Source: Adenophora triphylla var. japonica (lineage: Eukaryota > Streptophyta > Magnoliopsida > Asterales > Campanulaceae). From it: a stretch of 64,000 nucleotides of DNA. The position numbers and the translations under genes are program-made. The notes beneath the pieces were generated by a model. It was not told the origin of the DNA. It searched no databases and saw only the letters and a list, made by a program, of their open reading frames with translations. Positions 1 through 64,000 of the stretch are shown here, one piece after another (position 1 is the stretch's first letter; every line of letters begins with the position of its first letter). Location: contig JAFEMH010002492.1 in assembly GCA_022495995.1 (NCBI GenBank), forward strand, positions 1 to 64,000, written 5' to 3'.

Positions 1-769
1 GTCGAGAACGCTCCCACTTATTGGATTAGCTTTGAGTCCTCACGAAAGCAGCTTGAGGTCCGTGCTTCAGGTTTGTTCCATTACATGCAGTAGTCTTGGT
101 GTTGACTATCACCCTGCTTCTTTCTCATGCTTGCATCGGTTCATTTGTCGGTCCACCTCCGGTTCCGCATCGGTTGTTGTCGGTCCCCTCGGTCTGGCCT
201 TCGGTTCCCTGCGGTCCCCTCTGGCTAGTCAGGTTCCACTTGTCGGTCCCCTCGGTTAACAGCGTCGGTTCCCTTGTCGGTCCCCTCGGTTACGCTGTCT
301 GTTCACTTGGTGAAGTAATGAACGAGGTCGAAAGGCTGTAAGGTCGGAGGTTGGGTGTGCCGTCGGAGAGTTCCCCTTTGTGGGTTTCTTTGCCTTGGTG
401 CGGGGCGAGCCTTTTGTCTTCCTTGATGTCATCACGGTGTTGGCACGTGGCGAAGCCCAGCCTGGGCCGTGGTGTGGTCCTTGAGCAGTAACTTGGCAGT
501 GCGCGCCTTGCGGCCTCTTGCGAAACCCAGTCACAGGATGAAGTTCATGCAGTTTCATCATCCCTTTCATGGCGGGAGGAATACGTGCGTGAGGCAGGTG
601 GAAGGTCCACGTTGCATATTTGGATCTTGGAAGTGCTCCAGGAAGTGAATCCGATTAATAAGGCGTGTCATCATTATGCTTGATTTCTAACTGCTTTGGA
701 ATGTCGTTGAGTCTTTGGTCCCCTCGGTGAGTGGCCAGCTGTCGCCGTAAGGCTGTGGTGCTTTCCGTT

Positions 770-1085
770 ACACCTTGCATGAACCGAGAGAGCCTTTGAT
801 GATGAGGAGTGGATGCCACGCCATTGATTTGATGCGGCCCGAGGGACGCCCCCGAGAGATGGCTGTGAAAGTGATTGGAATGTCCAACACTTGGGTCGGT
901 GGGAGATCGCCCGCTTGCCGAACCCGGATGTTAAGAGTAGCAACCAGAAGCGTACGGGAAGTAGAGTCATAGGCACTTGGACAGTGTGGTGAAGGCTTAA
1001 GATACGTGGGCTTGATGTCAAGCGGGTCCATCATCTTTGGCGGAAGCCCGAAGACATTCATTCCGGAGACCTCCGTCTACCAACT
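770..1085 (-). pseudogene. Gypsy aspartic-protease-like segment (second copy), frameshifted
   Basis: The minus strand around 1,085-1,050 encodes LVDGG, matching the D-[TSG]-G active-site region of plant gypsy proteases. After a one-base shift it continues MNVFGLPPKMM, then a stretch with SAYDSTSRTLL and VLDIPITFTA, the usual flap and the segment before the LGRPW motif. The LGRPW block appears only as the disturbed GRPSG. Downstream on the minus strand (about 570-430) a weak lysine/glycine-rich segment resembles the G-patch-like part that follows protease in Tat elements; that part is uncertain. Confidence 0.65.
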
Positions 1086-1089
1086 GCAC

Positions 1090-4000
1090 GCGAGGAAGAC
1101 GGCCGCTCGTTCCGGATTGTGAGTTTGTGATGTATGGCGGCTCATTGGCAGGATCGGCCCCAAATTTTGGAAGGTCCAAATGCGTGAAGGTGATAATGTT
1201 TCCATAGTGGATGTTACCAATCATCAGAATGACTTCATGCGGGGTTGCGTCCACGGGGACCGTAGTACGGGCCGAGGTTCTTTCCTCTAGCTTGAGCTTG
1301 TGAGGATAAGAGGAGGTGGCCGGGGAGACGAGGAAATGTTTGCTGTAGTGCTGGCTTGAGTGAGGATCGGGTCCTCTTTCAAGGAACTTGCGTCTTGGGC
1401 GCGGTTGCAAGTCTGGCTCCACGTCGGCTTTTTGGTGGCCTTAGGTGGTAATGCGTGGATTTGACCCGATCGGGTTAGAATGCGACATCGAGGTTTGGTC
1501 CGCTTACGAGCAGTGCTCTACGAGTTGAGCCATAGTTAGAGGAGGATTCCTCGTAGCATAGGGCCATGCGTCTTCCCTCAACTCATTGATTGTGGATGAA
1601 TTCCGGGAGCTTCGGCGGCTTGATGGATTACGTCCCGGGATGCGGCTTAGGTGCCTCTGCGGGAGGTAGCCTACGGTTTGGCGTAGGCTGTTCGAATGTC
1701 GGTGCACACGGTGATTGCACAGGCGAGCGTGCGTTGCGACCCTCGGGGAGGTTGGAGAGTTCTCGGCTCAAGCGAACGGTCTCCTTGATCTCTTCACGGT
1801 ATATCGCGTTCCTTTCCTTCTTCTTGAGCATACTCGGGCGATGCAGGTTGGGTGCAGCGATACTCGTGGTTGGCTAGTTTTCCTCCACTGCACGGGCCCG
1901 GATCAACCTTCTTGCGGCGGAGCTGCGTCGAGAGTTAATGCTGCGTTTCTTCCCATGTGAGAATAGCCGGTGCTTCTTTGAAGCTGCACGTGCGGCGGTC
2001 TAGGTAAACCTCCGTTGGGGAGAGTTTTCTTCTGCTTATGCGAGTGGCGGGTATGTCGGAAGGTGAGTATACGGCTTCCCGAACATCTGCCCATGTGCCC
2101 AGTTCTTGTCCCAGTTGATCGTTTACGTAAATGAAGGCAGTAGGCTGTGGAATTTCCACTGAGTAGTTGCTCGAGGCAATTTCCATCCTCCTCACGTTTT
2201 TAAATAGACCTTCCTCCCACGAGTTGGCCTTTCAATTTGAGTGCGGTAATGATCCGTTCCCATCCTCCCAGGACCCTTGGGAGTGGTTTTGTTGACTTCA
2301 TGCCGGCTTGGAAGAGAATGGTTTCATCGTCTTCATCGTGGCTTTCATGAGAGAACTTGCTTTCCTCGGGAAGGTAAGCGGCGGGATTCGTTCTAATCGT
2401 GTCGTTCCATCTCTAGGTCGCCCTGGGGACCAGATTGACCGCCACTGGTTGGCGAGAGGGGTTGGATGAGAGCAGAGACGGTAGTCAGGGAAGTTGCCAT
2501 GGGCAAAACTCCGAGGTCGAAGCTGGTCTAGAGTGGCCTCTAGCTTTACATGTCTGGCTGCTGTGACACTTTAAGGGCTTGGTCCTGTAGGTCTTTGAGC
2601 TTGGTCTTCGTCCCAAAGACGACTTTCTTGACGGCTAGTTCCATGAGAGCTTTCCTTGCGAGACCTAGGCGATCTCCGTAGGTGCGCATCGTGCGGCTAG
2701 TGTCGAACCGTGATTACATTTAAATCGCCGAATGGCGGAACATGGATTACATTGACGAAGGAAGTCGGGTAGGACATTCCATTGCGTCCTTCCTTAATCT
2801 ACGATCACCAAGAAGTTTGCCCGTATACGCGATTGACCCACGGGGTATTGAATACAATGTTGACGGTCTCGTGATCTCGCTCGATACGCGAGTCTATCAA
2901 GCTAGCGGTCGATTGGCGGGATGTACGAATCGGGCGCGTGGCAGTGGGAGCGAGAATCGAGCTTGAAGCATGTTGATGCTTTGAGGTGGTCATTTCTGTG
3001 TCGGAAGGCGGCTACGCCTTGCGGGGAAGACTTTCCACGAGATGTTTCGGGGTGGGCTGGTGGAAGCGTTCCCGAGGTTGATCGACTTGTAGCGGGGGTG
3101 AGGAGCTTGGTCTCCTTTCTTGTTGCCCTTGGCCTTGGCGGCGCTTGAGGGTATAAGCTTGGCGACGGCACGGGCCGGTTGCCCAGGCTGGTACTTGGAA
3201 GTAGGGATGAGCTACGAGCTCGCTTGGCCGGTGCCTCGTTTACCATGAGCGAGGCGATGCATCGAGGGTGACCTTGGTGTTGCGAGAATCGATAACGAAC
3301 GGGGTCCTTGGCTTCGTCGGGATACCTGGAATAGATGATATTGACGAAGTCGTCGTCATTCACTTGATCGGAGGGATTCCTCGTTGCGTGAATCACGTGC
3401 TTCCAATTGTCGGATAGGCATGCATGTCTTGGACGTTGAGCTTGACAATTTCCATGGTATTGGAACCTTGGTCGTAGGTGACACGATCGGAAGGAGTTCG
3501 GAGTCCTCAGCGAGCATGTGAATGCGGAGGTGCGCTGCGGAGTGCAGCCGCGTCCTCGACTCCGGAGAGTCCGAGATTCATCGTCATCGATCGCTCAATC
3601 CGGGTGTAGGGACGTATTGCGTCGGGTTGCGTTCTTTGGGCGGCTAGGAAAACATCATGCTCTTCGTTGGAGAAGAGGGGTGCGGCGGGTAGTTCCTCGT
3701 GGAGGACGTCCCATACAACTTCCATGCATTCATCACGAGAATGACGGTGCTTGTTGACCTTGATCACAAAAACCTCTTCACACAGCGGGGCCGAGAGAGT
3801 TTGTTTGGAGAATCTTTGACGAATCTCCGATTGGAGGCGGGGTTTATGTGCCCGTATCATGGCGATATTCGGCGTTTCCTTCCAATACGCCTCCAAGTGT
3901 TGGAAAGCTTGGCGGTTGAACTTGATGTATCGGGTTGCTTCGAGTGCACTTTGCTCGAGTACGTTTACATAGTTAGCATCTCCAGGACTACGAGGGATTA

Positions 4001-4090
4001 CGATGAGATTTGCCCGATAGTCCCTTGGTTGATTCGAAGGAGGTAACCCGGTGCACGAGTGCGGACACGTTTGGCTGCTTGTCTCGGCTT
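1090..4090 (-). other. Degenerate retroelement sequence between two protease-like segments
   Basis: No intact gene. Short minus-strand frames are rich in Arg, Ser and Pro, typical of degenerate gag-pro linker sequence. One stretch near 2,195-1,935 contains FIYVNDQLGQELGTWADV and reads like real former coding sequence, but I do not recognise its family. Confidence 0.4.
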
Positions 4091-4096
4091 CGTTTC

Positions 4097-4429
4097 CTAT
4101 GAGGAAGCTGTCCCCTCGGATGACTTCGAGATCTCCTGTCGGTTGATGAACTTGGCTGATGGAGAGTGGAAGCTATGGCCTTCATGTGGTGTAGCAGGGC
4201 GTCCCAAAGAGTTTGTGAACTCGGATGGAATGTCCATCACGTGGAATTTTCTTTGGCACCATTTGGGTTTCGAACCAAAGTTCCGAGTCACTTTGTCCCC
4301 AGGATGGGACGAGACGAGTTGTCGTAGGCCTTGATAGTCAGAGTAGACGGTATCAAATGGCTTTCATGGATGCGGAGAGCTCGCGTCATCTTTGAGAGGG
4401 AGGACATTAACGGCTGACCCGTTATCTAC
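4097..4429 (-). pseudogene. Gypsy aspartic-protease-like segment (first copy), frameshifted
   Basis: Minus strand 4,429 to 4,403 encodes VDNGSAVNV, the active-site region of Tat-type proteases (Asp-Asn-Gly in place of Asp-Thr-Gly is common in this lineage). It continues with LPLKDD, then FHVMDIPSEFT and SLGRPATPHEG, corresponding to the conserved ...VMDI...LLGRPW.H block, with a Trp lost. Stops and frame changes interrupt it. It lies downstream of gag in the element's sense, as expected for gag-pro order. Confidence 0.7.
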
Positions 4430-5157
4430 CAATACTCAGGGAGTGATATGGTGTTGAGTTTGAGAGTGATGTACGAGCTTCGTTGTGCCCAGGCGTCTCT
4501 CGGTAAGTCTTCATCACGAGAATGTGATCATCTTTGCCATACGGGGCGGGAGTCGTAGATCTCGTCTCTATCCGTAGAAGGAGAGTCATCCGGCCGTCCG
4601 TTTCTGTCTTCCTCTTGCGAGGTAAAGCCTTTCTTTGGAACCTCGGGGAGTATGTTGAAGTGCACTGTGGCGGTTGCCGCCCTTAGTTAGCACATTGATC
4701 GAGTGCGATTGCCAAGGCGACCTTGATCTTCCTTTACCGGTCCGGGCTCGGAAAGGCTGGACAAGTTGAATCTTGGGCGATCCGCGGAGGTTAGGCTTAC
4801 GGCGCGGTAAGACTATCAAGATCGAGGTATTCCGGTGTTCAGTGCAGATTACGGTTTAATTTGGGCTTTTCGGCTTTCCCTTTGTGCGCTCTAGAGCTGC
4901 GTGGCACGGAGGCAAGAGGGTGGCTGGAGTACGGTGCGTAGTAGTCGAACCTCCGGAGGGTTCTCCCAGTGTACCTACTCTTGGTATCTCACGGCTTCGT
5001 ATCTTTCTCTCGATTCTTTGTTGAGAGGATTTCTTCTTGTTTTCTCGGAGGATTGCTCGGACGGTTTCTCGAGACTCGTACTCCGAGCGGGCGGAGCGAT
5101 CCTGACATCGTAGGCGATGTGAACATTAGAGGAGGATCCGGTGAAAGAGGCGGGCGG

Positions 5158-6085
5158 TTACGTAGCACACTTCTTGGGCACCCACTCAATGGAGTTCCAT
5201 TTGTTATTATTCGGAAAGGGATTCCCAGAAGCGTATTGGGCCGCGGGGCGCTCTAACTTGCCTTCTTCTATCAAGTTACGGATTTCGTATCGTAACCCCA
5301 AGCAGGTTGTCGGTGGTATGGCCGTGATGCGATGGAAGGCGCGATATTTGCTCTTGTCCGCATTGGCTACGGGAACTTTGGGTTTGTAATTGGCCACGGG
5401 CTTAAGGAGACCCTCCTTGATTAGCCCTTCCAGCATCTTGCTCGGTGGCATGTCCAACTTGTCGAAGTGTACGGCAGTACGCCACGAGTAGAAGCTGTTG
5501 CTTTGCGGGGCCAGGTTTTACATTACCCATTGTTGTCCACGATGGACGTAGTTGACAGACGTATCTTTCCACTTTGCGGGGCCGGTGCGGGATTGAATGC
5601 GAGTGTTGAGCGGTATACGTACGGCTGTGCGGTAGCCAACTTTTCCTTGAGATCCTTCTCGAAGCGTGAGCCGGCATTGACCATGGCCCGGAGATGCAGG
5701 AAGAAATTGTGGCGATGAGAGTTACGATGGACGGTCTCAAGCAAGACTTGAAGATCCGCATACATTCGTCTTTGGAGAGTGGCTCCATGATTTCGGAGAG
5801 TTTCCAGCTCCATCTCTTGTAGAATTCCCCAACACTTTCATCCGCTTTACGCTCGGTGGTGATTAAGTCCTCGCGACTTGTTTCCCACTCTAAGTTGGAT
5901 GCATGCCGTTCCGGGGAAGATGTTGCGATCTGTTCCCAGTGTGGCGATCCGCGAGCTTGACCCTCGAAACCATCGTAACTTTGAGCTTTTGAGCGTATGC
6001 TTTGGAAGTGGTCGGCCATTTCTTTGGAGGTTGCTCCTTTTGCTCTCATGCGAGAACGTAAGTGTCGACGTGCGTTTGAGGACAT
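5158..6085 (-). pseudogene. Retrotransposon gag remnant
   Basis: Two overlapping minus-strand frames. The upstream one (6,085-5,402) contains the gag-core-like segment ADESVGEFYKRWSWKLSEI followed by DECMRIFKSCLRPSIV, typical of the Retrotrans_gag domain. The downstream one (5,457-5,158) contains KYRAFHRITA and LGLRYEIRNLIEEGKL, the usual linker after the capsid domain in Tat-like elements (normally CxFH...GH...C, with the Cys/His lost here). A frameshift separates the two parts. Confidence 0.7.
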
Positions 6086-6199
6086 TCGGTTCCATCGAAT
6101 CGGTCCATCTCCGGCATTACGAACTTGGCGGGGAGAGGCGTGACCATTCCGGATACGTGGATTTGAACGTTTCTGCTTTGAGGTTTGCTCATGGTGGCT

Positions 6200-8115
6200 T
6201 TCGGGTCTTTCATCTGCTCGACCATCCGAGGCTAAGGTTGGGTCCGGTGGTGGGTTTGTGAGGCTCGGCGCCGGGTGCTACCACGTGGCGGTAGTGATTG
6301 GAGGTGGAAAGGCTTGGTATATGAGAATATACGGGAGCACTTTTACGAAGCTGTATCGGGGTTTGTCCCCGGTGTTTAGGGATTCGTGTATAGGCAACGG
6401 GACGAACCCGGGAGGGTATTGAGGATATTGGCATCCTGAGATGGTCAGTGGTGCTTGGTGATATTGAGTGATGGGTGTAGCCTTTGGGTGACCAAAATTG
6501 ACGGGGTTGCTACGAGAGGTGGCAACATGGAGCCTAGGTCATTTGTTTCCTTGGTTGGAAGGCATCCCGTAAGTTGGCGGGGAGGAACACGATTGAAGGT
6601 TTGGTGAAGCTGGTTTTGGGGAATCGTCATCCTCTACCAGGACAAAAGTACCCGTCCCGGCCCGGGATAGGCTGCTATACCACGCTCATTCGGAAAAGGC
6701 TGTACCACGAAATTCTGGCGATCTTCTTTACGCCTCTTGTGAACCTCACAAGCCCGGATGAAAGCTTCTTCCAATGTCATATACATTACCGGTGGCGGGG
6801 TCCTTCCCCGTCACGATTTCTCGATGAGCTAGACATGTCGGAAATTACAGTGAGGCGAGGGAACCAGAAGCGTCACGGCCAGATTCTTGTGATCTGGCAA
6901 GGCGGCCCGGCCGGAAATCGAACCACTTTACGCTCATTGCGGGGAACGAAAGGAAGGGTTTAGGCTTCGGAAAAGGGTATTTGGCTCAAGGTTTTCGGGC
7001 TTGTGCAATGTGCGATTACCGATTAAAGTTTACTTAAAGCGCGTTTTCTCGAGTCCTAATTGGTTGGAAAAGAGCGTGTCTTCTTTTCGCAACTAATCCT
7101 AGAGCTCTAATCGGTGGATCTCGTCACTACGCTTATAAGCCCCTCGTTTCCATTGTAGATCATCTTTCTCGGGACGGACTATCCCGGCGAGGTCGATAAG
7201 GCAAGCGAGTTCCACCGACAAAGGAAAAAGTGAACTTAAGGCTAGGCGATCACGCAAACTTTCGACGTGTGCGGCGTACGGGCCACGGTCGAGGTCAACG
7301 TCCTTAAGTTAAGGCGGGAGTCGTGCCAAAATTTGGGCATGACCTCTCCTGAATCGCTTGTGCGAGAGACCTTTAGCTTTTAGCGTTAGCCAAGTCGTGG
7401 CTGGCACGGTACATACGGCGAGGTTTGGTGACACGGCGTCACATTGAACCTTCGGGTATATTTTTCGGCGAGCTCCGCGTTAAAGTCAAAGTGAAAAGCT
7501 CAAGACTTCGGGTCGGGAACGACCTTTGGTCTAAAACTCTCGAGCTTGACGCGGAGCGGGGCCCGGCGTGAAAAACATACACTTAGGCTTTATGACACGA
7601 GCTAAGCCAAAAACCAACCGGGGTCTTGGACAAAGTGTGACACAAAGGAGTGCATGGCTTACACGGGCTAGGATGGGATGTTTGGGACGACCCCGTGCGC
7701 CCTCGAAAGGTGTACGCGAGACCAATCGGAGTGCAAGCGATAAGGCCATCCCGGGTTAGGGGTTGTAGTGTGCGGTGTACCGAGGCGGCAAGTGCACGTG
7801 AAGTGCGGTGTTCGGGCGGCAAGTGCGCGTAGTGTGCGGTCACTAAAATTCTTTTACGAGTAAAACAGAGATTTTTCGAGAATGTGTCTTAAAGAATTTA
7901 TGATGCACGAGTTCAAAAACTGACATGAAAATCAAACATGAATGGGAATGCACAAACATGGTAAGATTTTGAAAAGTTGACAATGTAATGCCTTTTGAAA
8001 AAAAAACGTTCGAGGGTTAAAGGAACACACACACACGAGCACGAGGAAGGGTAAACGAAAGTTTGACCCACGGAAGGCTTTTAGAAAACATTGGCGGTTT
8101 TGAAAAAGTATATTT
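6200..8115 (-). other. Leader of the minus-strand gypsy element, no gene seen
   Basis: Lies between the gag remnant and the PBS in element sense. No credible ORF or repeat is seen. Long leaders are usual in Tat/Ogre elements. Confidence 0.4.
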
Positions 8116-8134
8116 TCCCAGCCAGGAGTCGCCA
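8116..8134 (-). other. Primer-binding site of the minus-strand gypsy element
   Basis: The minus strand reads TGGCGACTCCTGGCTGGGA. It starts with TGG (complement of tRNA CCA) and resembles the TGGCGACTC-type PBS of Tat/Ogre elements. It directly abuts the presumed LTR end. A second TGGCGACTCC occurs about 105 bp away inside the LTR. Confidence 0.65.
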
Positions 8135-8429
8135 AGCGAAATTACCCGATCTTTTTCGCGCGCGGGGCGGCGGAAAAGGCGGTTGTCTTTCGCGGGGGAT
8201 TGGTGTCTGAGACCTCGCTTCACGGGAAGGAGCAGAATGAGGAGTCGCCACGCGGTTTTGTATTTTTGAGCCCAAACGTTGAGAAACGGCTATTGCGAAA
8301 AGGTGTCGTTTTTATTGGTAGCAAAAACTTAGGAAAAGGCTTTGAAAACGGGGATCATTTTTATTGGCAGCAAAAACGAGTAAAAAGCTTTTTAGTACCA
8401 GAGATTGTTAGGTTCGGAGGTCAGGTTAC

Positions 8430-8479
8430 GTTTCGGGTAGAGTATGACGAGATCGCCCGAAACGCCTCGCATGACGAGT
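8430..8479. other. Two adjacent hairpins in the LTR (covarying with the 43.4-kb LTR)
   Basis: CGTTTCGGG (8,430-8,438) pairs with CCCGAAACG (8,457-8,465), followed by CTCG-catga-CGAG (8,467-8,479). In the related LTR at 43,389-43,434 the flanks are conserved but the arms are TGTTGGG/CCCAACA and CTCG-taata-CGAG, so both arms of the first hairpin have changed together. Confidence 0.6.
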
Positions 8480-8500
8480 CTTTCTACCTTTCTCGAAATC

Positions 8501-8524
8501 GCGTGTGTGTGTGTGTGTGTGTGT
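8501..8524. repeat. (GT)n microsatellite
   Basis: Uninterrupted GT dinucleotide run inside the LTR. Confidence 0.9.
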
Positions 8525-8533
8525 CTTTTGAAA

Positions 8534-8780
8534 TGGGGGGCTTGAATGACAAGCTTAATCTTGGTTTGAATGACAAACGTTGATTAGGTGACTTTGTTTG
8601 AAAAGACGAGCGTTTGAATGACAAACGTCGGTTTTGAGTTTGAAATGAGCGTTTGCGTGGCAAACGTCGATTTTGAGTTGAAATGAGCGTTTGCGTGGCA
8701 AACGTCGATTTTGAAATGAGCGTTTGCGTGGCAAACGTCGATTTTGAGTTTGAAATGAGCGTTTGCGTGGCAAACGTCGG
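8534..8780. repeat. Hairpin minisatellite, ~33-41 bp period
   Basis: At least seven units contain an inverted repeat with a 5-nt loop: GCTTG-aatga-CAAGC (8,540), GTTTG-aatga-CAAAC (8,564), CGTTTG-aatga-CAAACG (8,611) and CGTTTG-cgtgg-CAAACG at 8,650, 8,688, 8,721 and 8,760. Related single hairpins follow at 8,917, 8,957 and 9,048. It lies downstream of the TATA box in element sense and so would be transcribed. Confidence 0.8.
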
Positions 8781-9164
8781 CTTTGAGTTGAAAAGGAATT
8801 CGAAGGTCAAACTCCGGCTTTTTGAACCGGGCGAGTCATTGTTAACGATTTTTACGAGAAAAATGTGTATTAAATGATTTTGAGTGACAAATGGCGGCTT
8901 TTAGTTTGAAGATGAGCGTTTGGAGGCCAAACGTCATGTCGCGCGTTTTTGAAAGAGAGTTCGACGGACGAACTCCGGTTTTGAACCGGGCATTACATTG
9001 TTAACGATTTTTACGGGAAAAATGCGTATTAAATGACATGCGATCAACGAGTCGGGTTGCGACTCGGACTTTGAAAGGTAAATACTATCACGATCCAAAC
9101 GGGTCGGACTTGTAAATGACAGTATTTAAAGCAGTGTCAACGGAATCAAACGATCCGGAATCGT

Positions 9165-9285
9165 AAATGACGATCAACGAGGCCAAACGGCTCGGAATTG
9201 TAAATGACGATCAACGAGGCCAAACGGCTCGGAATTGTAAATGACGATCAACGAGGCCAAACGGCTCGGAATTGTAAATGACGTG
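9165..9285. repeat. Tandem 37-bp repeat, about three copies
   Basis: The unit contains ACGATCAACGAGGCCAAACG followed by GCTCGGAATTGTAAATG and is repeated almost without change. It lies inside the LTR. Confidence 0.85.
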
Positions 9286-9717
9286 AAAGTAAGCGAAAGT
9301 AAACGGGCGGGGTCGGAACGCCGTTTTAACGTGATTACTTCTCTTATGGAAAGAGAAGAGGATCGAGGGCTAAAACGTATCGGACCCAGATTAGACGGAG
9401 CGTCTACATTTTGACAATGACGTTCGAAACTTGATTATAGCGGCGGCGCGTAAACCGAGACGGAACGGAAGATTCAGAGAGAGGGAGTTATACCTATGGC
9501 TAGGGTCGACTCCTTTGGCTCGGGAGGTGTGCACGGGACACGGAAAGTTATTCGAAAGGTTGTTTCGAAGTTGTAGGGTGCGTATTTGATCGAATTACGA
9601 AGGTTTCACGCGAATCGAGACAAAACGGGAGCTCGGAAGGGGTGGAAACCAGTTTGGACCGTGGGGTATGTGATTTTTTGGTGTTCAAATCCCTCTTCTT
9701 GCCTTTGACAGCAACTT

Positions 9718-9727
9718 CTATTTATAG
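9718..9727 (-). promoter_or_regulatory. TATA box of minus-strand gypsy LTR
   Basis: The minus strand reads CTATAAATAG, about 520 bp inside the LTR start. The related LTRs have equivalents at 10,837-10,846 and 44,289-44,298. Confidence 0.6.
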
Positions 9728-10247
9728 GGTGAAAATTGCAGTAGGAGTCGTGGGACTTGGGTGAATTTCGGGGTTTTGGGAATTTTGGAAATGCGGGGGA
9801 CTTGCGGCAATTTCGGGAAAATTGCACGATGAGTCCGGTCGGACTTGGCTTGCAAACCGGGGGTATTTTGGTCTTTTGGCCTTGATTTGTGATTGACGAG
9901 TGACTAGAGGGAGGTGGCATGCGGGACACGTGTCACGTGACTCACCGAAGTGTGGGAGTTCGTTCCCGAGTCCCGGTTTTGTCAGTTTTTAAAATAATAG
10001 TCCGGGAAATGTCCGAAACGCCCGGAAAGTGCCTGGAAAATGCGTTTTTCGGGAAAGCCATACTTTTACGTGAGATGTCACGTGCTAAGTACGGTTCGGA
10101 CGTCGGGATGCACGGGGCAGTCCCGGGACGTCTCGTTGGCACAGCAACGGGGAGTTTAACGAGTTCCGGTTAACCTGGACCGGGCCAGTTAACGGATTTC
10201 GGTTAACTTTCTGACGGATTTTGACGATCCGGATTTGGGTACTTACA

Positions 10248-11080
10248 GTTGGCAATCCTAGGAGAGAGATCCAACCATGAGGGACATGGGGGATGCATGT
10301 TTAAGCTAAAGATGACACTTTTAATGAAAAAGATGACATTTTAAGTGCAAATGATGCTACTTGGTTGCAAAGGATGCTTCTTTGATGCAAAGATAACATT
10401 TTTAATGCAAAGGATGCTACTTTATATGTAAAAATGGAATTTTAAGTGCAAAGGATGTACTTTAATGCAAAGATAACCTTTTTTTAATGCAAAGGATGCT
10501 TCTTTATATGTAAAAATGGGGGATATGATTTACATGCCTAAAGATAGGATCTTTAATGACAATATACCAAGTACCAAGCAAGTATATATCAATATGTAAA
10601 GCAAGGAACAATATATCACATAAATACAAGTATAATGCAAGATAAAGGGGAGGCGAGATTACCAATGGTGGTGTCCCTCTTTCTCCTTGAAGTTTGCCTA
10701 GGGAAGGACCAACTTTGGAAGGTTTTGAAGAGGAGGGAGGTGGTTTTTGACACTCTCAGCTCTCTGGAATTTCGTGGTGGTATTTTGGCAGAGTAACACT
10801 ACTGAAAATCCCCCCTAAAATGAATAGAGGAGGTCTCTATTTATAGGCAGTCTGGCAGCAGCTAATGAAGCCGTGCGGCTGTAACCCCATGGCTAATGAG
10901 GCCGTGCGGTTTAGGGAAGGGCTTTTCCAACGAAGGACTACGTGGAATTTTAATTCCTAGCAAATCCTTCGCCCCTCGGAAGATTTGGAAAAGTTCCTGA
11001 ATTGCCCCTGAACTTTAGGAAAGTCCGGGGAATTGCCGAAAAACTTAACCGGAAGGCATGAGCCAGATTTGGGTACTTAC
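10248..11080 (-). repeat. Partial LTR related to the gypsy LTR next to it
   Basis: Minus-strand start TGTAAGTACCCAAATC at 11,080 and TATA box CTATAAATAG at 10,837-10,846. It shares arrangement and short matches with the solo LTR at 43,271-44,686 (AGAGTAAC near the TATA box, GCACGGC-like boxes upstream). It is cut at about 10,248 where the neighbouring element begins, which suggests that element inserted into it. Confidence 0.6.
10300..10515. repeat. Imperfect tandem repeats, unit like GCAAAGGATGCTACTTTAAT
   Basis: About eight imperfect copies of a ~25-30 bp A/T-rich unit (variants with GATGACATTTTTAATG) within the partial LTR. Confidence 0.7.
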
Positions 11081-11173
11081 AGATACGTGTAAAGTTAAGA
11101 TGATAATGTTCCCCACTTGCTTGGCTATATATACTCCCTCCATCCATTTTCAAGGTATGTTTTAAATTACAAG

Positions 11174-11204
<31 letters not shown>

Positions 11205-11899
11205 AGAAAATAAAGAATTATGTTGATATACGAAATGTTACGAATCAGATTGATGATTCTCACGCCGGAGGGTTTGGGGGAAAGGCCCCCAACCCTAACG
11301 GTGGTTTGTCTTGTAGGTCCCACATTACATCGGACCCGAGGGACGTTCATCCGGATCATACATCTTTGCCACCCCCGATCAGTCCTGTGCAACCATTTTG
11401 GCATGGTAGCATCAAATATCTAACCATTTTATGCTTTCATCCTGTCATCTTCGATCTGTGGGTGCCATTTTAGGTGGGACAAGAGGTTTTCTAATGTATG
11501 TAGAGTGGTTTGTGTTCTTCCATTGTTGTATTTGTTGTTTCTTCCACCTGTATTGTTGTGTTTTCTTTCTGTATCATTCGTTCCAAAATAAATGTTCATT
11601 TTTGTGGTTCAAAGCAAAAAGACTTTAATTTTGGGACGGTGAGTGTTAACGGGAGTGGAAATAACAGATGAAGAAGCTGCTTACTACTGATATATTTCAT
11701 AGTACAACTTTGATGCAGCCTCTGTAATCGAATGCACAAGATGATGTCATGGTGGGATTGGTGGCCATTTGAGATTGCTATCAGGATTAATTGATCCCGT
11801 TCATTGATCTTCCGGGTAAGGGAAAGCTATATATTGCAAGTTGTATTATCTGTGAGGGGTTTTTTTTTTCAAAAAAAGTTGGCTATGGTAGCTACTTTG

Positions 11900-11971
11900 T
11901 ATCAGAGCTTGGTTTCGATCCAAGGACCTGTGGGTTATGGGCCCACCACGCTTCCGCTGCGCCACTCTGAT
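11900..11971 (-). tRNA. tRNA-iMet: Initiator tRNA-Met (CAU), copy 1
   Basis: 72 nt on the minus strand starting ATCAGAGTGGCGCAGCGG, with anticodon loop ...GGGCCCATAACCC... and T arm CTTGG-ATCGAAA-CCAAG. The acceptor arms ATCAGAG/CTCTGAT pair fully. The A:U first pair and AUCGAAA T loop are eukaryotic initiator traits. The T stem is fully paired but differs from copy 2 at two base pairs. An oligo-T pol III terminator lies about 23 nt downstream (plus-strand A run near 11,870). Confidence 0.9.
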
Positions 11972-12844
11972 TTGATAATGAGTTTTACTATTTTAAATAT
12001 TTATCGTTTGTGGGGCAGCTAAAGCTTAAGATGACATTTACCAACAATATTATTATTGTTTTTAATAAGTGGTTGAATTCGTTAGGTTGGGCAATTTAAT
12101 AAAGAGAGTTTGTATCAGAAGCATACTTAATCTACACACTTATTGATTTGAATAGTTTTTTTCTATCCCGTTTCAAAATAAATATCTAGTTTTATTTAAA
12201 TTTAAAGGATATTTTGAAAATATTTATTTATTTTATAAAATTTAATAATAATAATAATGTATATATATATTTATCATTAAGTTTTAAAATTCTTAATTTT
12301 GAAAGCATATAATGGAAAGTGGAAAATTTTGTTATAAAATGATTTAGGAACAATTACTTTTTTAAGATAGGTCTTCATATTGGATTTTCTAGAGAATAGG
12401 TATAAGATATCAGGAAATAGTGTGAAACGATTCATATTGAATGAATTTAGTCGAAAATAAAAGGAAAAAATAGATTAGGAAAGTCTTAAACCAATTTTTT
12501 CTACATAGTAAAGGAAATTTTTAACCGCTTGAGCAAATGGAATGTCGCTGAATTAGAGTCGGAACCAGTAAGTGTGATCCCGTTCTGAACCATGAAAGTC
12601 GCTGAAGTAATAAGCCGCCTGAAAACATGGAAGAAGTCGACGGTGAATCTAAGAATGTTGATGTCGCAAGGATACACTCAATTGTTAGAAAGAAATTGAA
12701 TCGACTGGAACAAAATGTTATGCCCCACAAATGTTTACAGAAGCCCCAGTCCGAATATAATCAATATGGGCCCGTATTTCATGAGGATCTCGTCAAGAAC
12801 TTGGTTCTCGCCCGTTGGTTCTCGCCAAAGTAATGGCTTGGTTC

Positions 12845-12996
12845 TCGCATGTCATACGTCGCATGTTGTATGTTGGTTGTCGCATGTCGTATGTTGGTTG
12901 TCGCATGTCGCATGTCGCATGTTGTATGTCGTATGTTGGTTGTCGCATGTCACATGTCGTATGTCGTATGTTGGTTGTCGCATGTCGCATGTCGCA
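12845..12996. repeat. TCGCATGTCGTATGTTGGTTG minisatellite, unit A
   Basis: Variants of TCGCATGT and TCGTATGTTGGTTG alternate in tandem. Open frames across it in several frames are a by-product of the repeat, not genes. Confidence 0.85.
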
Positions 12997-13115
12997 CCTC
13001 GTTTCTCTCAGCATGCTTATGTCTCCAGGTGAGATCCAAGCTACTTGTCTGGTTGATGGCCTTGATCTTATCTGGACAAAATCTCTTGTTGGATATCTCT
13101 CCAATGACGGCGTGA

Positions 13116-13205
13116 CACGTGTAAAGTTAAGATGATAATGTTCCACACTTGCTTGGCTATATATACTCCCTCCGTCCATTTTCAAGGTATGTTTTAAATT
13201 ACAAG

Positions 13206-13236
<31 letters not shown>

Positions 13237-13587
13237 AGAAAATAAAGAATTATGTTGATATACGAAATGTTATGAATCGGATTGATGATCTTGGTTCACG
13301 CCCGTTGGTTCTCGCCAAAGTAATGGTTTGGTTCTCGCATGTCATATGTCGCATGTTGTATGTTGGTTGTCGCATGTCGTATGTTGGTTGTCGCATGTCG
13401 CATGTTGTATGTCGTATGTTGGTTGTCGCATGTCGCATGTCGTATGTCGTATGTTGGTTGTCGCATGTCGCACCTCGTTTCTCTCGGCATGCTTATGTCT
13501 CCAGGTGAGATCCAAGCCACTTGTCTGGTTGCTGGCCTTGATCTTATCCGAACAAAATCTCTTGTTGGATATCTCTCCAATGACGGC
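13116..13587. repeat. Tandem segmental duplication, unit B (internally deleted)
   Basis: Has both ends of unit A but jumps from ...GGATTGATGAT directly to the TTGGTTC...minisatellite part, removing about 1.56 kb including the tRNA gene. The minisatellite lies at 13,335-13,475. Confidence 0.85.
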
Positions 13588-13677
13588 GTGACACGTGTAA
13601 AGTTAAGATGATAATGTTCCCCACTTGCTTGGCTATATATGCTCCCTCCTTCCATTTTCAAGGTATGTTTTAAATTT

Positions 13678-13714
<37 letters not shown>

Positions 13715-14414
13715 CTCTCTCTAGAAAATAAAGAATTATGTTGATATATGAAATGTTACGAATCGGATTGATGATTCTCACGCCGGAGGGTTTGGGTGGA
13801 AAGGCCCCCCACCCCTAACGGTGGTTTGTCTGAGACGTTCATCCGGATCATACATCTTTGCCACCCCCGATCAGTCCTGTGCAACCATTTTGGCGTGGTA
13901 GCATCAAATATCCAACCATTTTATTTTTTCATTCTATCAACTTCGATCTGTGGGTGCCATTTTAGGTGGGACAAGATGTTTTCTAACGTATGTAGAGTGG
14001 TTTGTGTTCTTCCATTGTTGTATTTGTTGTTTCTTCCACCTGTATTGTTGTGTTTTCTTTCTGTATCATTCGTTCCAAAATAAATGTTCTTTTTTGTGAT
14101 CCAAAGCAAAAGACTTTCATTTTGGGACGGTGAGTGTTAACGGGAGTGGAAATAACAGATGAAGAAGCTGCTTACTACTGATCTATTTCATAGTACAACT
14201 TTGATGCAGCCTCTGTAATCGAATGCACAAGATGATGTCATCGTCGGATTGGTGGATCAAGGGATGAAAATAATCTGGCCATTTGAGATTGCTATCAGGA
14301 TTAATTAATCCCGTTCATTGATCTTCCGGGTAAGGGAAGCTAAATATTGCAAGTTGTATTATCTGTGAGGGGTTATTTTTTTTTCAAAAAATGTTGGCAA
14401 TGGTAGCTACTCTG

Positions 14415-14486
14415 TATCAGAGCCTGGTTTCGATCCAGGGACCTGTGGGTTATGGGCCCACCACGCTCCCGCTGCGCCACTCTGAT
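14415..14486 (-). tRNA. tRNA-iMet: Initiator tRNA-Met (CAU), copy 2
   Basis: 72 nt on the minus strand with full cloverleaf pairing, CAT anticodon and T arm CCTGG-ATCGAAA-CCAGG. One D-loop change relative to copy 1 (GCGGGAGC against GCGGAAGC). An oligo-T stretch follows (plus-strand A run near 14,387). It looks functional. Confidence 0.92.
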
Positions 14487-14778
14487 TTGATAATGAGTTT
14501 TACTATTTTAAATATTTATCTTTTGTGGGGCAGCTAAAGCTTAAGATGACATTTACCAACAATATTATTATTGTTTTTAGTAAGTGGTTGAATTCGTTAG
14601 GTTGGGAAATTTAATAAAGAGAGTTTGTATCAGAAGCATACTTAATCTACACACTTATTGATTTGAATAGTTTTTTTCTATACAGTTTCAAAATAACTAT
14701 CTAGTTTTATTTAAATTTAAAGGATATTTTGAAAATATTTATTTATTTTATAAAATTTAATAATAATAATAATGTATA

Positions 14779-15066
14779 CTCCCTCCGTTCCGCCTGAAAA
14801 GTCACAAAATGGACCTCGCACGCAAATTAAGGAAAGTGATGTAGGAAAGAGAAAAAGTTTAAATGTTGTGAGTATGAAAAATTAAATAAGAGAGAGAATG
14901 AGTGGGAGGAATAGTTAGGAGAGAGAATGTTGTGAGTGTAAAAGTAAAGTAGGAGAGAGAATGAGTGGGTGGAATAGTAATAAAAACTTTCCTTTTTGGA
15001 AAAGTGTCTTTTTAAATGGGACGCCCAAAATGGAAATTTGTGGCTTTTCGGGCGGGACGGAGGGAG
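14779..15066. mobile_element. Stowaway/mariner-type MITE, TSD TA
   Basis: 288 bp with termini CTCCCTCCGTTCC and its inverted form GGGACGGAGGGAG, flanked by TA. The insertion is absent from units A and D, which shows the empty site. Confidence 0.92.
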
Positions 15067-15909
15067 TATATATTTATCATTAACTTTTAAAATTCTTAGT
15101 TTTGAAAGCATATAATGGAAAGTGGAAAATTTTGTTATAAAATGATTTAGGAACAATTACTTTTTTAAGATAGATCTTCATATTGGATTTTTCTAGAGAA
15201 TGGGTATAAGATATCAAGAAATAGCGTGAAACGATTCATATCGAATGAATTTAGTCGAAAATAAAAGGAAAAAATAGATTAGGAAAGTCTTAAACCAATT
15301 TTTTTCACATAGTAAAGGAAATTTTTAACCGCTTGAGCAAATGGAATGTCGTTGAATTAGAGTCGGAACCAATAAGTGTGATCCTGTTCTGAACCATGAA
15401 AGTCGCTGAAGTAATAAGCCGCCTGAAAACATGGAAGAAGTCGACGGTGAATCTAAGAATGTTGATGTCGCAAGGATACACTCAATTGTTAGAAATAAAT
15501 TGAATCGACTGGAACAAAATGTTATGCCCCACAAATGTTTACCCGGCCCAAGTCCGAATATAATCAATATGGGCTCCTATTTCATGAGGATCTCGTCAAG
15601 AACTTGGTTCTCGCCCGTTGGTTCTCGCCAAAGTAATGGCTTGGTTCTCGCATGTCATATGTCGCATGTTGTATGTTGGTTGTCTCATGTCGTATGTTGG
15701 TTGTCGCATGTCGCATGTCGCATGTTGTATGTCGTATGTTGGTTGTCGCATGTCGCATGTCGCATGTCGTATGTTGGTTGTCGCATGTCGCACCTCGTTT
15801 CTCTCAGCATGCTTATGTCTCCAGGTGAGATCCAAGCCACTTGTCTGGTCGCTGGCCTTAATCTTATCCGGACAAAATCTCTTGTTGGATATCTCTCCAA
15901 TGACGGCGT

Positions 15910-17216
15910 GACACGTGTAAAGTTAAGATGATAATGTTCCCCACTTGCTTGGCTATATATACTCCCTCCATCCATTTTCAAGGTATGTTTTAAATTACAA
16001 GCTCTCTCTCTCTCTCTCTAGAAAATAAAGAATTATGTTGATATATGAAATGTTACGAATCGGATTGATGATTCTCACACCGGAGGGTTTGGGGAGAAAG
16101 GCCCCCCACCCCTAACGATGGTTTGTCTTGTAGGTCCCACATTACATCGGACCCGAGGGACGTTCATCCGGATCATACATCTTTGCCACCCCGATCAGTC
16201 CTGTGCAACCATTTTGGCATGGTAGCATCAAATATCTAACCATTTTATGCTTTCATGCTGTCAAGTTCGATCTGTGGGTGCCATTTTAGGTGGGACAAGA
16301 TGTTTTCTAATGTATGTAGAGTGGTCTGTGTTCTTCCATTGTTGTATTTGTTGTTTCTTCCACCTGTATTGTTGTGTTTTCTTTCTGTATCATTCGTTCC
16401 AAAATAAATGTTCATTTTTGTGATCCAAAGCAAAAAGACTTTCATTTTGGGACGGTGAGTGTTAACGGGAGTGGAAATAACAGATGAAGAAGTTGCTTAC
16501 TACTGATCTATTTCATAGTACAACTTTGATGCAACCTCTGTAATCGAATGCACAAGATGATGTCATGGTGAGATTGGTGGATCAACGGATGAAAATAATC
16601 TGGCCATTTGAGATTGCTATCAGGATTAATTAATCCAGTTCATTGATCTTCTGGGTAAGGGAAAGCTAAATATTGCAAGTTGTATTATCTGTGAGGGGTT
16701 ATTTTTTTTCAAAAAATGTTGGCAATCGGTTTCGATCCAGGGACCTGTGGGTTATGGGCCCACCACGCTTCTGCTACGCCACTCTGATTTGATAATGAGT
16801 TTTACTATTTTAAATATTTATCATTTGTGGGGCAACTAAAGCTTAAGATGACATTTACCAACAATATTATTATTGTTTTTAATAAGTGGTTGAATTCGGT
16901 AGGTTGGGCAATTTAATAAAGAGAGTTTGTATCAGAAATATACTTAATCTACACACTTATTGTTTTGAATAGTTTTTTTCTATCCCATTTCAAAATAAAT
17001 ATCTATTTTTATTTAAATTTAAAGGATATTTTGAAAATATTTATTTATTTTATAAAATTTAATAATAATAATAATGTATATATATTTATCATTAACTTTT
17101 AAAATTCTTAATTTTGAAAGCATATAATATAATGGAAAGTGGAAAATTTTGTTATAAAATGATTTAGGAACAATTACTTTTTTAAGATAGATCTTCATAT
17201 TGGATTTTTCTAGAGA
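15910..17216. repeat. Tandem segmental duplication, unit D (truncated)
   Basis: Collinear with units A and C until about 17,216, where similarity ends at TTCTAGAGAAT. It lacks the MITE and the minisatellite end. Confidence 0.85.
16728..16788 (-). pseudogene. Initiator tRNA-Met pseudogene, copy 3
   Basis: Keeps the 5' acceptor strand, D arm (with changes), CAT anticodon arm and part of the T arm, but the 3' T stem and acceptor are deleted, so it cannot fold as a tRNA. Confidence 0.88.
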
Positions 17217-17250
17217 ATAAACATTCAATTCATTTTTTTGAATGTTTATT
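17216..17250. other. Perfect 13-bp inverted repeat at the end of the tandem array
   Basis: AATAAACATTCAA (17,216-17,228) and TTGAATGTTTATT (17,238-17,250), loop of 9 nt. It lies exactly where unit D similarity stops. Confidence 0.8.
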
Positions 17251-17581
17251 TTCATCTTCAATGCCTTCGTTAGTGGAGTTTTCAAATCCAAAAATCATTT
17301 GTCGAATGGATTTTCTAAATATCAATACAAGGCAAGGCAGTGTCAATTTACAATTGGAGAATCATTCATTTGTCTCAAACACATTGTCAAACGAGATTTA
17401 CAATGAAAGATTGGAGTTGGTGAAAATCTTAAAATATGAGCCGAAAGCTTGGGTCTCTACTTAATCATATTTGCAGGGGATTTCATGTTAGAAAATGGAT
17501 TGGAAAATGTGTATATTTGATAAATATACATAAACATGTAGACGTGCATGTATAAATCATAAATGTAATGTTATAATATAA
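17251..17581. other. Unassigned stretch with a short open frame
   Basis: A 67-codon plus-strand frame (17,261-17,464) contains LQLENHSFVSNTLSNEI. Its composition looks like genuine coding sequence, possibly an exon or transposase remnant, but no family is recognised. Confidence 0.25.
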
Positions 17582-17817
17582 GGGGTCATTTGGTAGGTCG
17601 ATAAATGACCGAATAGAATTATTAGTCAAATAAAAGCATGTTTGGTAGATTAAATGCAACCGTAGTAATTATCCAAAGTACAACCCAGATAAGCATCTGA
17701 ACACCTCTTATCCCCTTCTTATTTATCCTAAAAAAAAGGGTGGTATTATTAATCCCTGGATTAATAACCTCCTCCCTATTAATACATGCTAATCCTATTG
17801 GCCTACCAAACGAGTCC
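17582..17817. mobile_element. Tourist-like (PIF/Harbinger) MITE, TSD TAA
   Basis: 236 bp with left terminus GGGGTCATTTGGTAGG and right terminus CCTACCAAACGAGTCC (imperfect inverted repeats), flanked by TAA on both sides (17,579-17,581 and 17,818-17,820). Confidence 0.85.
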
Positions 17818-17859
17818 TAAGTGTACAAGATTAACTAATGTTGAGAATTCATGAAGTGT

Positions 17860-18904
17860 AAGTTGTCATTTAATGATGGGTAGAATGATAACTTCACACA
17901 ATTCCATTTGAAATGGTGTATTTCCTAAATGAAGTGACTGTTAGTCTCATATATATATATATATGGCATTCCATCGGCCTTTAAAGACAAACAAAACATT
18001 CATATTTTCTCATACATCCTCTTCACAAAGTAATCGAAGATCAAGACAGGGCACTATCATTTAGAAGAACTTCATCTCCCTATTTTTTTTCTATTCTTCT
18101 TCTAGAACATCAAGACAATTGGCACGGCCGTGCGTTGTATGAAGCAAGGCCGCGCGTTGTATGAAGCACGGCCGTGCGGATCTACTTGCTCGGCCGAGCA
18201 CTTCTCTATGCTCGACCGTGTATCATTGTGTCGAATAACGATCCCATTGGCACGATCGCACGTTGTATGAAGCACGATCGTGCGGATCTACTTGCTCGGC
18301 CGAGCACATCTCTATACTCGGCCGAGCAACCACTGTATCAAGGTTTCATATTTTTCAATGAGTTTAGCACGGTCGTGCAGTTTGTAATGCACGGTCGTGC
18401 ACCGACATATTCAGCAGTTTACTTCATTTTTTTTGTAAAAACATACATTTTCAAGCTCATTTGTGATTAATTATATGCTTAACAATTATATGAATTTTTT
18501 AAATAATATTGTCACCAAAGTGATTTAATTTGTTTAGATCCAAAATTGTTAAGTGTTGAGTGTATACATTAATACGTAGATAACATGAATTTTCTAAAGA
18601 ATATCGTGTTATTTGACAAAATTTATACATTCATTTGGTAACAAGTAAAAGAGTATTAGTTAAGTCTTTCAGGTACTTAAATCGGCCCAGAGGAAGGTTA
18701 AGTATTTGATTAAAATATCGTTTAATTTCTTGGTTGCCTCAAGATAATTGCTTATAAGTCAACTCGCAATCCAAATATTAGTTTTGATGTCATTTTGATT
18801 ATCTTATAGATGGGATTCATTTGATATAATTAATCACTTAATTCATTATGTGTGTAGTTATTAATACATGTTTTGAATTTTCATTATTTGTTCTTATCCC
18901 CAAC
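17860..18904 (+). repeat. Probable LTR/leader of the plus-strand copia
   Basis: Noncoding A/T-rich sequence upstream of the copia gag with a TATA-rich run at about 17,949-17,965. Exact LTR ends and PBS are not resolved, and the matching 3' LTR is missing because the element is broken at 21,435. Confidence 0.4.
18121..18405. repeat. Cluster of GC-rich palindromes
   Basis: Contains GCACGGCCGTGCG, GCACGATCGTGCG, GCACGGTCGTGCA and GCTCGGCCGAGCA boxes, most separated by 20-35 bp of A/T-rich sequence. The same two motif classes occur in the LTRs of the copia at 27,269-33,269. Confidence 0.85.
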
Positions 18905-19703
18905 AGATTTATTAAATGCTTTATCAGTTACTACTGCTTTAAATAACGTACCAATGATTAATGGAAAAAAATTTAAACTTGGAAAAATAAGATAGCTATG
19001 ATCTTGGGTTGTATGGACATTGATCTCGCATTAAGGGAACCAAGTCCCGCTGCTCTCATTGATGAAAGCACTCAAGAAGAGTGCATAAATATTGAGAAGT
19101 GAAACCGTTCCAACCGCGTAAATCTAATGATCATGAAAAAGGCCATCCCGGAGACATTTTTAAACAGCGTCTCTGAGGAAGTTGATGCTAAGACTTTTCT
19201 CAATACCCTTGAAGAACACTTTGCAAAAAGCGATAAATCAGAAACAAGTGCTTAATTGAGGAAGCTTGTTTACATGAGGTACAAGAGTAACGGGAATTTA
19301 CAGGAGTAAATTCTGGAAATGCTTCATCTCTCAACAAAACTAAAGGCAATTAAGTTAGAGATAATAGAAAGATTTACTCGTGTACTTAGCATTGATCTCT
19401 CTTCCTCCTCAATTTGGCCACTTTGAGGTGACCTATAATTATCAAAAGGACAAGTGGAATGTTAATGAACTCATTTCACATGTGATGGAAGAAGTGGATA
19501 TGATGAAGCAAATTAAACCAGAATGTGCTCACTTAGCATCCACCTCTTCTCATGGGACAAAGAGAAAAGGGAAGAAAATTGCGATTTCAAATAAGAAGCA
19601 TAAAGGATCATTTAATGATCAAAAATTTAAGAAGTGCTTCTTTTGTAAGGACCTTACTCACATGAAAAACGACTGCCCTAAATATCACGATTGCGTGTGT
19701 TAA
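18905..19703 (+). pseudogene. Copia gag remnant
   Basis: Starts with NALSVTTALNNVPMINGKKF, a well-known start of dicot copia gag. It continues over three frames through LGCMDIDLALREPSP, ...LVYMRYKSNGNLQE and LISLPPQFGHFEVTYN, and ends with the zinc knuckle CFFCKDLTHMKNDC (C-X2-C-X4-H-X4-C). Multiple stops and shifts. Confidence 0.8.
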
Positions 19704-19710
19704 AAAAGGT

Positions 19711-20106
19711 ATGGCATATGGTCTTGTTTGTACTGAGGCTAATTTGGTTTCAATTCCTTCATATACATGGTGGTTGGATTCTGGTGCAACAACTCACATA
19801 AGTATGTCTATGCAGGGTTGCCTAAATTACCGAAGACCTAGTGAAGATGAAAGATACATCTATATGGGAGTTGGAAATCCGGTTGAAGTAATAGGCATAG
19901 GGACTTTTAGATTGTTGTTATGTACTGGTTATTATTTTGTATTAAATAGTGCAGTTATTGTACCGTCATTTAGACGTAATTTAATATCAATCACAGTTTT
20001 GGACCGGGAAAGATATTTCTATTCATTTGGAAATAATAAATGTGATCTTTATTTTAATTCCAAAATTGTTGATACCAGTAATTTGTCAAGAAATGATAAT
20101 CATTAA
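19711..20106 (+). pseudogene. Copia protease remnant
   Basis: 131-codon open segment with the active site WWLDSGATTHIS and the downstream VIVPSFRRNLISI block typical of copia protease. It was once fused to the gag upstream. Confidence 0.8.
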
Positions 20107-20200
20107 TTACTTGACACAATTAAAACAACAAATGAGTCATATTAATGAAACCAGAGGGACTAATCGAAAGTTATCAAGTGAAAATTCTTATACCCTATGA

Positions 20201-20995
20201 AATAGGCATTTGGGCTATATCTACAAAAGTAAAATTAATAAGCTTGTGTCAGAGGGAATCCTAAACAAACTTGATAATCCGTATAAAAACTTTTGCATTG
20301 AGTGTATTAAAGGAAAAATTACAAACACTAAACGGAAAGAATCCTTGAGAGCATCAAACGTCTTGAAACTAATTCATACAGATATTTGTTGACCATTCAC
20401 TAAACACCTTCATGGAATGGTCAACAATATTTCATCACGTTCATAGACGATTTCTCTCGTTATGGATACATTTATTTAATTCATGAAAAGTATCAATCAT
20501 TGGACATTTTCAAGTCTTATAAAGTTGAAGTTGAAAAACGACTTGGAAAGACTATTAAGAATGTTAACTGATCGTGGTGGTGAATAATACGGACGGGGTG
20601 ACGAAACTAGTGAACAACGTCCAGGTCCTTTTGCTCGCTATCTTAAAGAGTGTAGGATTGTCTCTCACTACACCATGCCAGACGAACCTAGCATGAATGG
20701 TGTAGCTGAGAGACGTAATAGAACCCTTAAAGATATGGTAATAAGTAAGATCTCTTGTACTTCCTTACCACACTCATTATGAGGCGATGCATTAGAACCC
20801 GCTGCTTATATTCTCAATAGAGCTCCTTCTAAGGCTACCGACAAAATCCCTTATGAATTATGGACAAATAAGAAACCGTCTCTAAATCATCTTCATGTAT
20901 GGGGTTGTCCATCGATAGCAAGGCCTTATAGGTCAAATGAAGGCAAACTGGACGCTAAGACCATTAGTATCTATTTTGTAAGATATGCTGAGAGA
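20201..20995 (+). pseudogene. Copia integrase remnant
   Basis: GAG_pre-integrase part (HLGYIYKSKINKLV, then NFCIECIKGKI), then integrase core pieces LTDRGGE, MNGVAERRNRTLKDMV and AAYILNRAPSKATDKIPYELW. The DDE region is split by stops and indels. Confidence 0.8.
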
Positions 20996-20997
20996 CT

Positions 20998-21435
20998 ATG
21001 GGATATAAATTCTATGACCCGAAAACTAGAACCTTTTTTGAAATGAAAAATGCTAGGTTCTTTGAGGATGTTGAATTTATAGGGGAAATTGGAAATAGTT
21101 TTGAATTTGAAGAAGAAGAGGAATCCATTTATATACCTCTTCACATAGTTCCCGTTGAAAATCAAGTACGTATACCTGAAATCCAACAAGAATGTACAAT
21201 CCAAAACAATAAAGAATCTCCTATAAATCTTGAACAACATGAAAATGTTGATAATGAGGATCAAATTCAACAAATCCAAAAAGAACCAGTGCCCTTAAAG
21301 AGATCCAATGGAGTAAGAAGAAGTGCAATTCCGAATGCTTATGATGTATATCTTGCCGAGAATGAGGAACATTTAGACTTAGTGGGAGATGAACCGCTCA
21401 CCTTCCATGAAGCCATTAATAGTTCTAATTCTCAT
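20998..21435 (+). pseudogene. Copia integrase C-terminus and start of reverse transcriptase, abruptly ended
   Basis: Open plus-strand segment with the acidic linker (FEFEEEEE...), VRRSAIPNAYDVYL and then EPLTFHEAINSSNS, the N-terminal edge of copia RT. Similarity stops at about 21,435, where an antisense copia begins. Confidence 0.75.
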
Positions 21436-21857
21436 ATGTTCAACAACACCATTTTGTTGCGGTGTATAAGGCACAATCTTATGCCTTTTAATCCCATTAT
21501 CAAGGCAAAAGTTATCAAACTCATGATTGCAAACTTCAAGTCCATTATCAGTCCTAAGCACTTTAAATTTTCTATCTGTTTGATTTTCAATCATGACTTT
21601 TCAAGTTTTGAAATTATCAAAAGAATCAGATTTGTCTTTCATTAAAAACACCCACGTTTTTTTTAAAAATCATCAATTATAGATAAGAAATATCTATTAC
21701 CACCTTGAGTGGCCTCACTAGCAGGGCCCCACACATCAGCATGCAAATACTCAAGAATTTCTTTACTATTGGAATGATTCGGATTAGGGGAATTAGGAAA
21801 AGACACTTTATGTTGTTTATCGATCACACAAGAGTCGTAGAAAGGCAAAGAAGACAC
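21436..21857 (-). pseudogene. Copia integrase remnant (minus)
   Basis: SLPFYDSCVIDKQHKVSFP (pre-integrase end), then LHADVWGPASEATQGGNRYF and FLSIIDDF (first Asp region), then in another frame VLRTDNGLEVCNHEF and IVPYTPQQNGVVEHM (second Asp and Glu region). Broken by a frameshift near 21,600. Confidence 0.8.
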
Positions 21858-22224
21858 TTTATCTCTACCAAAAATACCATTTTTGTTTAAGATATCTAAT
21901 CATTTACTACTCATGTGTCCTAGTCGTTTATGCTATAAATCAATTTTATCTTCCTTAGCCATATTAGCATAATCAGACATAGGTTCATTAGTACAAACAT
22001 ACAAGTTTCTAATCTATTCAGGTTTGAAAATCAATAAATACCCCTTTAAGATTTTCATACACCCACTATCCCATTTACCTTCAAACCCATCGTTTTCCAA
22101 CGATGCACATGATATGAGATTGTTAGCTAAATCAGGCACATGTCGTACATGTTTTAGAGTTAAGCAAAACCCATAATCAAGTTTGAGACAAACGTCTACA
22201 AAACCAGCAATTTGACAATTTTTA

Positions 22225-22437
22225 TCATTTAGCTAAAGAAACAGATCCAGTTTTCATTTCAGTATATGTATGAAGCATATTTTTATCAGGTGTCATGTGA
22301 AACGTGCATGCAGAATCTAACAACCATTCATTTTTCACATAATGAACATAATTCACCACAGTTTCAGTGACCATAAAAACAACAGAATCTTCTTCGCTAG
22401 AAGCAAAGTTACAGTCAATTTGCAGATCATGATTCAC
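22225..22437 (-). pseudogene. Copia protease remnant (minus)
   Basis: Contains EWLLDSACTFHMTPDKN. The active-site DSG has become DSA here. It follows the zinc knuckle directly in element sense. Confidence 0.75.
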
Positions 22438-22458
22438 ATACCTTTTTTTAGGATTAGG

Positions 22459-23075
22459 ACATTCTTTCCAATAATGACCTGTTTCCCCACAGTTATAACA
22501 TTTTCTGTTACTTTTATCAGATCTAGACTTGCTTCTTTTTCTCTCATTATTCTTGTTTGACTCAACCTTATCATATTGCTTATTCTGATTATTAGTCCTT
22601 CTTTAAGTCGGTCGTTCTCTCACCATATTAACCTCACCAATAGTTGATTTACCCTTATTAACTCTTAATTTCAACTTTTTTTCTTTTAATTTCGTTAATC
22701 ACAGTATCAAGCACAATATCATTCCTACCATAGTTAATAGCATATCTAACATCATCATAAGAGTCGGGTATAGCATTCAAGAGCACAATATGAGTGTATT
22801 CATCAATGTTTTTATCACCAGTTTTGCTTAATATCTTGCACAAGTTTAGTAAACCGATCAATGTTATCATCCATGTCTTTGTTTAAGTCTAATTTAAACT
22901 GAAAGAATTTCTCAAGCAAATACATCTTACTAGGTAACAATGTTTCAACATATACTTTTTCCAGTTTATCCCAAAGAGCTTTATCACTATCATGTTTACC
23001 AATTTTTCTAAGAACGGCAGATAAGTTCAAAATAATCGAATAATAAGCACATTCATCCATTTCAATCCTTAATTC
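22459..23075 (-). pseudogene. Copia gag with zinc knuckle (minus)
   Basis: Frames 23,060-22,815 (KALWDKLEKVYVE, LLEKFFQFKLDL; UBN2-type gag) and 22,870-22,658 (IVLLNAIPDSYDDVRYAI), then the CCHC knuckle CYNCGETGHYWKEC at 22,500-22,459. At least two frameshifts. Confidence 0.8.
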
Positions 23076-23425
23076 TTATTTATCCGATTCAAGATATTGT
23101 TGAGTTATAGTTTTGAAAACTTTTTCTTTAATCAAAATGCCTTTCATCCTTTGTTGTCAAATTAAAAAAATCACCTTTGCCATTGAATGACTCCATCATA
23201 TAAGCATTCATATTAGCAGTCATACAAAATAATGAGTTTCAATTCCCAAAAATAGACAGAATATCTAAAATGAAACAAGTATCAAAGCCACCAAAACACA
23301 ACTTAAAAAAATAAGAATTAAAAATTAAACTCAAGAAGGAAAAAATAAAGGAGTTTTTATTTTCCTTAACCAAGAAACCTTATACTAGGTTTCTTATTTA
23401 CCGTTCACCGTTCGCAAATCAACCT

Positions 23426-23438
23426 GACTCTGATACCA
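23426..23438 (-). other. Primer-binding site of minus-strand copia
   Basis: Minus strand TGGTATCAGAGTC, complementary to the 3' end of initiator tRNA-Met, four bases from the LTR end. Confidence 0.85.
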
Positions 23439-23442
23439 CTAT

Positions 23443-24194
23443 TGAGCAACCTTACCAATATGCAGCAGATCCACGAACTCAGAAGAGGTAAATGTACACA
23501 AGAAATAATTGCAGAAAGTCAGTAACTCTGAACTGAAAACTAATGTAAATGACTGAATATTAAATAGTAAGAGAGAGAAAAAAATTGGCTCCCAACGTAT
23601 TCCGTCTGATTTCAGTCACAAACACAACACTATATTTCCAGATAGATAGAGGGGAAAGAAATCACCAATCAATAGCCACACTCTAGCTACTTAGACCCAA
23701 GAAAAACCATCCCTTACACCCCTCTATATACTGCCACTCCAAAACAACACACTCACACACTCAATACTTATCAAAACTTAACCGAGGGAGAGCTATCCTA
23801 AGATTAGAATAGGGAAGCACAATTCACCAAGAAAGCAACTCACAAGACTAATTCACTGTCAAACTCTCTCTATAAACCAAAAGAGAAAACCCCAAAAGTT
23901 GTGTATGATTCGTGTGTGTTGTTGGCTGCAAAGAAGGGGAAGAGGGGTTTAAATAGGGGCTGAAACATATGAGGATAAGGGAGAAACCGGAGAAGATCGG
24001 GAGAAGAAAAAATCAAACTTACCCAAAAATTCGACAATAGCGCAGCTCAGAAGCAACAAACCGGAAGAAAGCGACGAGAGTAAAGAATACCTCCTCAAAC
24101 ACACGTTTTGTCAATAAGGTAAGAGGACTGAGAATTGGGCCTTATTTTCCCTAGCATAAGTGGGCCGCCCATTTGGGCCTCCTACACACTTACA
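23443..24194 (-). repeat. 5' LTR of minus-strand copia (~752 bp) inside a host exon
   Basis: In element sense it starts TGTAAGTGTGTAGGAGG at 24,194 and ends next to the PBS at 23,443. Host coding sequence (encoding HDIAKRHNVGT) begins at 24,195, so this is the insertion point. Confidence 0.75.
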
Positions 24195-24619
24195 CACGAC
24201 ATAGCAAAAAGGCATAATGTTGGTACATTTAGCTCGTAGGCCACCGCCTTCAGCGTCACTGAACTCATCCTAGTTGGCCGTCGAGACTTTTAACTCTTTC
24301 GGCAGCCACGGGTCTACCTCTCACGTCCGCTTCCGCCATTTCCATTCTCTCTCCGATGCCCGCACATTCCTTAAGGTCCCAACCTCTAACTCTCTCTTTA
24401 TTGCTGACTGCAAATTCGATTTCAAATATGAGCAATTTTACTGACATTTATTCATTATTTGGGCGAATTGGGTGCATTTTGTTTCTGTTTCTCAGGAGAG
24501 AGATTGTGATATATGCGGAGTTGAGATCACTGATAATGCTGTTTCTGTAAATCAACATCCCTTCAAGAAAGGTACCGCCTTTCTTCTTGGAAATGAGGTA
24601 ATTATGTTATTATATACTA

Positions 24620-24947
24620 CTCCTTCCGTCTCCGTCCTTTAATAAATACTCCCTTCTTACCAGTACCACGTGAATGTGTACCAAAACTTTGGACACAATA
24701 ATTAAGGAAAACTAATAAAATAGAGGAAAGTAGAGATAGTGGAGGTGGTGATGTGAGAATGAAAAATTAAATAGATGAGAGAATGAATGGAAATATTAGC
24801 AAGTGAATTGTTGTTGTGAGTATGACAAACGGTTCTATTAAATTTAAAATAACGAAAACTTTGTCATTTTGGGAAATACACACTAACGTGGGACGAACTA
24901 AAAAGGAAATAAGTATACACTCACTGACTCACGTGGGACTGAGGGAG
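24620..24947. mobile_element. Stowaway-like MITE in an intron, TSD TA
   Basis: Termini CTCCTTCCGTC and GACTGAGGGAG, flanked by TA, 328 bp, within the methyltransferase intron 24,598-26,020. Confidence 0.75.
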
Positions 24948-24956
24948 TATCTTTTA

Positions 24957-25379
24957 GGGGGTTTTTGTTTTTTTTAAGTGATAAGTGCTGAAATCTGATT
25001 TCAGTTCTGAAAATAGTTGAATGATTAAGAGGCAGCAACTGACAACTGAATTCTGAATTGGATAAGTTGTTTGATTTTTTATCTGAATTCATTATCTGAA
25101 ACAGTTAAAAAAAAAAAAATTAAAAAAAAAAAAAAAAAACATAAATGCAGTATGAAACAGTAAACAGTTTAAAAAAAAAAATTAATCAAAACCAAATATG
25201 AAACAGTGGCTTTCAGAGGCAATTCAGCAACATTTTAACCACTTAAAATTAAGAGGACTTTAAGAGCCTAACAAGCCTTATTTCAAAAAAAAAAAACAAA
25301 TACACTTATTTCTCTAATCCTCTTAATGAATAAGTGTTAAGAGGCAATCAAGGCTTAAAATCAAAAAACAAACGCCCCC
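24957..25379. mobile_element. Tourist-like MITE, TSD TTA
   Basis: 423 bp with inverted termini GGGGGTTTTTGTTTTTTTTA and the complement of CAAAAAACAAACGCCCCC, flanked by TTA (24,954-24,956 and 25,380-25,382). Contains poly-A tracts. Confidence 0.75.
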
Positions 25380-25382
25380 TTA

Positions 25383-26020
25383 GACTTGTCAACATTTTTA
25401 AGAAATGTACTTTATTTATTTGTACATTGCTTGGACATTGATAAAATTGCACTATGACTATTACTATTACGGAGGAGGCAGTTAAATGGAATAATTATAG
25501 AGATGGCAGTTTTAAGAACTAAATTAGGTATCAGAATTTCTAGCTAGGTGGTACATCCGAAATAAGTACATTCATGCTTCTAATTTAAAGGTGTGTATAT
25601 GGCCTTTGAAAATATCAAGACTTGAACAAATTCCATATAAAGTTCCGATATGTTAAAATTTATTCTGGCTGTTCAAAGTTTTTTTTTCTCGGCATAATAT
25701 ACCAAGTAAAGTAAGTTAGGTACTCATTTGTTTTAGAGTGCTGAAAGCCTTAAATCACAATGAGCTGCATCATTCTATAGTGTATTGTGTGTATACATGG
25801 GATACAATGTTTGTGTATAATCAGTCTTAAACTCATCCAAATCATCATTAGGGGGCAGATTGAGGTTTTTTTTTTTTTGTAAGTGTTGAGATTTTGCTTA
25901 TCGATTTGGTTTTTGAATGCTGGCATCGTCTCAAGCTGACTCAAAAACTGTTTTCTTATTGTTGTAATTATCGATTTCATGTTGTATCATGTTTTAGTGT
26001 TATATGGAATGTTTTTGCAG
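25383..26020 (+). other. Rest of methyltransferase intron, no feature seen
   Basis: A/T-rich intron sequence ending in TTTTTGCAG at the exon 3 acceptor. No repeat or gene seen. Confidence 0.5.
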
Positions 26021-27268
26021 GGTACTGAGTTGTCTGCTAAAGAATGCGAGATGTGTGATTTTTTCGTCTATATTCTTCAATACGGTTGTGGTACTGCTTC
26101 TCTGAATGTCACTGTCGCAGCTTCCATCGTCTTACATCATTTTGGAGGTAATCCCACAGCCACTAACAACCAATCTTTATTGCCATCTGCTTTCGCTAAA
26201 GCACTAATATCATGATGTATGGGTGTATCAGCCTCAACAGTGATACGATCATCCCTCAAAATAACCAAATACCTCCTTCCCTAAGCACAGTCTGTAGTGG
26301 AATAGCTAATTTGTTTCTTGATTACATGGTTTGCACACTTGTCAAAAAAACATTGGTTTGCACACTTAGAATCCGAGTTTCCAACAGAAGAAGAATGGAA
26401 TTGTAGGTTGTCAAATCTAGCAATTTTACCCAGATCACAAAGAAAATCATTGATTCTAGCACCACTACAGTTCCTTGGTAATATGCTCTTAAAATAGTAT
26501 ATTTGCAATAGTTTGCAAAATCTTATCTACTATACGAGGATTTCCCCCTCCAACCAAATCAGGCAAATTTTGGACCCCTGTTACCAATTAATTCTGAAAG
26601 GCTCTTCTTGAACCTTGATCACAATGATTTGCTGCTGCCCTGTAAGATCCTGAACTCCCATAAGTTCAATATCAGGTGGTGTTCAGTAGAAGCTGAAATT
26701 GTATTGGTTTATGACAGGCAGCATAGAGTTAAGAGGGTGGATGGAGTAAGACTTTATTGCTGAGACTTGGCTTCGAAAATCATGGCTAATGGTAAATTTG
26801 AGTTCAGGTCTTGGTAGTAAGGAGGAACATGGGGATCATTATTTCCAGCAAGCTAATGGCATAGTGATTTCCTGTTGAGAACCAGTGCATGAGCCACATA
26901 TGAATTGTAGAACGAAGTAGCACCATGACTTCAACTTTTGGGCAGATTCATTTGTTAGTCTTAGATAGGTTAGTGAGAAGAATGAGAATGGAAATAAATT
27001 TGAATGTGCGCTTGAGAATCTAGAACTGAAAGATCAGTTTCAGGAGTTGGAAGATACTTTGGTGCAAAAGATTAGTGAGAACATCAGGAAATACTCCCTC
27101 CGTCCCAAAATGTTTGTCCCAATTGACTTTTTTGTTGAACTTTGACCACAAATTTACGAGAGATTAATCATGTTCATGAAATTCTAAAAGTTGTTGTTGA
27201 TAATATTATTAATGGTGAATCAATAGGAATTTTTAGAATTTCATGAACATAATTAAATTGTCATATAT

Positions 27269-28017
27269 TGTTGGTGATTTTAGTATCATCAACTTATTTT
27301 ATTGTAATGGTGATTTACTAAGAGATCAATGTGATTCGTATTAGACTCGGATACGAGTAAGGGAAAGTGTGGAGTACACACTCGTTTGAGCTAAAACGAA
27401 GTCAACCTCGATAAAGAAGTAAAAGTTAAAGGGTAGCACATTTTGCTGATGTGCTCGGCCGAGCAGAGTCCTTGACTCGGCCGAGCGAGAGCTTAGCTTG
27501 GCCAAGTTTACGGAGAGTCTTGCTCGGTCGAGGCATGTGCCTTGCTCGGCGAGCAGTATAACAACACTGGCCGTGCGATTCAAATGACACGGCCGTGCGG
27601 TGGCGAGAAAATCACTAGACATGTGTGCTCGGCGAGCGAGTCCACTTGACTCGGTCGAGCGGTTCTGAGCAGTGCCTTTTCAAAATGAAAAGACACATTG
27701 CTTGGCTAAAGTCATGTATTTTGATTGTACCCTTTAACTAATACCTCTCCATCTGTATATATACAGAGATTGATCTCATTTGTACATACATGAAAAATAC
27801 AAGAGTGATACAACAATAACGAAAGCAAAACAATTCTCAAGTTTTAGATTTGTTCTCTTTGCTTAGAAACAAATTGCGTGATTGTCTTATCCCAATAAAG
27901 ATTTTGTGTAACCCAGGCATTAAGGGTCGAAATACTTTATTCGGAAAGTGGATTATACACGATTCAATCACATATCCGACCTCAGTATCAAGATCAAGAC
28001 CCTATATTTCCCCTACA
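27269..28017 (+). repeat. Copia 5' LTR (749 bp)
   Basis: Starts TGTTGGTGATTTTAG, ends CCCCTACA. TATA box TATATATA at 27,756-27,763. Palindrome cluster at 27,450-27,665. Confidence 0.93.
27450..27665. repeat. CGGCCGAGC / CGGCCGTGCG palindrome cluster in 5' LTR U3
   Basis: At least eight boxes: GCTCGGCCGAGC, CTCGGCCGAGCG, TTGGCCAAG, CTCGGTCGAGG, GCTCGGCGAGC, CACTGGCCGTGCG, ACGGCCGTGCGG and CTCGGTCGAGCGG. It lies about 90-300 bp upstream of the TATA box. Confidence 0.85.
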
Positions 28018-28033
28018 AACGAATAAAGTATTT
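27930..28033. other. 14-bp inverted repeat across the LTR/leader boundary
   Basis: AAATACTTTATTCG (27,930-27,943, in the LTR) is the exact reverse complement of CGAATAAAGTATTT (28,020-28,033), which begins two bases after the LTR end. In RNA it would form a stem enclosing the LTR end. Confidence 0.85.
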
Positions 28034-28043
28034 GGTGATACTC

Positions 28044-28978
28044 ATGGCCGGTGGAAGTACTTTGAAGGAGATGACGACAAAGTTTGGAAAGCTAGACAAA
28101 TTTGAAGGACAAGACTTCAGGCGTTGGCAGAAGAAGATGCACTTCCTTTTAACAACGTTAAAAGTGGTGTATGTTCTATCTACTCCAATTCCAGAATTGC
28201 TGGAAGATGATAACTTGGAAGCCATCAGACGTAGTTCGAAGTGGGAGAACGATGACTACATCTGCAGAGGACACATATTGAACGGTATGTCTGATTCTCT
28301 ATTTGACATTTATCAAAATGAGGAATCTGCTAAAGAGTTATGAGATTCTCTTGAATCCAAGTACATGGCAGAGGATGCTTCTAGTAAGAAGTTCCTTGTG
28401 AGTAATTTTAATAATTACAAGATGGTCGATTCAAGACCTGTTATGGAACAATTCAATGAACTCTTTAGAATCCTTGGACAATATACACAACATGGGTTGA
28501 AGATGGATGAGTCAATATCGGTTTCAAGTGTGATTGATAAGTTGTCTCCCTCCTGGAAAGATTTCAAACACACTTTGAAACATGGTAAAGACGATCTGTC
28601 TTTGGTTCAACTTGGTAGTCACTTGCGCATAGAGAAATCTCTTAGGGCGCAAGAGAATGACAAAGGCAAAGGAAAAGAAGTTGCTGGACCCTCGGTCAAT
28701 ATGATTGATGAGGGTGGAAACAATAAAAACGAAGGAAAGAAACGTAGTTTCAAAGACAATGGTTCTGGTCCCAACAAGAAGCCTAAATTGGCATGTTGGA
28801 AGTGTGGCAAAACTGGTCACTTTAAGAAGGATTGTCGTGTTGGAAACAACAAGAACGGCGCTAGCACCAGTGGTTCGAGAAAGGGGTCTAAGGACCATTC
28901 TCAAGACCAAGGTCAGAATTTAATACGTAGTTGGAACAAATTTATTAAAAATTCTGTTTCACTATTTTCTGAGGCATT
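28044..28978 (+). pseudogene. Copia gag with one in-frame stop
   Basis: Starts ATG at 28,044 (MAGGSTLKEMTTKFGKLDKF). The capsid part includes FRRWQKKMHFLLTTLKV and KDLWDSLE-like sequence, where the Trp codon is TGA at 28,341-28,343. The open frame resumes in the same phase and carries LSPSWKDFKHTLKH and the zinc knuckle CWKCGKTGHFKKDC. A single G-to-A type change would explain the stop. Confidence 0.88.
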
Positions 28979-29230
28979 CTATGTGCAGGATGATGCTATT
29001 GCGTGGTGGATTGATTCCGGTGCCACAACTCATGTTTGTAAAGATCGTTGTTGGTTTAAGACATATGAACCAATGGAAGACGGGTCTGTCCTTTACATGG
29101 GTGATGACCATTCCGCTCCTATTCAAGGAAGAGGAAGTGTGGTGTTGGAATTCAGTTCGGGAAAAACTATTTCTTTGTTTAATGTTTTATATGTACCTAA
29201 ACTTCGTAAGAATTTAATTTACAGTCTGTC
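28979..29230 (+). pseudogene. Copia protease
   Basis: In frame with gag. Active site WWIDSGATTHVCKD, then VLYVPKLRKNLIYSLS. The frame ends at TGA 29,232-29,234 through a one-base indel; the downstream frame continues LNKCGYKQVYESDKY. Confidence 0.88.
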
Positions 29231-30570
29231 TTGAACAAGTGTGGTTATAAACAAGTTTATGAATCCGATAAGTATATCTTATCAAAGTCGGGTGTATTTG
29301 TAGGATTTGGTTATTATAATAATGGAATGTTCATGTTGAATTTAAATAAAATTCCTGTTAACTCTAATTCTGTTTATATGACTTCCTCTGTTGTTATCAA
29401 TTCCTCATTATGGCATGCTCGGTTAGGACATGTGCACTATAAAAGAATGCTTGAAATGTCCAAAGATGGTTTGATTCCTGTTATTGATAATAATACGGAA
29501 AAATGTAATACTTGCATGTTGACAAAAATCACTAGAAAACCTTTTAAAAGTGTTACAAGGAATTCTGTAAAACTTGAATTGATTCATAGTGATTTATGTG
29601 ATTTTCATGCAACTCCATCTTTAGGCAATAAAAAGTATATTGTCACTTTTATAGATGATGCTTCTAGGTTTTGCTATATTTATTTGCTGCATGCAAAAGA
29701 TGAAGCCCTAGATAAATTTAAAATTTATAAAATAGAAGTTGAACTTCAACTAAATGGCTTGATTAAAACCTTACGTACGGATAGAGGTGGTGAATATTAT
29801 GACCCTAAATATTTCCAATCCGTAGGGATAATTCATAAGACTACAGCTCCTTATGTACCACAACAAAATGGTGTGGCTGAAAGGAAGAATAGAACTCTTG
29901 AAGAAATGGTTAACGCCATGTTGTCTTACTCGGGCTTGAGTGACGGGTTTTGGGGAGAAGCCATGTTAACGGCTTGTCATTTATTGAATAGAGTTCCTAA
30001 TAAAAGGAACAAGATTACACCATATGAGCTTTGGTATAAGAAATGACCAAACTTGACATTTTTGCGAGTTTGGGGATGTAGGGCCGTTGTTAGACTTCCG
30101 GACCCTAAAAGGAAAAAGACGGGAGAAAAAGGTATTGACTGCATCTTTGTTGGATATGCTGAGCATTCCAAGGCATATAGGTTTTATGTTATAGAACCTA
30201 ATGAATTCATTTCTATTAACACAATTATAGAATCGAGAGATGCAATCTTTGATGAGAATCGTTTATCTTCAATACCTAGACCAAAGGATATTATACCAAT
30301 GTCGGCTGAATCTCAAATGGATGATCATTCAATTGTTGTACCAAGTGAGACGCCCGAACCTCGTAAAAGTAAAAGAGTAAGGAAAGCTAAATCATATGGT
30401 TCTGATTTTCAACTATATTTAGTTATAGGATCAAGAGATCAAATTGAATCTCAATACTCTTACTGTTATAGTATAGAGGAGGATCCAAGAACCTATGATG
30501 AAGCAATAAAATCTCGAGATGCTGGTTTTTGGAAAGAAGCAATCGATGATGAGATTAGTTCTATTATGGA
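29231..30570 (+). pseudogene. Copia integrase
   Basis: GAG_pre-integrase domain with HARLGHVHYKRM and CNTCMLTKITRK. Core with IHSDLCDF, VTFIDDASRF, LRTDRGGEY and YVPQQNGVAERKNRT (D, D, E all present). TGA at 30,044-30,046 interrupts WYKK/PNLTFLRVWGC, and the same frame continues to the C-terminal part with EPRKSKRVRKAKSYG. The 30,053 segment is therefore a continuation, not a separate gene. Confidence 0.88.
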
Positions 30571-31960
30571 AAATAATACGTGGGTCTTGTCTGATTTACC
30601 ACCAGGCTGTAAACCTTTGGGGTGCAAATGGATCTTCAAAAGGAAGATGAAAGTCGATGGAACTATTGACAAGTTTAAAGCTCGATTGGTAATCCAAGGC
30701 TTTAGACAAAAGGAAGGGATCGATTACTTCGATACCTGTGCGCGATTGCTAGTATCACTACTATTAGATTTCGATAGCTTTGGCGGCTATTCGAATCTAT
30801 TGATCCATCAAATGGATGTCAAAACGGCATTTTTAAATGGTGATTTGGAAGAAGAAGTGTATATGAAACAACTTTGAAGGATTTGTTATGCCGGGTAATG
30901 GCATAAGGTATGTAAGTTAATTAAATCATTGTATGGGCTAAACGAAGCACCTAAACGGTGGCATCAAAAGTTTGATGAGGTTGTTTTGTCGAATGGTTTT
31001 GTATTAAATCGATCAGACAAATGTGTATATAGCGAGATTTGATGAATCCGGTAAAGGTGTAATCATGCCTATACGTAGATGACATGTTGATTTTTGGCAC
31101 GAGACCAAAATGTAGTTGATAAAACTAAAAGTTTTTGTCATCAAAGTTTTCTATGAAGGGCGTAGGAGAAGCGAGCGTAATTCTTGGTATAAAGATTAAA
31201 CGGATGAGCAAGGGAATTGCAATTACACAATCCCATTATATTGAGAAAATTCTCAAGAGGTTTAATTGTGATGATTGTTATAAAGTTAGTACTCCCATGG
31301 ATCCTACTTGAGAAACTTGTGTCAAACATTTGGTAAACACTGTGTCACGGCTCGAATACTCAAAAGCAATAGGCGGTTTGATGTATGCTAAGACGGGCGC
31401 TCGACACGATATTGCTTATGCGGTTGGAAGATTGAGCAGGTTCACTAGTAATCCTAATAGACAGCATTGGCATGATATAACAAGGGTGTTCAAGTACTTA
31501 AAAGGTACTATGGACTATGGTTTATGTTATAGTGGACATCCTTCTATATTAGAAGGTTACACAAATGCTAGTTGGATCAACCAAGAAGATTCATCTTCTA
31601 CTAGTGGTTGGGTGTTCTTGTTTGGAGGAGGTGCCATTTCTTGGGCTTCCAGCGAGACATGTATTACACATTCTACAATGGAATCGAGTTTGTAGCATTG
31701 GGCTGGCTGTGGAAAAGAAGCATAGTGGCTTCGAAACTTGATATATGAGATTCCATTATGGCCAAAACCGATATCACCAATATCTATCCATTGTGATAGT
31801 GCGGCTACGTTGGTAGGGCTTATAGTCGAATGTATAATGGCAAGTCTAGGCAGCTTGGGTGTCGAGCGTAGTATGATTCGGGAGTTAATCATGAATGGTG
31901 TGATATCGATTGAGTATGTTCGGTCGCAAAAAATTTGGTGACCGCTTGACGAAGGGGTTA
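30571..31960 (+). pseudogene. Copia reverse transcriptase and RNase H, several frameshifts
   Basis: RT start NNTWVLSDLPPGCKPLGCKW, FKARLVIQGFRQKEGIDY and QMDVKTAFLNGDLEEEVYM (the MDVKTAFLNG block, first catalytic Asp). The next part, LIKSLYGLNEAPKRWHQKF, is in another frame, and the YVDD region near 31,070 is degraded. RNase H part 31,330-31,960: LEYSKAIGGLMYAKTGARHD, GYTNASWINQEDSSSTSGW and IHCDSAATLV, with stops. Confidence 0.85.
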
Positions 31961-32542
31961 GCTAGAGACTTGGTAAATAAAGTACTCGCGATGGGAATGA
32001 GATTAAAGTCCATTTAATCCTCTAATTGTGAGATACCCAATTCCCTTTCTAATCTGGCGTTAGAAGCTTGAATTCAATGTGGAAAGCTCGCGGATTGGAG
32101 ATTGGAACACATGTTATTATCTTTCCCAAGGTATGTGTTCGGACACACGAGTAATGGTTAGGTTGAAGAATATCTTCTTAATAGTTCCTTTGAAAAATTG
32201 CAAATGCAGTGCAAGATTAAAGGAACTACCTATGTGAACATGAAGTTTTGCCGCTTGAAGCTAGGACTTGGCTTCTATATGTTCACTATTGGATATGGAC
32301 ACGTGGCTTGTAATAGTGTCGAGGTTAAACAAAGAGAATTGTCTTTGAACTTATGTGTATAGTATCTTCGGTATTCATATGAGTTGGTTGATCGTTAGGG
32401 ACACCCCGATTCTCGAGTATTTGAAATGTGTATTATACTAAGATGAAAATTCAATCGCAAGACATTTTCATTTATGCATTCGTTTGTTTCGTTATTTATA
32501 AAGTTTAGTAAATCAAAGGATTACACTAAAATGGAGGGGATT

Positions 32543-33269
32543 TGTTGGTGATTTTAGTATCATCAACTTATTTTATTGTAATGGTGATTTACTAAGAGAT
32601 CAATGTGATTCGTATTAGACTCGGATACGAGTAAGGGAAAGTGTGGAGTACACACTCGTTTGAGCTAAAACGAAGTCAACCTCGATAAAGAAGTAAAAGT
32701 TAAAGGGTAGCACATTTCTTGATGTGCTCGGCCAGAAAGCGAGCTTAGCAGATTGGCGAGTTTACGGAGAGTCTTGCTCGGCGAGGCATGTGCCTTGCTC
32801 GGCCGAGCGATATAACAACACGGCCGTGCGATTCAAATGACACGGCCGTGCGGCTTAGCAAAAATCACTAGGCATGTGTACTCGGCGGCGAGTCCACTTG
32901 ACTCGGCCGAGCGGTTCTGAGCAGTGCCTTTTCAAAATGAAAAGACACATTGCTTGGCTAAAGTCATGTATTTTGATTGTACCCTTTAACTAATACCTCT
33001 CCATCTGTATATATACAGAGATTGATCTCAGTTGTACATACATGAAAAATACAAGAGTGATACAACAATAACGAAAGCAAAACAATTCTCAAGTTTTAGA
33101 TTTGTTCTCTTTGCCTAGAAACAAATTGCGTGATTGTCTTATCCCAATAAAGATTTTGTGTAACCCAGGCATTAAGGGTCGAAATACTTTATTCGGAAAG
33201 TGAATTATACACGATTCAATCACATATCCGGCCTCAGTTTCAAGATCAAGACCCTATATTTCCCCTACA
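32543..33269 (+). repeat. Copia 3' LTR (727 bp)
   Basis: Matches the 5' LTR. TATA at 33,008-33,015. The palindrome cluster (32,725-32,930) has several small deletions relative to the 5' LTR, while the flanks have only about six substitutions. Confidence 0.93.
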
Positions 33270-33278
33270 TATATTTGT

Positions 33279-33820
33279 TGATGTAATTGAGTTGCAGCGG
33301 AATAAAATAAATAGTAACCGGATAGGCAATTAATCGAAACAACGATCAATTGACCCAATTCGAATCCACGAATTAGGATTTGGCAAGATTAACACCTAAT
33401 AATAGATGAGAACCCCGAAGAACAGAAGGAATCCACCTTCAATAAGTCAAGAAAGACTCACAATTGCGAAAGCAATCAAATAAATTATCAAAATTCAACT
33501 TAATGATTACAAAAGCCCTAGCAACTATTTATAATAAAGGAAAGAACATTCTAGACCTAAAACCCTAATGAAAACCCTAATTAAAAATGGAATTAAGCTT
33601 GACAAAAATACCCCTAGCTTATTATTCAAGAGTAAGGAAACTAAAATAAAACTGCTGTTTATTCCGGCTCTTGCGCGGTCGCCCAGCTTTCTTGCGCGGC
33701 CGCCCACACGTACAGAAACTATTACGCCAAAATTCCTCCTGCGCGGTCGCCCATGATCCTTTGCGCGGCCGCCCACCGCCCGAGAACCATCTCCACGCCG
33801 GCTTGAACCGGATTACATCA
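33279..33820 (-). repeat. 3' LTR of small element (542 bp)
   Basis: Termini TGATGTAAT...ATTACATCA are a nine-base inverted repeat. Minus-strand TATA-like TTATAAATAG at about 33,526-33,535. Four GCGCGG(T/C)CGCCC boxes at 33,671-33,776. Confidence 0.9.
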
Positions 33821-33832
33821 TACACTCCCACT

Positions 33833-34579
33833 TTAAAAAGGATTCGTCCCGAATCCTTGTCTAACATTTGACATCTTCCATACCAAATAAAGAGATATTT
33901 CGAGTAAATTAAACTCTTTCGCACAATAGGACGGAAGATGATTTGAAATGCTCCGTTCCCATTTAAACAAATACTTGGAATAGATCCGCCTCTTCAACAC
34001 AAGTATAGGCAAACAAATCTCCTCCGGAAAAAGAATGATATAATCCGATCTATCATCCTTGTGTGGATCCTCCGAAAAAATTAAATCATCATTCACCTTG
34101 GACTCAATAATATGGGTAGGAATATTAGTGGCACATACCAGAATAACCTCGTCCTTTGCACCTATGTCTTCAACAATAATTTCTTCTTCAACAGGATATT
34201 CTTGGACAGGAATTTCTTCAACGACCATGCGATTTTCTTCCTCGAGACGCCTCAATTCAGCCTCCCTTCGTGCCTCAAAACGATGAATTCTTTTCGTATA
34301 AAGATCGATTTGGACAAGACATTGTTCAGCTTCTGCCCAAACAATATCCCTTTCATCGCGATATTTATCCACCATAAACTGATAACTTGTCTGGAATCGG
34401 CCGCTTTGAATCGCAGATTCCCAATAAAGCATCACATCATTCTTATAATCGGCCTCTTTATCAAGTTTATTAAACTTTATAGAAATTTTTCTTACTTGAC
34501 AACGATCAAACTTCAGACGCATCTCGATCTTCTCAAGAAGCGATTTTTCTTTCCCACCATTGTTGGTCATCTTCTCCAT
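33833..34579 (-). CDS. Unknown protein encoded by small LTR element (248 aa)
   Basis: Open from ATG at 34,579 (12 nt past the PBS; MEKMTNNGGKEK) to TAA at 33,835. The longer upstream frame runs through PBS and LTR, so the first ATG after the PBS is the better start. Residues ~15-130 are charged and helix-prone with likely coiled coil (RIHRFEARREAELRRLEEEN). Residues ~120-150 are very acidic and repetitive (VVEEIPVQEYPVEEEIIVED). The C-terminus is Arg/Lys-rich (LVLKRRIYSKYLFKWERS). No zinc knuckle, protease or signal peptide. It could be a diverged Gag-like packaging protein; function unknown. The intact frame and ~98% similar LTRs suggest recent activity. Confidence 0.75.
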   Translation of the reverse strand: MEKMTNNGGKEKSLLEKIEMRLKFDRCQVRKISIKFNKLDKEADYKNDVMLYWESAIQSGRFQTSYQFMVDKYRDERDIVWAEAEQCLVQIDLYTKRIHRFEARREAELRRLEEENRMVVEEIPVQEYPVEEEIIVEDIGAKDEVILVCATNIPTHIIESKVNDDLIFSEDPHKDDRSDYIILFPEEICLPILVLKRRIYSKYLFKWERSISNHLPSYCAKEFNLLEISLYLVWKMSNVRQGFGTNPF

Positions 34580-34590
34580 GGATCGAACCT

Positions 34591-34603
34591 GGCTTTGATA
34601 CCA
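34591..34603 (-). other. Primer-binding site of small element
   Basis: Minus strand TGGTATCAAAGCC, one mismatch from the initiator-Met-type TGGTATCAGAGCC, two bases from the LTR end. The same variant (TGGTATCAAAGC) is used by the Reina-like element at 40,668. Confidence 0.85.
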
Positions 34604-34605
34604 AC

Positions 34606-35149
34606 TGATGTAATTGAGTTGCAGCGGGATAAAATAAATAGTAACCGGATAGGCAATTAATCGAAACAACGATCAATTGACCCAATTCGAATCCACGAAT
34701 TAGGGTTTGGCAAGATTAACACCTAATAATAGATGAGAACCCCGAAGAACAGAAGGAATCCACCTTCAATAAGTCAAGAAAGACTCACAATTGCGAAAGC
34801 AATCAAATAAATTATCAAAATTCAACTTAATGATTACAAAAGCCCTAGCAACTATTTATAATAAAGGAAAGAACATTCTAGACCTAAAACCCTAATGAAA
34901 ACCCTAATTAAAAACGGAATTAAGCTTGACAAAAATACCCCTAGCTTATTATTCAAGAGAAAGGAAACTAAAATAAAACTGCTGTTTATTCCGGCTCTTG
35001 CGCGGTCGCCCAGCTTTCTTGCGCAGCCGCCCACACGTACAGAAACTATTACGCCAAAATTCCTCCTGCGCGGTCGCCCATGATCCTTTGCGCGGCCGCC
35101 CACCTGCCCAGAACCATCTCCACGCCTGCTTCGGAACCAGATTACATCA
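34606..35149 (-). repeat. 5' LTR of small element (544 bp)
   Basis: Nearly identical to 33,279-33,820. The four GC-rich boxes are at 34,998-35,103, one changed to GCGCAGCCGCCC. Confidence 0.9.
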
Positions 35150-36406
35150 TTTGTGGTCAAAGTTCAACAAAAAAGTCAAATGGGACAAACATTTTGGGAC
35201 GGAGGGAGTATATGATTAGAAGTTCTTAAATTACACAAATAGCGAAATGGACGATGTTATCCTAGGCTGTTATCTGCGAACCCTTGACACTCTTACAATT
35301 TTTTTTTTTTTTTAAATCTGAGCTTGTTATGGAAAGGCCTCATTTTCTTTTGACTATCCAGGTATGTGAACCTCGTTTCAACTTAACACACTTAACCCAA
35401 ACCCAATTACTTGTCGTTGGCTCCATTTCACTTCATTTCAGTGCTTGGTTCTGGTGAAACCGAAGTTCGCTCTAAGCTGGTAGCTGGTTTACCCTTCTTA
35501 AGATGTGGCCCTATGATTCATATTTAAGTGGCATGGCAAACTCGAAATGGTGGATCTAATTTATGGAATGCTTCTCATCTGGAAGATGTAGTTGATATTT
35601 TCTTGTATTATAAATGCATAGCAATTCTTGTAAGGGATAATGGAAGAACAAAAGGTTGGGAAATGCTTATTTTGCTTTATGGCCTTCACATTGCCAATGA
35701 ATTGGAGATCACTAACTAGAAGCCGTCTTTCAGATATAAGTTTCAGATTTATTTTCAAGCTGGTGGCATGGATAGAACTTGTGTCGTACTTTTGGCATCT
35801 TGAGGCAGTGGGGTAATCCCTAAATATATAACTGTGACCGCTCTTTTGAAGATTCCTAGGCCAAGACATTCTTTTTAACTGTAAACTTCTCTGTGTATTG
35901 CTTTGTAGTTCACCAAATAATCAGGCTAGGCTTGATTTATACGGAGTATATAACTAAGAAACACATCACTTGTTGATATAGGCGGTATGGGACAAATGCA
36001 ACTCTTCCACAGTACTAGCAGCTTGGAAATGCAACATTTTGCTTTCTGAAAACGTGATATAATCAAATTCAACATTGTCCGTTCCAATTTTGTGTTTTTT
36101 TTCGTGTGTTAAAACGAATGCTGTAGTTGATAACTGTGTTCCTTAATGCTTGTAACATCAATTAGCTGATCGCTGACATATATTATCTTTTCAGTATGGG
36201 CAGGATTTTCTGAAAGAACTCGAGATGGGAACAAGTTCATTGTAGCAGAAAGGTCAACAAATAGGGTGGGACGGAATTTCTGCACTGAGACAGCAGAATC
36301 CATTACCGAGGAGCAGAGGTTAAGAAAAGAATCAAATGGGTACTTTGATGAGAATGGAAAAGAAGATACTCCTGCTAACCTTCTTGATACAGTTTTTGGT
36401 GATTAA

Positions 36407-36751
36407 TGATAGAAGGGCACTGGATACATAATGTTCACTCGTTAACATGCCCTAGCATCACAATCGTAAAAAAGACAGTGTGGCTTCTTTGTTGCTATGT
36501 CAAACAAATCCCGCGATTGGAAAAGTGGAGGCAATAGTTGAAATGCTAACTAATTAAGAATCTCACGCCACAGTTGCGATATTTTATAGTTAAATTGGTA
36601 ACATTTTTTTTTTACAGGTTTTATATGGGTTAGAATTCAGCATGAGGATATTAAAAGTAACTTGTGTTGTATCCTATTTTACTAGAAGTAATAGTTGTTT
36701 GTGCTTATTTTCTTTCCTAAAACTTTCTTGGGGAAACATACCCAGATAAAG

Positions 36752-36822
<71 letters not shown>

Positions 36823-37204
36823 TCACGCACAAATGCATATGGAGGCTGGACGCTATCATCGGCACCATGTCAATGCATGTATTACAAGGTTGGTTCATTG
36901 ATCCTTGGACCACATTGATTAAATACTTTAGCGTGATATGCAGCTTAATTGACGGATTTTCATTGGTAACTTTGCCATACAGGTCCCTTGCAATGTGAAA
37001 GTTCACAAACATGGTGCATTGTTCACAGATCTTTTTTTCAATGGTGAGTAACCTTTGACCTTTGTAACGAGTCAGGTTTCTGTTTCTTCCCCTCTCCTTT
37101 TTAACCAAATAGGTACTACTTTTGTCATTGCTTCTGCTTATAATTGCCTTATCATTGTCTCAATTATCTTTTTCATTTCATGCTCACATATGATCTGTAA
37201 ATGT

Positions 37205-37265
<61 letters not shown>

Positions 37266-38272
37266 ACACACACATACATATATCGGACAAATTTGACTAA
37301 CTAGTACTATGAGGTATTGACTTTATAATGAGCAGAAAAAGATACGCCTTTATGCCAATATTAAGGGGTCCCGATGTTTAGACCTTATGTAACATTCCAC
37401 TCATTCAGACTATATCAATATGCTTCTAATTTTCTTCTGACAGGCATTTTATTTGGACTCATCATTGACAAGAGCACATAAAACAAGGCCTACTTGTGTG
37501 GGATCTTCAATCCCTTTATGCTCTGTATTCCATTAAAGGGAAATCAAATTATTTTTATAATCACTCTTCTTTTTCCAATTATTCTTGATTGGTATTTTAG
37601 GCTTTCACTAGCCTACTTTAGAAGTTTATTTTTTCCTCCAAAAACTATATTATCACATTAGTGTTTGTGATTAGGGTGAGCAAATTGTATAATGTTTAAG
37701 GTGTAAAAAGAAAACTGGTCAAAGGTATCTCACTTTCAACCCCTGCCGTCTCTCCACACACATCAAACAAAGGGAATAGACTCTTTAAATCGTATATATG
37801 CACTTTGAATAGGATTATTTGGCCTTCCATTTGCCTTGTGGACCCCAACATGTGGTTGATCCATTTTTTCGATTTTCCCTTTCGGCTTTCCTAGGTATTA
37901 TATATTGGTTGAGATGAGACTAAATTGTAAAAGTGCCACTTGCTATAGAGACTTCTTCAAGAGGACTGAAAGTCATAGTTTCACTGGTAGGAGTTGTTGG
38001 ATTCTTTTGTCATGAAGCTCAACAAATGTTACTCCATTGTCAAACTTTATCTCATTTCTTGGAGCAGTTGGGATAGTTTGTTTTCCATTATAACTACTTT
38101 CTTGTCTGCCCGCATTCTCACCAATCACCCCACCTTTCTTGGCATGTCTTTTTGCATGATATATAGATCACTGATTTAAAATACGCTCCCTATCCCAGTT
38201 TTTATTCCGTAGTCATTGTGAAAGCTTTTGCCCAGTCACAATATTCTACTGTGAATTTATTTTGTGAAAAAA
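36407..38272. other. Intergenic region with CT microsatellites
   Basis: Two long (CT)n runs at about 36,758-36,806 (followed by (CA)n) and 37,207-37,261. No credible gene. The last few hundred bases are probably promoter and 5' UTR of the DNase I-like gene. Confidence 0.6.
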
Positions 38273-40137
38273 ATGCCTAAAACGTTACGGAATTTCAGCA
38301 GGAAAATTTGGCACCTTTGGTCGAGGGTACGTTGGCTGATATGGAAGAGGACGAAGCCTAAAGTTGTTATTAGAAGATTTAGAAAGCGGAGTTCAAAAAG
38401 TCAGCAAAGTGGCAAACCAATCGAAAAATCTCCAACTCGTCCTAATCCCCAAACGGGTAGTCTTTTATGTCAAAATCCTATCCGAATTGCCACTTTCAAT
38501 GTTGCTTTGTTTGCCCTTGCACCTGCACTCCCAAAAGCAGAGAAATCTTCAGTTTTCATTCATAAAGAGGAAGATTACTTGAAGCTCAATAGCCACCCCA
38601 AGAGCATACTAAAGCAATCTCCTCTACACCAATCGTTTCACAATTCTGACCAATTTACCCTTCAGCCGAAATCAAAGTTGAAAGTGTCAATAAATCTTCC
38701 TGATAATGAGATCTCATTGGCTCACAATAAAGTTCTTAGCTTTGCTGAAGAGCCTGAAATTAGTAGGAGCCAAGTTCCAATGAGGTCTCCTATATGTTTC
38801 CCTTCGAGCATGATTAATTGGATGGAAGATGGATGCTCGAGGGGAAGTAGAACAATTTTCGATGTACTAAAAGAGGTGGATGCTGATATCTTGGCTTTAC
38901 AGGATGTCAAGGCCGAGGAGGAGAAAAACATGCAGCCGTTATCAGATTTGGCATACGCTTTAGGTATGAATTATGTGTTTGCAGAGAGTTGGGCTCCAGA
39001 GTATGGGAACGCCATTTTGTCTAAATGGCCAATAAAGAAGTGGAAAGTTCAGAAAATCTTTGATGATCAAGATTTCAGGTATTCTTTCTGTTGCCTTAAT
39101 CAACAATAAAAAATAATACTCCCTCCGTCCCATAATTAATGTCGCATTTGACTTATCAACGTTTTTAAGTATTGTGCTTTGGTTTTTTGTTCAATGCTTG
39201 TACAACGGTAAAATTGCACCAAAACTATTTCTTTATTTAGAAACTCAACATTTATATTGGAATTGACCAAAAAGGAAAGTCGTCATCTATTTTAGGACGG
39301 ACTTATGGAGGGAGTATTATTACACGCAGAATTAGCTAAGAATACTCTTGTAATGCTGAATGCAGGAATGTGCTGAAGGCCACAATTGATGTGCCAAGTA
39401 CAGGAGAAATTAATGTCTACTGCACCCAATTAGATCATCTTGATGAGAATTGGCGGATGAAGCAAATTAACGCAATTATTCAATCAAGCGATCGTCCTCA
39501 TATCTTGGCGGGCGGTCTTAATTCTCTCAATGCATCTGATTATGCATCAGAGAGGTGGGCAGACATTGTCAGGGTAATTTTTTATTTTTTTAAAAAATCT
39601 ATTACAATTTATCAAAAAAAAAAAATTGAATAAGTGAATTGTTAATTAAGCTATCTGTTAGTACAGTATTATGAGGAGGTAGGAAAGCCTACACCAAGAA
39701 CTGAAGTGATGAACTTGTTGAAGGGAAAAGAATATGCAGATGCCAAAGACTTTGCAGGGGAGTGTGAGCCAGTTGTGATCATTGCTAAAGGCCAGAGTAT
39801 GAACACACGACCTTTATTCTTGATTTTTACGTAATATTTCTGTTAAAAAGTCTGAATAAAAGATTAATGGCCGGCATTAACAGATGTGCAAGGAACTTGT
39901 AAGTATGGTACAAGAGTTGATTACGTATTGGCATCAAAGGAACTGGGATACAAGTTTGTTCCGGGATCATACTCGGTTATTTCGTCGAAAGGAACTTCAG
40001 ATCATCATCTTGTTCAGGTTGATATTATGAAAGGAAACGATAATTATAGTACGATTTCAAGAAGAAAGAAGAAATTAAAACAACAGATTACCAACTTCAG
40101 AAACTATGGAGTGTTGTTCTTCAAGAGTGACACTTGA
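38273..40137 (+). CDS. DNase I-like (endonuclease/exonuclease/phosphatase) family protein, four exons
   Basis: Exons 38,273-39,078, 39,366-39,573, 39,667-39,796 and 39,884-40,137 join in phase to 1,398 nt (465 aa plus TGA) with GT-AG introns. A plant family of Mg-dependent phosphoesterase-fold proteins of unclear substrate. Visible: basic N-terminus with WHLWSRVRWLIWKR, fold start IRIATFNVALFALAPALP (Asn of motif 1), a variable linker with KSILKQSPLH, DADILALQDVKAEEE (catalytic Glu position reads as Gln-Asp), ILSKWPIKKWKV, ILAGGLNSLNASDY (usually GD.N, here GLN) and the end GTSDHHLVQVDI (SDH motif). Start chosen at the first ATG, MPKTLRN. Possibly not catalytic in the usual way because two acidic motif residues differ. 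Intact, unlike its neighbours. Confidence 0.85.
39119..39314. mobile_element. Stowaway MITE in intron 1 of the DNase I-like gene, TSD TA
   Basis: Termini CTCCCTCCGTCCC and TTATGGAGGGAG, TA flanks, 196 bp. Confidence 0.85.
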
Positions 40138-40217
40138 ACCCTTTTAATTTTATTTTTTTGTTTGTAAGAAATAGCATTATACTTTATTAATTAAATTTAT
40201 AGATGAAATTTTTAATC

Positions 40218-40664
40218 TGTAACGAATTAAGGTTCAAAGGAATTTGGGGATTACCGTTGGATTTGAAATAAGGGGATACGACGTCGTTGGTTAATAAGCG
40301 TATCAGCAAGTTCAATAGCGAGCTTAGCCATAAACGTTTTCTTTAAGTAGCACGTCGTCGTTTTGTAGCTTAATTAGTTTTAATTTCAGTTACTTAAAAC
40401 TACGTCGTTTTATAGTGAGAGAAGTGGCCGTTGTAAACCACGTGATTTCTCTCTCTTATGTCGCTGGGAAACGCCATTGTTGGCATAATGCATTTTACCA
40501 GAAATTTCCCAACTCTCTCTCTCTCTCTCTAATTCTCTAATTTCTCACTCATCTCATGCTCTGTATTCTCTCTAATTCTCTTCTCATCCAATCTATATCA
40601 AAATTCTCCGTTTCCATTTGAATTAATTGTCCTCATAATTGATTCAATTGGCCTGGGCATAACA
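40218..40664 (+). repeat. Reina-like 5' LTR (447 bp)
   Basis: TGTAACGAATT...GGGCATAACA. Contains ACGTCGT repeats and a CT tract near 40,510. Confidence 0.92.
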
Positions 40665-40667
40665 AAT

Positions 40668-40680
40668 TGGTATCAAAGCA
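40668..40680 (+). other. Primer-binding site of Reina-like element
   Basis: TGGTATCAAAGCA, initiator-Met type with one mismatch, three bases after the LTR. Confidence 0.88.
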
Positions 40681-40698
40681 ATTGAATTCACGGAAAAA

Positions 40699-41830
40699 CA
40701 TGGTTAGTGTTCGCATGAATGCAGTGGAATCAAACATCAGGTCATTAGAAGAGAAATTTAATGGGCTTGAAGGTGTTGTAGAATCAAGAACAACGGAGCT
40801 GAAGGAGGAGATGACGGCGCTGAGTAAGGGAATGGAAGAAATGACTCGGTTGTTGATGGAGATGAAATCCAACAATGGCAAGGACAAAGTGGATGAAGCT
40901 GGGCGATGTTTAAAGGGAAATAGCAGCGCTGGATCAATCCTAGGAGCGTCACCTGGAGTTGGTAAGCAGATCCCAGCTAATGAACATGAGAAACAAGGTA
41001 AAACATGTAATGAGGCTATTTTTAGTGATGATTCTACTAAGGCTATTAAAGGGGCTGGTTATGGGCATGAGGTTAGATCTGATAAAGGGATTAGTGAATC
41101 ATATAAGAAACATTTCAAATTGGAATTTCCAAAGTTCTCTGGTATTGGTCATAGGGGTTGGATTCATAAGTGTCAATAGTTTTTCAAATATAGAGATGTT
41201 CCATTGGGTGATAGGGTGGAATTAGCTACGATGCATTTTGAAGGTGGTGCTGAGTTTTGGTACCAAAACTTTTGTGAGGAGATTGATGGGTGTGCGTGGG
41301 AAGAATTCATTGACAAGGTGGCCATTAGGTTTAGGCCTTAAGCTTATCAGAATGTGGAAGGGGAGTTTGCAAGCCTGCAACAGCTGAGCTCAGTCAGTGA
41401 ATATCAAGCCAAGTTTGAGAAAATGAGGGCATTGATGAAGGTGGAAAATACTGGATTGAGTGAGAGGTTTTACATTAAAAACTTCATTAAAGGACTCAAG
41501 GAAGAAATAAGATTTAGAGTGCAATCTCAATTCCCATCTACCCTTACTCAGGCAATCAACTTGGCAAGGATTGAAGAATCACATTGGGAAGCATCCATCA
41601 GGAAACTTAAGTCAGTCACCTATAAACCCAACCCAAATTATTCCTCATACACCACAAACAACCAGTCCAACACTACAATATCTCAGCCTACCAAAATGAA
41701 CCCCAGTAATACCAAATATTCCCAGTTTTCCTCACCTTCCATTAACCAAGTTAAGGATAATTCAGCAGCCACAAAACCTACCATTCCCATTAAACACTTA
41801 ACACAGGCTGAAATGCAAGCTAGGAGGGAG
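40699..41830 (+). pseudogene. Reina-like gag, two in-frame stops
   Basis: Begins MVSVRMNAVESNIRSLEEKF (coiled coil). Stops TAG at 41,177 and TAA at 41,339 lie in the same frame as the rest (LATMHFEGGAEFWYQNF, SVSEYQAKFEKMRALMKV, FIKGLKEEIRFRVQ). No normal CCHC knuckle follows: the position reads ARREKGLFYNCDEVFKYGLKC. Confidence 0.85.
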
Positions 41831-41989
41831 AAGGGCTTATTTTATAACTGTGATGAAGTCTTCAAATATGGTCTCAAATGCAAGAATAGACAGATCTTCA
41901 TGCTGGGAATCGAAAATGGAGAAGAAGAGGAGGAATGGCATGATACATTAGACACACATGTGGAAGAAATAGAAAAAGTGGACCAGCCA

Positions 41990-42631
41990 AAGGAGGATTT
42001 GAGCATCTTAACACATGCTCTGTCTGGGAGTACAACATTGCAGACTCTCAAACTTACGGGAAAGGTGGGCAATAAGAAGTTCTCAGTGCTCATTGATAGT
42101 GGAAGCACTCACAACTTCCTAGAGGCCAACACAGCTGAGAAATTGGGATGTGTAGTGACACCCACACCCGAGGTACCTGTGATTGTAGCAGATGGCAGCA
42201 AAATACAAAGTCAAGGAGAGTGTAAAGGGTTCAGGTGGAAACTGCAGGATATTGAATTTGTGGGAGATATGAAGGTTATTAAGCTAGGGGGTTGTGATGC
42301 AGTTTTGGGAGTGCAATGGCTCAAAACACTAGGGCCTATAACTTTCGACTTCAATGAGATGTCAATGGGGTTCAACTATATGGGAAATTATTGTACATTG
42401 CAGGGGGTACAACATGCCATGATGCTGAAGTTTATGACAACCCCAACAGCTACAAAATTGCTGAATGATCTACCTTGTGGGGCAGTGGTTCAATTGTATT
42501 CACTATCTGTAGTAAATGATGAAGGGGAATTGGACATACAAATTTCGACACTATTGGATGAGTATGAAGATGTTTTTGCAGAGCCCAAGGAGATGCCACC
42601 AAGGAGGAAATTTGACCATGCAATACCCTGA
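41990..42631 (+). pseudogene. Reina-like aspartic protease and linker
   Basis: In frame with gag. Active site VLIDSGSTHNFLEANTAEKL, then VIVADGSKIQSQGEC and GCDAVLGVQWLKTLGPITFD. The frame ends at TGA 42,629-42,631 and RT continues in another phase. Confidence 0.88.
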
Positions 42632-42644
42632 AAACTGGAAGCCA

Positions 42645-43266
42645 ACCAGTGAACAATAGGCCTTACAAGTGTCCCTACTTCCAGAAAAATGAGATTGAAA
42701 AGATCATCAAAGAGCTATTGGACAGTGGAGTGATCCAACATAGCTAAAGCCCCTTTGCCTCACCTGTGATATTGGTTAAAAAGAAGGATGGTACATGGAG
42801 AATGTGTATTGATTATAGGGGCTTAAATCAATTGACTGTCAAAGATAAATTTCCTATTCCAATCATAGATGAGTTGTTGGATGAGCTACATGGGTCCAAG
42901 TTCTTTACTAAGTTAGATTTGAGGTCATGGTATCATCAAATCAGAATGAGGGAAGAAGACATCAGTAAGACTGCATTCAAAACACATCATGGACATTATG
43001 AGTTCAAGGTGATGCCCTTTGGACTCACAAATGTACCAGTCACCTTCCAAGCTCTGATGAACTCAGTATTTGAAGATTTTATGAGGAAATTTTTATTAGT
43101 ATTCTTTGATGATATACTAATATATAGTCCTACCATGGAACTGCACTTAGTCCATCTCAGATTAACATTGGAGAGGTTAAGAGAACATCAATTGTTTATG
43201 AAGAAAAGCAAATGTTCATTTGGGAGAGATAAGGTGGAGTATTTGGGGTACATAGTTACGGGGAGG
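42645..43266 (+). pseudogene. Reina-like reverse transcriptase, N-terminal part
   Basis: NRPYKCPYFQKNEIEKIIKE, a stop at 42,745, then [41 protein letters not shown] and FFDDILIY (YVDD box variant). RT stops at [11 protein letters not shown] where a solo LTR is inserted at 43,271. Confidence 0.9.
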
Positions 43267-43270
43267 GTAG

Positions 43271-44686
43271 GCGAATGTATGCTCGCCGAAATTAAAAGTT
43301 TTTGGGAGTCGCCACGCCTGCTTTTAATGGAAAAACATTGAAAAACCAATTTGAAAATAGAGAGATAAGGTTCGGGGGTCAGGTTACATGTTGGGAAGAA
43401 CCGAGAGTTCACCCAACACGCCTCGTAATACGAGTCTTTCTATAACATAACATCCAATCATTCATGAGTGTGTGCAAGGGTGTGAAACGAATTATGGCAA
43501 ATATTCTTTGCTTTTATTGATAAACTGAGGAACTACAACTTGTGAACCATTTGGTAAGGGAGGCCACATCCCAATTACAACAAATTCTGAACAGAGCATA
43601 CAACTGAAATGAACCTTCTGCCAGAGGCTACTTGTGTCACGTGACACAGGACTCCACATGTCCAGTTGTGTCGCGTGACACTAATGGCCACTTTGCAGAG
43701 GCTTTATAAGGCTCAAATTACAGTACCATCAAATAACCATAACATCGAATTACATCATGAATTGAATTCAGAGAGCATGGAAATTAAAAAATGACATTCA
43801 AGAGGGTGTGGATATGGGGAATCCACACTCTCTTGATGAACATGCACCAATATATCAACTCATCCCATAAAACCAACAACATGGAACATGTAATTCACTA
43901 TAGCATTGGAGACTTAAACAGAGAGATTGCAGTCAGATCATTAGCAGCTTGTGCATGAGATCAAGGAGAAAATAGAGAGAGCTAGAGAGAGGGATAGAAA
44001 TCGTTACCCTTGTAGTCCACTTTCCACTATACCAAGTCGATATAGGGAACCTTCAATCAGCTTCTGAAACTAGATTCAAGCTCAGGAACAATGGAGGATT
44101 GGATCCTCAATGAGGGTATGAGTGTATAGAGAAGAACTTGGGTGGTTTGTAAAGAGAGATGGGGGAATTGGGAGGAATTAGTGTGTGTTTGTGTGTGTTT
44201 TAGGAGAGAGAGAGAGGTTTCTGGCGTGATTTTGACAGAGTAACCTTAGGGAGGCTAGCAGGGATCCCAAAATGAGAGGGGAAGGGTCTTATTTATAGCT
44301 GCATGGGAAGTGGCTACTTCTTTCGCACGGCTGAACAAAGGTAACCATTTTCCTTCTAGAACATGCAAGGTGGCAGCTTGGAATGATCGCCATGGCTTGT
44401 TGTGTCGCACGGCTAAAGGAGGCATAATCATTTTCCTTCTGGAAGCATGCTAGTTGGCGTATTCTGGACCTTTCTTTGATAATTCCTTATAGGTCCCAAC
44501 TGAATAATACCTCACAAGTCCTTCTGCATGGAAAAAGGACCGAAAGGCACTTCCTTAGCAAGAAACTTATAAAAAGCTCCCGAAAGTCTCGGAATGGACC
44601 GGAAATATACCAAAATGCACCCTAATGTACTTTTATTATGTAAAAGACACTTTTATTGGGTCGCAAATTGGATTGGGGTACTTACA
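43271..44686 (-). mobile_element. Solo LTR (1.4 kb) inserted in RT, TSD GTAG
   Basis: In minus sense it starts TGTAAGTACCCCAATC at 44,686, as in the LTR family at 8,136-11,080. TATA box at 44,289-44,298. It also contains GTGTCACGTGACAC at about 43,634-43,647. GTAG is duplicated at 43,267-43,270 and 44,687-44,690; removing the insert restores an uninterrupted RT frame. The left terminus lacks a TG/CA signature, so the end is provisional. Confidence 0.7.
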
Positions 44687-45423
44687 GTAGCAACTGATCC
44701 CACAAAGATCGAAAGCATGCAAGGATGGCCCATCGATACCTCTATTAAAAGTTTGAGGGGATTCTTTGGGTTAACTGGGTATTACAGGAGTTTTATAAGG
44801 CATTATGGAGTAATTAGTAAGCCATTGACAAAGCTGCTACAGAAGAATGCCTTTGGATGGAATGCAGAAGCTGACAAGGCTTTCCAAACACTGAAGCAAG
44901 CCATGATTTCTGCCCCAATTTTGGTTATGCCTGATTTTTTGAAAGCATTCATTGTGGAGACTGATGCTTGTTCCAATGGCTTGGGTGATGTGCTAATGCA
45001 AGAGGGAAATCCTATAGCTTTTGTTAGCAAGGCTTTAGGACCTAAACACTTGGGAATGTCAACTTACGAGAAGGAATTCCTAGCAATCTTGTTGGCTGTG
45101 GAGAAATGGAGGTACTACTTGTGTGGGCAGAAATTTTAAATAAAAATAGACCATCAAAGCTTAAAATACCTCATGGAGCAGAGGGTTACTGGAGGTTTAC
45201 AACAGAAATGGATTTCGAAATTGTTGGAAGATGATTATACAATAACATATAAGAAGGGGGTAGAAAACAAAGTGGCGGATGCTTTATCAAGGTTGAATGA
45301 GGATACAAATGGGGTGAAATGTCAAGCTATTACCATTGTCCAACCTCAATGGGTCCAAGAGGTAATAGGTAGCTGGGAAGGAGATACTGAGATCCAAGAA
45401 ATATTAGAGGGGGTAATGACCAA
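44687..45423 (+). pseudogene. Reina-like RT end and RNase H
   Basis: VATDPTKIESMQGWP and LRGFFGLTGYYRSFI (connection), then RNase H: FIVETDACSNGLGDVLMQE, STYEKEFLAILLAVEKWRYY; a TAA follows GQKF at 45,137, then DHQSLKYLMEQR and VADALSRL. Cut at EGVMTN by the Tat element. Confidence 0.88.
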
Positions 45424-46079
45424 TGAACATACCAAAAGTGTCGAGTTAGGCCAAGTGGGTAAAGCCCAATCATATACAGCCTTGACTCCCACATTTTCAA
45501 TGATCCTGGCCCAATCAAAGCAAGGCCCAAGGCCCATCTCAAATATCAGTCGACTAAGTCCATGGACCGACCTAACAGGTCCCGACCTAACTTAGTCCGA
45601 CCTCAGATTCCGTATTACAATTCGGGTACGAACCATGCTCTACCCGACAGTCAGGTCGACCATCCCTCGAATGGCAACCTCGACCTAAATAACAAGTGAC
45701 GACCTGACACTTACTGGCGTATTTGGTTGAACAATTCTCATAACCACATCCCTACAAATCAGGGACCGTTATAGGCACGTTCCCATGACCAAGTAACTGC
45801 CGCTACAATCTCGGAGCACTTGTCGCCTCCCCAAAAATACATCACTCTTGTCTATAAATACTTCATCACTACCAAACGGTGAAAGGTAACTGCCATTTTG
45901 CTATTGGAATTCAGTCATTCAATACATTTTGAGCTTTATACAACTGTGTTCTTACTCACGCCCGAGGGTCTTCGCCGAGACACATCCGGCTAGTCGTGGG
46001 TTCGATTTCGTGTCAAGGAGCCAGGTGATTCGTCCCGCCACGTGGAGGAAGATTGATAAGCACAATTCCCGCAGATCGC
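45424..46079 (+). repeat. Tat-type 5' LTR (~656 bp)
   Basis: TGAACATACCAAAAGTG start. TATA box TATAAATA at 45,853-45,860. Its last ~20 bp differ from the 3' LTR, so the right end is approximate. Confidence 0.88.
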
Positions 46080-46101
46080 TTGGTTCCATTGCCGGGAATC
46101 G
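46080..46101 (+). other. Probable primer-binding site of Tat element
   Basis: TTGGTTCCATTGCCGGGAA follows the LTR. It has the TGG start and resembles TGGCGCCGTTGCCGGGGA-type sites at several positions. Confidence 0.5.
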
Positions 46102-46142
46102 TGCTTAAAGCTTGACCTCGAAACTCTTCTCAACCTACAACC

Positions 46143-47676
46143 ATGGTAACCCCAGACGGGCATGTGGAAGATGCTTCTGAAGAATTCATTGAAGTGAACA
46201 ACAACATCAACACAAACGCTGGAAATCTCAACGTCAATGCTGAACACATGGATTTACATCCTCCCCCACCCAATCGTCCTCATGGTAGAGCCACGCGCTT
46301 TACCAGTGTTGTTGATGGCAGAGGATTGCCTGACACAAGGAGAGGGAAAAGGCATATGGAAGGACAAGGAGTCCCACCTCCTCCTAAGCGTCCAACTGGA
46401 CAGGTGAACATGGGGAACAGGGCAGGTCCCTCAATTAATCCCATGAGCAAGAAGGAAATGATGTTAGAACGAGCTCAAATCTTGGCTGACTTGATAGCCA
46501 TGGAGGAGGCAGAGCAGGCCGACATACGGTCAGAAAGAGTGGCTCCCACTCGTGTCTCGATAAGCATCGTGCCAGAGTGCTAGGCCAAATGAGGGTGTAG
46601 GATGTAATGGCGAGGACAGATAGTTCGCCGAGCTCCCACTATTGTTCATGTGCCAAGTAACGACCTAAGGGCTAGCCTCACTGTAAACAGGAGCAGTGAG
46701 GCTCAATCCGATTTGAGGACGCAATTAACCGCCAATGTAAATAGACGCATTTCTCCAAAGACGGACACAGAGATCGGGTCTCATAGAGACAGAACGGGCG
46801 CAGTCGCCTATAAGAGAGGAGAGGCGCAGTCGCCACTGGGATAATAGGCGCAGTCGCCATCCTGCGCCGATAGGCGCAGTCGCCACAAAGAAATGACAGC
46901 ATAAATCTCCACCCGATCGTAGAGAGCTCATTCTCACGCAGACAGGAGGAGTAGGCAGTAACTCCCCCTTAAGTGAAGGTCGAAGTCAAATGTTGTTCCC
47001 TCCAGAGATGAAAGACCCGACGCCCGGAATGGTTGTTGATGAAAAAGAAATTTGAACAATGGGAGGAGGAGAAGAAAAAGGAGACTCGGAAAGGTTGAAC
47101 GAGTTGATTTTGCTCTTCGACCTCTATCCAAGGAGATGAGAGACAACCGACCTCCTCCAAGTTTCGCACTTCCCTATTGGAAAAGTACTGGAGCCACCAA
47201 TGCAAGAAGTCACATAGCACACCTGGAAGCCACGATGTGCTTTGTTGCCAATGAAGACGACAATATGTGCAAAGCCTTAATAAGTACCCTCACAGGAGCA
47301 GCCTTTACGTGGTTTAATGGGTTGGCAGCTGGCAGCATTACCACCTGGACCTGTTTAAGAACGAAATTCTCGCTTCTCGACTGCCGGAGCTCGGAAGGTG
47401 ACTGTCACTGATCTGAACAACTTGGTGCAGGCCAAAAATGAAAGCTCCATGAGCTACTTCACCAAGTTTAAAGAAATGGTGGACAAGATTGAAGAGGATC
47501 TCACCGACAGAGAGGTGATCAACTGCTTCCGGAGTGGTATTTCCTCGGAAGACATAGATTATGAGCTCACAGTTCGTACACTCACAACTCGACAGGAGTT
47601 GTTCGAAAAGGTGTATAACGTTGCTCTGGCCGAGGAAAGGAAAGAGAAGAAGAATGGTAAGAGCCCAAAGATTTAG
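46143..47676 (+). pseudogene. Tat gag, frameshifted
   Basis: Start MVTPDGHVEDASEEFIEVNN, Pro/Arg-rich middle, then the capsid core in 47,160-47,676: TMCFVANEDDNMCKALISTL, TGAAFTWFNGLAAGSITTW, MSYFTKFKEMVDKI and LFEKVYNVALAEER. Three frames. The part 46,600-47,050 is out of frame and contains GGCGCAGTCGCC repeats. Confidence 0.85.
46796..46882. repeat. GGCGCAGTCGCC boxes, four copies
   Basis: Four exact copies of the 12-mer GGCGCAGTCGCC with spacers of 10-20 bp, plus CCTGCGCCG. It resembles GCGCGGTCGCCC in the LTRs at 33,671 and 62,744. Confidence 0.88.
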
Positions 47677-48239
47677 GTCGCCGATGATAAGAAAGAACCC
47701 AACAAGAATGGAGGAAACAATAAAAATGGGAAGAACAGGACTAGGGCAACAAAGAAGGTGCCCGAGGCTTTCACTCCCCTTACGGTGAGTCGAACAGAAA
47801 TTATGAATGCCGTCGAGCCGCTCCTCCCCGTCCCCATGAACCTGTGCAACAAGTTCAGAGAGACAAATGTTAAGTATCATGTGATTACCACAAGGACACG
47901 GGTCATCTAACGTAAGATTGTTTGGGTTTGAAGTGTATTATCCAAAGAATGATCAACCCGGGAGGCTCGACGCTTATGTGAAAAGGCCTCAAGCCGGTGG
48001 GGGCGAGCAGCCACAGTGGACAAAGAAGGTCCGAGGCAACCTAGATTGAACCCTGGGGTCATTATCAACAAGCAAGCAACACACCATCAAACACAAGATC
48101 TTTCACCAACAAAGCCCCACATGTACCTCCAAGGAGAGATGTAAGAGATGAAGTGACTCGCCTACCCTCATAAATTGGCAACTAATATGGCGGCTAGGGA
48201 GCAAGTTCTCGTCATCCTGTGTCTCATAGACGGATGTAC

Positions 48240-48573
48240 GACTTGAGCAGTACTCTTAGTCGACACGGGGCTCGCAAGGATATCTTGTTCTACAAGACTT
48301 TCAAAGAGACGGGTCTTAATGACGAGCAAACTTGAAAGATATGATGGTAGGTTGGAGGGCTTCACCAACCATCGAGTTGATGCTAAAGGCCAGATAGAGC
48401 TCGACGTCGACCTAGGCCATCACCCCCAAAGGATTGTGTCAAAGGTACAATTTATCGTGATTGATGTAAATAGTGACTACGCTGCCATACTTGGTATTCC
48501 TGGACAGGTCGCTCTTGGAATGGTGGCATCGATCCCTCATCAACGAGTCAAGTTCCCCACACTGCCGGAGTAG
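48240..48573 (+). pseudogene. Tat aspartic protease
   Basis: VDTG followed after a shift by KDILFYKTFKETGLNDE, then LEGFTNHRVDAKGQIELDV and KVQFIVIDVNSDYAAILGIP, matching the LGRP block as LGIPG. Confidence 0.8.
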
Positions 48574-48602
48574 GCTGCGTACAAGGCACAACTCGAGCCT
48601 AC

Positions 48603-49163
48603 TTGGACCATGTTCTTCGGGAAAGAAAGAAGAGAGAGCTTGAGATCGAGACGGCAGATGGTTATTTAAAGCTGTCTCAATCAGTCACCAAAACTACTCG
48701 GCTGTCTACAATCGCCAATGTGGAAGAGTCGACCTATCGCTCAAATGACGAGGTCATGCTTGAGTCGACACGTCACTCTAACACCACAGAGGTCGATCCA
48801 GATGTATTTATGGTCGACCAAGTCCTCATAGGCAACCTATGCCTCCAGCTCGACAATAACTCGGGGGCCACCACCACCACCAGCGAGGTTGCAGACAAGT
48901 TGGATGACATGATAGCTGAGGAAGCTCCACATTTGGGAGCTGAGGAAAGGCAAAGGGTCAGAGAGATAATAATTGAGACTCTACAATTCAGGGATGGACC
49001 AGAGCTAGAAGCTGTGGACGAACTAGAGTCGCAATTACCAACCTTTCCTACCCCGACCAAAAATTCAGATTGGAAAGCAAACTATCACTTGAGGAGCGAG
49101 CGTAAATCATCGAGCTACTCAAGGAGAGTAATGATGTCTTCGCATGGAGGGCAGAGGACATGA
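48603..49163 (+). pseudogene. Tat PR-RT linker region
   Basis: Open 186-codon segment, acidic, without recognised motif. Tat elements have a variable spacer here. Confidence 0.6.
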
Positions 49164-49835
49164 GGGGAATCAAGGAAGAGGTCGCCGTTCACAGACTTGA
49201 AGTTAACCCGACCATAAAGCCTAGACCCCAAAAGTTGAGAAGTTTTGCTCATGACAAGGAAGAGGCTATTAAAACTGAGGTGCAAAAACTTTTAAGTGCA
49301 GGGATAATCAAGGAGGCCACTCATACAACGTGGTTGGCCAACGTGGTCATGGTGAAGAAATCAAATGGCAAATGGAGGATGTGCGTCGACTTCACCACTC
49401 TAAACCTTGCTTGCCCAAAGGATAGCTATCCTCTTCCTAGAATTGACAAGCTTGTTGATTCCATTCTTGGCCACTCTACTCTCGCTTCCTGGATGCTTAC
49501 TCGGGTACCACCGCATAAAGATGCACGAGGATGACATTGTGAAAACGGCATTTCAAGCAGCTGGAGGCATCTACTGCTATAACATGATGCCCTTTGGATT
49601 GAAGAATGCAGGGGCGACTTATCAAAGAATGGTGAACAAAGTCTTTGCTTCTCAAATTGGCCGAAACATGGAGGCTTACGTCGACGATATGGTCATCAAA
49701 ACAAAGACTGGACGTCACGTGGTCGACCTAAAGGAAACGTTCGCCAATTTAAGAGCAAACGACATAAAGCTCAACCCTAGCAAGTGTGTCTTTGGAGTTG
49801 CACTGAAAGTTCCTTGGATTCATGGTGTCCCGTAG
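49160..49835 (+). pseudogene. Tat reverse transcriptase
   Basis: RPQKLRSFAHDKEEAIKTEV, WRMCVDFTTLNLACPKDSYP, then (frame changed near 49,500) YHRIKMHEDDIVKTAFQ, MMPFGLKNAGATYQRMV and AYVDDMVIKT, the intact YVDD catalytic box at about 49,676-49,690. Confidence 0.9.
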
Positions 49836-49959
49836 AGGTATAGAGGCTAACCCGAAAAGATCAAGGCTCTAGTCGAGATGAAGGAGCCTACAAGTATAAA
49901 AGAGATGCAACACTCAATGGCAGTGGTGGCACCCTAGGTCGCTTTATATCCAAGTCGGC

Positions 49960-50994
49960 CGAAAGGTCTCTCCCCTTCTTCAAATCATTAAGTGGGGACG
50001 AAAACTTTGAGTGGACGGCCGAATGTCATTCGTCGTTCCAACAACTCAAAGAATACCTTGCTACTCCTCCACTCCCGAGCAGCCCGACCACCGGTGAGAC
50101 CTTGTTCGTGTATTTGTCTCATGGGAGACAAGTCGGTTGGGTATAGCCTTGATCGCAGAAGAGGAAGGGCTTCAAAACCGCATACTACATCAAGCAAGGC
50201 CTTATCAGATGTGGAAAGCAGATATTATAATGCTGAGAAGGTCGCTTATGCTCTAGTCGTGGCTTCAAGGAAACTGCGAGCTTATTTCTTGGCTCACCCA
50301 ATTGTGGTTCTTACTAATGCGCCTTTGAGAAAGATATTGCACAAGCCGAGAGTTCAGCCGACCGCTCAATTGGTCAATTGCCCTTACCGAATTTGACATT
50401 GAGTATCGACCTCGAAAGGCACCGAAGGCTCAAGCTCTAGCCGACTTCTTGGTCGAGCTTACGTTCACCAAGGAAGACGACGAGCAAACGAGCTCCAAAG
50501 GAAAAGGTTAAGGGAAAGAACACGAGTGCCAACCCGCCATTGCTCTACCCGACGATTGTTGGAAGGTTTATTCGCATGGATCACGACCAAAAATGTTAGT
50601 GGAGCCGGGATTGTCTTGATCGAGCGTAGTCCTGGAACCGTGTATGAGGAATCACCGAGGTTCAAGTTCGATGCTTCCAACAACCAAGCCGAATACGAAG
50701 CCTCGATAGCAGCCTATAGAGTACGCCAAGTGTTTTGGAGCGACTAAGATCATGGCTTATTGTGATTCACAACCGATAGTCAACTGTGTCAAAGGCGAGT
50801 ACGAAGTGCTTAGTTCCACTCTAATCAAATACTCGCGACTCGGTAAAGGAGTTGATAAAAGACTTGGAATTCTCGGGAGATTCGTGAGGATTGGACGGGA
50901 AGACAACGAGCTAGCCGACCTCCTCTCGAAATTAGCTACTTCGTATGAGCCACATGATGAGCCCATCTCCTTCCTCGAAAATCCAAATTTATGA
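49960..50994 (+). pseudogene. Tat RNase H plus second (archaeal-type) RNase H
   Basis: First domain degraded: FKSLSGDENFEWTAECHSSF and LATPPLPSSPTTGETL, then YYNAEKVAYALVVASRKLRAY. Second domain in pieces: ERSPGTVYEESPRF, FDASNNQAEYEASIAAYR, then MAYCDSQPIVNCVKGEYEV and EDNELADLLSKLATSY. A second RNase H is a hallmark of the Tat lineage. Confidence 0.8.
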
Positions 50995-51189
50995 AAGGGT
51001 AAAAATTCAATGCATAGATGATCCCTCGAGAAATTGGACTCATGAGAAGTGTTGTCGATCGAGGAAATGAAGGCGTACCTAGAAAGCGGCGAGCCGCCCG
51101 ATGACGAGAATAAAGCTCGAGCTATCAAAAGAAAGCTCCAAGATACGTCATTCAAGGAGGCGACCTATTCGTAAGATCATACACTCGAC

Positions 51190-52275
51190 CACCGCTAAAG
51201 TGTATCCACCCTCAAGAGGTCGCCCTATTGATACATGAAGTACACAATGGGATTTGTGGCGGACACCGGGGCCGTGACCTGCACGACAAGTTAATTACCT
51301 TGGGATACTATCGGCCACATATGAGAGCCGACACTCACAACTTTGTTCAAGCAATGTGATCAATGCCAAAGGTTTGCCAACTTACCTCATATGCCGACAA
51401 CCGAGCAGACTCCAAGAATTGCAGCCTTGGCCATTTGATATGTGGGGTGTCGATTTGATTGGACCCTTCCCTCCCGCCCGAGGAAATTGCAAGTATGTGA
51501 TCGTCGCTATCGATTATTTCACAAAGTGGGTTGAAGCCAAGCCATTAGCTCGAATCACGTAAGAGAATGCCATCAACTTCATTCATGACTTCATTTGGTG
51601 TCGGTTTGGTTTTCCTCGAGCCATAGTGTTCGACAACGGATCATAGCTTCCGTAGCCTTCGAGCGTAGATGAATCGGGTAGGAATCAAGCATTGGCAATC
51701 TTCTCGTTGCCTATCCTCAAGGAAATGGGCAAGCCGAGGCAAAGAAATAAACTTGTTCTATCTTCGCTCAAGACAGGTATCGTAGGTCGACGTAACAATT
51801 GGTTGGACGAACTCCCTTGCTCTTCGGGGCGCTCGTACAACCACTTGGGGCCTACGTGGGAAACCCTTTTGCTCTCACATATGGATCGAGGCCACGGCAC
51901 CCGCCGAGCTCGCATTTCCTACCGCTAGAGTGACTTTCTTCAATCGGGAGCGTAATAACATCAACAGATTGATCGACTTGGATCCGATTGACGAGAAGCG
52001 AGATACACTACCTTCGAATGGTCAACTACAAGCAACAACTAAAAGTTACCACGACAAGAGGGTTAAGGCAAGGTCGTTCCAAGTGGGTGACTATGTACTA
52101 AGGAAGATCGAGGCAACGGGAAGGAGAACCCAACAATAAGTTATCTCCTAACCGGGAAGGTCCCTATGTGGTTACTCGAGTCGTCAAGGAAGGAACCTAC
52201 ATGATAGCTCATCCCGAGGAGACGAGTTGAAACATCCTTGGCATGCTACTCACTTGATCAAGTACTACTTCTAGT
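51190..52275 (+). pseudogene. Tat integrase
   Basis: [19 protein letters not shown] (zinc-domain His residues), [19 protein letters not shown] and [20 protein letters not shown] (first catalytic Asp). The rest is frameshifted (FPTARVTFFNREREQ; NGQLQATTKSYHDKRVKARS; FQVGDYVLRKIEA). Confidence 0.85.
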
Positions 52276-52424
52276 TCGGTTTCCTAAATTGGAGCTCAAA
52301 AAGTTAGTTCGCCGCAACACTTGAAGTTTGTTCTAGTTCTAGTTTCAAATTGATGTAAGCTTGTTCCCTACTTCAATAAAAAGCGCAGCTTTATTCGACC
52401 AAATGTAGTGTTACACCAACCCCA

Positions 52425-52960
52425 ACAGCTCGACTCTTAGTCGCCTTCGTTTTAACAAGCTCGATTCTCAATCGCCTTTATTCATTTAACAAGTCCGACT
52501 CTTAGTCGATTTCGTCCTAGCAAACTCGACTCTTAGTCGGCTTGTTCTAATTAGCTCGATTCTTAATCGCCTTTGTCTATTTAACAAGTCCGACTCTTAG
52601 TCGACTTCGTTCCTACAAGCTCGACTCTTAGTCGCCTTCGTTCTAACAAGCTCGATTCTCAATCGCCTTTATTCATTTAACAAGTCCGACTCTTAGTCGA
52701 CTTCGTCCTAGCAAACTCGACTCTTAGTCGGGCTTTGTTCTAATTAGCTCGATTCTTAATCGCCTTGTCTATTTAACGAGTCCGACTCTTAGTCGACTTC
52801 ATTCTTACAAGCTCGACTCTTAGTCGCCTTCGTTCTAACAAGCTCGATTCTTAATCGCCTTTATCTATTTAACAAGTCCGATTACTAATCGACTTCAATC
52901 TAATTAGCTCGACCCCGGTTCAGCCTTCAATATTGTGAACAGTTCGACTCATAGTCAATC
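52425..52960. repeat. Dyad minisatellite CGA(C/T)T-NNN-A(G/A)TCG
   Basis: Fifteen perfect 13-bp dyads every ~31 bp: nine CGACT...AGTCG and six CGATT...AATCG, with a higher-order period of ~187 bp (starts near 52,428, 52,615 and 52,805). It lies between the sense pol and the antisense ORF region. Confidence 0.9.
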
Positions 52961-53271
52961 TCGTTCGAAAAAGTCAACAAAGTTTGAGATCGACTAAATC
53001 AAGAAAGATCAAGTCGCTTCTAAGCTCAAATTGACTCATTTATCCTATCTATATCTAGCTCGATACTTACTTCAAAAAAGCATGCTACATGCAATAAAGA
53101 GAGGTCGACTACGATTAAATACGAACAAGTCTCCCAAAAACGGGCTAAGACTTGGGAAAATAAATTTGCAAAAGTATCCTGCCTCCCAAAACCGGGCCTG
53201 CATTAAGATAATGTTAAAGCAAAAACAAAAATGTTGTTGGGGACTTGTTCATTACAATTCAACTAAACAAT

Positions 53272-56200
53272 TCAGAGTCTTGGCCGACATCGCTTGGTCG
53301 TCGCCGCAGCTCGACCCTCCCCATCTTCTTGTTGCTGGGGGTCTAAGGGTTTGCCCGACTCTGAGTATACCCGTTCATCTTCTGTCTCCATAGCCTCAGC
53401 ATCATCTAGCTCCTGCAAGACAACATCAAAATTCCTATTGGCAACAGGGGGAGCTTCCCACTTCTCATAGCTATCCTCTTCATCCTCTTGAGCAATAAAA
53501 GCCAAGTCATTCTCAAGATAGGGAACAAGAGAATGACCTTGGCGAGCTGCCATGTCGTACTGGGACTCAGAAAACCAACGAGCTAATTGCTCAATGGTAA
53601 CTGTAGCTGTGGGATCCACCAGTGCTCGACGGGCCATGTGACTCTTGCCGACCTCAAGAAAGTCTTGTGCCTTGGCCACGATGGCATTGTAGTACTCATC
53701 CCCCTCCTTGAACTTATCAACAAAGCAAATTTCAAGAAGATCTTTAGCAAAGAGTGAGCGCACTCAAGATCTTATTCCCACTTCACCCGTGCTCGCCGAT
53801 GATCTTCGTTTAGCTCGATCAAAAAGGTGTCTTTCTCCTTCAAAAGCTTGTTAACCGTTGCCAACTCGCCTTGGTCTTCTCCAGCTTCTTTCTTCTCAAA
53901 GATCCTTCTCTCGCCTCCACCTCCTTGAGCTTGGATTCTCAGCCTTAAGGTCGGACAGGCCTTGGTCTTCACCGCCTCATCAAGCTTCGTACGAGTTGTC
54001 CAAGTCGTTGTACTTCTCCTTCCATTCCGCAAGCTCCCGAGCCTTTTTGGAATAATCACGAAGGGCTTGCCTCTCCCTCTCAATGGAGGCCCTCCAAGAG
54101 CTTTTAGCCTCGCTTCGATCATAGTAAGATTCTACACACATGGAAAGCGCATAAGGATTAGCTCGAAGATAGATCTAACGAACTAAAGAAACAAGCAACA
54201 ATGAAAAAAGGAAAACTAAAGGATTACCTCGCAGCCGTGCCATCCCGCATCGAGCCGAGAATTCCTCGTGGGTCATCCCCTTATCTCGCAAAGTGGGCCA
54301 GAGGTCGACGTCAATAGCCCTCCCGACCACCACCTCGACCTGTGCTCATCTCGGGGTAACGACGACTCAAACTGTTCACCCCATCAAGAGGAGGCACATC
54401 GCTCAATCTGCTGATCTTATCCTCTAAAGACTCTGGACGAGTAGGAGATGGAATCGGAGGAGGAAGTTGGCTGGATGAAACGGACCATCCCTTCTCGCCC
54501 TTGATCTTTTCTCGAACCAAAGGTTGGTCATCTCGCATCGACCTCCGTGTTGTCATCTTCAACAATCACAACGTTTAAGGGACTAGCCCTGGCCATCTCA
54601 GCCCCTGAGGTCGCAGCATCAACCTCCTGGATTGGGTCGGAGTTTAGACTTGCTCTAGCCGACCTGATGGACTCGTCACCCCCATCAGTAGCGTCCACAG
54701 ACTGGGTACCGCTCTGTCAAGGGTCATCTTCTTTCAATCCCCTCCATTGGCACCATCCCAATGTTATCCTTGGACAAAGCAGCCGGTCCTCAACGTGGCT
54801 TCCCTCTGTCTATGAGCTCGAGCATTAGCAGCTCCATGAGCTTTTCTAGCTTTCTTCTTATCAGAGACGCCCACGATGCGACCCATATTTGCTTCTTGGT
54901 CGGGTGTTAGAACTGCAACAAAATCAAAACAACAAAGTGTTAGATCGACATACGAAAGTTCTACATACGAGCACAAGTTCTATGTACGAGCAAACTATGT
55001 ACGACTCAATTATCTTATATGCGAGCTAACAAATGACGAGCTAAAAGAAGGACACAATACAAATGATCTATTATGTTGTCGATCGACAAGGTGCAATAGA
55101 CTAGTAAAGGGTTGCGTAACGAGGAGATCTTACCACCGGCGTGCTCCCCATTATCCTTGCAAAGTAGTTTTCTCGTCTTCTTGCAAAGTTGACACATATT
55201 TCCAAATCTCCCCGTGAGAATGAGTAACCCAATCCAGATATACTTGTCCTCTCGACACAGAATAAGGGGCTCTACCACTCCATCTCCGCACATCATCCCA
55301 CTGATGAAATTATACTTGGTGGTGAGCAGACTCTCCCAGCTGATGGGCCTTCTCTCAACTAATCGACATAAAGCCCTATACAAGTTAAGATGCCAGGTCG
55401 GCTCCCAATAGTCCCTCTCATCAATGGTTTCTGTTTCATCGTTGGGCAATGGGAATTCCCATCCTAATCTGCTCTCTACCACCACTACATGAGAGTTCCA
55501 TCCACTGTGCTTGCTGGGAAGGTTGGTAAAAAGTTTGGGAGACTTGGGTTTAGAAGGGGTGCTGATGCTCAGGTCATCCCCGCTATACTTAATACGTAAA
55601 AAATTCTTTGAACACTCTCATGCAAGGTTCATACCCCAGAATCTCGCACACCATAGCAAAGCACACAAGGACCCTACAAGTATTGGCTCCGAGTCAAGGG
55701 GAAGGGCATTGGCACATTCTAAAACTCATTTATAAAGGGATCAAGAGGCAACCCGAGGCCGCCTACGAATTGACCATAGAAGAAGGCTACCCTAGTGGCA
55801 TCCTTGGTGAATGACGACCTAAACAATTTCATAAACTCCTTCTGAGTGTAAATGGTCACCCTATAATCTTCCTTACTTACCTCACAGAATTCCCAAATCA
55901 TGCTATACCTAGAGGGCAGGTTTTTCTTTCCACGTAATGGCCCTTGGGGAACATAACCCCTCTCATTCTTTCGGCACGGCCGTATCATCAAACGCATCCA
56001 CGATTCCGGGGACCAGAGGAAGTAGATGCCGTAGCTCCGCCTTGAGTTGCCATATATGTACAAGAAGTTAAAGGGAGAAACAGGGGAGTCAGCCTATGAA
56101 TAATTTCAGCCGACCTACTTTAAGGGCGACCTAGACTCCCCTGGAAAGCCTATTCTATTCCTAAGGAAAGAGGGTTTGTGGACATCCCTAACATAGAACA

Positions 56201-56315
56201 AGGTAATATGGTCGAGCAGTTCATGGAATAGATGGAAAGTGACGATATTTGAACCATCGACTACCAGGTTTTCAACGTCCCCTACAATGGGCAAACCTAT
56301 CTCACTAAAATTCAA
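53272..56315 (-). pseudogene. Antisense ORF region (aORF) of the Tat element
   Basis: Minus-strand pieces 56,315-56,115, 56,063-55,719, 55,485-55,015, 54,565-54,311, 54,122-53,772 and 53,763-53,272 read in order. The upstream part contains KDATRVAFFYGQFVGGLGLP followed by LDPFINEF, recalling the hydrophobic LPLHPFF-type region of proteins encoded antisense in Tat elements. The last part (53,763-53,272, 163 aa) is open, with KEGDEYYNAIVAKAQDFLEV and an acidic Glu/Asp tail. Function of aORFs is not established. Confidence 0.6.
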
Positions 56316-56937
56316 CTCTCACTTGGTTAAAATGGAGGCACATTCATCCAAGGACAGCTCTCTCCACTCACCGTTCACATTCTTGTATACCCTACTATAA
56401 CAAAGGCAAGAACCATACCATTCCCCGGTTCGCTACTAAAGGTCCTAGCCATGGCGGAAATAAAAGACAGAAAGCAGAAATTAAAGCCCTAAAGAAAGAA
56501 TGGGAGAGAAATACCTTTGCAAAGGTCGGAATAGGAAGCTGTTGCCGAAGACGGAAGCCTAATTTAACTCAACTGCTTCTTCGCTATTTTCGCCGGAGAT
56601 TCTCAGAGCTTGAAAACGGTAAAAGTTCTAAACGGAGAAGGATTTTGCAATTTATATCTTCCAAAATTGGAAGGGAAAAAAGAAAATTCAAAAAATAAAT
56701 TCCATATTAATGGCGGAAACGGTTCCCAAGACGGATTATCAAACGTCTAATTGTAATCATTACAAAATACGGCGCTCCTTCATCTCCGACCGTTCGTTGC
56801 CAACGTCCAGGATTGTGCCACGTCATCCAAGGTCGACTATTCCTCAGAACGAGTATGGACCTACGAGTAAAACAATTCTCATCAAAGATCCTCTTAACTT
56901 CCAAGTCGACGAAGTCAACTCGTAAGTTGGGGGCCAC

Positions 56938-57597
56938 TGAACATACCAAAAGTGTCGAGTTAGGCCAAGTGGGTAAAGCCCAATCATATACAGCCTTGAC
57001 TCCCACATTCTCAATGATCCTGGCCCAATCAAAGCAAGGCCCAAGGCCCATCTCAAATATCAGTCGACTAAGTCCATGGACCGACCTAACAGGTCCCGAC
57101 CTAACTTAGTCCGACCTCAGATTCCGTATTACAATTCGGGTACGAACCATGCTCTACCCGACAGTCAGGTCGACCATCCCTCGAATGGCAACCTCGACCT
57201 AAATAACAAGTGACGACCTGACACTTGCTGGCGTATTTGGTTGAACAATTCTCATAACCACATCCCTACAAATCAGGGACCGTTATAGGCACGTTCCCAT
57301 GACCAAGTAACTGCCGCTACAATCTCGGAGCACTTGTCGCCTCCCCAAAAATACATCACTCTTGTCTATAAATACTTCATCACTATCAAACGGTGAAAGG
57401 TAACTGCCATTTTGCTATTGGAATTCAGTCATTCAATACATTTTGAGCTTTATACAACTGTGTTCTTACTCTCACGCCCGAGGGTCTTCGCCGGAGACAC
57501 ATCCGGCTAGTCGTGGGTTCTGATTTCAGGTCAAGGAGCCACGTGATTCGTCCTGCCACGTGGAGGAAGATTGATAAGCACAATTCCTGTAGCATCA
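56938..57597 (+). repeat. Tat-type 3' LTR (660 bp)
   Basis: Nearly identical to the 5' LTR, TATA box at 57,367-57,374, ends ...GTAGCATCA before TSD ACCAA. Confidence 0.9.
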
Positions 57598-57602
57598 ACC
57601 AA

Positions 57603-58957
57603 TAATGAGAAGTTTGATGAATATACATTGAGTAATGGGTTGTTGAGATATCAAGGCAGGTTAGTAATTGGGGAAAAGGGAGAAATGAGAAAAAAGATTG
57701 TGAAGGAGCTGCACCAGACACCATTGGGAGGGCATTCAGGGATTCAAGGGACCCTTAAAAGAGTAGCTCAATTGTTCTTTTGGCCAGGTATGAAGAGGTA
57801 TGTGCAAGAGATAATTAGTCCATGTGAAATTTGCCAACAAATAAAGAATGAAACCACTCATCCAGCTGGGCTATTACAACCATTGCCTATTCCTACTAAA
57901 CCTTGGACTGACATTGCCATGGACTTCATTGAAGGGCTGCCTTTATCTCATAATTGGGATTCAATTTTGGTGGTTGTTGATAGGTTAACCAAGTATGCCC
58001 ATTTCATCCCCCTCAAACACCCATACACAGCTTATATAGTAGCCAAACAATTTTTCAAAAATGTGTATAAGCTACATGGATTGCTTGTGACCATCACTTC
58101 AGATAGGGACAAGATTTTTCTAAGTCAATTTTGGCAGTCACTTTTCTCTCTACTGGGAACTACATTGAATCTCGAAAGCACAAAGATACCACCTTCTGCA
58201 TGTATGGACAAACCGAGAGATTAAATAGGTGTTTGGAACAGTTTTTGAGGCCACTACTAGTACCAAACCTAAGCTATGGTCTGATTGGCTGTCACTAGCA
58301 GAGTGGTGGTACAATTCAAACTTCCATACTGCCCTCAAGATGACTCCTTTCGAAGCATTATATGGATACCCACCACCCCAGGCAACATTCAGCCATGAAC
58401 AATACTGCAAGTTAGATGCAGTCGCTGATTTTATGAAGGAGAGGGATAAGCAAATCAAGACAATGAGAGAGGTATTGGCAGAAGCTCAAAATAAAATGAA
58501 GCAATTTGCTGACAGAGGTCGAAAAGAAAGAAATTTAAGGAAACGAGATTGGGTATACCTGAAACTGCAGCCTTATCGTCAAACATCCTTGGCATTACGG
58601 AAGAACTTCAAGCTATCCCCAAAGTATTTTGGCCCATTTCAGATTGAAGCAAAAGTGGGAGTTGTTGCTTACAAGCTCAAATTACCACCTACATCCAAGA
58701 TTCACCCTGTATTTCATGTGTCATTATTGAAAGCAAGAATTGGGGATGCAGTAGTCCCAAATCCTTCGCTACCTTTTGTTGAGAATGATGGCCAATTCTT
58801 GGTGGAGCCCATTGCAGTGTTGGATAGGCGCTTGGTGAAGAAAGGAAACAACCCAGCAGCTCAAGTCTTGATTCAATGGTCGAATACCTTTCCAGAAGAT
58901 GCTATGTGGGAGGATTGGGCAACCATAGCAGCCAACTTTCCTCTCTTTAATCCTTGA
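57603..58957 (+). pseudogene. Reina-like integrase with chromodomain, one frameshift
   Basis: Zinc domain: HQTPLGGHSGIQGTLKRVA and CEICQQIKNE (HHCC). Core: DIAMDFIEGLPLSHNWDSIL, VVVDRLTKYAHFIPL (first Asp) and TITSDRDKIFLSQFWQSL (second Asp). A frameshift near 58,200 separates the Glu region, and the next frame resumes PKLWSDWLSLAEWWYNSNFH. GPFQIEAKVGVVAYKL and HPVFHVSLLK follow, then a C-terminal chromodomain-like segment LIQWSNTFPEDAMWEDWATI. Ends TGA at 58,955. Confidence 0.9.
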
Positions 58958-58985
58958 GACAAGGATTTTTCGAAGGGAAAGGGAG

Positions 58986-59278
58986 TGTAACGAATTAGGT
59001 TTCGAAGGAATTTGGGGATGACCGTTGGATTTGAAATAAGGGGATACGACGTCGTTGGTTAATAAGCGTATCAGCAAGTTCAATAGCGAGCTTAGCCATA
59101 AATGTTTTCTTTAAGTAGCATGGCGTCGTTTTGTAGCTTAATTAGTTTTAATTTCAGTTACTTAAAACTACGTCGTTTTATAGTGAGAGAAGTGGCCGTT
59201 GTAAACTACGTGATTTCTCTCTCTTATGTCGCTGGGAAACGCCATTGTTGGCATAATGCATTTTACCAGAAATTTCCC

Positions 59279-59319
<41 letters not shown>

Positions 59320-59452
59320 ATTCTCTAATTTCTCTCTCATCTCATACTTTGTATTCTCTCTAATTCTCTTCTCATCCAATCTGTATCAAAATTCTCCGTT
59401 TCCATTTGAATTAATTGTCCTCATAATTGATTCAATTGGCCTGGGCATAACA
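58986..59452 (+). repeat. Reina-like 3' LTR (467 bp)
   Basis: Matches the 5' LTR. The longer size comes mainly from an expanded (CT)n tract at 59,281-59,318. Confidence 0.92.
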
Positions 59453-59490
59453 TAATCCTTTTAGGCCTTTTACATATTAAAAAATAAATA

Positions 59491-59773
59491 CTCCCACCGT
59501 CCCACCCAAGTGTGTACCAAAGTTTCTGGCACATCGATTAAGGAATAATAATAAAAAAAAGGAAAATGTGTGGTAGGAAATGAAGAGAGAGAATGAGTGA
59601 AGTTAATAGTAGGTTGGTTGAATAAATTGTATGGTAAAAAATGAAGAGAGATAATGAGTGGGTGGGATAGAGAGAATATAAAATATTAAAATCTTTGCCA
59701 TTTATGGTAGTTCACACTCGGCTGGGACGGATCAAAAGGAAAATAAGTATACACTAGGCTGGGACGAAGGGAG
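59491..59773. mobile_element. Stowaway MITE, TSD TA
   Basis: CTCCCACCGTCCCA...TGGGACGAAGGGAG, 283 bp, TA flanks. Confidence 0.85.
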
Positions 59774-59892
59774 TATATGAGGCTGACGGTTTTAGGTTTG
59801 GAACAAACATTTGTTGTGACAAATGATCTTTAACTAAACTTGTAAGAGGATTTAGTTTAAGAATAATTAAAGCTACTAAACCCTATTTTATA

Positions 59893-60070
59893 CTTCTTCC
59901 GTTCCTGAAAAATTGTCTCATTTGTCATTTTAAATTGTCTCAAAAAGTATGTTCTATTTCTAAACTTAGGCATGAATATTAGTGCAAATCTACTAAGGTA
60001 TAAGAAGGTGAAGCTCTTCCTTAATAATTACAAAATGTACAACAAAACAATCTTTTAGGGACGGAGGGAG
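59893..60070. mobile_element. Stowaway MITE, TSD TA
   Basis: CTTCTTCCGTTCC...GGGACGGAGGGAG, 178 bp, TA flanks. Confidence 0.8.
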
Positions 60071-60454
60071 TACTAGAGAAAATAGCTCCAGTTTGGACTC
60101 CGTACCCTCCGTTTTAAACAAAAATTGAGCATTTCACTTGTCAATATTTTTTAATACTCCGTATTTATTTTGTCATGTATAAAAAAAGAACAATATTTAT
60201 TAGGACTAATTCCTTCCTACCCCTCTAATCCAGATTTTAACCAATAAAAACCTATCCCAGATTCAAAACTCCAAACTCATTGAGAAGTCCAGATCAAAAT
60301 ACCGTGTAAACCCAAAACTCCTTTGACCTGATCAAATATAATTTCTAAATACCAATTTTACCCCTCCCTACGCTCCATCGACCCCGTCATCGGCGATCAC
60401 CACCACAATCACCTGAAACTGAAACCCCAACTGGAAACCAGTTCTCGCCGCCAA

Positions 60455-60571
60455 ATGATGCCGCCGTTCGGTAAGCAAATCAATATCAACGCTATGGCAC
60501 GGAAGATCGATGTAGACAATCGAATTCCTCTTCGTAATTATTACAGAATCGCCGATAATCTCCTCAAACAG
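60455..60571 (+). CDS. AMSH-like deubiquitinase, first coding exon
   Basis: 39 codons from ATG 60,455 to CAG|GTGCGC at 60,571. Contains MARKIDVDNRIPLRNYYRIA followed by DNLLKQ, the conserved start of plant AMSH-like ubiquitin thioesterases (USP8-dimerisation/MIT-like N-terminal helix; the catalytic MPN+ domain is far downstream). AMSH proteins trim K63-linked ubiquitin in endosomal sorting. An in-frame ATG at codon 14 (MARKI) could also be used. The remaining exons are beyond the window. Confidence 0.8.
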
Positions 60572-61053
60572 GTGCGCTGTTAAACTCCTTCTCTAGATAA
60601 ATTGCATTTCAATTTCGTGATTGGGCTTAAAGAACACTTTTTTTTCCATCAATTACTCGATAATTATCAGTTTTGGTATATTAGCCGATATTTATTGAGT
60701 TAACGCTGATTAATTTAGTGTTTAGTTATGGGTTTTGACCTAAGTTTCAAATAACTCTCCCCGTTTTGTTTTACTTTTATAGTGTTTTAAATTCTGAATT
60801 GTTAAACCACAGCACCAATCTATACCTATTGAGATTAATTGTTATTTTTCTACCCATATACTCCCTCCGTCTCAGCCGAAGCTTCCCATTTTGCTATTTT
60901 GGGTGTCCCGTTAAAAGCTTCCACTTTCTTTTTTTTGGCAAAGAATCTTTATTATTTCCTCCGCTCATTCTCTCTCCTAATTCACTATTACACTCACAAC
61001 ACTTTTCAAATTTACTATTTCCTCCACTAATTCTCTCTCCGATATCACTTGAT

Positions 61054-61392
61054 ATAGGACAATTCAAAGGTCTTATAGCTTCGTATATGATGTTGTTAAG
61101 TCCTATATCAGTTGCTATAGGACCATTCAAAGGTCTTAATGCGTTGGTATAAGATTGTGTGAGGTCCTATACTACTTGCTATAGGACCATCCAATGGTCT
61201 TATAGCTTTGTATATGATGTTGCCAGGTCATATACCATTTGCTATAGGACCATTCAAAGGTCTTATAGCTGTGTATATTATGTTCCCAGATCCTATACCA
61301 TTTGCTATAGGACCATTCAAATGTCTTATAGCTGTCTATATTATGTTCCCAGGTCCTATACCATTTGCTATAGGACCATTCAAAGGTCTTAT
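61054..61392. repeat. 63-bp tandem repeat, about 5.4 copies
   Basis: Unit starts ATAGGACCATTCAAAGGTCT and ends CATTTGCT. Period 63, divisible by three, which keeps frames open on both strands; these are not genes. Confidence 0.92.
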
Positions 61393-61792
61393 ACCTTAAG
61401 ATATAAGAGTAATAAAATATAAGAGTAATTATAGTCATATACCTTTAGTTATAAGACTAATTTTAGTCTTATTTTTTAAGGTATAAGACTAATTTTAGTT
61501 TTATACATTTAGGTGTAAGACCGACGGGGAGAGTGTATAAGACCGACGGAGTGGAGGTACTGTATAAGACAAATTTTCACATTTTAAAGAAAACGTAAAA
61601 ATTTGTGGTTTTTTTTTTTTACTCTTAAATTTTAAGATATAAGAGTAATTCTAGTCTTATACCCAAATATATACTTAATTAAATTTTGAATATTGAATCT
61701 CATTAATTGATTGTGAAATCTCATTTTTTTAAAATTAATTTTCCTCCACAGTTTATACTAATGAAATATATTGCAAAATTAAACGTAAACAA

Positions 61793-61860
61793 AGCATTGG
61801 CCAAGCGGTTAAGACCTTGGTTTGTAGTGGAGGGTCTAGAGTTCGAATCCCACACTCTAT
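61793..61860 (+). pseudogene. tRNA-like sequence (tRNA relic or SINE head)
   Basis: A-box-like TGGCCAAGCGG (61,798) and B-box-like AGTTCGAATCC (61,840) at normal distance, but the T stem and acceptor do not pair. It is followed by a duplicated CTCTATATTTTGATTCAATT segment. Confidence 0.5.
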
Positions 61861-62214
61861 ATTTTGATTCAATTTTTCTAAAATAACATAGAAAAGGGCG
61901 GGGTGGGCTAAGCTCTATATTTTGATTCAATTTTTAGGAACTGGACGGGAAGGAGGGGTAATCTAGGTATATTAATTACAGTGGGTTTCTGAGGAATTTC
62001 TGATCTCGATTGGGTATTTATGGGTTTGTGATCTCACTTAGGGGTCTTAGGGTCCTTGGCTCTATTTATTATGGACGGATAGAGTAAAAAAATTTGCAGT
62101 ACAGGATGGTGAAAGCTATAGTAAATAGTCCGTTGAAAACTGAATTATAAGGTGTAAATGTTTTGGTTAAAATAGGTTATTCTTATATTATATATATTAT
62201 ATAGATATTATCCC

Positions 62215-63748
62215 TGATGGATGTGTATTTACCCATCCAAATGATGCATTTTTAGGCTTTCTTTGTGTTTGATTCCCGAGTTTTATGTATGTTTGATATG
62301 GTTTGTTAGTGTTTTGATAGTTCAGGGGCTGAAGCGCAACAATGCTGAAATCTGGGACAAAACTGACATTTGGAAGTTCAAGGACCAAATGGGAAATATT
62401 GGAAAATTCAGTGACTGAACGGGAAATATGGAATTTTTGGGCGAATTTAATTTATAAAAATTCCTGGGTTAAAATGAAAAATAAAATCTCAAAGAGCGAA
62501 GTGCAAAAGAAGTCATTATAGTGGTCAAAGTGCGAAAGCAAAATCGCAAGACGAAACGAGTATATATTAATACAAACCAAGGCCATTGCATTGCCAAGGT
62601 GGTCGGCCACGCGCTGCAGTGCCGGCGAGAGAAAGAAGAGCAATTTGGGGCCAGGAGGAATGGTAATTGGGCCAAGCAAATGGGCAAGGCTGGCCGAATC
62701 AGTGTAGCAAACCTTCTGCCAATAAGGGCGTCCGCGCCAATTCACCTGGGCGACCGCGCTAAGCAAGGAATTCTCGGCCAAAGTTTCTGTTCACTAGGGC
62801 GACCGCACCATCACCAATTGCGGCCGCGCTTCACCCGATTCAGCACCAGTTTTTCAGCATAAATGAAGGGCATTTTTGGAATTTCTCAACCTAGATTGTT
62901 ACCCTAATTTTTTATATATATTCTTAGCCACGGTAGAGAGATCACATCTCAGATCATATCACATATCATATTTTAGAGTTTGGATTTTTCTTTAAACAAT
63001 TATTTGAAGAAGGAGAATTCATCAATCCAGGTTTTATTTTTTGTAAATTATGAGTAGCTAAATTCCTTAGATTTGTAGATTGTTTTGATCTTCACCGGAT
63101 TTCTATGCATTAATATTTTAATTCTTTCTATTTAATTTCTTCTAGTTCAATAATAAATCTTAATTTCTTGTTCTTAGATTTGAGACGTATGTTAAGATAC
63201 GAACTCGTCTTTGAATAATTGGGTATCGAATTCGCCATTAATTTGAGATCTTGATACATAGACCATTATTGATTGAATAACTTGGTCTGTGCCGTAATAG
63301 AATCAGATCAATGTTAGGTTCTTTAATTCTTTCGTGCTTATTGTATTCTTGGCATATTGTGGAACCGTAATAGAATTCACAATATTAAAAGAGTATTTAG
63401 GATTGTAATCCGGCCATCTAACCGTGTCGATCCTAGCTAAAGTGAATGAACCCTAGAAGTTGAGTTGATGTTTTATAAGTAAAATTCTGCATAGAATGAT
63501 GGTAAAGTGAAATCCAATCTACGAATCTCTGCTCATAATCTGTTTTCTCGTTTATTTAGTTTTTGTTATTTATTTTATGCTCTTAGTTTAAATCAAATCT
63601 ATAAACTGTGGTTATTCAATTCACTGCTTTTACTTTACTTGCTTACCAACGAGTCTCTGTGGATTCGACCCCTGCATTTGCATACTGCTACACCGATAGT
63701 GAGTACACTTGCTCGGTTTTTATTACAAGAGGGAGTTTTCCTCCATCA
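62215..63748 (+). repeat. Athila-like 5' LTR (~1.53 kb)
   Basis: Starts TGATGG, ends CCATCA (inverted termini), followed six bases later by the PBS. TATA TATATATA near 62,912. Four GC-rich boxes at 62,724-62,832. Confidence 0.8.
62724..62832. repeat. Four-box GGGCGNCCGCGC array in U3
   Basis: GGGCGTCCGCGC, GGGCGACCGCGC, GGGCGACCGCAC and GCGGCCGCGC with spacers of about 10, 37 and 11 bp. The order and spacing match the small LTR element at 33,671-33,776 read on its sense strand. Confidence 0.85.
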
Positions 63749-63754
63749 AGTTTT

Positions 63755-63772
63755 TGGCGCCGTTGCCGGGGA
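63755..63772 (+). other. Primer-binding site of Athila-like element
   Basis: TGGCGCCGTTGCCGGGGA, a PBS typical of plant Athila elements. Confidence 0.88.
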
Positions 63773-63806
63773 CTTGTTGCAAGTAAACAAGTAGGTTAAG
63801 TAGTGA

Positions 63807-64000
63807 ATGCAAGGTCGTCGTTCTTTGAAGCCTACATTGGTGCCATTGGACGACAACATAAATAGACTTGAGGAAGCATTTGAGGGCAATCCCCTCTTTA
63901 ATCCCCTTTTCTCAGATTCGGACACCGAATCAGAACCCTCCACCACCGAGGTAGAGGAAGAGAAAGCCGAGATGGCAGTACCACCGGCGCAGACTATGAA
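63807..64000 (+). CDS. Athila-like gag, N-terminus (partial at window end)
   Basis: ATG at 63,807; MQGRRSLKPTLVPLDDNINR, acidic Ser/Glu-rich stretch, then AEMAVPPAQTM at the window edge. First ATG after the PBS. Open to the end of the window. Confidence 0.65.
   Translation, partial: MQGRRSLKPTLVPLDDNINRLEEAFEGNPLFNPLFSDSDTESEPSTTEVEEEKAEMAVPPAQTM

What the first reader, a model, noticed from the sequence alone, without database searches (positions are those of the whole stretch)
33671..33776. Same four-box U3 architecture in two unrelated LTR families
On its sense (minus) strand the small LTR element reads GGGCGGCCGCGC, 10 bp, GGGCGACCGCGC, 35 bp, GGGCGGCCGCGC, 9 bp, GGGCGACCGCGC. The Athila-like LTR at 62,724-62,832 reads GGGCGTCCGCGC, 10 bp, GGGCGACCGCGC, 37 bp, GGGCGACCGCAC, 11 bp, GCGGCCGCGC. 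The long spacers also align (AGGAATT...AGTTTCTGT), and GGG(T/C)ATTTTTG follows in both. PBSs differ (iMet type against TGGCGCC type), so this is either a shared U3 module moved between lineages, or the small element is a derivative of the Athila-like family that changed primer. In both it lies roughly 80-250 bp upstream of the TATA box, where plant LTR enhancers act.
Basis: seen in the sequence. Interest (0 to 1): 0.86.

Follow-up and report, generated by a model that had tools for sequence, protein, structure and literature searches.

The report
Phased GC boxes in plant retrotransposons
Two plant jumping genes with otherwise unrelated ends share a small four-box stretch of control DNA, and other jumping genes nearby use similar boxes set two turns of the DNA helix apart, which looks like a docking array for a host protein.

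Summary
The small iMet-primed LTR element (33279-35150, minus strand) and the Athila-type LTR (62215-63748) each carry four GGGCGNCCGCGC-like boxes at core steps 22/47/21 and 22/49/21. Similarity is confined to this ~105-bp module. Flanking LTR sequence matches no better than shuffles; the long spacer matches on its own (about 1 in 10,000 shuffles); the short spacers do not. A shared module is supported, end-to-end homology is not.

Two Copia-type arrays in the window carry related 12-bp CG..CG near-palindromes. Thirteen of 48 adjacent intervals are 21-22 bp (0.02 expected), and eleven distinct short linkers (31% mean identity) are all 9 or 10 bp. Two other LTR pairs lack such clusters.

The closest known feature is the Sirevirus RM box, with a CGG-CCG core (PMC2829016), there called Sirevirus-specific; no Sirevirus signature was found here. 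Sense RNA folds strongly for the Copia arrays but not for the shared module. My reading is a two-turn-phased protein-binding array before the promoter, exchanged between the two elements by recombination. The bound factor is unknown, and one copy per family was available.

The parts
33279..33820 (-). LTR of the small element (3' LTR in sense direction), TGATGTAAT...ATTACATCA
   Evidence: self-BLAST pair 33279-33821 / 34606-35150, 97.8%; ends; TSD TTTGT on both sides, read
34606..35150 (-). LTR of the small element (5' LTR in sense direction)
33673..33774 (-). Four-box U3 module; boxes at 33763, 33741, 33694, 33673 (12 bp each), steps 22/47/21
35000..35101 (-). Same module in the other LTR; box at 35021 has C to T (sense strand)
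33527..33533 (-). TATAAAT, likely TATA box of the small LTR
   Evidence: LTR offset 287, the only such motif in this LTR
34580..34603 (-). Primer-binding site TGGTATCAAAGCCAGGTTCGATCC, like the complement of initiator tRNA-Met
   Evidence: compared by eye with the window's own tRNA-Met gene: 3 differing bases and one missing base
33821..33834 (-). Polypurine tract AAAGTGGGAGTGTA
   Evidence: similar tract before the chromodomain element's LTR, by eye
33833..34630 (-). Internal open frame of the small element (265 aa), no Pfam match and no database homologue
62215..63748 (+). Athila-type LTR (5' LTR of an element that runs off the window), TGATGGATG...CCTCCATCA
62726..62829 (+). Four-box U3 module; boxes at 62726, 62748, 62797, 62818, steps 22/49/21; a weak fifth box (CTCGGCCA at 62773) in the long spacer
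62913..62919 (+). TATATAT, TATA-like motif downstream of the boxes (two others lie upstream)
63755..63772 (+). Primer-binding site TGGCGCCGTTGCCGGGGA
   Evidence: the assignment to Athila/Tat-type elements is recalled
27269..28017 (+). 5' LTR of Copia element B; box array 27453-27660 upstream of TATATAT
   Evidence: Copia by Pfam domains of its frames
32543..33269 (+). 3' LTR of Copia element B; box array about 32776-32912
18122..18400 (+). Array A: 11 boxes, mostly of type GC(A/T)CGNNCG(A/T)GC, in the LTR or leader of a second Copia-like element; LTR ends not established
   Evidence: Pol_BBD domain in frame 19711-20103, the rest of the Copia reading by eye

Best explanation
The four-box module is an upstream enhancer-type array in the U3 of the LTR promoter. 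Each 12-bp GGGCGNCCGCGC box is a DNA site for a host protein, probably a dimer given the CG..CG dyad. Boxes come in pairs set 21-22 bp apart, two helical turns, so that bound proteins sit on the same face of the DNA and can act together on a TATA box 80-240 bp downstream. The same grammar is used by Copia-type elements in this window. The specific GGGCGNCCGCGC module with its AGGAATT...AGTTTCTGT spacer was probably passed between an Athila-type element and the small iMet-primed, apparently non-autonomous element by recombination in U3, for example template switching between co-packaged RNAs. Shown: the boxes, their spacing, the module-limited similarity, the position before a TATA-like motif, and no excess folding of the module's sense RNA. 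Inferred: protein binding, cooperativity, enhancer function and the recombination route.
For: Spacing: 13 of 48 adjacent intervals between 12-bp CG..CG near-palindromes are 21 or 22 bp; 50 shuffles average 0.02, at most 1. That count includes both LTRs of two elements. In a hand-picked box list 18 of 27 linkers are short; after collapsing near-identical ones 11 remain, all 9 or 10 bp, 31% identical on average; the other 9 of 27 linkers are 28-50 bp. The four module linkers among the 11 are not independent if the modules share descent. Length but not sequence of short linkers is kept, as expected for phased protein sites. Module-limited similarity. Long spacer alone: reached by 0.0001-0.00015 of 20,000 shuffles; short spacers not alike (p 0.70, 0.92). 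The 11 boxes all point the same way relative to transcription. Boxes lie before a TATA-like motif in the small, Athila-type and Copia B LTRs. No excess folding of the module's sense RNA (z -0.25 and +0.28; the Athila-type stretch lacked the last 2 bases of box 4).
Against: One copy of each family was available, so constraint across copies was not shown. Steps of 47-49 bp between the two pairs are about 4.5 turns, which does not keep one face across the whole module. The Athila-type LTR has two further TATA-like motifs upstream of the boxes. In array A the boxes lie downstream of the only obvious TATA-like run, and its LTR limits are unknown. No known plant factor was matched to all box variants. 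The small module's antisense strand does fold somewhat (z -2.32, 3 of 200 shuffles as good), though the Athila-type antisense does not (+0.34). Spacer matches as good as this occur at two other places in the window for each spacer, so its weight comes from its place between the boxes. Copia B aligns to neither LTR above chance, so the wider grammar is an architecture, not sequence homology.
Confidence: 0.55

Rival explanations
1. The boxes are RNA/ssDNA hairpin or small-RNA elements: palindrome-rich U3 transcripts fold and feed small RNAs that silence the element, as I recall being reported for maize Sireviruses (paper not held).
For: Copia arrays fold strongly as sense RNA: z -3.78 (A), -6.53 (B2), -5.21 (B1), 0 of 200 shuffles as good in each. 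The Copia B array is a hotspot of LTR-LTR difference: 20 events in 212 bp inside against 8 in 538 outside (Fisher p 1.7e-6). With other gap settings it is 13 to 25 inside against 6 to 8 outside, p 2.7e-4 to 9.5e-9.
Against: The shared module does not fold in sense (z -0.25 small, +0.28 Athila-type), several of its boxes are not self-complementary (GGGCGACCGCGC), and it is not a hotspot in the small element (1 event in 102 bp inside against 9 in 440 outside).
Confidence: 0.17
2. Convergence: unrelated LTRs independently gained similar boxes because they answer to the same host factor; the two modules do not descend from one module.
For: Copia arrays show the same grammar with other flanking bases and without alignable sequence. 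The short spacers of the two modules are unrelated. The LTRs are otherwise unrelated.
Against: The long spacer matches at both ends and in the right place, and box orientation, number and steps agree.
Confidence: 0.22
3. The boxes are CpG-dense marks for DNA methylation or chromatin (CpG-island-like), without a sequence-specific activator.
For: CpG observed/expected is 1.14-1.49 in the five stretches measured against 0.82 for the window. One box in the second small LTR shows a C to T change at CpG. Sirevirus RM boxes are reported to define CpG islands (PMC2829016, sections 9-11 read).
Against: A CpG-density role does not require 9-10 bp linkers or a fixed 12-bp dyad.
Confidence: 0.06

Closest known systems
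Sirevirus RM boxes (Bousios et al. 2010, PMC2829016; abstract and sections 6, 9, 10, 11, 12, 19 read)
   Same: Repeated palindromic motifs, all but one with a CGG-CCG core, many copies, in the upper half of the LTR before a TATA box, forming CpG islands; regulatory role proposed, factor unknown.
   Different: Reported in 13 elements as a Sirevirus-specific Copia feature, absent from classic elements. Here it is in an Athila-type LTR, a small iMet-primed element and Copia-type elements without Sirevirus signatures. The sections read describe no fixed spacing. GGGCGNCCGCGC is not among the 13 motifs of their Table 3.
5' CpG islands of Del (Ty3 chromovirus) LTRs (PMC4029996; 12 of 24 passages seen)
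   Same: CpG-rich, length-variable 5' LTR region in Ty3 LTRs; those authors link it to escape from host control.
   Different: Palindromes and Athila are not mentioned in its main text (0 occurrences each); islands absent in the eudicot Del group.
LTR profile study (PMC3601003; passages seen)
   Same: Notes inverted repeats in part of the 5' end of U3 of Sire LTRs, and U3 tandem repeats in Tnt1.
   Different: 'Athila' and 'GC-rich' have 0 occurrences in its main text; it describes most of U3 in Retrofit and Sire as a seemingly random, C-poor region.
Onsen intra-family recombination (PMC5668417, abstract read) and shared regulatory sequences of non-autonomous pararetroviruses (PMC5491270, abstract read)
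   Same: Precedents for retroelement recombination and for a non-autonomous element sharing a partner's regulatory DNA through region-specific recombination.
   Different: Onsen exchange is within one family; the pararetrovirus case is another element class. Here the pair have different primers and unrelated LTRs outside the module.
LTR swapping between soybean autonomous and non-autonomous elements (recalled; not read)
   Same: Non-autonomous element acquires LTR sequence from another family.
   Different: There whole LTRs, as recalled; here about 105 bp of U3 only.

Membership tests
Sirevirus (as the class that owns RM boxes) | PBS TATCAGAGC after CA/ATTGG junction | tested here: not met
   TATCAGAGC occurs in the window only at the two tRNA genes; the small element has TATCAAAGC, the Athila-type TGGCGCCGTTGCC, Copia B neither; no such site near array A, whose own PBS was not identified
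Sirevirus (as the class that owns RM boxes) | Multiple AGGGGGAG polypurine tracts before the 3' LTR | tested here: not met
   two AGGGGGAG in the whole window, at 46962 and 53446, neither next to these LTRs; the 3' end of the Athila-type element is outside the window
RM-box-like array | Repeated near-palindrome with CGG-CCG-type core in U3 before TATA | tested here: met
   for small, Athila-type and Copia B LTRs (Athila-type with extra TATA-like motifs upstream); array A is not before its obvious TATA-like run
LTR retrotransposon (small element) | LTR pair, TG..CA ends, PBS, PPT, target-site duplication | tested here: met
Athila-type Ty3 element | Asp-type PBS next to a long LTR | tested here: met
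   that this PBS marks Athila/Tat is recalled
Athila-type Ty3 element | Athila gag-pol and env-like region | not testable with these tools
   Element runs off the window at 64000; the 64 residues after its start have no Pfam match; own genome could not be searched
Ty3 chromodomain lineage (possible parent of the small element) | iMet-type PBS and ACAAGGATT...GGGAGTG tract as in the chromodomain element 40218-59452 | tested here: inconclusive
   Similar motifs seen by eye; internal frame has no homologue

The most novel reading that the evidence does not exclude
A two-helical-turn 'box grammar' read by one host factor or factor family is shared across Copia and Ty3 LTR retrotransposons of this plant, and the GGGCGNCCGCGC module is a transferable U3 cassette that hops between lineages by recombination, so that a non-autonomous element is transcribed in step with an Athila-type partner.
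Probability: 0.38. Interest if true: 0.78.

Novelty: new variant of a known kind. Interest (0 to 1): 0.56.

Why it matters
RM-type boxes were described as private to Sireviruses. Their presence with strict 21-22 bp steps in an Athila-type element, a small apparently non-autonomous element and Copia-type elements without Sirevirus signatures suggests one host regulator that several retroelement classes exploit. It also gives a direct test: change the linker by half a turn. A U3 cassette shared by otherwise unrelated LTRs would show that promoters of plant retroelements evolve as modules, separately from the coding lineage.

Tried and rejected
End-to-end LTR homology: rejected. RNA hairpin as the shared function: rejected for the module, kept for the Copia arrays. 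Chance: rejected. Simple tandem duplication as the cause of the steps: it explains part of array A (22-bp unit, 2.6 copies; repeated linkers), but 11 dissimilar linkers of 9-10 bp remain.

GCC-box/ERF binding was considered: the complement of GGGCGGCCGCGC contains GCCGCC (recalled as the ERF core), but the A-variant boxes and the Copia boxes do not, so it cannot be the whole answer. CAMTA-, LBD- and BZR-type sites were considered from recall only and not tested.

Searches for further copies: viral contigs by module pattern gave 10 loci, all GC 0.56-0.66, with no two boxes (exact 10-mer) closer than 600 bases. By box-pair patterns they gave 2 and 2 loci, GC 0.61-0.66, with 1, 1, 0 and 1 adjacent 21/22-bp pairs, so single pairs do arise in GC-rich viral DNA. 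By PBS pattern 0. By a Ty3 RT fragment 5 stretches, 0 relatives. Genome contigs by PBS gave 2 loci, L011 and L012, filed under actinobacteria but 36.5% GC, so probably plant contamination; both have 0 boxes. L012 holds only about 1.1 kb on the LTR side, so it is a weak negative. Protein search with the small element's frame: 294 candidates, 0 hits.

Full report
Observation. The 12-mer GGGCGNCCGCGC (up to 1 mismatch) occurs 11 times in 64 kb against 0.12 expected, 8 in the two LTRs of the small element and 3 in the Athila-type LTR. The spacer motif AGGAATT...AGTTTCTGT and the downstream GGG(C/T)ATTTTTG occur nowhere else in the window (3 hits each).

The two elements. The small element is 1.9 kb with a 97.8% LTR pair, TSD TTTGT, an iMet-type PBS and a PPT. 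Against the window's own tRNA-Met gene the 24-base PBS has 3 differing bases and lacks one, and it reaches into the T arm (by eye). Its internal frame of 265 aa matches no Pfam family and none of 294 candidates in the large protein database, so it looks non-autonomous; its parent lineage is not established. The second LTR (62215-63748) starts TGATGGATG, ends CCTCCATCA, and is followed by TGGCGCCGTTGCCGGGGA, recalled as the Athila/Tat-type PBS; its coding part is outside the window, and the 64 residues present have no Pfam match.

Extent of homology. Strict local alignment of the whole LTRs picks out the module only (score 49; shuffle mean 24.6, largest 35, 0 of 200). With the module set aside, the upstream parts (231 of 300 shuffles as good) and downstream parts (112 of 300) do not match. 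A permissive scoring stretched the alignment over most of the small LTR, but with that scoring too the flanks are ordinary (89 of 200 and 35 of 200 shuffles as good), while the whole exceeds all 200. The long spacer alone is matched by about 1 in 10,000 shuffles. A scan of 42,642 37-mers (every third position, both strands) gives equally good matches at two unrelated places for each spacer, so the spacer counts because it lies in the corresponding place. The two short spacers are not alike (p 0.70, 0.92) but keep their length (10/10 and 9/9 in the 12-mer frame).

A wider grammar. Searching for 12-mers NNNCGNNCGNNN with at least 4 of 6 complementary pairs gives 49 sites (50 shuffles average 20.8, largest 30). 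Thirteen of 48 adjacent intervals are 21 or 22 bp against 0.02 expected, and apart from one overlapping pair (4 bp) no interval is shorter than 21. The 13 fall in array A (18122-18400), Copia B (two LTRs), the small element (two LTRs) and the Athila-type LTR. From a box list that also takes boxes with one core mismatch, chosen by hand, 18 of 27 linkers are short; 11 of them are distinct, 31% identical on average and all 9 or 10 bp long, while the other 9 are 28-50 bp. Some long gaps hold decayed or one-base-deleted boxes: CTTGGCCAAG at 27497, GCTCGGCGAG at 27544, 27627 and 32776, and CTCGGCCA at 62773 in the Athila-type long spacer. Of 10 clusters of three or more core sites (up to 1 mismatch), 7 are these arrays; the other 3 (5058, 6876, 24275) have no 21/22 step. 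Two other LTR pairs found by self-BLAST, 40218-40664/58986-59452 (chromodomain element) and 45420-46069/56934-57587, have no cluster. Elements with a single LTR would escape that census. The Copia B LTR does not align to the small or Athila-type LTR above chance (148 of 200 and 61 of 200 shuffles as good): what is shared with Copia is architecture.

Not Sireviruses. The closest published feature is the Sirevirus RM box (PMC2829016, sections read): palindromes with a CGG-CCG core upstream of TATA, reported in 13 elements as Sirevirus-specific. Copia B (Pfam Retrotran_gag_2, Pol_BBD, rve, RVT_2) lacks the Sirevirus PBS and PPT signatures and is about 6 kb with 0.75-kb LTRs, nearer the 'classic' averages of that paper (5.6 and 0.56 kb). 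Array A's element has a Pol_BBD domain, is otherwise Copia-like by eye, and shows no Sirevirus signature either. Literature searches (open-licence PMC, capped listings) showed no title or abstract start describing such boxes outside Sireviruses. I opened only PMC2829016, PMC4029996, PMC3601003, PMC5491270 and PMC5668417, in part, so absence from print is weakly supported.

DNA or RNA. Sense RNA of the Copia arrays folds far better than shuffles (z -3.78, -6.53, -5.21), while the shared module does not (z -0.25, +0.28). On the antisense strand the small module folds somewhat (z -2.32), the Athila-type not (+0.34), and the Copia arrays were not folded. The Copia B array is also a hotspot of difference between its own two LTRs: 20 events in 212 bp against 8 in 538, or 13-25 against 6-8 under other gap settings (p 2.7e-4 to 9.5e-9). 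Several are one-base indels in box cores; assembly error at GC-rich palindromes cannot be excluded. The small element's module is not a hotspot (1 in 102 against 9 in 440). Folding is therefore a property of the perfect palindromes, not the common denominator. The common denominator is a CG..CG dyad with two-turn steps, which points to protein on DNA.

Position. Boxes precede a TATA-like motif by 139-241 bp (small), 83-187 bp (Athila-type) and about 93-305 bp (Copia B). The Athila-type LTR has two other TATA-like motifs upstream of the boxes, and in array A the AT run lies before the boxes, so the promoter position is likely rather than shown.

Verdict. A shared U3 module: supported. Derivation of the whole small element from the Athila-like family: not supported. 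Route and function: inferred. Limits: one copy per family; the source-genome search did not complete (ten attempts); the species is unknown to me.

Noticed in passing
11082-17219 (tRNA at 11899-11971 and 14414-14486, minus strand): Partial tandem repeats offset by about 2.3-2.5 kb (91-97% identical); two tRNA-Met genes lie in them, with a sequence starting ATCAGAG as initiator tRNA-Met does (recalled). The same tRNA type appears to prime the small element in this window.
   Followed up: partly
27453-27660 against 32776-32912: The box array is the main site of difference between the two LTRs of Copia B, including one-base indels in box cores: either palindrome-driven instability or assembly error.
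   Followed up: partly
33262-33283 and 35150-35215: The small element sits directly beside the 3' end of Copia B, its TTTGT target abutting the Copia TATAT duplication; by eye the outer flanks look like the two ends of one MITE-like repeat.
   Followed up: no
L011, L012: Short contigs filed under Streptomyces clavifer and Blastococcus endophyticus have 36.5% GC and an Athila/Tat-type primer site: probably plant contamination of bacterial assemblies.
   Followed up: partly
61038-61397: Tandem repeat with a period of about 63 bp (self-matches at offsets 127, 190 and 253), about 0.8 kb upstream of the Athila-type LTR.
   Followed up: no
52427-52913: Tandem repeat with a period of about 96 bp inside the nested element 45420-57587.
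   Followed up: no
23280: A further TATCAAAGC, possibly the primer site of another LTR element that the self-BLAST census did not show.
   Followed up: no
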